The notes beneath the pieces were generated by a model. The model saw only the letters and a program-made list of their open reading frames with translations, was not told the origin of the DNA and made no database searches. Shown here one piece after another: positions 1 through 49,413 of a stretch of 49,413 bases of DNA. The DNA is from Paramuribaculum sp. (GTDB lineage: Bacteria > Bacteroidota > Bacteroidia > Bacteroidales > Muribaculaceae): positions 1 to 49,413 of the forward strand of contig JAIDJW010000166.1 of NCBI GenBank assembly GCA_029052015.1, written 5' to 3'. Positions within the stretch are counted from its first letter, which is position 1, and every line of letters begins with the position of its first letter. Both the position numbers and the translations under genes were made by a program.

Positions 1-26
1 GGGGAGGGAGGGGGGGGGAGGATGGG
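1..26. other. G-rich left edge with a 9-G run
   Basis: The first 26 bases are almost pure G, in four runs separated by single A or AT, the longest being nine G. The pattern fits a potential G-quadruplex. It lies upstream of the integrase, where an attachment region could be, but no core repeat or tRNA end is visible. It may also simply be a low-quality sequence edge. Confidence 0.5.
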
Positions 27-76
27 GTAAGGTGGTTTGTTGTAATGTGCTGATTTTATGAGATGTTGGTTCAGTA

Positions 77-96
77 GAGTTTATTGGAGTTTATTT
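77..96 (+). repeat. Tandem 10-bp direct repeat upstream of integrase
   Basis: GAGTTTATTG is followed directly by GAGTTTATTT. Short direct repeats next to a tyrosine recombinase gene can be arm-type binding sites for the integrase or sites for a regulator. This one overlaps the -33 region of the predicted integrase promoter. Confidence 0.5.
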
Positions 97-125
97 GGAT
101 AAATGAAAAAGTGTGCGTAAATTTG
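94..125 (+). promoter_or_regulatory. Bacteroides-type promoter of the integrase
   Basis: TTTG at 94-97 and TAAATTTG at 118-125, separated by 20 bp, match the Bacteroides primary-sigma pattern (TTTG, about 19 bp, TAnnTTTG). Transcription would start near 131, leaving about a 20-nt leader before the ATG at 151. Confidence 0.65.
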
Positions 126-149
126 TGCGCATATTTTTAATTACGCACA
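112..149. promoter_or_regulatory. Inverted repeat over the integrase promoter (putative operator)
   Basis: TGTGCGTAA (112-120) and TTACGCACA (141-149) form a perfect 9-bp inverted repeat with a 20-bp spacer that contains a further GTGCG copy. It covers part of the -7 box, the likely transcription start and the leader up to the ATG. A bound repressor or excisionase-like protein would shut off the integrase. It could also be a leader hairpin. Confidence 0.5.
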
Positions 150-150
150 T

Positions 151-1470
151 ATGGCAGTAAGGTTTTATTTGGACAGTAGAGAGGGTAAGAATAATGAGAG
201 ACCTATTCGCATCAGCGTCTGCATTACGGGGTCGAGGTTTATGACTTCGACGGGTATAAGTATATCGGAGAGTAAGTGGGATGTGGATTCCAGGAGGGCG
301 CGCAAGGGCGTGAGGAATGCGGCCGGGCTGACTTGGGCGGTGATAAATTCCGTACTGGATAAGATGGTGAATCATTTTTCGGCCTTGGAGAATGATTGCT
401 TTGTGAGTAAACGTGTAATGACGGTGGGCGATTTGAGGCGCGAGTTTACTGAGTCGTTCGGGCGCAAGCAGTCGGTGCGGCCGAATAAGTCCGAGACTCA
501 GGTTTTTTGGGAGCGTTGGGCGGAGTTTGTTGAGGAGATGAGTGTGGCAAATTCGTGGACCAAGGCGACGTGCCAGAAGTTTGCGGCGCTAAAGAAGCAT
601 ATTTTGGATTGGGATTCGAGGGTGACGTTTGAGGCGTTGACGGAGAGAGCTCTGCAAGGTTTCGTCGCATATTTGCGCGATGATCTGCAGATGAGAAATT
701 CGACTATCGGTAATCAAGTAGGGTTTTTGAAGTGGTTTTTGCGTTGGGCTACGGCTAAGGGTTACAATAGGAATTTGGCGTTTCAGGCGTTTTCTCCGAA
801 GCTGAAGACTGCTGCGAATCAGGTTGTGTTTTTGGAGTGGCAGGAGTTGATGAAGGTGTATGATTATGTAGTCCCGGCTAATGGTGCGCGCGTGGAGCTT
901 ACGGATATGGAGGGCAACAGGTACGTGAAGACTGTGCACGATTCGGCGGCTATTGCTAAGGCTCGCGATATTTTTTGTTTTTGCTGTTTTACTTCGCTGC
1001 GTTATTCGGACGCGGCTAACCTGAAGCGGGCGAATATCAAGGGGGATGTTATGACGATTACGACGGTGAAGACGGCGGATACGATTACGATTGAGTTGAA
1101 TAAGTATGCGAAGTCTATTTTGGAGCGTTACGCCGATAGGGATTTCGGCGGCCGCGCTTTGCCTCCGATGACGAATCAGCGGATGAATATATATCTGAAG
1201 GATTTGTGTGAGTTGTGCGGGTTTAATCAGCCGATAACACGTACGTTTTACAGGGGGAGCGAGCGTATTGACGAGACGTTGCCGAAGTTCGAGTTGATTG
1301 GTACGCACACGGGGAGAAGGACGTTTATTTGCAATGCGCTGTCGTTGGGTATACCGGCGGAGGTTGTTATGAAGTGGACCGGCCATTCGGATTATAAGTC
1401 GATGAAGCCTTATATCGATATTGCGAATTCGACGAAGGCGAAGGCGATGGAGCTGTTTAATCGACTGTAG
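151..1470 (+). CDS. int: Tyrosine recombinase (phage integrase)
   Basis: Site-specific recombinase of 439 residues, expected to integrate and excise the phage genome. The N-terminal ~100 residues look like the arm-DNA-binding domain of Bacteroidales integrases. Residues ~110-215 form the SAM-like core-binding domain. The C-terminal catalytic domain shows the full set of active-site residues: R284 (SLRYSD), K307 (TVKT), H386 and R389 (HTGRR), H412 (GHSDYKS) and nucleophile Y421 (PYIDI). The ATG at 151 follows a promoter and an inverted repeat, so expression is probably regulated. It is transcribed alone; the next gene runs in the opposite direction. The host attachment site cannot be deduced here. 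Confidence 0.95.
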   Translation: MAVRFYLDSREGKNNERPIRISVCITGSRFMTSTGISISESKWDVDSRRARKGVRNAAGLTWAVINSVLDKMVNHFSALENDCFVSKRVMTVGDLRREFTESFGRKQSVRPNKSETQVFWERWAEFVEEMSVANSWTKATCQKFAALKKHILDWDSRVTFEALTERALQGFVAYLRDDLQMRNSTIGNQVGFLKWFLRWATAKGYNRNLAFQAFSPKLKTAANQVVFLEWQELMKVYDYVVPANGARVELTDMEGNRYVKTVHDSAAIAKARDIFCFCCFTSLRYSDAANLKRANIKGDVMTITTVKTADTITIELNKYAKSILERYADRDFGGRALPPMTNQRMNIYLKDLCELCGFNQPITRTFYRGSERIDETLPKFELIGTHTGRRTFICNALSLGIPAEVVMKWTGHSDYKSMKPYIDIANSTKAKAMELFNRL

Positions 1471-1513
1471 CGGCGCGTTGGGTCTATAAGTAGATGGAGT
1501 AGAGGGCGGCGGA

Positions 1514-1930
1514 TTAGGATTCGTCGCTGAGGTCGCGCAGTCGGTCTTCGATGGTATGTACGGTGGCAGCGGCGTTGAGGTCGACGTCGATGGCTTTCAT
1601 TTTTGGGGTGTGGAATTCGAGCAGGCGGAGTTCGGCGTTGACGCGGTCGTTTGGGCTTAGGGCAATCATATCGGCTTCGAAGTCGGACATTGTCACGGGG
1701 TTGCCTTTGGTGTCGGTCAGGGGGATGATGTCGATGACTTTGTAGACGTTGCCTTCGGGGTCTTCGGTGAGGCGTTGCCGCTGGATTTCGCGGGGGTTGC
1801 CGGTGATGGGGTCGGTTTGAACGCGGGGTTCGAAGTATTGGAGGCTATGTGCGCGAAGATAGCCCTTCAGCGGGTTTTCTTTGTTTGGCGTGCCTTTTTT
1901 GCGGCCGCCGGTTTTTCGTCCGAGTGCCAT
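1514..1930 (-). CDS. Putative small terminase subunit-like protein
   Basis: A 138-residue protein that begins MALGRKTGGRKKGTPNK, a basic Gly/Lys-rich start I associate with small-terminase-like proteins of Bacteroidales phages. The C-terminal part has a helical stretch around LLEFHTPKMKAI. The role would be recognising phage DNA for packaging with the large terminase, which is encoded about 20 kb away on the same strand. The ATG at 1930 was preferred to an in-frame upstream codon at 1966 because the conserved-looking sequence begins there and a minus-strand promoter lies at 1964-1971. The function rests on resemblance; another small DNA-binding role is possible. Confidence 0.6.
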   Translation of the reverse strand: MALGRKTGGRKKGTPNKENPLKGYLRAHSLQYFEPRVQTDPITGNPREIQRQRLTEDPEGNVYKVIDIIPLTDTKGNPVTMSDFEADMIALSPNDRVNAELRLLEFHTPKMKAIDVDLNAAATVHTIEDRLRDLSDES

Positions 1931-1963
1931 TTTATTTATGTGGTTAAAGTTAATCAGTGAGTG

Positions 1964-1971
1964 CAAAGATA
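1964..1971 (-). promoter_or_regulatory. -7 box TATCTTTG for the minus-strand small gene
   Basis: Read on the minus strand the site is TATCTTTG, matching TAnnTTTG, 33 bp upstream of the ATG at 1930. The -33 position is weak (TTCA rather than TTTG at 19 bp spacing). The element TGGTTAAAGTTAA (1941-1953) lies between it and the gene and recurs in the other divergent promoter region at 24384-24396. Confidence 0.45.
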
Positions 1972-2026
1972 AGATATTAACTTAGCAGACTGAATTTAAG
2001 TTTAACTAATTGATTGAGATTACAGC

Positions 2027-2518
2027 ATGGTTGGCAGTATTATCAGTTCTGGGCTTGCGGTGGCGGGCAGTATTTTCGGTGGCATTTCGGCATCACAAGC
2101 GGCTAAGAAAGCGAAAGAACAGATTGAGTCGCAGCGGCGTAAGAACCAGGACTGGTTTGACAGAGAGTATAATGAAGACCCGACGCAGAGGGCAAGTGCG
2201 CAGCGCATTTTGCAGATGACGGAGGAGTCTATTCGCAAGCGTAACCGCGAGGCTGCCGGCATGCAGACTGTGATGGGCGGTACTGAGGAGAGCGTTGCGG
2301 CCGCTAAGGAGGCTAACAATAAGGCGCTGGCTGATGCAGCTTCGCAGATTGTTGTTGCTGATGAAGCGCGTAAGGAGCAGATGAGGGAACAGTTCCAGCA
2401 GAAAGATAACCAGTATGCGCAGCAGCTTGTTGGGATTGAGCAGCAGAAGGCGGCTCAGATAGGTCAGGCCGTTGGCGGCGTAGCGAGTGCAAGCGCTGGT
2501 ATTGCCGGTGCATTTTGA
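2027..2518 (+). CDS. Putative internal virion (DNA ejection) protein, small
   Basis: A 163-residue Ala/Gln/Glu-rich helical protein. It starts with a Gly/Ala/Ser-rich hydrophobic stretch (SGLAVAGSIFGGISASQA) and ends with another (GGVASASAGIAGAF). Such hydrophobic ends on a helical core resemble the small ejection proteins of podoviruses, which insert into the host envelope during DNA entry. Its position as first gene before a 413-residue helical protein, the giant protein and the portal supports an ejection cassette. No enzymatic motif is visible. Assignment is by architecture and context, not clear sequence identity. Confidence 0.6.
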   Translation: MVGSIISSGLAVAGSIFGGISASQAAKKAKEQIESQRRKNQDWFDREYNEDPTQRASAQRILQMTEESIRKRNREAAGMQTVMGGTEESVAAAKEANNKALADAASQIVVADEARKEQMREQFQQKDNQYAQQLVGIEQQKAAQIGQAVGGVASASAGIAGAF

Positions 2519-2538
2519 GAAGTAATTGATGGTTGATT

Positions 2539-3780
2539 ATGGAAAACGAGGATAAGAATACAGGGATGCTGACGCCAGAGGAGATTGCTGAGCAAGGGCG
2601 AGCTGAGCGCGGGTATGTGTCCGGGACTGGCGGTGATGGCGGGGTTAAGGTGCTGACGCCAGAAGAACTGGCGACTAAGGGGCGCGAGCTTGCTGACATT
2701 GAGTCGGGCAAGACAAGGTTTAATCAACAGCCATTTGTCGAGGAGACTGTGCAGATTGACACGAGTGTCCCTGAAAAAACAATGGCCGGGGTGTCGGAGC
2801 AGAATGCTGCCGAGGTCGACTCATCTTCGCTTACGCCAGAGGAGATTATAGAGGCTACGGCCGGTGATGACGCAAAAATCAAGGCATATAGGGAGTTTTT
2901 GGCAGGGCTTGAGCCTCCAGAGACCAAGGAGCAGCGTGAAAAGCGCGAAAGGCGTGAGCGCAGGCGCCGCAGGATTGCGGCTATTGGCGACGGCCTGACA
3001 GCTCTGAGTAATTTGTATTTCACCACTCAGTATGCTCCGGATATGTATCGGCCCGGTAACGGCCAGTTGGAGAAAGTATCGGCTTTGCAGGAGAAGCTGC
3101 GTCAGCAGCGTGAGGCTCAGAGAGCCGCATATTTCAGGCTGGCTATGGGGCTGGGTGATGCTGAGAGTGGCAGGGCGCGGACGCTGCGGGAGATGAAGGC
3201 GCAGAAAGAAGCCCGAGAGCTTGCTAAGGAGAAGGCTAAGCGCGATGCGATGTTGGCTCCGGTAATTTATGATACAAGGGTCGCTGAGTTGGACGATGCA
3301 AAAAATAAGGCCACAATCAGCGGTGAACGCGCCAAGGTGGCTCCGCAGGTTGCGCAGAATGAGGTTGAGGCCGGCGAGGCCCTGATTGGGCAGCGCAAGG
3401 CGTCGGCGCGTGCGAGTCACGCGCAGGCGGGCGCGAGTGCTGCTCGGTCTAAGTATTATGGCAGGCAGGGCTTCGTGGGCTCGCTGCCCGACGATAGCGG
3501 AAAGATGGTGGACTATTATTCTAAGGCGGATTATGAGGCTCGCATTGCACAGCTTGTCAAGCAACACGGCGTTCATACGCATCAAGTAGTGAAAACAGAA
3601 ACGACGCAGTACGACCGCAATGGCAGGAAGAAGGGAAGTTCGAGCAAAGCTGAGCCGCGCAAAAAGGCGGCCGCCGAACTCGCGGGCGAGGTCATATCTA
3701 AATCGCAAGAAAAAAAAGGCAAGGGGTATGGCGATGACGCTCCCGCCGATAATGAAAAAACGCAAAATAAGGGCTATTGA
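2539..3780 (+). CDS. Putative internal virion (ejection) protein with LTPEE repeats
   Basis: A 413-residue hydrophilic, mostly helical protein. The N-terminal ~110 residues carry three short elements, LTPEEIAEQG, LTPEELATKG and LTPEEIIEA. A very basic patch follows (REKRERRERRRRR), then long Lys/Glu/Ala-rich helices and a Lys-rich tail. It lies 20 bp after the first ejection-like gene, and its stop (TGA, 3778-3780) is two bases before the ATG of the giant gene at 3783, so the two are probably translationally coupled. The ATG at 2539 was chosen over a TTG two codons upstream. It probably joins the same internal-virion complex; no family was recognised with certainty. Confidence 0.55.
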   Translation: MENEDKNTGMLTPEEIAEQGRAERGYVSGTGGDGGVKVLTPEELATKGRELADIESGKTRFNQQPFVEETVQIDTSVPEKTMAGVSEQNAAEVDSSSLTPEEIIEATAGDDAKIKAYREFLAGLEPPETKEQREKRERRERRRRRIAAIGDGLTALSNLYFTTQYAPDMYRPGNGQLEKVSALQEKLRQQREAQRAAYFRLAMGLGDAESGRARTLREMKAQKEARELAKEKAKRDAMLAPVIYDTRVAELDDAKNKATISGERAKVAPQVAQNEVEAGEALIGQRKASARASHAQAGASAARSKYYGRQGFVGSLPDDSGKMVDYYSKADYEARIAQLVKQHGVHTHQVVKTETTQYDRNGRKKGSSSKAEPRKKAAAELAGEVISKSQEKKGKGYGDDAPADNEKTQNKGY

Positions 3781-3782
3781 TT

Positions 3783-6700
3783 ATGGCACAGAACGATAAG
3801 AACTTACAGGGAGTATATAACACTCTAAAGAAAGAGGGCTACAATCCGCCTGCTTATGATGAGTTTGTCAAAGATATGCAGGATGACAAGAATTTGCAGG
3901 GCGTGAGGAACACGCTTGTGAAACACGGGTATACTCCGCCGGAGTTCAGTGAATTCAAGTCGGATATGTTTGGGGCACCCGCCGTGGACGTGCAGGAGTC
4001 GGCATCGGCTGCAGAGGGGCCAAGGCAGCCGATGCTCAATCCTGAGGTTGCTGCAGAGATGGAGGGCCGGCCTCTGGAGGGCGGTTGGCAGCCGACGGTT
4101 GAGCAGTACGTGTCAGGAATGGAGGCTGTAAGGCAGGGTTATGACGCCGCGAAACGTTCAATGGATGTGCGCGAGGCTGCGTTTGGCCATATGGTAGAGT
4201 TGAACACTGCCGAGGGCCAGAGGAAGGTGCGTGACGCGCGGGAGCGTGCGATGATGCATGGTGTAGCCGGCGAGGTTGTCGGTGCAAGGCGCCACGCCGC
4301 CAAAGCCGAGAATGACACGGAGGGTGGCGCGGTTGTGGAGCAGCCGGCAGAAGTTGCTGTGACTCCGAATAATGTTGTTGCTCGCGATGTCAAGCTGAAT
4401 CAGCAGACGGGGCAGTGGGAGACGGTGTGGCAGTTGCCTGACGGTAGCTTGACAACCAACCAGCTTGAGGCCGAGCGCTGGCAGGGTGATGTCAACCGGA
4501 TTGTTGACCAGCGGCGCAAGGCTGAGCAGGCTGCCGATATGTCGGTTGGCGCACAAATACGTCGTGCCGAGGCCGAGCTTGCTGAACTCCGCAAGCAGCT
4601 CGACGAAAGTGCTTCTCGTGTGCATAGGGAATGGGCGGAGGATTACGAAAAGAACGACGCCCCTCTTGCCGCCGTCTTCGCGGCCAATACCTATGTGCCA
4701 CGTCAAACCGCCGACAAGGAGAACTCCGCCCTGCGTGTCGCTATCCGTCAAAGGGAAGAACAGCTCAAGAACTTGTACGAGGAACGAGACAGGCAGATTG
4801 GCAAGGACGTAGGCTTTTGGCGTGGATTTGGTCGTACTGTCAGCGACGTGCGCACATGGGATTTCGGCACAGGCGACCTTTTGGACGCTATGACCATGCT
4901 TAATGCCGACAAGTATGCCGCCCCCGACGCTACCGAGGGAGAAAAACGCGCCGGTCAAGAAATGCTCAAAGCCATATACGACAATCAGCAAGTCGAAGAA
5001 ATGTATGGCGGCAACGCTTCTTTCTGGAACAGGGCAGGTGTTATGACCGGCTATATGCCGTCGTTCATGCTCGACTTTGCACTGACCGGTGGCGGTTATA
5101 AAGCTATCAACGTCGCAGGAAAGGCAGCAGCTCGTGGCTCAGTCAAGCTGATAGGCGAAGCGGCCATAAAGGAAATGACCGAGTTAGGCGTGAAGGCCTA
5201 TGCGAAGAAATACGGTATTCGTGGTGTAGGTCGAATGGCAGAGAATTGGACTATCAAAGCTCTTGGCACGACCGCAGACGATTTGCTTATTCGCGCCCCG
5301 CTTATGACAAACACCGTACAGGCCGGAAAGACAACCGCAGACATCATCGACCGCAAACTTGGCAATGTTGTTGTCGACGGAAACGGTAACTACGACTTCT
5401 CCAACGATGAAACTTGGGGCAGTGCCATTTGGCAGGGCGAGGCTAACGCTATCATCGAGAACTACTCGGAAATGTTCGGCGCGCACCTCGACAGCGTTGT
5501 ACCGGCTCTTGCAAAGACTTTCGGCGGCAAGCGTATCAGTGGTATGCTTGCGAGAGCCAATGCGTCGGGTTTCGGTAAAATCCTTGAGACTACTCGGAAA
5601 CGGTTTCAAAGCCTCGGTGTGTCTGACTACTTCGGTGAGGTTAGCGAAGAATACTATGGCCAGTTATGGCGCACCATGCTCAATCTCGACGACGCATACA
5701 CCAATGTGCCTGTCTATGATGAACAGGGCAATCAGGTACTCGACGCACAGGGCAACCCCGTTTACGAGCGTAAGAACCTATTGTTTACAGGCAAGTTCCA
5801 CGGCGACATTTGGGGCGGCATGGCCTTGTCTATGGGCTTAATGGGTTTCTCAAAATATACTATGGCAGGAGCGGCCTATGGTGGTCAGCGTATGATTTCC
5901 GGTATGGCCTATGCTAACATGAAGCATCAGGTCAATGTGGCCGACCGTGTGGCCGCTGAAATCTTCACGCCTGAACGCTGGGAACCTATCCGTGAAATCA
6001 TCGACAACACCACCAATGACGACATCGGCACACTTGCCGAGAGCATGGTAAACGACCCGAACCTCTCCGACGAGGAACGTGCAGCGGTCATGGAGTATAT
6101 GGAGCGCAGCTTAAATCTCCGTGGCCTCAACCTCGGCGCAATGGCGCAGAGCCGTGGCGCAGAAGATGAGGAAGGTGTCGAACTGCCTACTCCCGTCGAA
6201 TTGGATATGGATAACGAATTCAGTCAGTCCTACATCGACGGCTACGAGGCTTCCAGCCCGCAGGAAATGGCCGATGCACAGAATATGTACGAGTATCAGC
6301 GTCAGCGAGCCGAGGGCATGTTTGAGCCGAGTGTGCTTGAGTCGCTCGACGGCAACCCTGTTGCCACTCTTATGGATATGTCGCAGACCGGCCTCTATTC
6401 ACAGGAAGAAATCGACGCAGCCCGTGACTACATCAACGCCAAGACCGTGCGCGACGGCATTCTGCAACGTGTCAATGACAACATCGACGAGCAGATTGCC
6501 CAGAGCGACGCGATGATAAATGCTCGTGTCAACCCTGCAAGCGGCATGATACAACCTGCCATTATGGGACTCGACGACCGTCAGGTGTACGTTGTCGGCG
6601 GTTCACTCGCTATCAATCCCGACGGAACAATCGACCGCGAGGCTTCCGACGAGAGCATTGTCGTCCGTGACGCAGTGACAGGTGAAGTTGAATTTGCCGA

Positions 6701-9700
6701 CCCGAAGTCTATTGTGTCTGCCGGTGAAGCTATCGACCCCGAAATGGAAAAGGCTATGGCCGTCGATAACATACGCCAACAGGCGGCACAGGCCGCAGCC
6801 GACGCGCTGAACGGCGTTTTGCCTCTAAATCCGGGTGATGTTGTTCCTATTATAGCAGGTGGAAGTCCGACAACATTCACGATTGTTGGCCCTGCGATTG
6901 ATGAACAGACACAATCGCCAATTCCCGATACGTTTGTAGTTGAATGGCTGAATGGCATACAGACTTCTCTCACAAGAGAACAGATACAAGCCTACGCTGA
7001 TGAGGAAGCCATTGCCCGACTCAACAACTTCGAGCAGCAGCGTGGAGCCGAGCGCGCACAGCAACATGCTACCGAGGCCGAAGCTCTGCGTCCGCAGTTT
7101 GCCCTCAACGATGAGTTTACCATACTCAACGACAATGGCACTCCAATTCGCGGCTCGATCACAGCCGAACTCGACGAGGACGGCATAGTGGAAATCCACA
7201 CCGAGGAACCTATCAACGGCAACCATGTGAACCGCTTTACCCCTGCCGAACTTGAAGAAATGTTCGACACCTACAACGGTCAGCCGGTTAATATACCTGT
7301 TCCCGAAACTGAGGAAACCGTTCCCAATATTGAGGAAAACCCTAATATTGCCGGGCAAAAAAGTGAAAATTCCACTGAAACCGTTCCCAATCCTGAAGAA
7401 ACCGTCGAAATCGAAGCTCAGCAATCTGCCCTGTCTCGTGTTCCTGTTGACGAGCAAGGTCAGCCCAAATACGAAGAAGCCGACCCCGACACAGCTTGGT
7501 ATGCTATCGTTGAACAGGCACAAGGAGACGAGGCCACAGCCGCCGAAGTTGTTGCCGACATCGTTGCAGAGCGTCAGGACGACTTCAATGCCGCAGAAAA
7601 GGCACTCAGCAAAACAAAGGAAGGCAAGCCGGAGAAGCGCAAGAAGGGCGACCCCGCACCCACAATGGCGGAACGTATCGCGGCCAAGAATGCCGCCAAA
7701 GAAGCACTCGCCGAGGCACAGGCTATCCGCGACCGTGCGAAAGCCGCCCTCGACCATTGGAAGTCGATTGCCGGTACAAAGCAGCGTCGAGAGAATGAAC
7801 GCCGAAGCGCAGAGGACGCAGAGGCTCGTCGCCGTGCTGCGGAACGTGCAGCAGAGGAAGCTCGACTGAGGGCAGAACGTGAGGAAGCAGAGCGCATCGA
7901 GCGCGAAGCACTCAACGGTGTGCCTGATTGGAATGTCGATACTCCTGCCGACGCTCGTGCGCGTGGCTACCGCCGTAACGGACCGCAGAAAGTTGACCGT
8001 CCTGAAATCATCGACAATCACGCTATCGGCAATTCAGTCGAGGTCAAGTTTGGCGACGACGTTATGCCAACAGGTAACATCGCCATTATCGAAGCCTCGC
8101 AGTTGCAGCCGAGCCACCGCGACGGCCAGCGCAACCCCTATCACTTTCTCGACGAAGCACAGCCCAAAGAGCGCAAGGACGCGGCAAGCCGTTTCGCAGC
8201 TGCCAAGATTGCCGAGGGTATGCGTCCTGAAGAAATCACTTCGAGTGTTACCGCCTTTACCGGCGCACCGAGTATCAACGCTCGTGGCGAGGTTATTCAG
8301 GGCAATAACCGAAGCGAAGCTCTCCGACTCATGTATGAGAACTATGCGCAGTCGGCCGAGAGCTACAAGCAGTATCTTATCGACCATGCCGCAGAGTTTG
8401 GTCTTACTCCTGAAGCTATCGAGGCATTTGAACAGCCGGTACTCGTCAATATGCTCGACGTGTCGGACGAGAACGCCATTACACTCGGCCAATATGTCGC
8501 ACAAGATACCGAGAGCGGCGGCATTGAGCGTATCAAGCCCAGAAACGCAGTGCAGAAAATGGGCGACAAGATACGCACGTTTGCTAATCTCCTGCTCCGC
8601 TCTGCCGATGATGAAGCCACATTTGCGCAGCTCGTCGACGCGAACGGCATTAACGTATTGAAGTGGATGAACCAACAGGGTTACATCACCAACACCCAAT
8701 ATGCAAGTGCTTTCGACAGCAAAGGCAACCTGACAGCCGAAGCGGCCAACGACCTCAAGGGTATAATGTATCAGTCAATCTTCACCGGCGGCAGCACTCG
8801 CCTTGAAGAAATGTTTAACAAAATGCCCGCCAAGGCACAGCGAGCTATCCTCGCGACGGCATTCCGTGACCACGACAGCGCGTATGCGGATCGCATGATT
8901 AGCGAGATACAGCAGTCGATAATCGCTTTTGACGCTCTCATGAGTTTTAAACAATTCCACGACGCTTCCAATGCCGAGGCTACACAGAACGCCGTCGAGG
9001 CATGGAAGAAACAGTTTGCCTTTGACGATGTTTCGGGCGAGCCTTATCTACCCTCAGAAACTTTCAGTAACTTTGCACTCGCACTTGCGGCCATGTATAA
9101 GGGCAACACCCAAAAGCATATTCAGTCGGTATTCAACATGATGTATGACATTGTGCAGGGTACTGAACAGGATAATCTCTTTGAGGCCGCAGACAAGACC
9201 CCGAAACCTCTTGCCGAGGCCATACGCCGTGTGCTTAATCTCGAATATCAACCCATAGTAAACCCCACAACTGACAATGGAACAAATGGAAGTACTGTAT
9301 TGGACGTCGATAGTGAAGACGGCCAAGATGGGCGACCCGGAAGCAGTGGAAACACTGACGGCGCAGAACAAAATCCGCAAGCAGCAGAACCGGCCGACGG
9401 TGGAACAGGAACTGCAAGCGATAGCGGACAAGGGGGCGAAGTAGCCACCGAGGAAGCGACCGACAACGCGACCGAGCAGCACAACTTTGACGACCTCGAC
9501 GACTCCGCGTTGGCCGAGCGCATTGACGTGGCCGACGATGATTGGACCGAGGGCGAGGGTCAGACACCCACCTACAAGCGCACAATCACTATCGACGGCA
9601 AGCACAAGGTCATTCAGATAGACGAGCCTGACGGCAACGGCTTCTATACCGGCTCACGCTTCGAGTATCAAGGTGAAAATTTCGGTATCCTTACCGAAGT

Positions 9701-12700
9701 GATAGACCTAATCGACGGCAACACAGTCTGCCCTGTCTGCGGTAAACGGCATATACCTAATTATAAAAATCAAGATGTAGTTTGCCCTCAATGTGGCACA
9801 GACCTGAGTGTGTTTCGTCAAATAGACCAACTGTCAGATGAAGAAGCCGCAAACGTAGCTAATAATCTTGGACTTTTCAATGAAGACGGAACGCCCAAAT
9901 CGCTTCAAGAACTCGTAAAAGCAGCCGAGGCTGAGGTCAACACCGACCCTACTGAGGCGCAGAAGGAAGCGCACGAGGTTGATGACGGGGGCTTGGATAA
10001 AATAAAAAGGCAGGCCGAACGTGAGGACGGGCAACTCCTCATACTGCCCTCCGAAGCAACGGAGGAGGCCGGTGCCCTTTCCGGCCCTACGTTCGACTCG
10101 CCATCTGACGGCAAAGATAGTGTTTTGCCGTCAGATAAACAAGAGAACAGCTCTGAAAGTTTGGCGGATGCTGACGGCGCGCGAGCTCGTGCGCCGCAAG
10201 GAACCAAGCCGACCGATGGTGCAGGCGAGCAGAGGATTGAAGATTTCGGCGAAAAGCTTGCCGGCGCCCGCAAGGACGCCTTGCGCGAGGTTGCAAAATC
10301 GATTGAGAATGTGTCGGTGCAGTCGTTGGTAGAACTTCCGATTTCGAAAGCATTCAAGAGACCAAATCTGAAAAAGATGGTGGAGAGCGGGGCTATCAGC
10401 GACGAGGATGCTGTTATGGCTGAGGCGATCATGCAGGGAATTGTGTATGCACAAAGAAAGCCGGTGCTGACGCGCCGCCAGAGCAGCAAGAAGGAGATTG
10501 CGGCATGGGCCGAGAAAACTTATAAGGGCATTGAGCTTCTTGGCGAAATACTGAGCGGTGACGAGAGTCGCAAGAGTGCGGCTTTGGCCAGTTATCGGTC
10601 TGAGCTGGAGGCAGAGCGCGAGCGGGCGAATGAGTTCGTGGCGAGGCTGCGCGAGTATAATCCGGGACGTGTGTATGGGGATGTGACGGAGATGCCTGAC
10701 GGGGTTAGCGTGACGGCACGGGTGCTGGCGGGCATTGGGCATCGTCCCGGCGAGAAGGTGGTGTTGCCGCTGACAAGAGTGAGTCTGAGCAGCACCATGC
10801 AAAGCTATGATGTCGAGGCCGCCGGAAAGCAGGGGGCATTGTGGTTTAAACGTCGGCATGACACTCTGGACGAAGCGATTGAAACGATGGTGCTCGCGGC
10901 GAAGCTGGCTCGAGGAGATAAGGACGTAGAGTTGCCGCAGGCGCACTTCGGAGTTCAGGGGGTAGGTACGCGACACTCTGAGCCTACTGGTAAATTTGTG
11001 GTGGCATATATGCAGGGCAATAGGTATAATGTCACGACCAAGACATTTGATTCAGAAGTTGAAGCCGAAGCGTTTGCCAAAGAAAAGGGGGGCCGAGTGC
11101 ATGCCGAGCAGCGCTACACGAGCGACTATGACGGGTATGTAAACACGGTTGTTAACCCGCTGACGGGCAACAAGCATGTAATAGGCGAGACGTTTGGCAG
11201 CAGAGTTGAGGCCGTGGCATGGCTTGATGAGAATCACGATGAGGTCAATCGCCTTGCCTTGGAGGCTATAAGCAACGAGATGGGCACAAAAGGCGAGAAG
11301 CGGGCGCATTTTTATGTTACGAGCAGCTGCAGCCGCAATGCCGGGAAAGTGGTTTACAGCGTGGTGGAAGACAATAAGGCGAGCGCGTGGCCGTTTGTGC
11401 AGGACTTCGACAGCCGCAAGGAAGCCGAGGAGTGGCTGGCTATGAACCTTGAACGACTTGAGCAGGAGAGGAAGGCGCGCCGAGACCGCGAGCGGTCTAT
11501 TGTGTATTACAACACGAAGGGTGAGCGTAGTGGCGCCGATTTCCGCAATGGCCAGGATGCCAGCCCTGAGATGTTTGGCGAGGCTTTCGGCTTCCGCGGC
11601 GTGCAGTTTGGCAACTGGACGAACGATGCGGACCGACAGGCCGCGCTGAATGAGGCGTATGATGCCTTGCACGACATGGCGGCAGCTCTCGGGATAAGCC
11701 CGCGGGCTGTGTCGCTTGACGGCGAGCTCGGGCTTGCTTTCGGTGCACGCGGCACGGGGCGAGCGGCGGCGCACTATGAGCCCGTGGAAGTGGTAATCAA
11801 CCTTACGAAGACGCAGGGTGCAGGCGCATTGGCACACGAGTGGTGGCATGCGCTGGATAACTATCTGTCGCGCCGTGCAGGCATATCGATGGGTTATGCA
11901 AGTGAACGTCATGGTATAGAGAAGATGCACCCTGAGGTCTCCGCAGCGTTAGACGGACTGATGTCGGCCATCTCGGGTTCGGATTATGCGAAACGTAGTG
12001 CTGACAAAGGTGACTATTGGGGCCGAAGAACGGAGGTGATGGCGCGCCTGTTTGAGACGTGGATTGCCGAGCGTCTTCGTGGCAATGGCCAGAGCAGCCC
12101 GTTTCTTGCGCCCGGAGCAAGCGAGTCGGCGCAGAGGTTGTATCAGAGATTCAACTATGTCGCATATAGCGCCAACGAGCGTCGCGTTGCCAAGCGAGAG
12201 GGGCGTGAACCGGCGATAATGAGCGAGGATGAATTTTATAAGACCCCCCAGTCGCTGAGCGGATATCCCTATCCCACCAGAGAGGAAGTGGCGGAGTTCG
12301 ATTCGCGCTTGGGGGCCTTTTTCGGGGCATTGGCGGCGCGCGAGGTGTCGAGCGGGAGCATGGCAGAGGAGCGTGGCGGCCGGTATGGCAGACGAAATGT
12401 GACGAATGCGGGGCTGAATCTGTTTGATTGGGCAGATGCAGAGGAGCGTCTTCGCCGCCGCGGGACGGAGCCGACGGAGGAGAGCCGTGCAGCTGAGGAT
12501 GCGAATGCGGCGCTGGATTCGTATGCTGCGAGCTATATGGAGTATTTGGAGCGCAGCGAGGGGCTTGATGCGGAGCTTTCGAAGACGGACGCCGAGAGCA
12601 CAGAGGGCCGCGAACTTCAGGAGCGCCTGGCACATGAGGAGGCGTTGCTGCTTGAGCAGCGGGGCCTTTTAGAGGACGCTCTGCGGGAATATTATGCGCG

Positions 12701-15700
12701 GGAGAATACGCCGGAAGATGCTGCGCGCATAGCGCGGGATATGGTTTGGCGTGTGCAGGCTGAGGTGGAAGTGCGCCGCAACCGTAGGCAGTTATTGAGC
12801 GACGTGCTTGCCGACAATGACGTCGAGGGACAGCTGGAGAGCGCTCCTACCGTGTCGGAGGGCGTGAGTGTAAAGAGTGCGGGCGGACGTATCAGCTATA
12901 GCGCACAGGGTCATCTGCCGGATGCTGCGGCGGGTGAGTTTGCGTATGTTGAGCGTCAGTTCAGCCGAACGGGTGAGTTTGGATTCACTGGCAACAGTGT
13001 GATCAGAGACCGCGGCGATGTGGCGTATATGTTCAGGGCGCTGGAGGATTATTCGATAGAGCATGTCTTTGCGGTGTTTGTGAAAGATGGTCGGGCGAAT
13101 GTGTTGCATATAGGCATGGGTGGACCGACGTCGAGTTTCGCCGACATGGGAGCCGTGAGGGCTGGCGTGGATGCCTTTGGCGCGGATGCGATATATCTGG
13201 TGCACAACCATCCGTCGGGGTACCTTGTGTCAAGTCATCCCGACCGGGCTCTGATGAAGACGCTGGAGACGGCATTTGGCGACAAGGTGCCGGTGGAGGG
13301 CATAATCATCGACACGACATCGGGGCGCTACACGGTGTTTGACAGCCAAAGTGACCGAGGCAGCTTTGACCGAGACAGGAGCGGAGCGGACTCGGCTGTG
13401 GATGTGATGCAGTTTGACCGGGTGGAGCGCCATGGCGGAGGTAGCGAGCGCATCGCAATAGCGAATTCGGATGATGTGGCACGGTATGTGGCGGAGCGAC
13501 GTCTTGGCGGCGGCGATAAGGTGAGCTACCTGATACTGTCGAACAGAAACGAGGTGGTGGGCAATTTCCACACCGGCTACAGTTCGATAGACGAGCCGGG
13601 GCTTGCCGAGGAGCTGGCGAGCGTGGCGACGAAGTATGGCGGCACGCGAGTGATAGTGTATGGCAACACGACTGTGAAGGGTGCGTCGGCTCTCGGCGAT
13701 GCGGTGAAGAGGCATAGTGCCGGTGGCATAAGGCTGCTGGACGCTATGGCGATAGATGACCGCAGAGTTGTGAGTGCGAATGACGAGGGATATCTGCAGG
13801 ATGAGGGCGCGACGACGTATGGCGTAGCGGATGCCGGGGCGATGTCGGGAACCGACCAGTTAAAGCGCGATTCAGTGGCTTTGGAACGTATGCCGGCAGG
13901 GATGCGCTCGGCGGCTGAGGCATATCTGGCAGAGTATCCCAGCGCTCCGCTCGTGATGGTTCGTGATGAGGCAGATGTTGATTCGCTGGAGTTGCCGGAG
14001 AGTGCTAAACGCGCCTTGCTCGCAGTGATGAATGAGGCAGATACTATGGGTGGTTATTGCAGATATGATGGGAAAATTTATATCTTTGCAGGCCACGGAG
14101 CAGAAAACGAGATACCTAAGACGCTGCTGCACGAAAATGTACATGGCGTGTTCGGGATTCTTGGAGCAAAAGCCGATGAGTTTGCGGACGTTTTTGCGAG
14201 CAAGGTGAGCAAGCTGCCGAATGCAGACGGCTTTATGGGCAAGCTGTATGAGGCACTGTCTGACGGATATGCCGGTGATCGTGTAAACGAGGAGTTTCTG
14301 GCATATGTATTGTGTTTTGCACATGAGCACAAGTCGATGCGAAAGGCGATCGTCAGGCCGCTGAGTGAGAGTGAAAAGGAATTTTTTCAAAATGAAATTT
14401 TAAACAGACTGTATGGCACAGACAAAGAGAGCGGGCTGGACCGAGGATGGCATGCTTCATCGGTTCACGAAGGAGAGCAAAAAGATAATGGACGCCCTGG
14501 AGACGGAGGCGAGCAAGTTCGAGCAGGAAGAGCCGCCGGAGGAGTAGATGTTTCCGCCGACGACGATGTTGTTTATCGCACTTCATCCGAAATCGACAAT
14601 GAATACCCGAATTGGCTCGACGGTACCACAACCGAGAGCGGAAAGCACTCAACGCAGGTAGAGGGTACTCGCAAAACTTATGGAAAAGTTGGCGATTGGA
14701 TAGAGTCTAATCTTGGCAAAGACGTAGCCATACTTGATGCATCTTCCGGCATGGGCTACGGTACGGCAGACCTGCGCGAACGCGGTTTCAATATTGAAGA
14801 TGTTGAACCCTATCAGAGCGAACAACGCAAGGCCAATAACCCAGCCACCTATGACAGCTACGGCAAGATAGACAAACAGTATGACTATATCATAAGCAAC
14901 GCTGTCCTAAACGTTATCCCCGATGATTGGCGACGCGATGTATTGCACGACATGGCTTCTCGCCTTAAGGCTGGTGGACGTTTGTTTATCAACACCCGAA
15001 AAGCCGGAGAAGAAAAGGGCATCAAGGACAAAATTGAACTTGACTCTCCGCGTGAGGTACTCGTAAAGCGCAACGGAAAAATTGCATCATATCAAAGGTT
15101 CTTTACTCCGAAAGAGCTTAAAGAATGGGTGGAGTCTGAACTTGGCGGAGAATATGCCGTCGAGATAGCGAATGAACGCAATTCCGGGACGAAAGGATTA
15201 GCAGCCGTTGTAGTCACACGAAACGAAACTGTCAACAGGCAGGGCGACGGCTACGGCGCATACAGCGACGCAGAGGTATCGTTTGCCAACGACCCTGTTT
15301 CAAAGGTCATGGGCAAAAACCGTTTCAGCAAGAAACGTCAGGCCGAGTTTGCCGCCCGTGAGCGTCAGCGAATGGTGACCCGTATTCAGGAGCTTGCCGA
15401 GCGTATGCGCCTCGACAACGTGGAGATTATCACCGACGCTTCACAGCTTGAGGGCAAGAGAGCCAAAGCAAAAGGCTTCTACAACAAGCGCACTCGCAAA
15501 ATCACTATCGTTATCCCGAATAATGTCAGCACTATCGACGCAGAGCAGACACTTCTCCATGAAGCCGTGGCACACTACGGCCTACGTCAGCTTTTCGGTG
15601 AGCAGTTCAATACGTTCCTCGACAACGTATATGAGTCTGCCGACGAGAGCATACGCCGCAAGATAGCAGAAATGGCAGCTCAAAACGGCTGGGACTTCCG

Positions 15701-18700
15701 CACCGCAACCGAGGAATATCTTGCAGGTCTGGCCGAAGATACCAACTTCAGCGAGGCGCAGAGCTATACAGGTTGGTGGTCGAAAATCAAACGCCTGTTC
15801 CTTGATATGCTCGAAAGCATAGGCTTCGAGGGCTTCCGCGATAAGGTGGGTGTTGTCTTGACCGACAACGAGCTTCGCTATATCCTGTGGCGCAGCTACG
15901 AAAATCTTGCAGAGCCGGGACGCTACCGCAGCATACTCAGCGAGGCCGCAGACGTGGCAAAGCAGAGTGATCTGAAAGTCGGCAACTATGCAGAGCAAGG
16001 TGTTGAAGCAGAATATGCCGCAGAGGGCGACTTGTACCGTTCAGGCGACTTCTCGCCCCGTGACCGTGTGTTTGCCCGCTATGCCTACGAGAGCATGGTG
16101 AGAAGCGGCGGCTATCAGTTCAAAGAGGCCGTTCAGGATAGTATGTTAGGGCTTAAGAAACTCTATCAGGCAATCCTCGGTCGAAAGACCCGAATTGAAG
16201 ATGTCCCCGGCTTCGAGAACGCCTACCTGTTTGAGAACCGCATGAGCAGTATGAATGCCGGTGAACAGCACGAATACTTCCAACGCTACATGCAGCCGCT
16301 TCTGCAAGAGATTGGCCGCATAGCCGGAGCCAACAAGCGCAAGCGCAGGGAGCTGACCGACTACATCATGGCAAAGCACGGCCTTGAACGCAACGAGTAT
16401 ATGCGCAACGAGGCAGCAGCCAACGGCGAGGACACCGACCGCGACTTTGCCGGTCTTCTCGGACTGACAGGCGAAGCCGATTGGCAAGCCGCCGAGGACA
16501 CCGCACGGCAGTGGGTTGACGACTACGAGGCGATGTATGACACCGCCGCCCTGTGGGAAGCTATCAACAAGGCGACAAAGGCCACACTCGAAAAGGTATA
16601 TCTTTCAGGCATCATCAGTAAGGATACTTACGAGAAGATACTTGGAATGTATGACTACTATGTGCCTCTGCGTGGTTGGAACGAGAAAACGAGCGATGAG
16701 GTGTATGGCTACCTGACAAGCAAGGACGGACCTCTCGGCGGCAGCATCATGAAAAAGGCAGAAGGCCGTGAGAGCATGGCCGACGATCCCATTGCCACAA
16801 TAGGCATGATGGCCGACGACGCAATCCGTCAGGGCAACCGCAACCTTATGAAGCAGCGTTTTCTCAACTTCATACTCAACCACCCCAGCGACGCTGTGAG
16901 TGTGCATGACCTGTGGCTCGAATACAACGACGTAACCGACGAGTGGGTGCCTGTCTTTGCCGACGTTGAGGAAACCGACACAGCCGACGTTGTGGAGCAA
17001 AAGGTTAAGGACTTCGAGGAACGCATGGAAGCTCTACGCACCGCCGAGCCTGGCAAGTATAAGAGAGGTCGCGAGGCGCAGCACATACCCTACAAGGTTG
17101 TGCGTGGCAATCTCCGCGAACATCAAATACTCATCAAGCGAAACGGCCGCACATTCGTCGCTACCATAAACGGCAATCCGAGAGCGGCACAGGCAATCAA
17201 CGGCCTTACCAATCCCGACGTTGACCAGAACGGCGTTGTCGGCAATATGCTGAAAGCCGGTACATGGGTCAACCGTCAGCTATCGGCATTCTACACCACC
17301 CGAAACCCGGACTTCGTTGTGGGCAACTTCTTCCGCGATATGTTGTACTCCAACTGTATGACATGGGTAAAAGAAAGCCCACGTTACGCCCGACGCTTCC
17401 ACAAGAATTTTGCTCGTGTAAATCCGCTCGTAATGCGTCGTCTTCTCGGCAAGTGGGAGAAAGGCACACTCAACATGAGCAATCGTATTGAGAGCCTTTT
17501 CTATCAGTTCATGAAGAATGGCGGTGAGACCGGCTACACCAACGTCCGCGACATCGAGGGCCACAAGAGAGCTATCGCCGCCGAGCTGAAGAAGCAAGGC
17601 AGCACTGGCCGCAGGGTATGGACGGCACTCGGTATGCAGTTAGACCTGCTCAATCGTGCCGCCGAGAACTGCGCCCGCTTCGCCGCTTTCGTTACCTCTC
17701 GCGACTTTGGCCGAAACATCGACCGAGCAATCTACGACGCAAAGGAAATAAGTGTCAACTTCAACAAGAAAGGCAGTGGCGGCAAAATGGTAAACGCTAC
17801 CGGCCAAACCAAACTCGGCAAGACAGGCGCATATCTTAGCGGCGGTGGCCGTCTCCTGTATGTGTTCTGGAATGCCGGTGTTCAGGGTATGACCAACTTT
17901 GGCCGTCAGGCTAAATTGCATCCGGCAAAATTCTCCGTTGGTGCAACCGCCCTGTTCACTCTCGGCTACGTTATTCCAATGCTTGCCCAAATGTTAGGCG
18001 GTGGAGACGGTGACGACGACGACAAGAACGCATACTACAACCTGCCTGAATACGTCCGTCGTTCAAACATCTGCTTCTATGCCGGCGACCAATGGATAAC
18101 AATCCCCCTGCCTATCGAGTATCGTGCCATGTACGGTATGGGTGAGCTTGCACACGGCGTAATCAGTGGCAACGAGCGTTACAGCAACACCGAGCTTGCG
18201 CGCCAAATGGCATCGCAGGTATCGCAGATTTTCCCGATTGATATGCTCGAAGGTGGAGGCGGTGTATCTCCGTTCATACCGAGTGCGGCCAAGCCGTTCA
18301 CCGAAGCCTACATCATGAATAAGGGCTGGACAGGCTTACCCGTCTATAAGGACACTCCGTTCAACAAGAACATGCCCGAATGGACGAAAGCCTACGCAAG
18401 TGCCGACAAACATCTTGTGGACTTCGCCAAGTGGCTCAACGAAACATCGGGCGGCGACGACTTCAAGAAAGGCTCTATTGACATCAACCCTGCCAAGATT
18501 GAGTATCTACTCAACGGTACTTTCGGCGGTCTGTTCACTTTCCCCAACAAGTTGAAGAAATCCGCAGAGACAGCTTTTGGCGATCGAGATTTTGAATGGC
18601 GAAATATGCCGATAGCCAACCGCCTTATCAAGTCAGGTGACGAGCGCACCGCCTACCGTAAACTGCAAAACGAATACTTCAAATACCAAGAAGAGTATAA

Positions 18701-18989
18701 GGAAACGGGGCGATTGATGCGCAAATATGAAAATGCAGATGCGGATGGCATTTTCAGATATGCTGAAAAGATTGCTTTTATGGAATTGTCACCAGAATAT
18801 GCCCGTTGGGAAATATTTGATACATATAAGGCTGACATTGACGCATATCGCGAAATGATAGCCACGGAAACCAATGCAGAGAATAGGGTGCAACTCGAAG
18901 CGGAGATGTACGCCGAAATGCGCGAGCTTGTGAATGCGCTGCATAATCCGGACGATTATTTCAAGGATGCCGCGGATAATCAGAAATAA
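3783..18989 (+). CDS. Giant polyvalent protein (5,068 residues), likely injected with phage DNA
   Basis: One unbroken frame. Visible regions in order: two 30-residue repeats (5-64); coiled coil (~230-330); hydrophobic Gly/Ala-rich segments (~420-470, ~685-720); charged helical stretch (~1270-1390); ParB-like domain of the polyvalent type (~1400-1585, GNNRSEAL at 1507); zinc ribbon (C1983, C1986, C2001, C2004); LPD5-like motif EDFGEKLAGARKD (~2152); three small repeats ending EAxxWLxxN (~2400-2560); LPD1-like zincin HEWWH at 2685; RadC/JAB-like domain, HNHPSG at 3141; second zincin HENVH at 3450; class I methyltransferase-like domain (~3620-3820); third zincin-like HEAVAH at 3926; conserved C-terminal LPD38-like part (~4100-4740) with a hydrophobic helix near 4715. 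Polyvalent proteins are thought to be delivered with invading DNA to counter host defence. Position after two ejection-like genes and before the portal agrees. Domain names are by eye. Codon use changes between blocks. Confidence 0.85.
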   Translation: MAQNDKNLQGVYNTLKKEGYNPPAYDEFVKDMQDDKNLQGVRNTLVKHGYTPPEFSEFKSDMFGAPAVDVQESASAAEGPRQPMLNPEVAAEMEGRPLEGGWQPTVEQYVSGMEAVRQGYDAAKRSMDVREAAFGHMVELNTAEGQRKVRDARERAMMHGVAGEVVGARRHAAKAENDTEGGAVVEQPAEVAVTPNNVVARDVKLNQQTGQWETVWQLPDGSLTTNQLEAERWQGDVNRIVDQRRKAEQAADMSVGAQIRRAEAELAELRKQLDESASRVHREWAEDYEKNDAPLAAVFAANTYVPRQTADKENSALRVAIRQREEQLKNLYEERDRQIGKDVGFWRGFGRTVSDVRTWDFGTGDLLDAMTMLNADKYAAPDATEGEKRAGQEMLKAIYDNQQVEEMYGGNASFWNRAGVMTGYMPSFMLDFALTGGGYKAINVAGKAAARGSVKLIGEAAIKEMTELGVKAYAKKYGIRGVGRMAENWTIKALGTTADDLLIRAPLMTNTVQAGKTTADIIDRKLGNVVVDGNGNYDFSNDETWGSAIWQGEANAIIENYSEMFGAHLDSVVPALAKTFGGKRISGMLARANASGFGKILETTRKRFQSLGVSDYFGEVSEEYYGQLWRTMLNLDDAYTNVPVYDEQGNQVLDAQGNPVYERKNLLFTGKFHGDIWGGMALSMGLMGFSKYTMAGAAYGGQRMISGMAYANMKHQVNVADRVAAEIFTPERWEPIREIIDNTTNDDIGTLAESMVNDPNLSDEERAAVMEYMERSLNLRGLNLGAMAQSRGAEDEEGVELPTPVELDMDNEFSQSYIDGYEASSPQEMADAQNMYEYQRQRAEGMFEPSVLESLDGNPVATLMDMSQTGLYSQEEIDAARDYINAKTVRDGILQRVNDNIDEQIAQSDAMINARVNPASGMIQPAIMGLDDRQVYVVGGSLAINPDGTIDREASDESIVVRDAVTGEVEFADPKSIVSAGEAIDPEMEKAMAVDNIRQQAAQAAADALNGVLPLNPGDVVPIIAGGSPTTFTIVGPAIDEQTQSPIPDTFVVEWLNGIQTSLTREQIQAYADEEAIARLNNFEQQRGAERAQQHATEAEALRPQFALNDEFTILNDNGTPIRGSITAELDEDGIVEIHTEEPINGNHVNRFTPAELEEMFDTYNGQPVNIPVPETEETVPNIEENPNIAGQKSENSTETVPNPEETVEIEAQQSALSRVPVDEQGQPKYEEADPDTAWYAIVEQAQGDEATAAEVVADIVAERQDDFNAAEKALSKTKEGKPEKRKKGDPAPTMAERIAAKNAAKEALAEAQAIRDRAKAALDHWKSIAGTKQRRENERRSAEDAEARRRAAERAAEEARLRAEREEAERIEREALNGVPDWNVDTPADARARGYRRNGPQKVDRPEIIDNHAIGNSVEVKFGDDVMPTGNIAIIEASQLQPSHRDGQRNPYHFLDEAQPKERKDAASRFAAAKIAEGMRPEEITSSVTAFTGAPSINARGEVIQGNNRSEALRLMYENYAQSAESYKQYLIDHAAEFGLTPEAIEAFEQPVLVNMLDVSDENAITLGQYVAQDTESGGIERIKPRNAVQKMGDKIRTFANLLLRSADDEATFAQLVDANGINVLKWMNQQGYITNTQYASAFDSKGNLTAEAANDLKGIMYQSIFTGGSTRLEEMFNKMPAKAQRAILATAFRDHDSAYADRMISEIQQSIIAFDALMSFKQFHDASNAEATQNAVEAWKKQFAFDDVSGEPYLPSETFSNFALALAAMYKGNTQKHIQSVFNMMYDIVQGTEQDNLFEAADKTPKPLAEAIRRVLNLEYQPIVNPTTDNGTNGSTVLDVDSEDGQDGRPGSSGNTDGAEQNPQAAEPADGGTGTASDSGQGGEVATEEATDNATEQHNFDDLDDSALAERIDVADDDWTEGEGQTPTYKRTITIDGKHKVIQIDEPDGNGFYTGSRFEYQGENFGILTEVIDLIDGNTVCPVCGKRHIPNYKNQDVVCPQCGTDLSVFRQIDQLSDEEAANVANNLGLFNEDGTPKSLQELVKAAEAEVNTDPTEAQKEAHEVDDGGLDKIKRQAEREDGQLLILPSEATEEAGALSGPTFDSPSDGKDSVLPSDKQENSSESLADADGARARAPQGTKPTDGAGEQRIEDFGEKLAGARKDALREVAKSIENVSVQSLVELPISKAFKRPNLKKMVESGAISDEDAVMAEAIMQGIVYAQRKPVLTRRQSSKKEIAAWAEKTYKGIELLGEILSGDESRKSAALASYRSELEAERERANEFVARLREYNPGRVYGDVTEMPDGVSVTARVLAGIGHRPGEKVVLPLTRVSLSSTMQSYDVEAAGKQGALWFKRRHDTLDEAIETMVLAAKLARGDKDVELPQAHFGVQGVGTRHSEPTGKFVVAYMQGNRYNVTTKTFDSEVEAEAFAKEKGGRVHAEQRYTSDYDGYVNTVVNPLTGNKHVIGETFGSRVEAVAWLDENHDEVNRLALEAISNEMGTKGEKRAHFYVTSSCSRNAGKVVYSVVEDNKASAWPFVQDFDSRKEAEEWLAMNLERLEQERKARRDRERSIVYYNTKGERSGADFRNGQDASPEMFGEAFGFRGVQFGNWTNDADRQAALNEAYDALHDMAAALGISPRAVSLDGELGLAFGARGTGRAAAHYEPVEVVINLTKTQGAGALAHEWWHALDNYLSRRAGISMGYASERHGIEKMHPEVSAALDGLMSAISGSDYAKRSADKGDYWGRRTEVMARLFETWIAERLRGNGQSSPFLAPGASESAQRLYQRFNYVAYSANERRVAKREGREPAIMSEDEFYKTPQSLSGYPYPTREEVAEFDSRLGAFFGALAAREVSSGSMAEERGGRYGRRNVTNAGLNLFDWADAEERLRRRGTEPTEESRAAEDANAALDSYAASYMEYLERSEGLDAELSKTDAESTEGRELQERLAHEEALLLEQRGLLEDALREYYARENTPEDAARIARDMVWRVQAEVEVRRNRRQLLSDVLADNDVEGQLESAPTVSEGVSVKSAGGRISYSAQGHLPDAAAGEFAYVERQFSRTGEFGFTGNSVIRDRGDVAYMFRALEDYSIEHVFAVFVKDGRANVLHIGMGGPTSSFADMGAVRAGVDAFGADAIYLVHNHPSGYLVSSHPDRALMKTLETAFGDKVPVEGIIIDTTSGRYTVFDSQSDRGSFDRDRSGADSAVDVMQFDRVERHGGGSERIAIANSDDVARYVAERRLGGGDKVSYLILSNRNEVVGNFHTGYSSIDEPGLAEELASVATKYGGTRVIVYGNTTVKGASALGDAVKRHSAGGIRLLDAMAIDDRRVVSANDEGYLQDEGATTYGVADAGAMSGTDQLKRDSVALERMPAGMRSAAEAYLAEYPSAPLVMVRDEADVDSLELPESAKRALLAVMNEADTMGGYCRYDGKIYIFAGHGAENEIPKTLLHENVHGVFGILGAKADEFADVFASKVSKLPNADGFMGKLYEALSDGYAGDRVNEEFLAYVLCFAHEHKSMRKAIVRPLSESEKEFFQNEILNRLYGTDKESGLDRGWHASSVHEGEQKDNGRPGDGGEQVRAGRAAGGVDVSADDDVVYRTSSEIDNEYPNWLDGTTTESGKHSTQVEGTRKTYGKVGDWIESNLGKDVAILDASSGMGYGTADLRERGFNIEDVEPYQSEQRKANNPATYDSYGKIDKQYDYIISNAVLNVIPDDWRRDVLHDMASRLKAGGRLFINTRKAGEEKGIKDKIELDSPREVLVKRNGKIASYQRFFTPKELKEWVESELGGEYAVEIANERNSGTKGLAAVVVTRNETVNRQGDGYGAYSDAEVSFANDPVSKVMGKNRFSKKRQAEFAARERQRMVTRIQELAERMRLDNVEIITDASQLEGKRAKAKGFYNKRTRKITIVIPNNVSTIDAEQTLLHEAVAHYGLRQLFGEQFNTFLDNVYESADESIRRKIAEMAAQNGWDFRTATEEYLAGLAEDTNFSEAQSYTGWWSKIKRLFLDMLESIGFEGFRDKVGVVLTDNELRYILWRSYENLAEPGRYRSILSEAADVAKQSDLKVGNYAEQGVEAEYAAEGDLYRSGDFSPRDRVFARYAYESMVRSGGYQFKEAVQDSMLGLKKLYQAILGRKTRIEDVPGFENAYLFENRMSSMNAGEQHEYFQRYMQPLLQEIGRIAGANKRKRRELTDYIMAKHGLERNEYMRNEAAANGEDTDRDFAGLLGLTGEADWQAAEDTARQWVDDYEAMYDTAALWEAINKATKATLEKVYLSGIISKDTYEKILGMYDYYVPLRGWNEKTSDEVYGYLTSKDGPLGGSIMKKAEGRESMADDPIATIGMMADDAIRQGNRNLMKQRFLNFILNHPSDAVSVHDLWLEYNDVTDEWVPVFADVEETDTADVVEQKVKDFEERMEALRTAEPGKYKRGREAQHIPYKVVRGNLREHQILIKRNGRTFVATINGNPRAAQAINGLTNPDVDQNGVVGNMLKAGTWVNRQLSAFYTTRNPDFVVGNFFRDMLYSNCMTWVKESPRYARRFHKNFARVNPLVMRRLLGKWEKGTLNMSNRIESLFYQFMKNGGETGYTNVRDIEGHKRAIAAELKKQGSTGRRVWTALGMQLDLLNRAAENCARFAAFVTSRDFGRNIDRAIYDAKEISVNFNKKGSGGKMVNATGQTKLGKTGAYLSGGGRLLYVFWNAGVQGMTNFGRQAKLHPAKFSVGATALFTLGYVIPMLAQMLGGGDGDDDDKNAYYNLPEYVRRSNICFYAGDQWITIPLPIEYRAMYGMGELAHGVISGNERYSNTELARQMASQVSQIFPIDMLEGGGGVSPFIPSAAKPFTEAYIMNKGWTGLPVYKDTPFNKNMPEWTKAYASADKHLVDFAKWLNETSGGDDFKKGSIDINPAKIEYLLNGTFGGLFTFPNKLKKSAETAFGDRDFEWRNMPIANRLIKSGDERTAYRKLQNEYFKYQEEYKETGRLMRKYENADADGIFRYAEKIAFMELSPEYARWEIFDTYKADIDAYREMIATETNAENRVQLEAEMYAEMRELVNALHNPDDYFKDAADNQK
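3795..3974 (+). repeat. Two 30-codon repeats at the start of the giant gene
   Basis: Residues 5-34 and 35-64 align as DKNLQGVxNTLxxxGYxPP followed by xxxEFxxDM, with a period of exactly 30 codons. Similar short modules (LYxALxxxGYxxxxYxxF type) occur at the ends of other Bacteroidota phage virion proteins as I recall them. They may be a docking tag; this is inference. Confidence 0.8.
10103..10136. repeat. Perfect 13-bp inverted repeat inside the giant gene
   Basis: ATCTGACGGCAAA (10103-10115) is followed after 8 bp by its exact reverse complement (10124-10136). It encodes the low-complexity linker SPSDGKDSVLPSDK just upstream of the codon-use change near 10.23 kb. No T-run follows on either strand, so it is not a standard terminator. 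It may mark a recombination seam or be an mRNA hairpin. Confidence 0.75.
14413..14547 (+). pseudogene. Possible relic of an overlapping 44-codon gene inside the giant gene
   Basis: In the frame one base after the giant gene's frame, an ATG at 14413 opens 44 codons ending with TAG at 14545. The peptide begins MAQTKRAGWTEDGMLHRF, is rich in Glu/Lys and ends EPPEE, like a real short acidic helical protein. The giant protein's own frame here reads as poor low-complexity Gly/Glu/Ala sequence. The ORF ends exactly where codon use changes and the methyltransferase-like insert begins. I infer an ancestral giant gene ended near here, overlapped by a small gene, and was later fused to more coding sequence. 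It may not be translated today. Confidence 0.4.
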
Positions 18990-19016
18990 AAAGCAATCAG
19001 GTAAAATTTAATAGAT

Positions 19017-20978
19017 ATGAAGGAAGAGAGATTGATGAGAATGAGTCGGGTCAGCCCGAGGGTGGCTGATGAGATGGATTCGGTTGCATACGAGCGCAGT
19101 CGGGGCGAAGACCGTAGAGCTTTTGACATACTGATGGAGGCGCGCGTCTGCTGGGACGCTATGGCTGAGTTCAGAAAGGAGCGCGAGCGCAACAAGCGTT
19201 ACGCTTATGGCAAACAGTGGCTCGACACCATTGAGGTAGACGGGTGCACCATTACTGAGGAGGAGTACATTGCGCGCCAGGGCAATGTGCCGCTGAAAAA
19301 CAATGTGGTTCGCCGACTTGTGCGCAATGTCCTCGGGGTGTATCGCAGTCAGTCGAAGGAACCGACCTGCTATGCCCGTGACCGCGATGAGCAGCAGCTT
19401 GGCGAAACTATGACGGGAGTGCTGCAGTATAATATGCAGCTGAACCGTATGAACGAAGTGTTGGCCCGCACGATGGAGGAGTTTCTTATTAGCGGCCTGA
19501 TAGTTCACAGGAAATCATATGGGTGGCGCAATGACAGGCTCGATTGCTGGACGGACTATGTAAATCCTAACAATTTCTTCATAGACAGCAATATGCGCGA
19601 CTTTCGTGGTTGGGATGTTACGCTGCTCGGCGAGGTGCATGACGTTTCGTTTGGTGACCTGTGCAGTCAGTTTGCCGAGAGTCCGGCAGATTACCGGCGT
19701 CTTCGCGAGATATATTCAGCGGCCCGTAGCGTCAGGAGTCTGAATCTTTGTGCCGAGCGCTTCGGGTATAGTCGACTGCGGAGCTATGATTTTATGATGA
19801 GCAGTGACCCGACGCGCTGTCGTGTAATCGAGGTGTGGCGTAAGGAGAGCAAGGCCCGCTTTCGCTGTCACGATTATAACACCGGTGATGTTTTCAAAAT
19901 TGACCTGGAGGACAAAGCCGATCTCGTTGACCGAGTAAACGAGGGGCGACTGCAGCGTGGGCGCGCCTTGGGTGTAGCGGACGCTGACATTCCGTTGATT
20001 AAGACGACGTGGATGATGGATAACTATTGGAGTTACTATTACCTCTCGCCATTCGGCCATATTCTGAAAGAGGGCGAAACACCATACGAGCACAAAAGCC
20101 ATCCATACGTATTCCGGGCCTATCCATTCATAGACGGCGAAGTTCATTCGTTTATAGCTGACGTGATAGACCAGCAGCGCTACATTAACCGACTGATTAC
20201 GCTGTTTGATTTCATTATGAGGGCAAGCGCGAAGGGAGCTCTACTTTTCCCTGAGGGTGCGCTCCCTGACGGCTATTCAATGGACGATATTGCTGAAGAG
20301 TGGAGTCGATTTGATGGACTGGTTGTATACAAGCCTAAGGCGGGCGTGCCGGCGCCTCAGCAGATTGCGAGCAACAGCACGAACATCGGCATCACGGAGC
20401 TGCTGAACATTCAGCTGAAGTTGATGGAGGACATATCGGGCGTGAACGGAGCGCTGCAGGGCAAACCCGGCTTTTCGGGGCAGAGCGCGGCAATGTATAA
20501 CCAGCAGACGCAGAATGCGACTACGTCGCTGCTTGACCTGCTTGAAAGCTTCTCTGACTTTGTCAAGGAGGGCGCGATTAAGGATGTCAAGAACATGCAG
20601 CAGTTCTATGACACCAAGCGCGTGTTCAATATAGTTGGTAAGAACGCCCAGATAGAGTATGACCCGCCGCGAATACGCGACGTTGAGTTTGATCTATCTA
20701 TTATTGAGAGTACGTCGACGCCGGCATATCGTCAGCAGGCCTCGGCATTCTTGACGCAACTTTGGTCGGCAGGAGCTATCTCCGTAGAGCAGTTGCTCGA
20801 GCATGGCGACTTCCCGTTTGCCGACGAGTTGCTTCAGTCGATACGTTCGCAGAGAGAACAAATGCAGCAAGGCCAGATTCCGCAGGGTGTGTCACCGCAG
20901 CTTATGCAGCAAGTACAGCAAGGCGCAAACCCGCAGGCTATGAGTCGCCTGCAGGAACAATTAGCAATCAGAAATTAG
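19017..20978 (+). CDS. Portal protein (podovirus type)
   Basis: A 653-residue protein placed and built as a portal. It has an N-terminal helical region with the segment YGKQWLDTIEV, a middle region giving NFFIDSNMRDFRGWD, then DVIDQQRYINRLITLFDFIM. The segment GVNGALQGKPGFSGQSAAMY precedes the long helix TSLLDLLESFSDFVKEG, and the tail is Gln-rich. The portal forms the twelve-fold ring at one head vertex, the DNA entry and exit channel and the docking site for terminase and ejection proteins. The gene begins 27 bp after the giant gene and probably shares its transcript. It ends 8 bp before the convergent minus-strand packaging block. Confidence 0.8.
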   Translation: MKEERLMRMSRVSPRVADEMDSVAYERSRGEDRRAFDILMEARVCWDAMAEFRKERERNKRYAYGKQWLDTIEVDGCTITEEEYIARQGNVPLKNNVVRRLVRNVLGVYRSQSKEPTCYARDRDEQQLGETMTGVLQYNMQLNRMNEVLARTMEEFLISGLIVHRKSYGWRNDRLDCWTDYVNPNNFFIDSNMRDFRGWDVTLLGEVHDVSFGDLCSQFAESPADYRRLREIYSAARSVRSLNLCAERFGYSRLRSYDFMMSSDPTRCRVIEVWRKESKARFRCHDYNTGDVFKIDLEDKADLVDRVNEGRLQRGRALGVADADIPLIKTTWMMDNYWSYYYLSPFGHILKEGETPYEHKSHPYVFRAYPFIDGEVHSFIADVIDQQRYINRLITLFDFIMRASAKGALLFPEGALPDGYSMDDIAEEWSRFDGLVVYKPKAGVPAPQQIASNSTNIGITELLNIQLKLMEDISGVNGALQGKPGFSGQSAAMYNQQTQNATTSLLDLLESFSDFVKEGAIKDVKNMQQFYDTKRVFNIVGKNAQIEYDPPRIRDVEFDLSIIESTSTPAYRQQASAFLTQLWSAGAISVEQLLEHGDFPFADELLQSIRSQREQMQQGQIPQGVSPQLMQQVQQGANPQAMSRLQEQLAIRN

Positions 20979-20986
20979 TAGTTTGC

Positions 20987-21331
20987 TTATCTGCGAGGGC
21001 GTCGGGTTTTGGCTCGACGCCTCTGCAGTTCTGCCCATTTGAAGTAGTTTTGCACCTTGCGTTCGCGGTCGTCTTCCGAGAGATAACCATTGCCAGATGC
21101 AGTGGGTGTGAAGTAGAATGAGCCGTTGATTAGGTCGCGCATCTTGACTTCGCTTTTGATGTAGTGCTTGAGTTTGAGACGGCGAAAGTTATATCGATCC
21201 ATCACGATGAGCTTGCCGTCGTCGGCCGGCATTACGAAATAACGGTGCCCGTTGCGAGCGTGAGCATTGTCGGCCAACTTGATTGCTTCACGGAGTTTGA
21301 GGGCGGCGAGTAGTTTTCTGAGTAAATACAT
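20987..21331 (-). CDS. Small basic conserved phage protein, unknown function
   Basis: A 114-residue basic protein, beginning MYLLRKLLAALKLREAIKLA, with HRYFVMPADDGKLIVMDR in the middle and a C-terminal RRRAKTRRPRR tail. Proteins of this shape occur near portal and terminase genes in Bacteroidales phages, but I know no function. The ATG at 21331 was preferred to an upstream in-frame codon inside the terminase gene because it leaves a normal 28-bp gap after the terminase stop. It is the last gene of the minus-strand packaging operon, so a packaging or nucleic-acid-binding role is possible. Confidence 0.7.
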   Translation of the reverse strand: MYLLRKLLAALKLREAIKLADNAHARNGHRYFVMPADDGKLIVMDRYNFRRLKLKHYIKSEVKMRDLINGSFYFTPTASGNGYLSEDDRERKVQNYFKWAELQRRRAKTRRPRR

Positions 21332-21359
21332 ATTTGAGTTTATGAGTTTATAGTTGCTG

Positions 21360-23453
21360 TCAAAAGGTAGCGGCAGAAACGGGTTTGCGGCGTTGGGATG
21401 TCGAGCGGTTTTGAGTGCGAGGAATGATTTTTGGTGCGTCCATTTCGTAGTAGCAGATATGGAGACCAATGGCCCGTGTCATCAGGAGGTCGTCGTGCTT
21501 GCCGACTATTGCGCCGTATGAGCCGTTCTGCCTCTTTTCGTAGGTTTTATATTCATCAAGACAGCGCCTATCGCGCTCAATATACATTGCGTCACGAACG
21601 GCCTTGACGAGAGTGGAGATAATCATTGGTTTGGTGGCCACATTGGTGTGGAAGCCATATTTTTTTGGAGCGCCTTCGGCAATCTGATCTTCTGACTGCT
21701 TGCGGGCATATAGGTTGCTATATACATCCTTTATTTGATTAAGAATGAATTGCGATTGGTCGCCATCGACCTGGCGCTCGCGGTCGTGTGTTTCAAGGGT
21801 ATTGCTTTCGATGACGAGCAGAGCATTGTCGTAGAATGCCGCTATTTGTGCGGCTTTCCAGGCAATGCGGTCAATGTCGTCGTGGCCATACCACTGCGCA
21901 ACGACCGAGGGCTTTCCGCCTTCAGCCATATATAGGCGGTCGAACACTGCGATTACTGAGTAGTCGGCCTTGTGCGAGCGTCCGCCGATGTCGACGACAA
22001 CAAGGTAGCGGTTAGTAACCCGCTCATCGGGGTCGATTTCGGGGAGTGCCCAGACCCATAGCATTCCTTGTTTATCTTCCATGAACCGCAGTCCGACGAG
22101 AGCTTCGAGGCCTTCGTCGCGGTCGGCATAAACTTCGCCGATAAATTTGGGAGGACGGCAGGTGGGCTTCAGGGCGTTGACCTTGACATCATTGAATACC
22201 CTCGAGCCTGAGTGAACGAACGCCTCGACGTCGTCGGTGGGGTATTCGGATGCCATAACGTCGTGAGAGTCTTTGCCGGCCCGTTCGGTAACATACCACT
22301 TGATAGCCTGCAGGGTGGCTCCCTCGGTCCATAGCCACCATAGATAGCAACCGGGCTCTTCTCGGTTGGAGGCGACATTGCGGCTAAGACGGTTGGAATA
22401 TAACCAGGTGGCAAATTCACGCAGTTCAGCGTCAGACATAGGCGTAGAGTAAAGGTCAATGTCGTACCAGGAGATGAAGAGTGACGAGAACTGCGACTCG
22501 CCGCGCTTCGCCGAGTCATATTCCCGTTGGAAAAAGTTGCCGGTACCATTGGCCGTTGACTCGTAGATTATCATTGTGTAGGGACGTAGCAGCACACCTG
22601 AGCAGGCCGAACGCACAACCGAGTCGGGGGTTTTGAGGTCCGTAGGTGACCATAGGCCGACCTCAGAACAGTGGACGAGGGCATAGGCATCGCCGCGCAG
22701 TGCGTCGGGGGCCTCGTAGGACGCAATCGTAATGGTACAGTCACGCTGGGGCACTTTCTTATAGTCGCCAGACTGGCCAACGTTAACCATTTTTGGCTCG
22801 CGCTCATTGTAGTCCTCTCCTAACCTGTAGAGCATGTCGAGGGGATATGCTTCGAGTGCGCGGTCATACATCGCCTTGATAGCGAATGATGTCTTTTTTG
22901 TTTGTGATACAATTACAGAATTCAATCCGACTTTGTGGACGAGTTGCAGCCAGGCCATATATAGCTGGGAAGTTGTTGAGCCTCCCCATTGGCGGGCTTT
23001 CAACAACACTAAGCGAATAGGTTTCGCCGCCAGCCTCATCTCCTCAAGCTTATGGACGAAGCGACGCTGGGGGCGAGTGAGGCGGAATGGAATCTCACCT
23101 TCGCCCGGTTCCTTGGACAGGATTCGAATGAATGTGGCGGCCCAAAATGGGAAGTCATGACGGTTTCGGAGTCGCACAAACTGGTCAATGACTTTGAGGC
23201 GGTCGGCATCGGAGTAGGCAACGCATAGGTCATGTGTAATGAATTTGCGAATTGAGCCTGCATTTTTCAGACGTCGGACGAGCGGGATGGACTTCATTGA
23301 CACAGGTAGATATTGCACTCTCAACGGAAAGTCCTCGATGACATATTCAAACCTTTCGCCAACCGAGCCGAGCCCGGTGACGGGGTTAAAGGGCGCATTG
23401 ATGGCATTAAGGCGCCTGGCATTTTCGTTGATTATGTCGTCGACGGGAGACAC
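21360..23453 (-). CDS. terL: Terminase large subunit
   Basis: DNA-packaging motor of 697 residues with an N-terminal ATPase and a C-terminal nuclease. Walker A-like sequence LLKARQWGGSTT lies at ~150-161, and ALVHCSEVGLWSP is consistent with the Walker B/catalytic Glu region. The nuclease domain shows LVVVDIGGRSHKADYSVIAV, VIESNTLETHD and a late acidic pair in GKHDDLLM. The start is GTG at 23453; no nearby upstream ATG exists. A heptamer repeat lies directly upstream of this start. The gene sits on the strand opposite to portal and capsid genes, with a rhomboid-type gene just before it. Confidence 0.9.
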   Translation of the reverse strand: MSPVDDIINENARRLNAINAPFNPVTGLGSVGERFEYVIEDFPLRVQYLPVSMKSIPLVRRLKNAGSIRKFITHDLCVAYSDADRLKVIDQFVRLRNRHDFPFWAATFIRILSKEPGEGEIPFRLTRPQRRFVHKLEEMRLAAKPIRLVLLKARQWGGSTTSQLYMAWLQLVHKVGLNSVIVSQTKKTSFAIKAMYDRALEAYPLDMLYRLGEDYNEREPKMVNVGQSGDYKKVPQRDCTITIASYEAPDALRGDAYALVHCSEVGLWSPTDLKTPDSVVRSACSGVLLRPYTMIIYESTANGTGNFFQREYDSAKRGESQFSSLFISWYDIDLYSTPMSDAELREFATWLYSNRLSRNVASNREEPGCYLWWLWTEGATLQAIKWYVTERAGKDSHDVMASEYPTDDVEAFVHSGSRVFNDVKVNALKPTCRPPKFIGEVYADRDEGLEALVGLRFMEDKQGMLWVWALPEIDPDERVTNRYLVVVDIGGRSHKADYSVIAVFDRLYMAEGGKPSVVAQWYGHDDIDRIAWKAAQIAAFYDNALLVIESNTLETHDRERQVDGDQSQFILNQIKDVYSNLYARKQSEDQIAEGAPKKYGFHTNVATKPMIISTLVKAVRDAMYIERDRRCLDEYKTYEKRQNGSYGAIVGKHDDLLMTRAIGLHICYYEMDAPKIIPRTQNRSTSQRRKPVSAATF

Positions 23454-23457
23454 TTGT

Positions 23458-23492
23458 GGAATTAGGAATTAGGAATTAGTAATTAGTAATTT
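23458..23492. repeat. Heptamer tandem repeat at the large terminase start
   Basis: GGAATTA is repeated three times (23458-23478) and followed by two diverged copies beginning GTAATT. The tract overlaps the last codons of the rhomboid-type gene and forms the whole leader before the GTG start of the large terminase. Copy number changes here would alter the terminase leader and the rhomboid C-terminus. Confidence 0.8.
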
Positions 23493-23966
23493 TTGAATAG
23501 TCACAATGATTATGGACGTCACCATGCAATAAATGTGGAGCAGGCCGTTTACTGACGGGAAGATGAATCCAAGGACCAAGTAGGGCGTGAAGAATGCGAG
23601 ATAGCGCAGCAGTCGCAGGGCACCCTGACCAACAGGCGCAAGTAGTCCTATAAGCGAATAGCAGACAGCCGAAAGCCCGACTGTTGGCGTTGAGAAAAGG
23701 ACGCAATCAGGTGCAGTAACCGATATGAAGAAGGCTATTGCGAGTTGCAGCGTGGTGACAGGATATAAGAACACCAGCGAAAGGAAACACCATAGATTCA
23801 GTATAGTGTGAATGGCTGAAGCGTGGAACAAGGAGAATAGCAATCTGTTGCTCGCGGGACTCCCGACGTATATTCCATAAATCTCCGGGGATGGATGGAG
23901 GCAAAGCGCGATTGAAATCAGCGCGACGAGAATGCCTGAAGTTTTTTGAATCGTTCGCGGTGCCAT
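23469..23966 (-). CDS. Rhomboid-type intramembrane serine protease
   Basis: A 165-residue membrane protein with about six hydrophobic helices, the minimal rhomboid core. The second carries FHASAIHTILNLW, matching the rhomboid HxSxxHxxxN motif (H48, H53, N57). The fourth carries GLSAVCYSLIG, matching the nucleophile motif GxSxxxY (S99). The last carries H144 (NGLLHIY) as partner of the Ser-His dyad. Rhomboids cut transmembrane segments inside the membrane. The ATG at 23966 overlaps the upstream gene by 49 bp. The gene lies between a small packaging-type gene and the large terminase, and 1.3 kb from the capsid gene, whose product has a transmembrane-like N-terminus. The family call is from motifs; the substrate is unknown. 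Confidence 0.7.
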   Translation of the reverse strand: MAPRTIQKTSGILVALISIALCLHPSPEIYGIYVGSPASNRLLFSLFHASAIHTILNLWCFLSLVFLYPVTTLQLAIAFFISVTAPDCVLFSTPTVGLSAVCYSLIGLLAPVGQGALRLLRYLAFFTPYLVLGFIFPSVNGLLHIYCMVTSIIIVTIQKLLITNS

Positions 23967-24358
23967 TGTTTTCGGGCATGTAGAATTATAATTTTGGCGG
24001 TAAATGCAGAGACATAGTGGCTGGGGGCTGGCTGCGATATTACTTCGCGAACCAGATGAGGCGTAGGATCGCCGGGCCGAAGGTTGCGCAGCTCGCAATA
24101 GCGTCGAAATATCTCCTCGAACATAGCGCGCTTGTTAGCTCTCATAGAGAGTATTGAAGCGCCTTTTTCCATTGCGGTTATGACTTTCGAGGCGCGTCGC
24201 GTGCTGATGAAAAACTGAGGAGCCGGTTGGCGGGCTGCGTGAGCGAAAGCTTCGCCCATATTGATGTGTTGCGTAGTTAGCAGATAGCGGCGATATTCGC
24301 GCAGCAGACTTTCGGCTCTACAATCAGCATATTCTGATTTACTTCCGTTTGGTTTCAT
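23918..24358 (-). CDS. Small basic conserved phage protein with internal QPAP repeat
   Basis: A 146-residue basic helical protein. Two parts resemble each other: RQPAPQFFISTRRASKVI in the first half and SQPAPSHYVSAFTAKIII in the second, with QPAP, an aromatic, Ser, Ala and Ile aligned. A central segment reads RANKRAMFEEIFRRYCELR. I recall similar proteins in Bacteroidales phages next to terminase genes but know no proven function. Size, charge and operon position before the large terminase would fit a DNA-binding packaging factor, a rival to the gene at 1514-1930 as small terminase. It is first in its operon, behind a TATCTTTG box. Confidence 0.7.
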   Translation of the reverse strand: MKPNGSKSEYADCRAESLLREYRRYLLTTQHINMGEAFAHAARQPAPQFFISTRRASKVITAMEKGASILSMRANKRAMFEEIFRRYCELRNLRPGDPTPHLVREVISQPAPSHYVSAFTAKIIILHARKQWHRERFKKLQAFSSR

Positions 24359-24365
24359 TCGGATA

Positions 24366-24373
24366 CAAAGATA
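24366..24373 (-). promoter_or_regulatory. -7 box TATCTTTG of the minus-strand packaging operon
   Basis: The minus strand reads TATCTTTG 8 bp upstream of the ATG at 24358, so the transcript would be nearly leaderless. The -33 match is poor. The element TGGTTAAAGTTAA (24384-24396) lies in the spacer, where a regulator could bind. The region is divergent with the capsid operon promoter. Confidence 0.45.
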
Positions 24374-24420
24374 ATGAGCAGATTGGTTAAAGTTAACAAC
24401 CTTGGCTATTGTAATGTCAG

Positions 24421-24428
24421 TATATTTG
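24421..24428 (+). promoter_or_regulatory. -7 box TATATTTG of the scaffold-capsid operon
   Basis: TATATTTG matches TAnnTTTG, 38 bp before the scaffold ATG at 24467. A TTG at 24402-24404 is only 16 bp upstream, shorter than usual, so activation by another factor is possible. Confidence 0.45.
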
Positions 24429-24466
24429 CGGGAGAATATTTATAACGAAATTGAACTAAATTGACT

Positions 24467-25249
24467 ATGGCTGAAAATGAGGAGGTTAAGAGTAAGCGCC
24501 AACTGTTGACAGAGCGAATGCAGAGTCGTTATCCTGATATGGACTTCAGTGATGACGAAGCTTTGTTTGGCCGCATTAGCGACGATTTTAACGAAAACGA
24601 CGAGAGGTTGGCAGGGTTCGAAGAGCGTGAAGGTAAGCTCGCCGAGATGTTTGCCGCCGATCCGCGTAGCGCGCGCCTTATGACAGAATGGCGCAACGGA
24701 GATGACCCCGCTGTAGCGCTGGTGCGTCTTTTCGGCGAAGATATTGCCGAGGCCCGCAATGACCCCGAACGTCAGGAGGCCATGAAGGAGGCCAATCGCG
24801 AGTATATGGAGCGTGTGGCCAAGGAGAAAGAATATCAGGAGCAGTATGAGGCTAACCTTGAAGAAACACTGAAAATAATTGAGGAAAAGAAAGCTGCCGA
24901 CGGCCTGAGTGACGAGCAGATTGACCAGGCAATGGGATGGCTGATGGCTGTCGTAAAAGATGCCGTTCTCGGCAAGTTCAGCGCGGAAACAATCGATATG
25001 GCCATAAAGGCTCAGAACTATGAGCTTGAGGTTGAGAACGCCCGCCAGGAGGGAGAGGTTCTTGGTCGCAACGCCAAGATTGAAGAGCAGCTGCGCAAGC
25101 CTAAGAAGGGGGACGGCACTGCTCAGCTTGACGGAAAGAACGGCGGGACGCCTCGCCCGGCCGCAAGGCCTGATTTCGGAGCCATTGACCGTTTCAGTAG
25201 TAGTTCTGACATCTGGTCGCGCGGCGGAGAGAAGCGCCGCCGCAATTGA
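24467..25249 (+). CDS. Putative capsid scaffolding protein
   Basis: A 260-residue, strongly acidic and helical protein with long Glu/Lys coiled-coil stretches, and a basic end (GGEKRRRN). An acidic helical body with a basic capsid-binding tail, placed directly before the major capsid gene, is the classic scaffold layout. It would guide procapsid assembly and then leave. The ATG at 24467 was chosen over a TTG two codons earlier. No protease domain is visible in it. The call depends mainly on composition and position. Confidence 0.65.
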   Translation: MAENEEVKSKRQLLTERMQSRYPDMDFSDDEALFGRISDDFNENDERLAGFEEREGKLAEMFAADPRSARLMTEWRNGDDPAVALVRLFGEDIAEARNDPERQEAMKEANREYMERVAKEKEYQEQYEANLEETLKIIEEKKAADGLSDEQIDQAMGWLMAVVKDAVLGKFSAETIDMAIKAQNYELEVENARQEGEVLGRNAKIEEQLRKPKKGDGTAQLDGKNGGTPRPAARPDFGAIDRFSSSSDIWSRGGEKRRRN

Positions 25250-25311
25250 AACTCAATACTTATGGAGAAAATTAACAGTACAAATATCAATTAACCAAAC
25301 CAAACAAACTG

Positions 25312-26751
25312 ATGAAGGAGAAATTAACCAAACTTGGCCGCTATATGTTCGGCCTGATTCTCACACTCGTGGCTTTTACCGCGGGAGCATCTTCGGGTGT
25401 AATTCTTGCCGCTGCGTCCGACCTGCCCGATGCCGGCCGCATTAACTCCGGGGCAGACGGTTCGGGCGATAATGGTGGCATTGCGACTGAATCGCAGGGT
25501 CGCGCCGATGGTGACGCCGGCTTCTATATGTCGGATGTTGACCAGCGCATTGTCAAGATTCGTCCGATGGCTACCCCTGTTGACCAGATTAGCCGGTATG
25601 CTCGAAATGAAAAGACCGATGCAATGGAGGTCACCTTTTACAGTGTAGGCACACGACCTACCAGTTGCAAACTCAGTACTGAGGTGCACGCACAAACGTC
25701 CGGAGCTTCTATTTCGTTGCCTGTTGACGATGTCAATATGTTCACGTTGGACGACACGATTCGCGTAGTCGGCGTCAAGGGCGTCACCAATGAGAAGGGT
25801 GTTGCCTATCCGACGGATGATGAGAATGTGCCGGACCTGGTTCTTTGCGTATGTGGCAAGAATTCCGACAGTAATCTGCCAACGGTTTACGCGGTTAATG
25901 GCAAACTCGACGCAAATACCAATCAGAGCACGTTGGTTCCTGCCATTCCCGCGGGTACGACTCTGATTCGTATGGGTAAGGCGTGTGGCGAACTTGATGT
26001 GCAGACCGGCCGCTTCAACAACATCCCCACCAAGGAGACCCAGTATTGCCAGAACTTTATGATTCAGGTCGAACAATCTACGTTTGACAAGATTGCCAAG
26101 AAGGAGGTTGACTGGACTTTCTCGGACATAGAGGAGGATGGTGTTTACGATATGCGCCTTTCGCAAGAGAACACCTACCTGTTTGGTGTGAAGCGTCGTA
26201 TCAATCATGTTTCCAAGAATGGCATGGAAACTTGGTTCACCGGCGGTATCTGGTATATGGCTGGCAAAGACATTGAAGTTGGCAGCTGGGATGATACCAA
26301 GAAATGTGCGGTGATTACCGACGATAATCTCGTAGATATTACCAAGAAACTGTTTGTCGGCGATGGCGCAGGCAATAAACGCAAGGTGCTGCTCTGCGGT
26401 TCCGATATGCTTTCGGCGTTCTCAAAAATCAAGAGCGAAAAGTTCCGTCTGAAAGATACCGTAGAGGTGTGGAACCTGAAGTTCAAATCGTGGGACACCG
26501 ACTTCGGTGAAGTGCTCACGATTCATCACGAGCTTATGGACGAGAACGGCATGTCGGATTGCGGCTTCGCAATTGACCCTGAGTATCTGGTGAAGAAAAC
26601 CCATATCAGTTGGGGCCGCAACGTGCTTGACCTGAAGACTGCCGGAGTGCGTAACACTAATGCGGTGGTGATTCAGGAGGTTGCCTGCCTATATCTGCGC
26701 TGCCCTAACGCTCATGCCCGAATGCGTCTGGCTAAGGCTCCGACTCCTTGA
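25312..26751 (+). CDS. Major capsid protein with a transmembrane-like N-terminus
   Basis: A 479-residue protein in the capsid position after the scaffold gene and before a strong terminator, probably the head shell subunit. The body is rich in beta-type segments and includes QISRYARNEKTDAMEVTFYS and VKKTHISWGRNVLDLKTAGVR. Unusually, it begins with a positive stretch (MKEKLTKLGR) and a hydrophobic run at ~12-36 containing AGASSGVILAAAS, like a signal anchor, followed by a Gly/Asp/Ser-rich linker. The ATG at 25312 is the natural start, as codon use stays normal through this region. Cleavage of the N-terminus during maturation would be expected, but no prohead protease was recognised other than the nearby rhomboid-type protein. 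Confidence 0.75.
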   Translation: MKEKLTKLGRYMFGLILTLVAFTAGASSGVILAAASDLPDAGRINSGADGSGDNGGIATESQGRADGDAGFYMSDVDQRIVKIRPMATPVDQISRYARNEKTDAMEVTFYSVGTRPTSCKLSTEVHAQTSGASISLPVDDVNMFTLDDTIRVVGVKGVTNEKGVAYPTDDENVPDLVLCVCGKNSDSNLPTVYAVNGKLDANTNQSTLVPAIPAGTTLIRMGKACGELDVQTGRFNNIPTKETQYCQNFMIQVEQSTFDKIAKKEVDWTFSDIEEDGVYDMRLSQENTYLFGVKRRINHVSKNGMETWFTGGIWYMAGKDIEVGSWDDTKKCAVITDDNLVDITKKLFVGDGAGNKRKVLLCGSDMLSAFSKIKSEKFRLKDTVEVWNLKFKSWDTDFGEVLTIHHELMDENGMSDCGFAIDPEYLVKKTHISWGRNVLDLKTAGVRNTNAVVIQEVACLYLRCPNAHARMRLAKAPTP

Positions 26752-26813
26752 TAGCTGATAAGTAAAAACAAATAGGTGATATGCGATAACTTGTTGTTGA
26801 TTATGTGATGGGT

Positions 26814-26850
26814 AGGAGGCCGAGTCGAATTGCCGGCTCGGCCTCCTTTT
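26814..26850 (+). terminator. Strong intrinsic terminator after the capsid gene
   Basis: AGGAGGCCGAG (26814-26824) pairs perfectly with CTCGGCCTCCT (26837-26847) across a 12-nt loop, followed by TTTT. It would cut off most capsid transcription, giving high capsid output relative to downstream genes. Confidence 0.85.
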
Positions 26851-26898
26851 GCGGGATGTACCCGTATTATGAGTTAAAGAGTTAAGAAGTTTAAATAT

Positions 26899-27282
26899 AT
26901 GGAAAAGTTTATAGCAAAGACAAATGTGAGTCTGAACGTTGCGATGAAGAGTGGTGGCAGCGTCTATGTGTCATTCACACCGCTTACCGGTGGTGGTAGC
27001 GTATTCTATACGGATGATGCAGAACTGGCGTCGGCAATGAAGCGTCATTACCGATATGGCAAATTATTTAAGTCGGCCGGAGGGCAGTGCGCAGTCGTTG
27101 AACATGAGCAGCCGTGCGAGCAGCATTCAGGCGATTCGGCTGTAGTGATTGAAGTTTCCGAGCCGGATGAGGCTAAGGAGTATCTTTGTGAGCACTTCGG
27201 GTTGATTCCTGCAAAACTGAAATCATTGAGCGCAATCAAGGCTGCGGCCAAGGTCCACGGCGTAGAGTTCAAGGGGCTCTGA
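26899..27282 (+). CDS. Putative head-associated protein with HeH-like C-terminus
   Basis: A 127-residue protein after the capsid terminator. The first half is beta-rich with Gly/Ser (SGGSVYVSFTPLTGGGSVFY). The C-terminal ~37 residues, EAKEYLCEHFGLIPAKLKSL and onward, look like the short helix-extended-loop-helix modules found on small phage head proteins. It may be a decoration or head-completion protein. It has no obvious own promoter and may depend on readthrough. No enzymatic motif is visible. Confidence 0.6.
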   Translation: MEKFIAKTNVSLNVAMKSGGSVYVSFTPLTGGGSVFYTDDAELASAMKRHYRYGKLFKSAGGQCAVVEHEQPCEQHSGDSAVVIEVSEPDEAKEYLCEHFGLIPAKLKSLSAIKAAAKVHGVEFKGL

Positions 27283-27295
27283 TATTATTGCGAGT

Positions 27296-27928
27296 ATGGT
27301 TTTTGCAGTTGAGAAGATGATGCGCGACGTGCGCATTGCGATAGATGAGAACCGCACCAGTGAGCAGTTGGTTAGCGACGATGACATTGACACGCTTGCG
27401 CTCGACGAGTTGATTAGCTCGAAGATAGAGGAAGCTGCTCGAAAGGTGATAGCATCGGCTCCTATCATGCTGCTTGATGGAGGGCGCCCTGTAGGCGATG
27501 CTCTTTACTGGAGAGGCGACGGGGTAGGGTGGGTTTTGCTCCCTGACGATTTTCTGCGATTGGTCGTTTTTAAAATGAGCGATTGGGAGCGTCCTGTACA
27601 TACAGTAGTGGCTCCTGGTACTCCGACTTACCAGCTTCAGTTTTCTCGTTGCAAGGGCCTGCGCGGTAATCCGCAAAAGCCGATTGTGGCGTTGACGCGT
27701 CGCGCCGAGGGCCTTGCACTGGAATTTTTTTCTTGCTGCACGGAGAGCGCGGTGATAGAGATGGGCAGTTATATTCCACTGCCGAGAATTCGGGATGGAT
27801 ATGTTAATTTGCCAGAGCGATGCTATAAAGCAGTGGTCTACGAGACTGCGTCGCTGGTATTGGTTGCAATGGGCCAAGGCGAGTTGGCGTCATTTATGTC
27901 AAATATAGCCAAAGAGTTAATGGTATGA
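27296..27928 (+). CDS. Putative head-tail adaptor protein
   Basis: A 210-residue protein. An N-terminal helical part (LALDELISSKIEEAARKVI) is followed by beta segments around LYWRGDGVGWVLLPDDFLRL. The C-terminal helix reads CYKAVVYETASLVLVAMGQG and ends near MSNIAKELM. Size and position between capsid-proximal genes and the first fibre fit a ring adaptor joining portal to tail. Its TGA overlaps the ATG of the next gene (ATGA), indicating coupled translation. Sequence alone does not prove the role. Confidence 0.5.
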   Translation: MVFAVEKMMRDVRIAIDENRTSEQLVSDDDIDTLALDELISSKIEEAARKVIASAPIMLLDGGRPVGDALYWRGDGVGWVLLPDDFLRLVVFKMSDWERPVHTVVAPGTPTYQLQFSRCKGLRGNPQKPIVALTRRAEGLALEFFSCCTESAVIEMGSYIPLPRIRDGYVNLPERCYKAVVYETASLVLVAMGQGELASFMSNIAKELMV

Positions 27929-29985
27929 GTAATAAAGCGGTCAAAGGGACAGAAATAGAAGGAGATGTAGCCGTTGGGCGTCACGCTACCATAGGAGGAG
28001 ATGCCGTCTTTCGTGGTGATGTAGTGATTGACGGGAGCCTCTCCGTTAAGGGTAAATCAATCTTTGCGACCGGAGAGCCAGGGCCGGGTAGTACAGGACA
28101 GCCCACATTGCCGACCGAAGCTGCGGAGCAGCGAGTCTTGTTCTTCGATGAGTTCGATACGAAATTGTCTCTGAATAGCTCGGATGCCGGAGCGCCGCCG
28201 GTGATTACAGAGGTTGCGCCGATTGGCGCCGAAGTTGTCTGGTGTAGTCGAGACAGCCGCTTCTATGGTCGCTTTGGAAGCACGTATTATTATGCTTTCA
28301 AAGATTGGAAAGATTATGGCGAAATCAACGGAAAGGGAGTGTCGTCCAGGGCCGGTGTTCTATATGTTCTGGCCAACGGAGCTATCTATACTCAGCGAGA
28401 GTTGACCAACAGCGATGGTGCGGTGTATAATACGCTTGTTGCGACCAATAAAGAATTGTTGGAGGCCCTGAAAGAATTGCCGACGTCAGAGGGAGTCAGA
28501 GGGGATATTAACAGCGCAGTGGAGGCGTCTGAACGGAAGACGCGCGAGGTGTTTGCTTATCTTGAGGATGTCGACGTGGCCGATGTTGTGAAAAAGGAGT
28601 GCGGATACCCGGAGTCGCTGCTTAGTGGGTTGGACGTGGTGTATAACGTTGCGTCGCATCGCCTACTGCTTCGCGAGATTTTAATCGTACATAACCTTGA
28701 TGGGACAACACACATTACAACGAGATATTACACCGAGTGGGCTGCTAATCCGATTCCGGGTATGCAGACCGACACCGGAGTGAAGCCACTTGGGGGTAAG
28801 TTATATGTTCGCACGTCGGATGCCGCGATATTGATGTCAGACGCCGCAGGCGTGTTGTCGATTATTGGTGGTCAAAGGTCGGTCGGAGAGCCACTCGTAT
28901 ACGATTTAGACATAGTGGTACACCCAATGTTCTACGGCTATTTCCCTGACCCGGAAGAGTGTGGGGCCAAGGAGGGTGACTTGATGGCTTATGTCGAAAG
29001 TGGAATTGTTAAGGCCGATAAAGTCTGCGTGTGTCACGACGGGCAGTGGATTAAGATGGGCAGCCCTGCATCGGACTTTCATACGGACGACGAGCGTTTG
29101 ACTATCCTACGCAATGATGATTTTCCCGACGGTGTGCTTTCGTTGCGCCCGGATGCTCTTTACCGTGTTCATCAGGGCAACATGCTCCACCCCAAGGGCA
29201 CGTTCACATACAACGCCGAGTATGATTATGGTTTATATGGCTTGGTCGCGCAGACGTCGCTTGACGAGTGGGGCGTGTTCGGCCAGTTGGCGCGCATTGT
29301 GTCGCTTTACGATCTGACGAATTGGTCAGAGAGTCTAACACGCCACATTGAATCGGCGCGTACGTGGCATTTTGACCGATTCTGGGAAGCGAGCGGCGGA
29401 GAGGTTGACCGGGCCGGCCATCCGGAGGCTCCATATGGGCTGAACGGACTGTGGCTGACTTATGAGGAGGCGGTTGTCGTTGCCGCAGATACGCAGTATC
29501 ATGTTTCGGGCGTGGTGGGGCGCACGATAAAAGGGCGCACCAATTTTGAGCCTCCGTTCACGGCCTCGTCGGGCGGTCTGACAAATTTCCAGGCTCCAAG
29601 GGTTGAGGTTTTGAATGTCGGCACGAGGAATTATGCGAGTTCATTCACCGGTTGGCTCGTTGATGCGCCTAAGATTGTCAGCATAATAGGCATTATAGAT
29701 CTTACGTATTTTAACGGGTCAATGGGCAATTGTCTCAGGTGCCCGAAGCTGGCCGAGGTGAAGTTCTACGGACTCAAGCGCGATTTTAACATCAGGTACC
29801 TGGCGGCTATTTCGCTGGAGTCACTGACCTATCTGGTGAACAATGCGGCCAATGGGGAGGCTATAATCACCGTGACCGTTCACCCTGACGTCTATGCGAA
29901 GCTGACTGACGAGGCGAATGCCGAGTGGTTCGCATTGCTGACAGCTGCGATAGCAAAGAATATAAGTTTTGCAAGCGCAGAATGA
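27925..29985 (+). CDS. Tail fibre / receptor-binding structural protein
   Basis: A 686-residue protein. Its start, AVKGTEIEGDVAVGRHATIG, continues as short repeating beta turns (GGDAVFRGDVVIDGSLSVKG), typical of a beta-helical or trimeric fibre stem. A central part gives beta-rich structural sequence, and the C-terminal third resembles leucine-rich-repeat-like receptor domains, ending THPDVYAKL-type (VHPDVYAKLTDEANAEW). The next fibre gene ends with the same element. It overlaps the adaptor gene by ATGA. It likely binds a surface polysaccharide or protein of the host. Confidence 0.65.
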   Translation: MSNKAVKGTEIEGDVAVGRHATIGGDAVFRGDVVIDGSLSVKGKSIFATGEPGPGSTGQPTLPTEAAEQRVLFFDEFDTKLSLNSSDAGAPPVITEVAPIGAEVVWCSRDSRFYGRFGSTYYYAFKDWKDYGEINGKGVSSRAGVLYVLANGAIYTQRELTNSDGAVYNTLVATNKELLEALKELPTSEGVRGDINSAVEASERKTREVFAYLEDVDVADVVKKECGYPESLLSGLDVVYNVASHRLLLREILIVHNLDGTTHITTRYYTEWAANPIPGMQTDTGVKPLGGKLYVRTSDAAILMSDAAGVLSIIGGQRSVGEPLVYDLDIVVHPMFYGYFPDPEECGAKEGDLMAYVESGIVKADKVCVCHDGQWIKMGSPASDFHTDDERLTILRNDDFPDGVLSLRPDALYRVHQGNMLHPKGTFTYNAEYDYGLYGLVAQTSLDEWGVFGQLARIVSLYDLTNWSESLTRHIESARTWHFDRFWEASGGEVDRAGHPEAPYGLNGLWLTYEEAVVVAADTQYHVSGVVGRTIKGRTNFEPPFTASSGGLTNFQAPRVEVLNVGTRNYASSFTGWLVDAPKIVSIIGIIDLTYFNGSMGNCLRCPKLAEVKFYGLKRDFNIRYLAAISLESLTYLVNNAANGEAIITVTVHPDVYAKLTDEANAEWFALLTAAIAKNISFASAE

Positions 29986-30016
29986 TTCAACATTTTATAA
30001 CGAAACATTTTAAACT

Positions 30017-30957
30017 ATGACAACTAAAGCATTAAAAGGTTCGAACATAATACTTTACCCGCAAATTGGGGGGGGTATTTAACCCAGTCATTTCCAACGC
30101 AATATCGTGAATTCTGGTCGAGTAAGACGTTGACGCCAAAGGATAGCATAGAGAATTACCGCGAAGCTACGGCCGCCGAGAAGCAGGCGTGGGACAATAC
30201 GCATCCTAATGGTTTTGCGGACGTGGAGTTGCCGTCGGCAGAGTTGGTGGCGATGTGGAAGGCGCTGTGTCAACTTGTGCCAAGCGGGTCAGCCGGCGAC
30301 TTCAATCACAACACGGGCTATTTTGAGCTAAACGGGGTTAAAGACATAACCACTCCTCAGGCCCGGACGATAATTGCGGACGCGATGCGCAGGGGGCTGA
30401 ATAGCCCGTCGAGTGTATGCAATGGGTCGGTGCTGCTTGGACGCACCAACTTGCCGGGTGACATTTGGTATAACGCCACGGTAACGCAGAGCGTGCTGTA
30501 TGACGCACCGAATATGGAGGTGTTTATTCTGCAGCCGTTACCTAATTCAGCGCCCGGACGGAAGGTCGGTATTGGAGCTAACAGCATCACGAATTGCCCG
30601 AAATTACATACTGTTGGTCATAGAGTCTATCCCGCAGTATCTGGAGTTAAGTTATTCGCGGCGTGTCCGAAACTTGAGAATGTTGACTTTTTGCTTGATG
30701 TCAATTCGCGCCGTCATTCGTTCTCAATCTCTGATTGCCCGTTGCTGTCTTATGCCACGGTAGCAAGTATGTGCGCATGTGGCTCAAAAGATTCTGTGGC
30801 TATCACCATCACGCTCCACGCAGATGTTTACGCGAAGCTCATAGGAGACACAACAAACGAGGCAGCTGCGGCACTGAGCGCCGAAGCGTTAGCCGAGTGG
30901 GGCGCACTGTTGAACTCGGCGGCCGAGCGAAATATTACGTTTGCAATGGCTACATGA
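30017..30957 (+). CDS. Tail fibre-like protein, split by a frameshift at a G8 tract
   Basis: The natural ATG at 30017 gives MTTKALKGSNIILYPQIGGG, then stops at TAA 30080 because of eight G at 30068-30075. One base out of frame, sequence continues as YLTQSFPTQYREFWSSKTL, LTPKDSIENYREATAAEKQ and on to 30957. One extra G would give a single 313-residue protein. The start (KALKGSNI) parallels the previous fibre (KAVKGTEI), and the end (TLHADVYAKL) parallels its C-terminus. No ATG exists near the downstream frame's start. The gene may be switched by slippage in the G tract, translated by -1 frameshifting, inactive, or misassembled. As written it is off. Confidence 0.7.
30068..30075 (+). repeat. 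Homopolymer G8 within the fibre gene
   Basis: Eight consecutive G at codons 18-20 of the fibre gene. The count decides whether the frame continues: eight leads to TAA four bases later, nine restores the long frame. Such tracts are classic slipped-strand phase switches and also frequent assembly error sites. Confidence 0.85.
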
Positions 30958-30996
30958 CATCTTTAATATTAACTTTTAATTATAACACTCACATAC

Positions 30997-31365
30997 ATGA
31001 AACGAATTGAAGTAACTGAAACACTTACGCGCATAGTGGCCGAAGCAGGCTGCGTTCTGCGTCCGGTCAAGTATGACGACCCGTATAGCGACATTGTCGA
31101 CGTGACGGTTTCCAATCCTGACGATTGGGAAGAAGTTCCGCGCGACAGCTTGCCTCCATACCGCAAGGCCGAGTACAAGGCCAAAATTGTCGCACTTATT
31201 CGCCGGCGCTATGACCAGGATGACGAAAATGGCATACTGCGTCAGCGTGACACCAAGCCCGACGAGTTCGCCGCATATAACGCCTATGTTGAGCAATGTA
31301 AAACCGAGGCAGTAAGGGATTTTATGCTACAATGCAGGCCGGAGACCGAGGAGAGTGAAAACTAA
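30997..31365 (+). CDS. Small protein of the fibre locus, unknown function
   Basis: A 122-residue protein with alternating beta and helical predictions, rich in charged residues (EYKAKIVALIRRRYDQDDEN). It begins MKRIEVTETLTRIVAEAGC and ends in an acidic tail. It lies between two fibre-type genes on the same strand. A fibre chaperone or small tail component is conceivable, but I do not recognise the family. Confidence 0.6.
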   Translation: MKRIEVTETLTRIVAEAGCVLRPVKYDDPYSDIVDVTVSNPDDWEEVPRDSLPPYRKAEYKAKIVALIRRRYDQDDENGILRQRDTKPDEFAAYNAYVEQCKTEAVRDFMLQCRPETEESEN

Positions 31366-31381
31366 TAAGAGATAACTGACG

Positions 31382-32566
31382 ATGACTAAGATTCATTACC
31401 GAGACGGCTTTAAAGTAACGCTCACTCGTATACTTGACGCGAGTGGCCACGAAATCAAACGTCCAGACTTTGATTGGACTGCTACGTTTTGGACTGCCAG
31501 TCGTAAGCTCGTGTACGTTGCGAGTCAGAAGGCCGGGGTGATGAGCAATGCACGATTTCTTGCCAATGGCAGAATTGAGGTGGCGTTCAATAATCACGGC
31601 CTACCTCCGGGCAAGTTGAACGTTGAGTTCGTGGCAGAGCTGCCCGATGCGGACTTCCCGGGCAATTTGCGGCGAGTTGTTTCTTCAAAACGGGAATGCG
31701 ATATTGAACTCGTCAAGGAGACAACAACGTTTGGAGACGTTGAGGTTGAATGTACTATTCCTATAGTTATCAGAACATCTCTTGAGGCTGAGGCGATGGC
31801 ATTTGGCGTGGTGATTGACGAGATAAACCGACAGCTAATGGAAATGACCGGCAATGCGAAGCCGAAACCAGAGCCGCAGCAAAGAAAATTCACCGGACCG
31901 ATGGTTCTTCAGCGTGGTCTGATATCGATATATGCGCTACCGGGTGTGTTGTATCGTAACCTTGGTTATATTAGGATTCCTTTGCCAAAGCCCGCAAAGG
32001 ATGAGGATATTGTTGAGAATGTGGTTGGTCTCAGCCATGTGGATATGGCTTGTGTTGAGAATGCTGTTATTAAAGGGTGCGATGTAGGAGAGGCCGAAGT
32101 TTTGTTAGACAAGGCGGCGGCGCAGATTAGGTATAAGATACCAGCACGGAAAATAAAAAGCGCGAGCTTGCGACTGACCATATTGCCGAATACCGGACCC
32201 TACATTGCGCGAGACATCGATGGGCTGATTCGTCCGTTGGGAGTGCCATTTGGTATTGTGGAGCATGCCAGGCGCGAGACGCCGCAGATGGAACGTCAAT
32301 GTTTCTGCAATGAAGCGCTTAACCTTAAAGGAATAGTGCGCAGGCTATGGTCTACTACGATGGATGTCGAGGTAAAGAGCCAGAGGGGACACCAACGCAG
32401 AAAAAAGTGGCGCAAAGCTCGTGCGTCATGCGGCGGGTTAGAACGCAATCGGGGTGTTGCGAGAGTTCGTTTTCCTCGTAGGGGAAAAAAGCGGGCATCG
32501 GATTGGCTTGTATTCTCATTTAAAGCAGTAGGTGGTGAAGGACCCACATACGTTGTGCCGCTATAA
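31382..32566 (+). CDS. Tail-associated structural protein (BppU-like N-terminus)
   Basis: A 394-residue protein. The N-terminal ~120 residues (DFDWTATFWTASRKLVYVAS) resemble a recurring tail-structure domain of Bacteroidales phages. The middle is helical around LEAEAMAFGVVIDEINRQLM. The C-terminal part is beta-rich, then very basic (HQRRKKWRKARAS). Its TAA overlaps the A-run that on the opposite strand forms the U-tail of the predicted small RNA. It probably contributes to the fibre or its attachment. The N-terminal resemblance is from memory; the basic C-terminus is unusual for a fibre. Confidence 0.55.
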   Translation: MTKIHYRDGFKVTLTRILDASGHEIKRPDFDWTATFWTASRKLVYVASQKAGVMSNARFLANGRIEVAFNNHGLPPGKLNVEFVAELPDADFPGNLRRVVSSKRECDIELVKETTTFGDVEVECTIPIVIRTSLEAEAMAFGVVIDEINRQLMEMTGNAKPKPEPQQRKFTGPMVLQRGLISIYALPGVLYRNLGYIRIPLPKPAKDEDIVENVVGLSHVDMACVENAVIKGCDVGEAEVLLDKAAAQIRYKIPARKIKSASLRLTILPNTGPYIARDIDGLIRPLGVPFGIVEHARRETPQMERQCFCNEALNLKGIVRRLWSTTMDVEVKSQRGHQRRKKWRKARASCGGLERNRGVARVRFPRRGKKRASDWLVFSFKAVGGEGPTYVVPL

Positions 32567-32629
32567 AAAAACAGAGTCGATTATCAAGCGCAGCGACCGA
32601 TAGGCCACACATGCTTAATCTCGGCTCTG
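32565..32629 (-). ncRNA. Predicted ~65-nt structured small RNA in the fibre locus
   Basis: On the minus strand, CAGAGCCGA (32629-32621) can pair with UCGACUCUG (32580-32572) with one mismatch, followed directly by seven U (32571-32565). Inside, GAUUAAGC can pair with GCUU and AAUC around a bulge, and UGGCC/GGUCG forms an apical hairpin with a UAUC loop. A near-perfect promoter lies immediately upstream. No minus-strand gene lies upstream that would need terminating, so a self-contained RNA is the simplest reading. It is antisense to the leader between two fibre genes and may regulate the downstream fibre or a host target. Confidence 0.6.
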
Positions 32630-32632
32630 GTG

Positions 32633-32663
32633 CAAAGATAATGAATAAATATTGATTGACAAA
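32633..32663 (-). promoter_or_regulatory. Consensus Bacteroides promoter driving the small RNA
   Basis: On the minus strand TTTG (32663-32660) is followed after exactly 19 bp by TATCTTTG (32640-32633). This is an exact match to TTTG-N19-TAnnTTTG. The predicted start falls at about 32629, the first base of the RNA's closing stem. It is the best promoter I see in the window. Confidence 0.75.
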
Positions 32664-32667
32664 AGAA

Positions 32668-34179
32668 ATGGATGCAAATTTAAACAAAAGCCTGATTCAA
32701 AAGACCCGCGAGACGTTTCGTCTACTCGGCGTCGTGGAGGATGCACTGCAAAGAGTGCGTGAATGCCCGACTCGAGAGGAGGTAAAAGAGGTATTGGCAG
32801 GGCTTAGCGAGTTTATTGAACTGCAGGAACGCGTTACCAGGCTTGAGGAGCAGATGCGCGTCTATCATGAACTGCATCCGAAACTGCGCGCCGGTCTGCG
32901 GGAGATTGGCTATAACGAAAGGGAAGTTGAGGAGTGCATGGAGGATGTACCGGATCTGACACTGGCTGACATTGAGTATGCCAAGAGCATACTGGAGTCA
33001 TATGACACGGAGAGGACTGACCTGACCGAGGCGTTTTTTGGCGACACCAGGCTGGTGGTGATGCCAAAAATTGACACGAGCAAAGTTGAACGTATTTATC
33101 AGACTTGGGGCAAATGTAGAAATCTGAAGTATGTGCCGCTGCTTGATTTCTCATCGGTCAAGTTTGCTAAATATATATTCTCATATAGCGAAATCGACTC
33201 TTTAAATGGCAAGGACAGCGTAAAGCTCAAGAGAATACAACCATTTGATTTTTCTGCTATAGAGGGTAATGGCTTACGGTTTGCATTCTATTGCAATCAA
33301 GAGGTTACAAAATTAGGACGTATCCGCATTGGAGCAAAGTGTACAGACATTGGAGGCATATTTGGCCGCTTGATTAAACTGAAATCCTTTGATGGCATTG
33401 AATTCGAGGATTTCGGAAACATACGTGCGGCGCGGCATAGTTTTGAGTTTTGGTATAATTATCCAAAACTACCGGTTGTAGATTTGGGCAATATTGTAGA
33501 TGCCGACGGTATGTTTAGAATGAGAGAGGTCTGCGACCTATCAGAAGAAACAATTCGCAGCGGGTGTGCGAGTGAGGTCAATCTGAGCAGTATGTTTTCG
33601 TGGAGTTGGGATGCTTCTACTAACCTTGGAATGACTGGCGCGCCTAAACTGGAAATCAAGAACCCAGGCAGCATGTCCTACATGTATGTCGGCTGTGGCG
33701 GCTTGCGCGTGATTCCTGACTATTGCCACTTGGCCCCGACGTCACTAGAGCGATTCTATGCCGCACAATATGGAGAAGGGACGCGCAAATATAGTGAGAA
33801 ACTTGAACGAATTGAGGGTTTGAACTTTGAGCGAGTAACGTCTACCGAAGGGATATTTTCATATTTCGGCAAGTCGCGTTCGACATACTCGCCATATCCG
33901 ATTCTCAACCCGGATTTACGCTATATACGAATAGTAAATCTCGGCAAAAGCGCCTGCGCTGTCTATGACCTTGTCGGCGCGAGCAGCTGGGGCGACGGAA
34001 GTGAGGAAAATTTGCAGTCGCTTGTTGATTCGCTGTTAACCAACAGTTATGACAGGCAGGCTGCAGGGATGGAGCCTGCGACCATACGCCTTGACAGCAC
34101 AACAGCCAATAGACTGACCGATGTGCAGAAAGCCGCCATCACGTCCAAAGGCTATTCTATAACTACGATAGATGTTTAA
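32668..34179 (+). CDS. Tail fibre / receptor-binding protein with LRR-like repeats
   Basis: A 503-residue protein. It opens with a coiled-coil region (~10-75, ELQERVTRLEEQMRVYHEL). From ~100 onward come repeating units of 20-30 residues with aromatic and hydrophobic positions (CRNLKYVPLLDFSSVKFAKY, LPVVDLGNIVDADGMF), like the BspA-type leucine-rich repeats used by Bacteroidales surface and phage proteins. It ends with LTDVQKAAITSKGYSITTI. The ATG at 32668 was chosen over a TTG at 32656. The predicted small RNA's promoter overlaps its leader. It is likely the distal host-binding fibre. Confidence 0.65.
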   Translation: MDANLNKSLIQKTRETFRLLGVVEDALQRVRECPTREEVKEVLAGLSEFIELQERVTRLEEQMRVYHELHPKLRAGLREIGYNEREVEECMEDVPDLTLADIEYAKSILESYDTERTDLTEAFFGDTRLVVMPKIDTSKVERIYQTWGKCRNLKYVPLLDFSSVKFAKYIFSYSEIDSLNGKDSVKLKRIQPFDFSAIEGNGLRFAFYCNQEVTKLGRIRIGAKCTDIGGIFGRLIKLKSFDGIEFEDFGNIRAARHSFEFWYNYPKLPVVDLGNIVDADGMFRMREVCDLSEETIRSGCASEVNLSSMFSWSWDASTNLGMTGAPKLEIKNPGSMSYMYVGCGGLRVIPDYCHLAPTSLERFYAAQYGEGTRKYSEKLERIEGLNFERVTSTEGIFSYFGKSRSTYSPYPILNPDLRYIRIVNLGKSACAVYDLVGASSWGDGSEENLQSLVDSLLTNSYDRQAAGMEPATIRLDSTTANRLTDVQKAAITSKGYSITTIDV

Positions 34180-34197
34180 CAAATAGAAAAGATTATA

Positions 34198-34470
34198 ATG
34201 ACACAGAAAGAGTATGTTACGCGAGTATTACGCCCCGCCGAGGGATATCTGCTGACAGAAGCCGCGGATGTGGCGCTTGCAGCGCGCACTTTTGCTGCAG
34301 AGGTGTTTCTTGGCGCTGGCGATGCGGCTGAGAATTGGCGCGAAGTATCCATTGAGGAAGCTGAGAATTTGCAGGCGCGTAGACAGGCACAACTGCAAAC
34401 CAATTTGCGAGAGCGGCTTCTCGCGGCCGGCGTAACCAACGACAATCTGAAAGGGGGCGAAGATGACTAA
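34198..34470 (+). CDS. Small protein after the fibre gene, unknown function
   Basis: A 90-residue, Ala/Glu-rich, helical protein (TEAADVALAARTFAAEVFLG). It begins 18 bp after the fibre stop and overlaps the holin gene by 8 bp, so it is translated with the lysis cassette. It may be a fibre accessory or assembly protein. No recognised domain. Confidence 0.6.
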   Translation: MTQKEYVTRVLRPAEGYLLTEAADVALAARTFAAEVFLGAGDAAENWREVSIEEAENLQARRQAQLQTNLRERLLAAGVTNDNLKGGEDD

Positions 34471-34693
34471 GAGGGCACTCTGGACGCGTGTTCAGATGAT
34501 TCTGGGCGTAGCAGTGGTTATTGCCGGCGTGGCGATGCTTGTTGCGGCGTTTGTGGTGCCGCCAACGGGCGAAATTCATTCATCGGTTCTGGTTGCTTAT
34601 GGCGAGACGCTGACCTTTGGCGGCGCCCTGCTCGGCCTGGATGCTCATTACAAAGCCAAATATACGAAGAATGAGAGCGAGCACAAGTATTAA
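34463..34693 (+). CDS. Putative holin
   Basis: A 76-residue membrane protein with two hydrophobic helices: ~11-33 (MILGVAVVIAGVAMLVAAFV) and ~42-59 (VLVAYGETLTFGGALLGL), and a charged C-terminus. This topology and the position directly before a lysozyme fit a holin, which opens the inner membrane at lysis time. The lysozyme gene starts inside its 3' end (23-bp overlap). Confidence 0.65.
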   Translation: MTKRALWTRVQMILGVAVVIAGVAMLVAAFVVPPTGEIHSSVLVAYGETLTFGGALLGLDAHYKAKYTKNESEHKY

Positions 34694-35111
34694 GGAGCAG
34701 ATGAAGCAGTGGGAGGGCCTAAGTTTGAAATCCTACCGCTGCCCGGCCGGGGTGTGGACTATCGGCTATGGTCACACAGGTGCTGATGTCACGCCCGACA
34801 TGGAGATAAGCCGGGCCGCTGCTTCGGCCATCTTCGGTTCTGATATAGCACGGTTTGAGAGCGGACTTGCTCCGGTGCTTGCCGGGGTTGAGTTGACGCA
34901 GGGCCAGTATGATGCGCTCCTGAGTCTAAGTTATAATATCGGTCTTGAAGCATTTAAAGGGTCGACGTTGCTGCGCAAGGTCAAGGCGAACCCTAATGAC
35001 TCGACTATTCCGGCGGAGTTCAGTCGCTGGGTATATGCCCAAGGGAAGAAATTGCCCGGCCTCGTAGCTCGTCGCGCCGGAGAGGCGAAGGTGTATGTAG
35101 CGGATAACTGA
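34671..35111 (+). CDS. Endolysin, GH24 (T4-type) lysozyme
   Basis: A 146-residue muramidase expected to cut peptidoglycan glycan strands. The active-site region EGLSLKSYRCPAGVWTIGYG holds E15 and T30 at the spacing of the T4 lysozyme catalytic triad (E11, D20, T26), but the middle position, normally Asp, is C24. A Cys at this place is known to remain active in T4 lysozyme and is common in Bacteroidales phage relatives as I recall. Later conserved helices include QYDALLSLSYNIG. The ATG at 34671 starts within the holin gene. There is no signal peptide, so export depends on the holin. Confidence 0.9.
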   Translation: MRASTSIKEQMKQWEGLSLKSYRCPAGVWTIGYGHTGADVTPDMEISRAAASAIFGSDIARFESGLAPVLAGVELTQGQYDALLSLSYNIGLEAFKGSTLLRKVKANPNDSTIPAEFSRWVYAQGKKLPGLVARRAGEAKVYVADN

Positions 35112-35114
35112 GAG

Positions 35115-35501
35115 ATGGAAACTAAAATTTTGTTAGCGATTGTGGTGCTGCTTACGCTTAGTTCGTGTACACAAGCCAGATATCTGCCCGCAGAATCGAT
35201 TCGTGACCGTTGGCACACATCGTTCATTACCGACACTGTAACAATCAAGGACAGTGTAGTTATTGACCGTGCGGGTGACACCATACGCGAAACACGCTGG
35301 CGCGATCGTTGGCGCACTTCGATTGTGCGCGACACGGTGGCCTCGACCGACACTATTCGTGTACCTTATCCCGTGGAGGTTCCTGCGAAACTGACCGCGT
35401 GGGAACACGTCAAGGTCAGCATTGGCGGTTGGGCGATAGCAGTAGTGCTATTCGTCGTAGTGAGATTATTGCTAAAGTTTAAGAATTTATGGAAACAATA
35501 A
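35115..35501 (+). CDS. Spanin-like lipoprotein
   Basis: A 128-residue protein with an N-terminal lipoprotein signal ending at a lipobox (LTLSSC, C18), a hydrophilic periplasmic stretch with TDTV/RDTV repeats, and a C-terminal transmembrane helix (GGWAIAVVLFVVVRLLL) with a basic tail. One protein anchored in both outer membrane (lipid) and inner membrane (helix) has the layout of a unimolecular spanin, which fuses the membranes after lysozyme action. It starts 3 bp after the lysozyme stop, completing a holin-lysozyme-spanin cassette, and overlaps the next gene by 13 bp. Confidence 0.65.
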   Translation: METKILLAIVVLLTLSSCTQARYLPAESIRDRWHTSFITDTVTIKDSVVIDRAGDTIRETRWRDRWRTSIVRDTVASTDTIRVPYPVEVPAKLTAWEHVKVSIGGWAIAVVLFVVVRLLLKFKNLWKQ

Positions 35502-35941
35502 GAGTAACTATTGACAAGCGTGAAGTTTTGGCCGAGGTAGCTAAAGCTACAGACTATACCGGTACAAAGTTAATGGGGGACGACCCTGGAGCGCGCGAGC
35601 GTATTCTTGCAGCTGATGCAGACTTAGTCGACCTTAATCGGTTTTGGTCAGAGGCTATTCTTGCGATGAATGAGCGCCTGAAGTCTATGCTCGTGTCTGG
35701 AACAGACAGCGCTACGGCATACACAGCTTCGATAGAGGTTAGCCTATCTTTTGACAAAACGCTGACAATAAGTGTGCAATCAGCTCTACGTAGTTTTTTT
35801 ATTGCCTGCATCATTGGGAAGTGGTTTGTATTTGCCAACAAACAGGAAGCGGCCGACTATCTGGCGCAGGCCTCAGTGCTGCTTGATGATACTGAGCGTT
35901 TGCTATATAGTAGGAAGCGGCCGGCGATTCCGCGAGACTGA
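35489..35941 (+). CDS. Paralogue 1 of a three-gene tandem family
   Basis: A 150-residue protein. The C-terminal half (LRSFFIACIIGKWFVFANKQ, then EAADYLAQASVLLDDTERLL) matches the pattern of the two following genes: an amphipathic helix, a W/F-[VM]-x-N motif, a helix and a basic end (RKRPAIPRD). It starts inside the spanin-like gene. Function is unknown. Such triplets in podophage late regions could form small tail or connector rings. Confidence 0.65.
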   Translation: METIRVTIDKREVLAEVAKATDYTGTKLMGDDPGARERILAADADLVDLNRFWSEAILAMNERLKSMLVSGTDSATAYTASIEVSLSFDKTLTISVQSALRSFFIACIIGKWFVFANKQEAADYLAQASVLLDDTERLLYSRKRPAIPRD

Positions 35942-36017
35942 TTAGGCATGATTGGAGTGAAGAGAGAATCGATAAAAATTAAATTATTCATTATCAACTA
36001 TTAACTTTTTAGGTATT

Positions 36018-36527
36018 ATGCCAGACCAAGTTTTAGGGGCTAAGCTCCCTGTCACGGTAACTACAAAGATCAGCTGGTTGCTGTTTGACATTATGAACGA
36101 GACGTTTCTGCGCGGCAGAACGCTTCAGAACAAAGAAAATCATAAAGAGGTGGCCAGCATGTTCGCCTCGGAGGATGAAGAGAACCGCGAGAAGATTCTG
36201 CGCTCGATCAAGAAAGCACACGCAGAGGTGAAGACCGAGCTCTCAGAGTATCTTGACGAAGATGGCACGGCGACTGACAACAGCCATTATGACGGCAGCA
36301 CCGACCTGAAGTTCGATCTGAAGATGCCAAGCAACTTCAACAAGGCCGCAACGACCGGTGTAGGCGAGGCCATTCATGATTACATCAAGAATATGGCTAT
36401 TGCCGAGTGGTATATGGTGACCAATAAGGCTGACGCCGGTGAATATGTGACTCTGGCCGCACGCAGTCTGGAGTCAATAAGACAGGCGGTAAGCAAGCGC
36501 AGCCGCCCCAAGCGCCCGACTGACTGA
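36018..36527 (+). CDS. Paralogue 2 of a three-gene tandem family
   Basis: A 169-residue protein. The C-terminal region IHDYIKNMAIAEWYMVTNKA, continuing EYVTLAARSLESIRQAV, aligns with paralogues 1 and 3, and the end is again basic (SKRSRPKRP). The N-terminal half differs (KISWLLFDIMNETFLRGRTL). Its TGA overlaps the ATG of paralogue 3. Function is unknown; a structural role is inferred from the late-operon position. Confidence 0.65.
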   Translation: MPDQVLGAKLPVTVTTKISWLLFDIMNETFLRGRTLQNKENHKEVASMFASEDEENREKILRSIKKAHAEVKTELSEYLDEDGTATDNSHYDGSTDLKFDLKMPSNFNKAATTGVGEAIHDYIKNMAIAEWYMVTNKADAGEYVTLAARSLESIRQAVSKRSRPKRPTD

Positions 36528-37057
36528 TGGCCTGCGATTTCTTTAAAGAGGAGGCCGGCAGGATCAATGCCGTGCTGACGTTCAAGCGCTCGGAGCTGCT
36601 CTATGAGGTTAAGAATTGTTCATTCATAGAGGGGACGGTCATGGAGACGCAGAGCGAGCATAATCGCCATACGGTTCAGGATGTAGGCGAGGAGGGGAAC
36701 GTTGACCGCATTACCCGGATGCTTGACCTGGCAGTTGCCAAGTGTAAGGAGATGATGTATCCGTTTACTAAAACGCAGGTTGAAGAGCTGGCTGCGTTCG
36801 ACAACAAGTTGCGAGAGCGCGAGGTTTACGGCATAGTGTTGTCTCTTCCGGGCGGTTTTTCGAGAACGTCGCTTGCATACCTTGAGAAGTTGATTCATGA
36901 GTTTGTCGTTGACCGCGCTATGTCCGAGTGGATGAAGCTGACAAACCCTTCCAAAGTCAGACTTTGGGAGGAGCGCCAGGAGAGGTCCGAGGTAGAGATT
37001 AAAGCCGCGCTGATGTCAAGACGCACTCATCTGAGACGCAAGCAGTCGCCGTTTTAG
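36527..37057 (+). CDS. Paralogue 3 of a three-gene tandem family
   Basis: A 176-residue protein. IHEFVVDRAMSEWMKLTNPS corresponds to the helix-W-TN segment of paralogue 2, followed by a charged helix and a basic tail (RRTHLRRKQSPF). It is the last gene of the plus-strand late operon and is followed by an intrinsic terminator. It faces the nozzle-like tail gene convergently, 89 bp away. Function is unknown. Confidence 0.65.
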   Translation: MACDFFKEEAGRINAVLTFKRSELLYEVKNCSFIEGTVMETQSEHNRHTVQDVGEEGNVDRITRMLDLAVAKCKEMMYPFTKTQVEELAAFDNKLREREVYGIVLSLPGGFSRTSLAYLEKLIHEFVVDRAMSEWMKLTNPSKVRLWEERQERSEVEIKAALMSRRTHLRRKQSPF

Positions 37058-37071
37058 CGGAGAGAGTAAGT

Positions 37072-37108
37072 GGAGAGTGGAGAGCGATTGGCTCCCCACT
37101 CTCCTTTT
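37072..37108 (+). terminator. Intrinsic terminator of the late operon
   Basis: GGAGAGTGG (37072-37080) pairs perfectly with CCACTCTCC (37096-37104) across 15 nt, followed by TTTT. It ends the plus-strand late transcript between two convergent operons; no matching T-run serves the minus strand. Confidence 0.8.
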
Positions 37109-37146
37109 CACAGCGTACACGAAGGCGCAAGCGAACGCGTGGCAAT

Positions 37147-40074
37147 TTAATGCAGTCGATTGGTCTGGCGTGGAGTGAATTGGATGGTAGCGCCAGTGAG
37201 CGACTCAGACGGGTGCAGAGTGCAGAGCAGTGCGAGTCGGAAGAATTTGTAGGGCGAGCCGCGGAATCCGTGCAGGTGGTGGTCTTTGCTTGACCAGACG
37301 GTGTGCCAGTTCCTGAGGTCGCGGGAGCCATAAATGATGGATTGGACGTGGCCGCGAGCGAAGTTGCCTCGCTGAATGACGGTGTTGACGGTTTTGAGCA
37401 AGTCACCATCGCCGAGTTTGATGGGCCTGGTGACCAGCAGTGTTGTAACCGTCTTGGGGGCTGGGTCGTCGAAGGAGAAGTCTACCAATTTGCCGGCTCG
37501 GGTTATGGCGAGAGCATTTGGGTAAGAGTTGAGGCCATTCGCGATGTTGCAGTACATCATTCCCCACTGATTGGAGCGCAGGGAGTAGATATAGGCGTAG
37601 GTTACGGAATCATTATAGACTATGATGCGCTGATGAACATAGTCGTAAATCATCCGGCACTCCTCCAAAAAGCGAGTGAACGGAAGAAGCGGCAGGCAGC
37701 GATCTAATGCGACATCGTGATCAAGACGTCGGTGGAGCTCTTCGAGATGTGGCAGCTGACTTACATCAAATGGGAATTCGGTATTGATGGCGTCGGAGAT
37801 GCATCGACATTCAGAGCCGGAAATCAGCATTATGCCTCGGTTAGTCGGGAAGAGGACAGCCGAGTCTATCTGGGTGATACCGTTTGGATTTATGCAGACG
37901 TCGCGAGTGATAGGCTGACGTGCGGTATAGTTGCCGTCGGCGCCTACTTCGAGGGCCCATACACCTGCGTCGGTAAAAGCATAGAGCGGGAACTGACCGA
38001 ACTGCCCTTGCGAAAGAGCTTTTGCTGCGGTGCAGGTCGCAAACACCGTGCCGACGTCAGCGCCCAACGAGTTGCGGCCGGTGGCAGCGAAGATGAACGG
38101 ATTATTGATAGTCGAGATGTAGATCTTTTCCGATTCAGAAAGGACGATTGGTGGGAGCAGGGAGGAGGTCGGCAGATTGTCGGTTGTGTAGTTTTTGCTG
38201 CGTCGCACTTCGCGTCCGAGGTAGGCAACTGCACCGTTGAGAAAATCGTGAGGCTCAAGATCGAACAAGTAGGAGCAATTGTCTCGTGAGTCTGCGCCGT
38301 CACATTCGATTAGCATCTTATAGGCATTTACGTTCGGGTAGAAAACATAACAGCCCCAGGAGGTAGGGTCGAGAGTGCCGTCGGCGTTTTCAGGTGAGAG
38401 AATGTTGCGCAGGAACCTGTCGCTCTCGAATATGGAGCGGTACTCGTTACTTTCCACAGAGTATTTTACGCCGTCCTCCTCAATGAAGGTGGTTATTTTC
38501 ATTGAAACTCCATGGGGGTAATTTGGCCTGAAATCAATCTGAGTGGCACCCCAAGATGCAATCTCTGCTCCTTTGACTAAGTTGAAGTCGCAGTTGCACA
38601 TGGCGAACATAGAGCGCGCCGGAAAGCCGGAGTAAGGTGAACGTGCAACGTTCATCAGGTTGAGCTTGTTATTATATGCACTCAGTTTGCCGGCCGAGAG
38701 TGTGTCGTGAGAGAGATAATCATCAGACATAAGCTCTCGTATTTGAAGATTGGATAGATCGCGGTCTGCTTTGTCAATTGAAAGTTCGGTAAAGCCCTCG
38801 CCGGATTTCCATTTGCGATCTATTTCTTCAAGCGAAATGGTCGCTAACTTGTAAAAGCGACCCTGGCTTTTGACGGCTTTGTCAAAATCATCGGAAGAGA
38901 TGCGAGGCAGGTTGACTGTAAGAGGTATATATGTTCTATCCGCTGCAAAAAATAGAGCATTAAGTTGGGCGTATGTCCATTCGCAAAAGTTCTGGCTGAT
39001 TTTGTCGTAGTTGGAGATTGGGGCTCTCGCGATTTTGCCTCCGAGAGTGTTGAACCCTGCGCCTTCGACGAGTAGTCGGCCAACGAATTTGCCATTTTGG
39101 AACTCAGTGGGTTTAAGGAGGCGCAGAGGGACCGAGCCGTCTTTAACCATAGTTGAGATAGGAGGTGATACGAAGATGTCAACACTTTTGACGATGTCGC
39201 GCCACTGATTAAGCATGTAGGCGTCTGTAGATGATAGCACCTGATACTCGATTGCCGCAGCTACAAATTGACCGGTTAAATAAGCACCTGATACATAATC
39301 ATTACTAGAGTGAATCCAATTCAGCAAGCGAATCCAGGGGCCGATGGAGTTTGGTGTCATGAATATCGGGGCGGAATGATTGACGAGTGAATCGTCATAG
39401 AGGCGTAGTGCGTAGCGAATGAAGAATGGGTAACAGAATTTGCCGACCTGAGTGGCTTCCTCAGCTACTTGAGACTCAAGGCATGCCCATGCGCCGTCGG
39501 TGATAGTCTTGGCGTGGTCGTAGGAAAAGGGGCCGCCGTTAGCGACATCCTGATCATACTTGAATTTGTTGTCAAATGTAATTTCTCGTTGGCGGTAGCG
39601 CATTTCGCCGGCCAAGCCGAAACACAGGTGGACTTCAGGGACGTGATGACCGAGGCTAATATAGTTGGAGTCTTTCCAAAGAAAGTAGCAAAGGCCCTGT
39701 TCGGTAGCAATGATAAGGGTATTGCCGATAGAGCTGACGTCTTTGATGTCAGAGTATGTTGCAGAATTGTCATTGAACGGCACCTGGGCTTTAACGGAGA
39801 CTGCGCCATTGTTGATTTTTGCATCAATAAAGGCCAAGGTATTATCTTCAGTTACAATTATAAAGTGCGTGAACTGTGATGTGCGGTGAATGTAGCGCGC
39901 CTCCTTAGCCGATAGCGCGCCGTCGCTTTGGCCTTTGAACTCGTAAGGCTGAGACAATGGTACAAGGGCAGACTTGTCTGGGCATAGATTAAGGGCGAGC
40001 GCAAGGTCTCCGTCGGGCGCATCATAGTCAGACGGGCTTGCGGTCAGTCCATTATATTTGATTTGTTGAATCAT
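37147..40074 (-). CDS. Putative tail nozzle / tail tube protein
   Basis: A 975-residue, beta-rich protein. Segments such as SSIGNTLIIATEQGLCYFLW and AVLFPTNRGIMLISGSECRC recur like blades of a propeller-type fold. Size and pattern resemble the nozzle or stabilisation proteins at the end of the tail stub in podoviruses (T7 gp12, P22 gp10 and crAss-like counterparts). It is unusual in lying on the strand opposite to other late genes, at the end of the right-hand operon. Its ATG overlaps the stop of the AbrB-like gene (ATGA). The role is inferred from size, fold impression and the lack of another candidate. Confidence 0.6.
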   Translation of the reverse strand: MIQQIKYNGLTASPSDYDAPDGDLALALNLCPDKSALVPLSQPYEFKGQSDGALSAKEARYIHRTSQFTHFIIVTEDNTLAFIDAKINNGAVSVKAQVPFNDNSATYSDIKDVSSIGNTLIIATEQGLCYFLWKDSNYISLGHHVPEVHLCFGLAGEMRYRQREITFDNKFKYDQDVANGGPFSYDHAKTITDGAWACLESQVAEEATQVGKFCYPFFIRYALRLYDDSLVNHSAPIFMTPNSIGPWIRLLNWIHSSNDYVSGAYLTGQFVAAAIEYQVLSSTDAYMLNQWRDIVKSVDIFVSPPISTMVKDGSVPLRLLKPTEFQNGKFVGRLLVEGAGFNTLGGKIARAPISNYDKISQNFCEWTYAQLNALFFAADRTYIPLTVNLPRISSDDFDKAVKSQGRFYKLATISLEEIDRKWKSGEGFTELSIDKADRDLSNLQIRELMSDDYLSHDTLSAGKLSAYNNKLNLMNVARSPYSGFPARSMFAMCNCDFNLVKGAEIASWGATQIDFRPNYPHGVSMKITTFIEEDGVKYSVESNEYRSIFESDRFLRNILSPENADGTLDPTSWGCYVFYPNVNAYKMLIECDGADSRDNCSYLFDLEPHDFLNGAVAYLGREVRRSKNYTTDNLPTSSLLPPIVLSESEKIYISTINNPFIFAATGRNSLGADVGTVFATCTAAKALSQGQFGQFPLYAFTDAGVWALEVGADGNYTARQPITRDVCINPNGITQIDSAVLFPTNRGIMLISGSECRCISDAINTEFPFDVSQLPHLEELHRRLDHDVALDRCLPLLPFTRFLEECRMIYDYVHQRIIVYNDSVTYAYIYSLRSNQWGMMYCNIANGLNSYPNALAITRAGKLVDFSFDDPAPKTVTTLLVTRPIKLGDGDLLKTVNTVIQRGNFARGHVQSIIYGSRDLRNWHTVWSSKDHHLHGFRGSPYKFFRLALLCTLHPSESLTGATIQFTPRQTNRLH

Positions 40075-40439
40075 AACAGCATACGGGTTATAATCGGTAG
40101 ATATGGTTTAGTGTTCTTGATAATTGCCGGGCCGACGGCGAATGCTGCTTTATCTCCGTCGAAGCCGATTGCCAGGAACATAGCGCGGCATAGAGCGATA
40201 GAATTGACATAGAGGGAAGGCGAGTCAGGGCGGGCCTGGCGGCATTGCGCTACGCCGTGGCCGACGGCAAGGCCGTGGTGAATTGCGTGAAGGTAGTATT
40301 CGCCGCCTTCGGTAATGATGTCGATAGAGTCGCCCGGTTTTAGGCCAAGGGTCTTGGATATTCGGGCAGTTAAGTTGATGCGTCCATCACGATAGAATGT
40401 TATATCGCGGCGTCGTATGTTTTGTAGAATACTCGGCAT
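40071..40439 (-). CDS. AbrB/SpoVT-like protein
   Basis: A 122-residue protein whose residues ~9-54 (RRDITFYRDGRINLTARISK, LGLKPGDSIDIITEGGEYYL) look like the swapped-hairpin AbrB/SpoVT fold (start with D/G-R-I, then LGLKPGD). The rest is unfamiliar. AbrB-type domains usually bind DNA as transition regulators or antitoxins. Coupling to the nozzle gene by ATGA overlap instead suggests that the fold may have been reused in a virion or assembly protein. Both options are open. Confidence 0.55.
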   Translation of the reverse strand: MPSILQNIRRRDITFYRDGRINLTARISKTLGLKPGDSIDIITEGGEYYLHAIHHGLAVGHGVAQCRQARPDSPSLYVNSIALCRAMFLAIGFDGDKAAFAVGPAIIKNTKPYLPIITRMLL

Positions 40440-40474
40440 AGTCTATTCGAGCGTTGGCTCGAGGTGTTTGGATT

Positions 40475-40870
40475 TTATGGTGTGTTGGGGTTGATTATTC
40501 GGTAATAGGGTTTGCCGCAGGCAAATTCAGGACTAACGCCAAGTTTACGTGGCCCGTCGGCTGAAAGGGCGTAATCGTAGAATATTCGGTTGACGGTCGG
40601 ATTGAGAGACTCGAATCCGATACAATGCTTCTGCGCGTTGTATTGAATGTCGGCAAGTTGAGTGGTTTGAGGATTCAGACCGTGATTAAAACAGAACCCG
40701 TAGTCTCCTATCGGAGAGCGCCGGAAGACGAATGCTCGAGTCAGATTTGAGTCGGTAGTGCGTCGAATGTGGTTGAATAGTCGCTTGGAAAATATGATGC
40801 TATTATCGGTCGGGTTGGCGATAATAAACATTTTGCGACTTTGTAGTCTATTAATAAGTCGTTTAAGCAT
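40475..40870 (-). CDS. Conserved Bacteroidales phage protein, unknown function
   Basis: A 131-residue protein with the stretches FIIANPTDNSIIFSKRLFNH, TQLADIQYNAQKHCIGFESL and a Pro-rich end. It is of a kind I recall near late genes of Bacteroidales phages, without function. A second ATG at 40831 (MFIIANPTD) could be the true start. It is basic and has several aromatics but no motif I can name. Confidence 0.6.
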   Translation of the reverse strand: MLKRLINRLQSRKMFIIANPTDNSIIFSKRLFNHIRRTTDSNLTRAFVFRRSPIGDYGFCFNHGLNPQTTQLADIQYNAQKHCIGFESLNPTVNRIFYDYALSADGPRKLGVSPEFACGKPYYRIINPNTP

Positions 40871-40925
40871 AATGCGAATATAAGCGGTTTTAGTGTTATG
40901 TTCTGCTTAAGATTAACCGTGGGCA

Positions 40926-41135
40926 TTAGTATTCGCGCCTCGATCTGAATTTGATTGTTTCGACATAGCGATAGGAGCGATTCGTTTGAAGCGTGTCACG
41001 GTGTTTGCGAGCTGCGGCCCGGCTTCGGAATATGAAGCAGGAGATTTCGCATTTGTCAGTGCCAATGGTGTTGATGATGTTTGCGTAGTAGCGGCGACCG
41101 AGCAGGAAGCTGAGAATTTCGTTAAGTAAAAGCAT
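40926..41135 (-). CDS. Small conserved phage protein, unknown function
   Basis: A 69-residue basic protein, starting MLLLNEILSFLLGRRYYANI, with ISCFIFRSRAAARKHRDTL in the middle and ending in KFRSRREY. The start is hydrophobic but too polar overall for a clear membrane helix. It is one of a row of small minus-strand genes; no function is known to me. Confidence 0.6.
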   Translation of the reverse strand: MLLLNEILSFLLGRRYYANIINTIGTDKCEISCFIFRSRAAARKHRDTLQTNRSYRYVETIKFRSRREY

Positions 41136-41147
41136 AGGGCTTATTAG

Positions 41148-41459
41148 TTAAGGGTTAATGAGGTCGGCCTCGGAAAAGGGAAAGATTTGTTTTTCGTAGA
41201 TTTTGGCTATCACGGCTTCGGCCTGACAGCCCCTGGAGTCTTGCCAGCCGTCGCAGAGATATATGGCATCGCATCCAAGCATCGCCTCAATGTCGCGGCC
41301 CATATAGTAGGCATAGGATTTGTCAGGCTCGGAGCAGACGTCAAAAGGAGTGATTGCCTCGTGACCGTCGGCGATGAGCTGTTGTTTGATGGCATCTGCC
41401 TTTGAGTGCACCTTGTCGAGCTTATGGCCTGAAATTGGAATTGAGATGTAGATTTTCAT
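41148..41459 (-). CDS. DUF4406-like protein (deoxyribosyltransferase-like fold)
   Basis: A 103-residue protein beginning MKIYISIPISGHKLDKVHSK. Later segments are AITPFDVC, SYAYYMGRDIEAMLGCDAIY and LCDGWQDSRGCQAE. This matches the DUF4406 pattern, related to nucleoside 2-deoxyribosyltransferases. The substrate is not known for the phage proteins; nucleotide or NAD-related chemistry is a guess. Its start overlaps the 3' end of the frame-restored Dam-type methyltransferase by 38 bp. Confidence 0.75.
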   Translation of the reverse strand: MKIYISIPISGHKLDKVHSKADAIKQQLIADGHEAITPFDVCSEPDKSYAYYMGRDIEAMLGCDAIYLCDGWQDSRGCQAEAVIAKIYEKQIFPFSEADLINP

Positions 41460-41960
41460 TTTGATTGGTTTGCAATGTTGAATTATTTGTGTTCAGGAAA
41501 ATAAATTTGCCGGGCAGGCCGGAAGATTGTAGCGCCATGGCGTTGGCAGCACCCCAGGCGACGAGCACTGAGCCGCAGCCGGCGGCATTGCCCTGCAAGC
41601 CGTCGGGCCGGTAGAATCGGAGGCGACGCGCAGTATGAGCATTGCAGAGGCGGTGGGGAAGATTATGTCGTGCCATAGAGCCGAATCCATTCGGTTGAAT
41701 ATCAGGGCGACTCCGTTGTTGTGGGCAGCCATTTTGCGGACAAACTGCTCGACCAGCGGGTGGGAGTATGGCGGGTTCAGCCACACTCGTCCGCTCCAAG
41801 GTTTACTGAGGCCGTTGTCGGCTTTGAAGTAGTAGCGGGTTGCAGTTGGCCAGCCCGGAGCGGCACAGGGGTCGAGGTCGAATTGACCGAGTGCCGCGAT
41901 GATATGAGGTGGCGTGTACCACTCGTCGGAGCGGCGAGTTCGCTGAAAGGAGGTGTTCAT
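41422..41960 (-). pseudogene. Phage-type Dam (adenine-N6) methyltransferase with a one-base frameshift
   Basis: The first frame, from ATG 41960, reads MNTSFQRTRRSDEWYTPP, FDLDPCAAP, VWLNPPYSHPLVEQF (NPPY motif) and WHDIIFPTASAMLILR, the order of phage Dam-type methylases. It then turns into unrelated Pro/Ala sequence. In another frame the expected C-terminus follows: LRFYRPDGLQGNAAGCGSVL, then AWGAANAMALQSSGLPG. Adding one C on the plus strand near 41627 (CGCGTCGCC to CGCGGTCGCC on the coding strand) joins both into a 179-residue protein. The catalytic motifs lie before the break, but the truncated product has a foreign tail. Either the gene is decaying or the sequence has an indel error. Confidence 0.75.
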
Positions 41961-41965
41961 TAGGT

Positions 41966-43567
41966 CTATGCTGATTGGGTGGTTAGGGAGCGGACGGCGG
42001 TGCACAGTGCCTCGCACCAGGCGCGCGCCACGGTGACCTCGACAGCGTTGCCGATGAATTTCTTTTGGTCGGCCTGCGTGCCGATGAGGATGTAGTCGGC
42101 CGGGAAGCCTTGGATGCGCAGCAGTTCGGGGATTTTCAGCATACGCATTGTGATGTCGACAATGTTGTACAAGGCCATAAATTCCTTGATTTTTACGGTC
42201 ATCGGACTATCGTCGGTATAGATTTCAATGGCAACGTTGCCTGTTTTGGTTGCTACGAGATAGGGTGGCATCTTATCCATTCGGGCTATAAGTGTGAAGC
42301 AGGGCGCATCGACCGAGCCGCCGGCGGAGGCGAACTGAGGATTCATCAGGTAGTGTTGTTTAACGGTCACGAGGTGGTGCTTGGGGTTGGTTGTCAACGT
42401 GCCGGCGACAGTATCGACCGACGAGGGCGTGCCGTTGCCGTACTGCATATCGAGGAAGCGGAGCTGTACCAGTGACAGTTTATCGTGCGTGGCGATTGTC
42501 GACGCAGGCGCATCGCAAGAGGTGTTGAAGCCGTTGCCGTAGTGGACTGACACGAATGCGTGATGGTCTACCGTGGTGATTGTTCCGGCGGGGCCGTCGA
42601 CTGATATGTTCTTATCCTCGGGCGTGCCGCTGTATTGCTTGGAGAGAAATGTCACCGAGGCGAGGGCAAGGCGCTGCTGCGTGGCCACCGTCGGGCACGG
42701 ATCGTCGAGTGACGGCGGTACATATTTGCCGCTCTGGTTCATCGAGTTGTACTTTACCAGAAAAGCATCTTTGCCGCCGGCCACGAATTTTATAAGTCCG
42801 GCGTGGATGCGTTCGAGGGTGCTCTCGCAGAGCGGCTTCTTCCGGCCAAAGATAGAGCTGCCTTCATCCTCGAAGTCGAGAACGTCGCGCACCGGCCTCC
42901 ACTTGGGCATTGGACCGAACAGCCCTGAGCCGCCGTTCTTGCAGTGGGTCGGCTCGGGGAAAACGATGGGCAGGTGTGGCCTGGCGAAGATGCCGAAGAA
43001 CCGTTTGCGCGAGGTATAGGCGCCGAAGTCAGCGGCGTTGAGGATACGGTGGTCGAAATCGTAGCCGTATTTGCATACGTTGTGCACCCAGCGCAGATAC
43101 GCACGGCCCTTATCCATCGACACGGGTTTGCCGTTGGCGTCGACGTCGCCCCACGACTTGAACTCCTCGACGTTCTCAATCTGGATATAGTCAGGAGCGA
43201 TGGCTTCGATATATCGGAAAAGATGCTCGGCAAGGGTTCGGCTGTCGGCATCACGGGGCTGGCCGCCTTTTGCGCGGGAGAAGTTCGTGCACTCGAGCGA
43301 CGCCCAGAGCACCACAAGGGCATCGGGGTTCTCCGTGCGGCAACGGTTGAGGTGCGCTACGAGCGGCGAGAGGTCGAGCGTCCGGATGTCTTCAGTGAAG
43401 TGGAGAGCATCGGGATGATTTGCAGCGTGGGAGGCTATGGCGTTGGCGTCGTGGTTAACGCAGGCGATGACCTTGGCACACTGTTCGCCGTCGATGCGTG
43501 CGGTCTCGACGCCGGTGCTTGTGCCGCCGGCACCGCAGAAGAGGTCAATGTAAAGGAGATTGGTCAT
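41966..43567 (-). CDS. DNA cytosine-C5 methyltransferase
   Basis: A 533-residue enzyme that would methylate cytosine using S-adenosylmethionine. Motif I is DLFCGAGGTSTG (8-19). The catalytic Cys lies in SLECTNFSRAKGG (C93), with Glu where most relatives have Pro. Motif VI is IENVEEF (130-136), motif VIII TSRKRFFGIFA (~185-195), motif IX LRIQGFP, motif X KFIGNAVEV (503-511). The target-recognition region (~288-435) holds five similar units, each opening with Asp and a TxxT-type strand. The ATG at 43567 was chosen over an upstream TTG. It lies next to the broken Dam gene; no restriction endonuclease is visible, suggesting protection of phage DNA. Confidence 0.9.
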   Translation of the reverse strand: MTNLLYIDLFCGAGGTSTGVETARIDGEQCAKVIACVNHDANAIASHAANHPDALHFTEDIRTLDLSPLVAHLNRCRTENPDALVVLWASLECTNFSRAKGGQPRDADSRTLAEHLFRYIEAIAPDYIQIENVEEFKSWGDVDANGKPVSMDKGRAYLRWVHNVCKYGYDFDHRILNAADFGAYTSRKRFFGIFARPHLPIVFPEPTHCKNGGSGLFGPMPKWRPVRDVLDFEDEGSSIFGRKKPLCESTLERIHAGLIKFVAGGKDAFLVKYNSMNQSGKYVPPSLDDPCPTVATQQRLALASVTFLSKQYSGTPEDKNISVDGPAGTITTVDHHAFVSVHYGNGFNTSCDAPASTIATHDKLSLVQLRFLDMQYGNGTPSSVDTVAGTLTTNPKHHLVTVKQHYLMNPQFASAGGSVDAPCFTLIARMDKMPPYLVATKTGNVAIEIYTDDSPMTVKIKEFMALYNIVDITMRMLKIPELLRIQGFPADYILIGTQADQKKFIGNAVEVTVARAWCEALCTAVRSLTTQSA

Positions 43568-43934
43568 TGGATGCAATCAGGTCTAAGAAGTCGTTTGGTT
43601 TAGGGAGTCTTTTGTTGAAGCGCCACCTCAGTTCGGGGTCGCTGTTTATTACTTGGCAAATGTCTTTAGAACTTTCGGCGCCCTCTACAAAGATTGCAGA
43701 TACGCAGCCAGGGCGTCTATCGTCAACGCTGAACGGTATGACGTAGCCGAGGAATTTACGCCACAAGGTGTAACAATAGCCGGCGCCGGCTGTGGCTTCG
43801 TGGAAAGCGGCGCTGTCAACGCGGGATAGTGATTGGGTTTCGTGCTCGGAGAAGGAGCCTCTTAGTGGGCGGAAAAAGTGACCCGGTTTGCCTAGGGTTC
43901 CGTAGTAGGCGATGCGGCAGTGAAGTATATCCAT
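43545..43934 (-). CDS. Conserved phage protein before the C5 methyltransferase, unknown function
   Basis: A 129-residue protein starting MDILHCRIAYYGTLGKPGHF. It contains YCYTLWRKFLGYVIPF, CVSAIFVEGAESSKDICQVI and DPELRWRFNKRLPKP. I recall similar proteins in Bacteroidales phages but no function. The ATG at 43934 is preferred because upstream in-frame sequence looks non-coding and may belong to a small Cys-rich ORF. It overlaps the methyltransferase gene by 23 bp. Confidence 0.65.
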   Translation of the reverse strand: MDILHCRIAYYGTLGKPGHFFRPLRGSFSEHETQSLSRVDSAAFHEATAGAGYCYTLWRKFLGYVIPFSVDDRRPGCVSAIFVEGAESSKDICQVINSDPELRWRFNKRLPKPNDFLDLIASNDQSPLH

Positions 43935-43947
43935 TAACGTTTGATAT

Positions 43948-44041
43948 CTATTTATTCGGTTTATAATCCTTGCACCTTTTGCAGCTCTCGGGATATGCGC
44001 ATGCATAGCCAATGAGGCTGCGGTCGTGTTCGTGGTTTCAT
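43948..44041 (-). pseudogene. Possible small Cys-rich ORF broken by one base
   Basis: The minus strand opens at ATG 44041 with MKPRTR. One base out of frame it continues as RSLIGYACAYPESCKRCKDY and KPNK, then TAG at 43948. Removing one G/C near 44022 joins them into a 30-residue peptide with three clustered Cys (CxxxxxCxxC), like small zinc-binding phage peptides. It could be real but damaged, a sequencing indel, or chance. I am not sure of the family. Confidence 0.3.
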
Positions 44042-44062
44042 CTCACTCTCCTTTCTTTTCAA

Positions 44063-44584
44063 TCAGTTGTCAAACCAAAATACTGCACGGCACTCGCTTC
44101 CGTCTGCCTCATAACCTTTCATCGCACCAAGCAGAGCGAGCCATTCAGAATAATCGCCCTTATAACCGCCTTCTTCATTTTTGAAGATACGGTTGATACA
44201 GTCTTCCATTTCGGTGGTCGTACACCAACTCGGAGTATGCCAATCGGGGCAGCTACAATACTTTGTGCCGTTAATCTCATAATAGGTACTACTTCCGTTC
44301 TTTACCCATCTGTCGGCATCAGCTTTACTATACTGAAAATCGTATTTAGCTTCATCCACGACTTTACCTCCATAGAGCATAAGTGTTCTATTCGATGCGT
44401 CAGACGGAAGCCCACGGACGGGCAGATGTTTAATGTTGCCGTAGTTCCTTACATCGGCTAATGCGGCGAACATTCCGTAGATGCGGTCGCTCCAACAATG
44501 TTTGTAGCCAAATATGGTGCAGTTCTCCCATTCAGCGTTTCCTTTGGCTTTACGTTCAAGCCTTAAATGTATATCACATCCCAT
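44063..44584 (-). CDS. MGCDIH-type phage protein
   Basis: A 173-residue protein with the hallmark start MGCDIHLRLERK, followed by paired Cys and Trp/Tyr-rich segments (YKHCWSDRIYGMFAALADVR; KYCSCPDW). The start with Cys-Asp-His suggests metal binding, with further Cys and His as possible ligands. The type is widespread in phages, with no function I can vouch for. It follows the upstream gene by 3 bp and is part of the minus-strand operon. Confidence 0.7.
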   Translation of the reverse strand: MGCDIHLRLERKAKGNAEWENCTIFGYKHCWSDRIYGMFAALADVRNYGNIKHLPVRGLPSDASNRTLMLYGGKVVDEAKYDFQYSKADADRWVKNGSSTYYEINGTKYCSCPDWHTPSWCTTTEMEDCINRIFKNEEGGYKGDYSEWLALLGAMKGYEADGSECRAVFWFDN

Positions 44585-44587
44585 AGT

Positions 44588-45025
44588 TCAGTTATTTTTA
44601 TTGTTTTCAATCAGTTCAAGGGCGGATGCGATTCCGGCTGAGAGGGCTTGCTCGTAGGATGAATATGGCGTGTCAGAAACATCGGAATCCATAACTTGTG
44701 GTCTACACATTGGACTTGAATAAGTGAACCAATCAGATTCTTCATAAGACCAAACAGCATTAACTTCAATATTCTTTTTCTCTCTCAACCACTTCTGAGC
44801 CTGCCATAATGGAACGGCAGAGCAAAATTCCAATCCTTTCTCTATTCCTTTACGGTTGTCATTGTAGTTCTTGGGGGCTTTGCTGTGTACCATTTTGGGT
44901 TCGCCAAAAGAAGGTTCCGGCTCTAAACGCATCTTGACGGAATATCCGTAATGGCACGGCCACTCAAACCCAGCCTTCTTTAGCGCAAGGGCAATGGGAT
45001 ATGAAACGTAGTCTTCGGTATTCAT
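44588..45025 (-). CDS. Phage accessory protein, unknown function
   Basis: A 145-residue protein starting MNTEDYVSYPIALALKKAGF, with WQAQKWLREKKNIEVNAVW in the middle and YSSYEQALSAGIASALELIE near the end. This pattern (sequence-swap of a helix, a strand-rich core and an EALxxGxxxALxLI helix) is common among phage accessory proteins of unknown role. The ATG at 45025 was preferred over one upstream inside the preceding gene. Confidence 0.65.
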   Translation of the reverse strand: MNTEDYVSYPIALALKKAGFEWPCHYGYSVKMRLEPEPSFGEPKMVHSKAPKNYNDNRKGIEKGLEFCSAVPLWQAQKWLREKKNIEVNAVWSYEESDWFTYSSPMCRPQVMDSDVSDTPYSSYEQALSAGIASALELIENNKNN

Positions 45026-45033
45026 TTTTTGTC

Positions 45034-45222
45034 TCATTCTCTTTTTATTTTCGGGGTGAAGTTGGGGCAATTAACTCGTGAATCACTCTTCCAAATGCAG
45101 ATGCTGCTTTCTTTATTCGGGCACTTGCAATGTGGAAAGTCATCCATCAACCATTCAAAGAAGTTGCGCTTGCCATAGTATTTACATTCCCTCGGTTTCT
45201 GCGGGCGGTTAGTCGGGGTCAT
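45034..45222 (-). CDS. Small Cys-rich protein, putative zinc binder
   Basis: A 62-residue protein with five Cys: ECKYYGK, FPHCKCPNKESSICIW and VNCPNF. The CxC plus spaced Cys arrangement suggests a zinc knuckle. It overlaps the small membrane-protein gene upstream by 14 bp. Function unknown. Confidence 0.6.
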   Translation of the reverse strand: MTPTNRPQKPRECKYYGKRNFFEWLMDDFPHCKCPNKESSICIWKSDSRVNCPNFTPKIKRE

Positions 45223-45370
45223 AGTCGGTTACTCTAAATTTACGTTCAAGCCAATCTTGAAAATGTTCTATATCCTCACTAATTAGCGACATCCAATATG
45301 TAAAAGCCGCAAAAGGCAGAGTAGCAAAGAATATTACATTGTAGATAGCTCTGCGGTATTTCTTTTTCAT
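45209..45370 (-). CDS. Small single-pass membrane protein
   Basis: A 53-residue protein, MKKKYRRAIYNVIFFATLPF, then AAFTYWMSLISEDIEHFQDW and a charged end. Positive start plus one hydrophobic helix (~10-31) suggests an inner-membrane protein with the C-terminus outside the helix in solution. It overlaps the next gene by 14 bp and follows another membrane-protein gene by 9 bp. Such phage proteins often act on the host envelope; the role here is unknown. Confidence 0.6.
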   Translation of the reverse strand: MKKKYRRAIYNVIFFATLPFAAFTYWMSLISEDIEHFQDWLERKFRVTDYDPD

Positions 45371-45379
45371 TGTTCTTGT

Positions 45380-45652
45380 TTATTCGTTCAAATATTTACG
45401 TTTCTTTTTGTGCTCAACTATGTCATCTATCTTGCCTACTACCCAAGCTAAAGCGTCCCATACTTTCCAAAATATACAAAACGCGGCGAAGTAGATGAAA
45501 ATATCCTTGTCTATCCCAATCCAACATCCCAACATTGAGAGTAGAATTATGGCAACCGTGCCTAATACCGTAACCAATCCGATGAAGACCATTAGGGCAA
45601 AGATTAACAGTAGTTCATTCCCGATAAATTTCAGTGCGCTTTTTATTTTCAT
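45380..45652 (-). CDS. Membrane protein with two or three helices
   Basis: A 90-residue protein with hydrophobic segments ~12-45 (LLLIFALMVFIGLVTVLGTV, then AIILLSMLGCWIG) and ~51-72 (IFIYFAAFCIFWKVWDALAW), and a Lys-rich end (EHKKKRKYLNE). No lysis-type context here. A superinfection-exclusion or envelope role is possible but unproven. Its ATG overlaps the stop of the preceding small gene (ATGA). Confidence 0.65.
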   Translation of the reverse strand: MKIKSALKFIGNELLLIFALMVFIGLVTVLGTVAIILLSMLGCWIGIDKDIFIYFAAFCIFWKVWDALAWVVGKIDDIVEHKKKRKYLNE

Positions 45653-45804
45653 TTTCTTTTCCTCCTTATTTTGTCAAACTTAGCATAGGGCGAGACGTAG
45701 GATTTGCAACGGGGGTTATCAGGAACCAAATGGTTGCCATCACCGTAAATATTGATTATCGGTAGAGCGTGTATCTCGTAGACAGCATTTGCTTTTCTTT
45801 CCAT
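45649..45804 (-). CDS. Small 51-residue protein, unknown function
   Basis: A short minus-strand frame from ATG 45804: MERKANAVYEIHALPIINIY, then GDGNHLVPDNPRCKSYV and a basic end (KIRRKRK). It fits exactly between the YopX-like gene (3 bp gap) and the membrane-protein gene (ATGA overlap), which is strong support that it is translated. No motif recognised. Confidence 0.6.
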   Translation of the reverse strand: MERKANAVYEIHALPIINIYGDGNHLVPDNPRCKSYVSPYAKFDKIRRKRK

Positions 45805-45807
45805 ATC

Positions 45808-46221
45808 TCACTTCTCGTTTAGCAGTTCGGGGCTATCGTGGATGTTGCCGATAACATTGCAACGCCTTCTTCTATCAATCCAAGATCCAAGAGGTTTTAT
45901 CTCTAATTCGCTCTCAAAGGAGAATCTAATGCAAAATGCAGATAGATTACTATTCCATCTTACTTCGGAAATATAATCTCGCAGACTGATTATGTCACCC
46001 TCGTAGATTTCCAAACCGTTCTTGTCGAGCACTCCTGTGAATTGTCCTACGGTGGCGGGGTCAACATTGTGGTAGTGAAAGTCCGCGCGGCAGACAGAGG
46101 GTTGAGGCTCGCTCTCGTCATAGCTGACGATGCGGGTTCCTGTGTGCGGTTTAAGCAGGTCGCCATACACCCACTCGCCATTGTCAATGCGTTTGCCTCT
46201 GAATTTGATTGTGCGGTTCAT
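45808..46221 (-). CDS. YopX-family protein
   Basis: A 137-residue protein with the family signature at both ends: IKFRGKRIDNGEWVYGDL near the start, then VGQFTGVLDKNGLEIYEGD in the middle and CNVIGNIHDSPELL at the end. The YopX family is common in phages of Firmicutes and Bacteroidota and has no established function. ATGA overlap with the lipoprotein gene upstream. Confidence 0.9.
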   Translation of the reverse strand: MNRTIKFRGKRIDNGEWVYGDLLKPHTGTRIVSYDESEPQPSVCRADFHYHNVDPATVGQFTGVLDKNGLEIYEGDIISLRDYISEVRWNSNLSAFCIRFSFESELEIKPLGSWIDRRRRCNVIGNIHDSPELLNEK

Positions 46222-46466
46222 ATCTCACCTCCTTTCTCCCGGCACGGGCAGTCCGGGTCGTGGGTGATGGATGGCGATGACACTCTGCCTCCCGTATCAT
46301 ACTTGATATAATAATGACCGTCAAAGTAGATACGGCTCATACAGTGGTGATTCTGAGGTTGGTGATTTATAACATTTGGTAGTGGCTGTGCATTTATCGC
46401 TATATTCTCGCACCCCGTCAGCATCAGGGTAAACAGGGAGAGGATTGCTATTGTCAGTTTGTTCAT
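46218..46466 (-). CDS. Small phage lipoprotein
   Basis: An 82-residue protein with a lipoprotein signal, MNKLTIAILSLFTLMLTGC, cleaved before the Cys. The mature part is His/Asn/Pro-rich, with YYIKYDTGGR and a CPC motif near the end. It would be lipid-anchored, probably in the outer membrane or its inner face. The ATG at 46466 was chosen because the signal peptide starts there. A role in altering the lysogen surface or blocking other phages is possible. Confidence 0.7.
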   Translation of the reverse strand: MNKLTIAILSLFTLMLTGCENIAINAQPLPNVINHQPQNHHCMSRIYFDGHYYIKYDTGGRVSSPSITHDPDCPCREKGGEI

Positions 46467-46474
46467 ATTGATTG

Positions 46475-46810
46475 TTATTCGGGATTTAACTGAGGGATGG
46501 GGAGCCAATGGGTCGGATTAATGTCGCCATAATTGCCATAAACGAACCACATCTTATCTTGTTCAGAGTAGTAAGCAAGGACGTAACCATAATTTGAATG
46601 TGTTAATACAGTTTCGTCATCTTCTGGCAACCGCTCATCCACGCTTATCCACTGATGCGAGAGGGCAAAGTCCACACCTTTATCCCATCCATCTGAGAAG
46701 TTCTCTGAGGGCATATAGGTTGCGCAGTTAAGTTCCTCGTCAGTGAGATTCTTGTCGCCGAAGTGACTTGCCGCCCATGCTCGGCGCATGGCCTTTTGTT
46801 CTGCTGTCAT
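46475..46810 (-). CDS. DUF551-like protein
   Basis: A 111-residue protein. The C-terminal half, WISVDERLPEDDETVLTHSN and later THWLPIPQL, is the DUF551 pattern (W-x3-ERLPE ... HWxPxP). The N-terminal part is helical and begins MTAEQKAMRRAWAASHF. DUF551 proteins are frequent phage accessories without known function. A second DUF551-like gene lies at 48278-48622 in the same operon. Confidence 0.8.
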   Translation of the reverse strand: MTAEQKAMRRAWAASHFGDKNLTDEELNCATYMPSENFSDGWDKGVDFALSHQWISVDERLPEDDETVLTHSNYGYVLAYYSEQDKMWFVYGNYGDINPTHWLPIPQLNPE

Positions 46811-47088
46811 ATTGATAACTTTATTTGGTTGATGATTTCTTCTATGGTTCTCGCAATTGTAGGTTCAGGACGAAATTCATTTGTCGGCATAGCCATATCC
46901 ATTAGCACCTCCCTCAGCTTGGATATGGTTACAACTGCATCGTCAGACAATGGCGTATCATCGGGGACTATTTCAAGCTCATGCTTGCGATAAAACGTGC
47001 CATCGGCAGTGTATATCGTTTCGCCGTTCCATGAAGCTCTTTCAGTCACCTCAATCACCTTGCCGTCTGATTTTCGTTTAGCTTTCAT
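46807..47088 (-). CDS. Small phage accessory protein, unknown function
   Basis: A 93-residue protein. It starts MKAKRKSDGKVIEVTERASW, a small beta-rich module, then has an acidic linker and a C-terminal helix (ISKLREVLMDMAM and ARTIEEIINQIKLSI). It overlaps the DUF551-like gene by ATGA. No function recognised. Confidence 0.65.
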   Translation of the reverse strand: MKAKRKSDGKVIEVTERASWNGETIYTADGTFYRKHELEIVPDDTPLSDDAVVTISKLREVLMDMAMPTNEFRPEPTIARTIEEIINQIKLSI

Positions 47089-47089
47089 A

Positions 47090-47743
47090 TCACTTCACCA
47101 ATTCAAAGTCGTAAACAAACACATATGGATTGGACTTCCACGTTCCTTTGCCGGATATGCGGTCTATCAAGGCTGCGTAGGCTTCGCGGGGAGTTCTCGG
47201 CATATCTCTCCATTCAAACATTTCAAAGCCATCTGCCATGTCATATTTGAATAGTTCTCTATCTTTAGTCCACTTGCAGACACCCTCTGCCATACAATCC
47301 TCATAGGATATATCCTGCAACCGCTCCACACGCACGTCGGTGATGCGGATTTGGTGGAGCATGAGGTCAGCGCGAGCGAACATTTTATTAGTCCAACCGG
47401 GAGATAGTTCGGTCTTGACATAACCGCCTATTCCGTTAGCCTCCATTAATGGAGCTTCAGCGGCAAGACCAATGTCTTTGTAGCTTTGCGCCACGGCAAC
47501 GACCTCGCCAACTTTATATTTGGGGAGTATTTGTCCTCCGTCAAAATCCCGCTCGTCTGCATCATACATACACGGATATTCAAGTATCGCATTGTCTGAT
47601 TGTCGACGATAAACATGGAAGCCTGCAACCCATTCACCTTTGAACTCTTTTGGGCAAGTTATTATCCGCCTCGTCTGCGTCTTTCGACCGCTCAACACGG
47701 CTTCGGTGAGTCCGAATTTATCTGAGAACATTATCTTTTTCAT
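47090..47743 (-). CDS. ASCH-like phage protein
   Basis: A 217-residue protein. It begins MKKIMFSDKFGLTEAVLSGR, then KTQTRR, a signature of phage ASCH-type (PUA-like beta barrel) proteins. Further conserved-looking parts are YKVGEVVAVAQSY, IRITDVRVERLQDISYEDCM and YVFVYDFELV. ASCH domains are thought to bind RNA. It overlaps the methyltransferase-like gene upstream by ATGA. Confidence 0.75.
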   Translation of the reverse strand: MKKIMFSDKFGLTEAVLSGRKTQTRRIITCPKEFKGEWVAGFHVYRRQSDNAILEYPCMYDADERDFDGGQILPKYKVGEVVAVAQSYKDIGLAAEAPLMEANGIGGYVKTELSPGWTNKMFARADLMLHQIRITDVRVERLQDISYEDCMAEGVCKWTKDRELFKYDMADGFEMFEWRDMPRTPREAYAALIDRISGKGTWKSNPYVFVYDFELVK

Positions 47744-48270
47744 ATCGTTTCACCTTTCATAAAGCAAATCCAATGGGTGTTAGAGCGTTTGCCGGACTTA
47801 TGTCCGAATATCGGTTTGTGAGGAGTAAGTTTCAATATTTCAGAAACTTTAATATCCGTTTCATTCCATTTGAATATAAGGAAACCGCCGGGCATAAGGA
47901 CACGGAAGCATTCTGCGAAACCTTTTGAAAGCATATCGCGCCAATCTAAGTACAAAGCTCCATATTTGATATGCTGATAACCCGTTGGATGAGCCTTTTC
48001 ATTTAGGCTGCCATACATGTCTGCCATTTTGGATTTGCCGACATTGCGCAATAAGTGTGGAGGGTCGAATACTACCATACGAAAAGAATCGTCAGGATAT
48101 GGCATATTTGTAAAGTCTGCTTGAACATCCGGCTTGACCTCGAATTTACGCCCGTCACAAAGAGTGGTTTCAACTTCTCGAATATCCTGAAATAAAACGT
48201 TGGGATTATGCTTGTCGAAGTAGAACATCCTACCTCCGCAACATGCGTCAAGTATTGGCTTATCTTTCAT
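47740..48270 (-). CDS. SAM-dependent methyltransferase-like protein (DPPH type)
   Basis: A 176-residue protein. ILDACCGGRMFYFDK forms the SAM-binding start, MVVFDPPHL the motif IV-like catalytic region (DPPH), and ECFRVLMPGGFLIFKWNETD the late strand. The fold is that of class I methyltransferases, close to DNA adenine or cytosine-N4 types, but no target domain is seen. Its closeness to two other methylase genes suggests DNA modification. The start is ATG 48270. Confidence 0.8.
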   Translation of the reverse strand: MKDKPILDACCGGRMFYFDKHNPNVLFQDIREVETTLCDGRKFEVKPDVQADFTNMPYPDDSFRMVVFDPPHLLRNVGKSKMADMYGSLNEKAHPTGYQHIKYGALYLDWRDMLSKGFAECFRVLMPGGFLIFKWNETDIKVSEILKLTPHKPIFGHKSGKRSNTHWICFMKGETI

Positions 48271-48277
48271 GCTTCCG

Positions 48278-48622
48278 TCATTTATCAGTTTCGTTAAAGG
48301 CGGCGGGGTCTCCTTTCAGCGGCGGGATGGGAAGCCACATTTGAGGGTTACGGGTAAACTCATCATCGCTCGAATACCACTCTCCGTTGAAATACGCCGC
48401 TATATGCAGTCCATTCGCGTCAATGGCTACAACATCTGCATCCGTTTCCGGCAGTTCCGCCTTTGGGTCTCTCCACTGCGAGGCGAGGGCTTCGGTGGCG
48501 CCGGCGAAATAACCCTCGGTAATCATGTGCTTAATATCCTTTATGCCACAGGGAACGCCGTTTGTGCCAAACGAATCAATTACATTCTCGGCATACGCTC
48601 TCGCTTTTTCTTCGGTTGTCAT
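48278..48622 (-). CDS. DUF551-like protein, second copy
   Basis: A 114-residue protein, helical at the start (MTTEEKARAYAENVIDSFG). The C-terminal half shows WRDPKAELPETDADVVAID and PQMWLPIPPL, the same framework as the gene at 46475-46810. The pair may have arisen by duplication or separate gain. ATGA overlap with the upstream gene. Function unknown. Confidence 0.75.
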   Translation of the reverse strand: MTTEEKARAYAENVIDSFGTNGVPCGIKDIKHMITEGYFAGATEALASQWRDPKAELPETDADVVAIDANGLHIAAYFNGEWYSSDDEFTRNPQMWLPIPPLKGDPAAFNETDK

Positions 48623-49128
48623 AGCTGGTTGAGTTTATAGTTGTTGGCGGTCAGCCATTCGATCATCTTGCAAACTGCCTCAATAAGGTTGCAGTCTGTA
48701 AAATATTTCAATCGGCCCAATGTGGTTATCGTGGAGTTGGAAATGTCCTCGGGGTTATCCCATTTGCATTTGAAATAAGCAATACCATAGTGAACAGACG
48801 CATTCTTCCCTCTGTTACATTTCTGGATGGTTAACCAATAGCCGTCCTCTATCTTCTCGGGCAGGAGGTCAAGCAATGCTGAGAGCGACCATGCGGGGAT
48901 AATCTCATTGTAGTCCTCCATCAACTTAGCCTTTTGCATTTCTTCTGGCATAAACCCATAGGGACTGTTGAATAAGTCCCATTCTTCCGATGGTTCGGGA
49001 GGGGAGGCCAGACTTCCGCCTCTCGGCACAATCGCACCATGCCAGTGCATATCCGCACTCTCAGCCGACACTCCGCATTGCAGAAGTCGCGCTGACTGCT
49101 CTTTTGTGGTTGCTATGTTTGTTGTCAT
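48619..49128 (-). CDS. Conserved Bacteroidales phage protein, unknown function
   Basis: A 169-residue protein beginning MTTNIATTKEQSARLLQCGV, with PAWSLSALLDLLPEKI in the middle and a helical end (EAVCKMIEWLTANNYKL). I recall the start and the PAWSLSALL segment from other Bacteroidales phage and mobile-element proteins, without function. ATGA overlaps on both sides show that the operon is translated in sequence. Confidence 0.7.
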   Translation of the reverse strand: MTTNIATTKEQSARLLQCGVSAESADMHWHGAIVPRGGSLASPPEPSEEWDLFNSPYGFMPEEMQKAKLMEDYNEIIPAWSLSALLDLLPEKIEDGYWLTIQKCNRGKNASVHYGIAYFKCKWDNPEDISNSTITTLGRLKYFTDCNLIEAVCKMIEWLTANNYKLNQL

Positions 49129-49397
49129 ATCGTATCGGGTAATTTGATTTTCTTTGTCCTTCCGTTGACTATCACTTTCAGCTCTCTGCCTTTGCGCGGC
49201 TTGTCACAATGCTCATAGGAGGCATAGAACGATTCGTCCTCGTATAGTTCTGTGTTGAACGGAGCGAGCTTGAATGTCCCGCAGTCGAAATCGACAGCAA
49301 GCAGCATACACTCCACGTCTATTTCGGGATGCTTTTGGTGGAAGATGATAACCTCGCTGTGCCGATATGCGTATTTGGCAAACTGGTCTTGGGTCAT
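49125..49397 (-). CDS. Small accessory protein at the right edge, unknown function
   Basis: A 90-residue protein, MTQDQFAKYAYRHSEVIIFH, with an acidic centre (NTELYEDESFY) and a basic end (RTKKIKLPDTI). It overlaps the following gene by ATGA. It is the first complete gene of the minus-strand operon inside the window; the promoter must lie further right. Confidence 0.6.
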   Translation of the reverse strand: MTQDQFAKYAYRHSEVIIFHQKHPEIDVECMLLAVDFDCGTFKLAPFNTELYEDESFYASYEHCDKPRKGRELKVIVNGRTKKIKLPDTI

Positions 49398-49413
49398 ATC
49401 GCTGATGTTTAAG

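Follow-up and report, generated by a model that had tools for sequence, protein, structure and literature searches.

Gene organization of the capsid locus

The window, meaning the whole stretch of 49,413 nucleotides analysed here, corresponds to contig C75 in a draft genome (G000) of 2.35 Mb and has phage genes on board, which follow one another in the order portal, terminase, rhomboid, PHROG 27246 gene, putative scaffold and capsid. The P22-like portal protein (19017-20978, forward strand) was recognised with PHROGs and Pfam, and the large terminase (21360-23453, reverse strand) with the PHROG search. The next gene on the reverse strand (23472-23966) encodes a small membrane protein, predicted from motifs, profile and structural model to be a phage-type rhomboid intramembrane serine protease. 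Its start is overlapped by the PHROG 27246 gene (23921-24358, reverse strand), to which no function is assigned. A putative scaffold gene (24461-25249, forward strand, PHROG 22323) lies directly upstream of the capsid gene (25312-26751, forward strand); the scaffold label comes from its place and look, PHROG 22323 itself carrying no function. Among the nine neighbouring window proteins searched with Pfam and PHROGs, none matched a soluble prohead protease.

The capsid gene starts with ATG and encodes 479 residues, with the N-terminus MKEKLTKLGRYMFGLILTLVAFTAGASSGVILAAASDLPDAG. The product matches Pfam SU10_MCP (E = 2.3e-31) and PHROG 26635 (E = 3.4e-276), and the latter alignment begins at residue 5, so that the family itself includes the N-terminal leader described below. 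An AlphaFold model of moderate confidence (mean pLDDT 69.6) was matched by Foldseek to the HK97-fold capsids VP1, phicrAss001, SU10 and HK97. The protein is thus an HK97-fold (SU10-like) major capsid protein by sequence and by fold, and we annotate it as a putative precursor.

A conserved leader precedes the capsid domain

Residues 1-35 of the capsid protein (25312-25416, forward strand) form a predicted membrane-targeting leader, with a basic n-region (residues 1-10) and a hydrophobic core (about residues 11-33) that contains A24-G-A-S-S-G29 and is followed by a linker rich in Gly, Asp and Ser. The earlier note had described such a basic start, a hydrophobic helix holding AGASSG and a linker on the capsid protein, and the reading frame confirms this description; in the AlphaFold2 model a helix runs across residues 2-28. 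The peak hydropathy over 19 residues is 2.04, and none of 1311 60-residue stretches taken from the capsid bodies of relatives reaches 1.7, a comparison on which chance hydrophobicity was rejected. An N-terminal peak above 1.5 was found in 5 of the 43 window ORFs examined, the capsid ORF included.

The leader is present in all 77 IMG/VR relatives that have the gene start within the contig (out of 80 relatives), and it is kept in relatives down to 44% capsid identity, with G25 invariant in 18 aligned rows. Its end is conserved as GAxxGVxMAxA-[STA]-x-LPDAG. In the window, the conserved leader end comprises residues 25-36 (GASSGVILAAAS, 25384-25419, forward strand), with the conserved PDAG (residues 39-42, 25426-25437, forward strand) right behind. 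In 87 distinct in-register blocks (7 of 101 leader rows are out of register) the consensus residue is found 66 times for G25, 64 for A26, 72 for G29, 64 for V30, 62 for M32, 73 for A33, 77 for A35, 80 for L38, and 85 for both P39 and D40. The capsid protein of phage BF1-TP2, 44% identical to that of the window, has a hydrophobic start with GATTG and no AxA; an IMG/VR search with this protein as query confirmed no relative.

In-frame ATG, GTG or TTG triplets occur within the first 90 capsid codons at codons 1, 12, 20, 73 and 86 only, so there is no usual start at the leader boundary of the window. An internal translation start at this boundary was therefore rejected as a general explanation, although methionine at position 32 is common in the relatives.

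The neighbouring gene encodes a rhomboid with an intact catalytic set

Rhomboid proteases have a Ser-His dyad, with a GxSG-type motif and an HxxxN region, in a six-helix core. The window protein has 165 residues counted from ATG (a longer ORF starting with TTG and extending to 24098 is possible) and carries HxxxxHxxxN, GLSA and a later His. All 61 distinct relatives share H109, N113, G153, S155 and H200 (alignment numbering), and 60 of them also have H104. Taken alone, the window protein has no Pfam Rhomboid match at E 0.1; in the family, this profile matches 14 of 16 members at E 0.01, and a PDB search with the family profile yields GlpG at E 3.7e-10. The structural model (pLDDT 90) is also matched to GlpG by Foldseek, with probability 1.00, TMq up to 0.69 and a best E-value of 1.1e-3, none being at or below 1e-3. 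By motif, profile and fold the protein belongs to the rhomboid proteases, as a predicted member: the gene is a rhomboid with an intact catalytic set, and proteolytic activity is predicted from sequence and model. The rhomboid-type gene that the earlier note had placed near the capsid gene is thus real.

BLAST detected the gene in the window and in 74 of the 80 IMG/VR loci. Its strand and its position with respect to the capsid gene are the same in these loci, and it usually precedes that gene by about 1.3 kb. Of the six loci without it, L049, L059, L060 and L067 stop short of the place, L002 turns into unrelated sequence near the contig end, and L066 has a lone capsid gene amid host genes. Two sequenced Bacteroides phages, BS-TP4 and BF1-TP2, carry both a leader-type capsid gene and the rhomboid, which their GenBank records already name as such.

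Leader and rhomboid are kept or lost together in close relatives

Scanning GTDB genomes yielded 77 capsid loci. Those of group B, mostly from rumen Prevotellaceae and with capsid proteins 58-67% identical to that of the window, include leader-bearing and leaderless members, showing that leaderless capsid proteins exist within the same family. The leaderless proteins begin at or past the leader end, several of them at the presumed cleavage point just before PDAG (MSTKMNLPDAG, MSNMTNLPDAG, MSTTSSPLPDAG) and others later (MATENNLYQGG, METVQRFKSG). No remnant of a leader was seen by eye, in any frame, in the 150 bases upstream of 13 leaderless genes.

These starts bear on the possibility that the leader stays uncut, as a permanent anchor in the membrane or the inner shell, with the rhomboid-like protein serving as partner or chaperone. 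It is known that iRhoms, which are relatives of rhomboids, work without proteolysis, and the helix modelled over the leader would suit an anchor. However, the rhomboid catalytic residues are kept throughout, with a single histidine missing once, and several leaderless relatives start at the boundary and not elsewhere, so that we regard an uncut leader as most improbable.

A whole-genome search with the rhomboid profile gave E-values of 1.4e-33 or lower in all 16 genomes with a readable leader, and found the rhomboid in none of 13 leaderless genomes (12 of group B, and G414), where the best matches were partial (E 0.007). The genome of the leaderless locus L109 has no rhomboid match at E 0.01, and the leader-bearing L112 has the rhomboid. 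The capsid and rhomboid genes share a contig in 14 of the 16 group B leader genomes, at a distance of 14-23 kb, and are on separate contigs in G409 and G410. Among the contigs recovered with group B capsid queries, 15 were taken as new, and 14 of these (some of them near-copies) have leader and rhomboid; the remaining contig, L345, has a leader, and no rhomboid is visible within its 11.4 kb.

In a tree computed from 50 capsid domains with the leader removed, seven changes of the leader were counted, and the rhomboid is concordant in all 7 independent pairs (p = 0.0156), whether L066 is included or not. Several leaderless rows are on short contigs or at the edges of draft genomes and are possibly incomplete; a strict subset, which leaves out L066 and seven leaderless rows on account of short contigs, contig edges or odd cases (L109, L123, L128, L131, L136, L138 and L142, with L109 and L136 as the odd cases), gives 2 concordant pairs out of 2. 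On the starred branches of a wider tree of 164 rows, 4 pairs are concordant, none is opposite and 1 shows no difference. L162-L191 and L084 were first dropped as copies of other rows; the wider tree was then reduced from 189 rows by removing identical rows and rows of fewer than 300 residues, and L065, L089, L103, L124 and L137, having no anchor, were left out of the trees. We coded the leader and rhomboid states ourselves, counting them per prophage and not per genome, and 8 of the 164 rows are of unknown state.

The same loci speak to the alternative that leader and rhomboid merely travel together in one head module, the rhomboid cutting a host protein or another phage protein. This would fit the capsid and rhomboid genes of group A, which are mostly within 2.5 kb of each other, and the occurrence of rhomboid genes in the unrelated phages DLP3 and DLP5, that of DLP5 being termed a moron gene in the paper describing this phage (PMC7326821, PMC5834331). 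In group B, however, the two genes are concordant despite the distance between them, which makes linkage alone a poor explanation, and all seven independent changes agree. In addition, the rhomboid of leader-bearing group B loci overlaps the PHROG 27246 gene, and this gene is intact in the leaderless G398, where the reading frame used by the rhomboid start in other loci stays open over just 64 codons; it is also present, with no rhomboid behind it, in the leaderless G416, G418 and G419. All four leaderless, rhomboid-less loci keep terminase, scaffold and PHROG 27246 genes, which indicates that the missing part is the rhomboid and not the module. Coincidence or linkage alone is considered very unlikely. 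The joint retention and loss of leader and rhomboid in close relatives suggests instead that the capsid protein is trimmed by the rhomboid.

From the rhomboid to the capsid start

The association was also examined in reverse, scoring the best 8 rhomboid candidates per genome. In the order to which the window belongs, the phage-type rhomboid was found in 2 of 393 genomes, that of the window and G019, in each case beside a leader-bearing capsid gene; the capsid protein of G019 is very distant and its leader ends in MTADAT. In the genus of G398, the rhomboid was found in 23 of 398 genomes, 18 of which already had a capsid match: the start is readable in 17 of them, all with a leader, and is cut off in G431. 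The five rhomboid genomes with no capsid match (G501, G578, G722, G798 and G808) constitute a blind test. In G501, G578 and G798 a capsid gene of SU10-like type adjoins the scaffold gene and encodes a leader (e.g. MKRLFSFHLLVSCILCMLAVLTGGGMAMAEVPTVPD in G578), and in G722 and G808 the contig border is reached before any capsid gene. For this genus overall, the capsid start is readable in 20 of the 23 rhomboid genomes, and the leader is present in 20 of 20. Leader, rhomboid, terminase and the PHROG 27246 gene are found even in G545, although its capsid protein reaches a score of just 61 bits. No prophage combining the rhomboid with a leaderless capsid protein was found among those counted.

Distant leaders without this rhomboid

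The association does not extend to all distant relatives. Besides the decayed L066, 36 distant leader-bearing rows of the 164-row tree have no phage-type rhomboid (for L157, this state is based on its 3.4 kb contig alone). The earlier note had proposed that co-occurrence across related phages would support its reading, and that relatives keeping the hydrophobic N-terminus and consistently lacking the rhomboid gene would speak against it. The close relatives support the first, in the full and strict tree comparisons and in the reverse search; the 36 distant rows are in part a case of the second.

In 30 of these 36 rows neither terminase nor portal was found in the fetched stretch. The six with matches are L154, L156, L207, L220, L225 and L226; terminase is present in all of these except L207, and three of the five terminase-bearing loci also have a portal. 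Inspected gene by gene, L197, L158 and L161 have capsid and scaffold genes between host-looking genes (a fumarase by Pfam in L197, and tsf-like and antiporter-like genes by eye in L158 and L161), so that they resemble chromosomal capsid clusters more than phages. The 36 leaders are also more hydrophobic (median peak 2.36 vs 1.97, p = 1e-7), in a rough comparison, as the measured stretch differs between the two groups. Five distant capsid proteins (L215, L216, L218, L221 and L222) have neither leader nor rhomboid in the prophage.

An ordinary, Pfam-type phage rhomboid was considered as a substitute in the distant leader genomes and rejected: Pfam Rhomboid matches are present in all 39 genomes searched, and those above the cut-off are on other contigs or at least tens of kb from the capsid gene, with G019 and G190 as exceptions to this distance rule. 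G190, although coded as rhomboid-minus, may have a rhomboid of this type: a Pfam Rhomboid match of 3e-10 falls in a frame of 374 codons (L292:739-2159, G190:C199), which adjoins a PHROG 27246 gene and is about 16 kb from the leader-bearing capsid gene.

Some of these loci have a recurrent organization. A scaffold-like gene is accompanied by a capsid gene with leader and by a small number of head-like genes in L192-L214, L217, L219, L155 and L157-L161 (e.g. L197:6636-8937 and L161:5863-8074), and the fetched stretches of these loci have no terminase or portal match, with the exception of a portal in L207. In 15 of 28 loci, a gene family of fumarase size occupies one and the same place, and only the member in L197 was identified as fumarase. 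Among the other capsid loci, L109 (7136-12355) has a leaderless capsid gene, a scaffold gene and two downstream head-like genes with host-metabolic-looking neighbours and no terminase match. L066 (5590-7314) has a capsid gene amid host-metabolic-looking genes, near a transposase-like ORF, with no scaffold, head-like genes or terminase match. Both are possibly decayed or reduced prophages.

Cleavage-site motifs and membrane topology

Sec signal peptides have a basic n-region, a hydrophobic h-region and small residues at positions -3 and -1. The leader has these features, in the form recognised by signal peptidase I: of 89 in-register leaders, 73 have a strict AxA at A33/A35, and AxA or small-x-small lies near the leader boundary in 90 of 91. 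Such features would predict that the mature protein is exported. The same stretch agrees with the rule given by Strisovsky and co-workers in 2009 for rhomboid substrates, with a large hydrophobic residue at P4, a small one at P1 and a hydrophobic one at P2' (PMC2941825): with P1 at A33, this pattern is kept in 71 of 89 leaders (alanine being scored as hydrophobic at P2'), and the next best position reaches 18. Other elements of the rule agree less well. According to the same paper, Asp is deleterious at most other positions, and Asp occupies leader residue 34 in 21 of 87 cases. For prediction, the paper further expects the motif close to the N-terminus of a helix with N-out orientation (PMC2941825), and the motif found here is located where the hydrophobic stretch ends on its C-terminal side. 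The rhomboid motif overlaps AxA, and the sequence cannot separate the two enzymes. The reading of the capsid N-terminus as a rhomboid substrate, put forward in the earlier note, is partly supported: co-occurrence in close relatives speaks for it, and the 36 distant rows and a signal-peptidase motif in most of the leaders, to which the note makes no reference, speak against it.

All 91 leaders tested are more positive on their N side, which predicts an N-in orientation and a capsid domain outside the membrane, on a side not expected for the assembly of a dsDNA phage capsid. Cleavage by either rhomboid or signal peptidase I needs the helix end at the outer membrane face. The main puzzle is that the charges place a capsid domain of about 440 residues outside, yet such a domain should not cross the membrane. 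The capsid domain might fold before export, with the leader inserting alone, or a further factor might keep it inside.

The leader could be a Sec-type signal sequence cut by the host signal peptidase I at A33-x-A35, with the rhomboid acting beside it, e.g. in destroying the released leader or clearing stuck precursors. This would explain the AxA counts and, equally well, the joint loss, and many of the distant leaders in rhomboid-less loci end in an A-x-A-like manner, by eye. However, the conservation of G25, G29, V30 and M32 exceeds what is generally known of signal peptides, BF1-TP2 has leader and rhomboid with no AxA, Sec export of a capsid subunit of a dsDNA phage makes no obvious sense, and a host enzyme alone leaves the phage rhomboid without a reason. 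We consider cleavage by signal peptidase I possible, although rather unlikely.

A proposed role for the rhomboid in capsid assembly

Rhomboid cleavage is favoured as the release step, since the rhomboid is singled out by the joint loss and by the reverse test alike. The capsid protein is probably made in precursor form, with a membrane-targeting leader of about 35 residues that the phage's own rhomboid cuts off, a proposal drawn from comparative sequence analysis. Against it stand the 36 leader rows without the rhomboid, an AxA that fits the host signal peptidase I equally, and the N-in charges. The rhomboid would cut at the small-residue end of the leader, between residues 33 and 36, and the mature protein would start at about [A]-S-D-LPDAG. 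The precursor, in contact with the membrane, would be held by the leader in a form unable to close into a shell, and cleavage would license assembly. In procapsids of the HK97 type the N-terminal arm faces inside, so a tether of this kind would need to be cut before shell closure. Leader and rhomboid would form a module that can be shed as a whole, with joint losses numbering from at least two (strict subset) to seven (all rows). We give about an even chance to a scheme in which the precursors of a tailed-phage capsid are tethered to the membrane and a virus-coded intramembrane protease frees each subunit for assembly.

By analogy, the system may be likened to two known things at once, the trimming of capsid proteins by phage proteases and the activation of TatA by a rhomboid. 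Prohead proteases of the HK97/T5 type are soluble enzymes confined to the prohead interior, and the segment that they remove is a scaffold. The present case has a membrane leader, a separate putative scaffold gene and a membrane-embedded protease, and the first two of these features argue that the leader is not like a delta domain. Nevertheless, the proposed trimming of the capsid N-terminus by a phage-coded protease in head maturation resembles that of the HK97/T5 delta domain, as treated in a 2011 review (PMC3185693). In Providencia stuartii, the rhomboid AarA is reported to remove an N-terminal extension that blocks formation of large TatA complexes (PMC3712462), and a small residue at P1 (PMC2941825) is a feature shared with the capsid leader. 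Unlike TatA, a bacterial membrane protein with an N-out orientation and an extension of 8 residues, the substrate proposed here is a capsid subunit with a leader predicted to be N-in.

Two other comparisons can be drawn with the account of the 2011 review. The coat protein of the filamentous phage f1 also has a leader cut by a peptidase after membrane insertion, as proposed here (PMC3185693), but it is a small membrane-spanning protein processed by a cellular enzyme, whereas the present protein is an HK97-fold subunit of the tailed-phage type. The head of the tailed phage T4 is built at the inner membrane, as may be the case here; in T4 a separate membrane protein contacts the connector (PMC3185693), whereas in the present system the membrane segment is part of the capsid subunit. 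That review describes membrane association of proheads during assembly as not demonstrated beyond T4 (PMC3185693). In a 2025 rhomboid review the words phage, virus and viral are absent by word search (PMC12615303), and a literature search for rhomboid with phage or capsid gave, among the matches listed, no paper on a link between a rhomboid and a capsid leader.

If the proposal is true, a clear substrate can be named for a rhomboid in a widespread group of gut phages, a membrane step is added to what is known of HK97-fold capsids, and head maturation would be controlled by intramembrane proteolysis, with a rhomboid acting on a viral structural protein. The pairing can be tested in BS-TP4 and BF1-TP2, the sequenced Bacteroides phages that carry both genes.

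Two further features of the window genome were observed. A second, leaderless capsid gene of the same family lies on another contig (L221, G000:C118:8859-10094) and has its own portal downstream. In the window, an ORF of 5070 residues (3777-18989, forward strand) lies directly upstream of the portal gene and has the look of a giant multi-domain phage protein.
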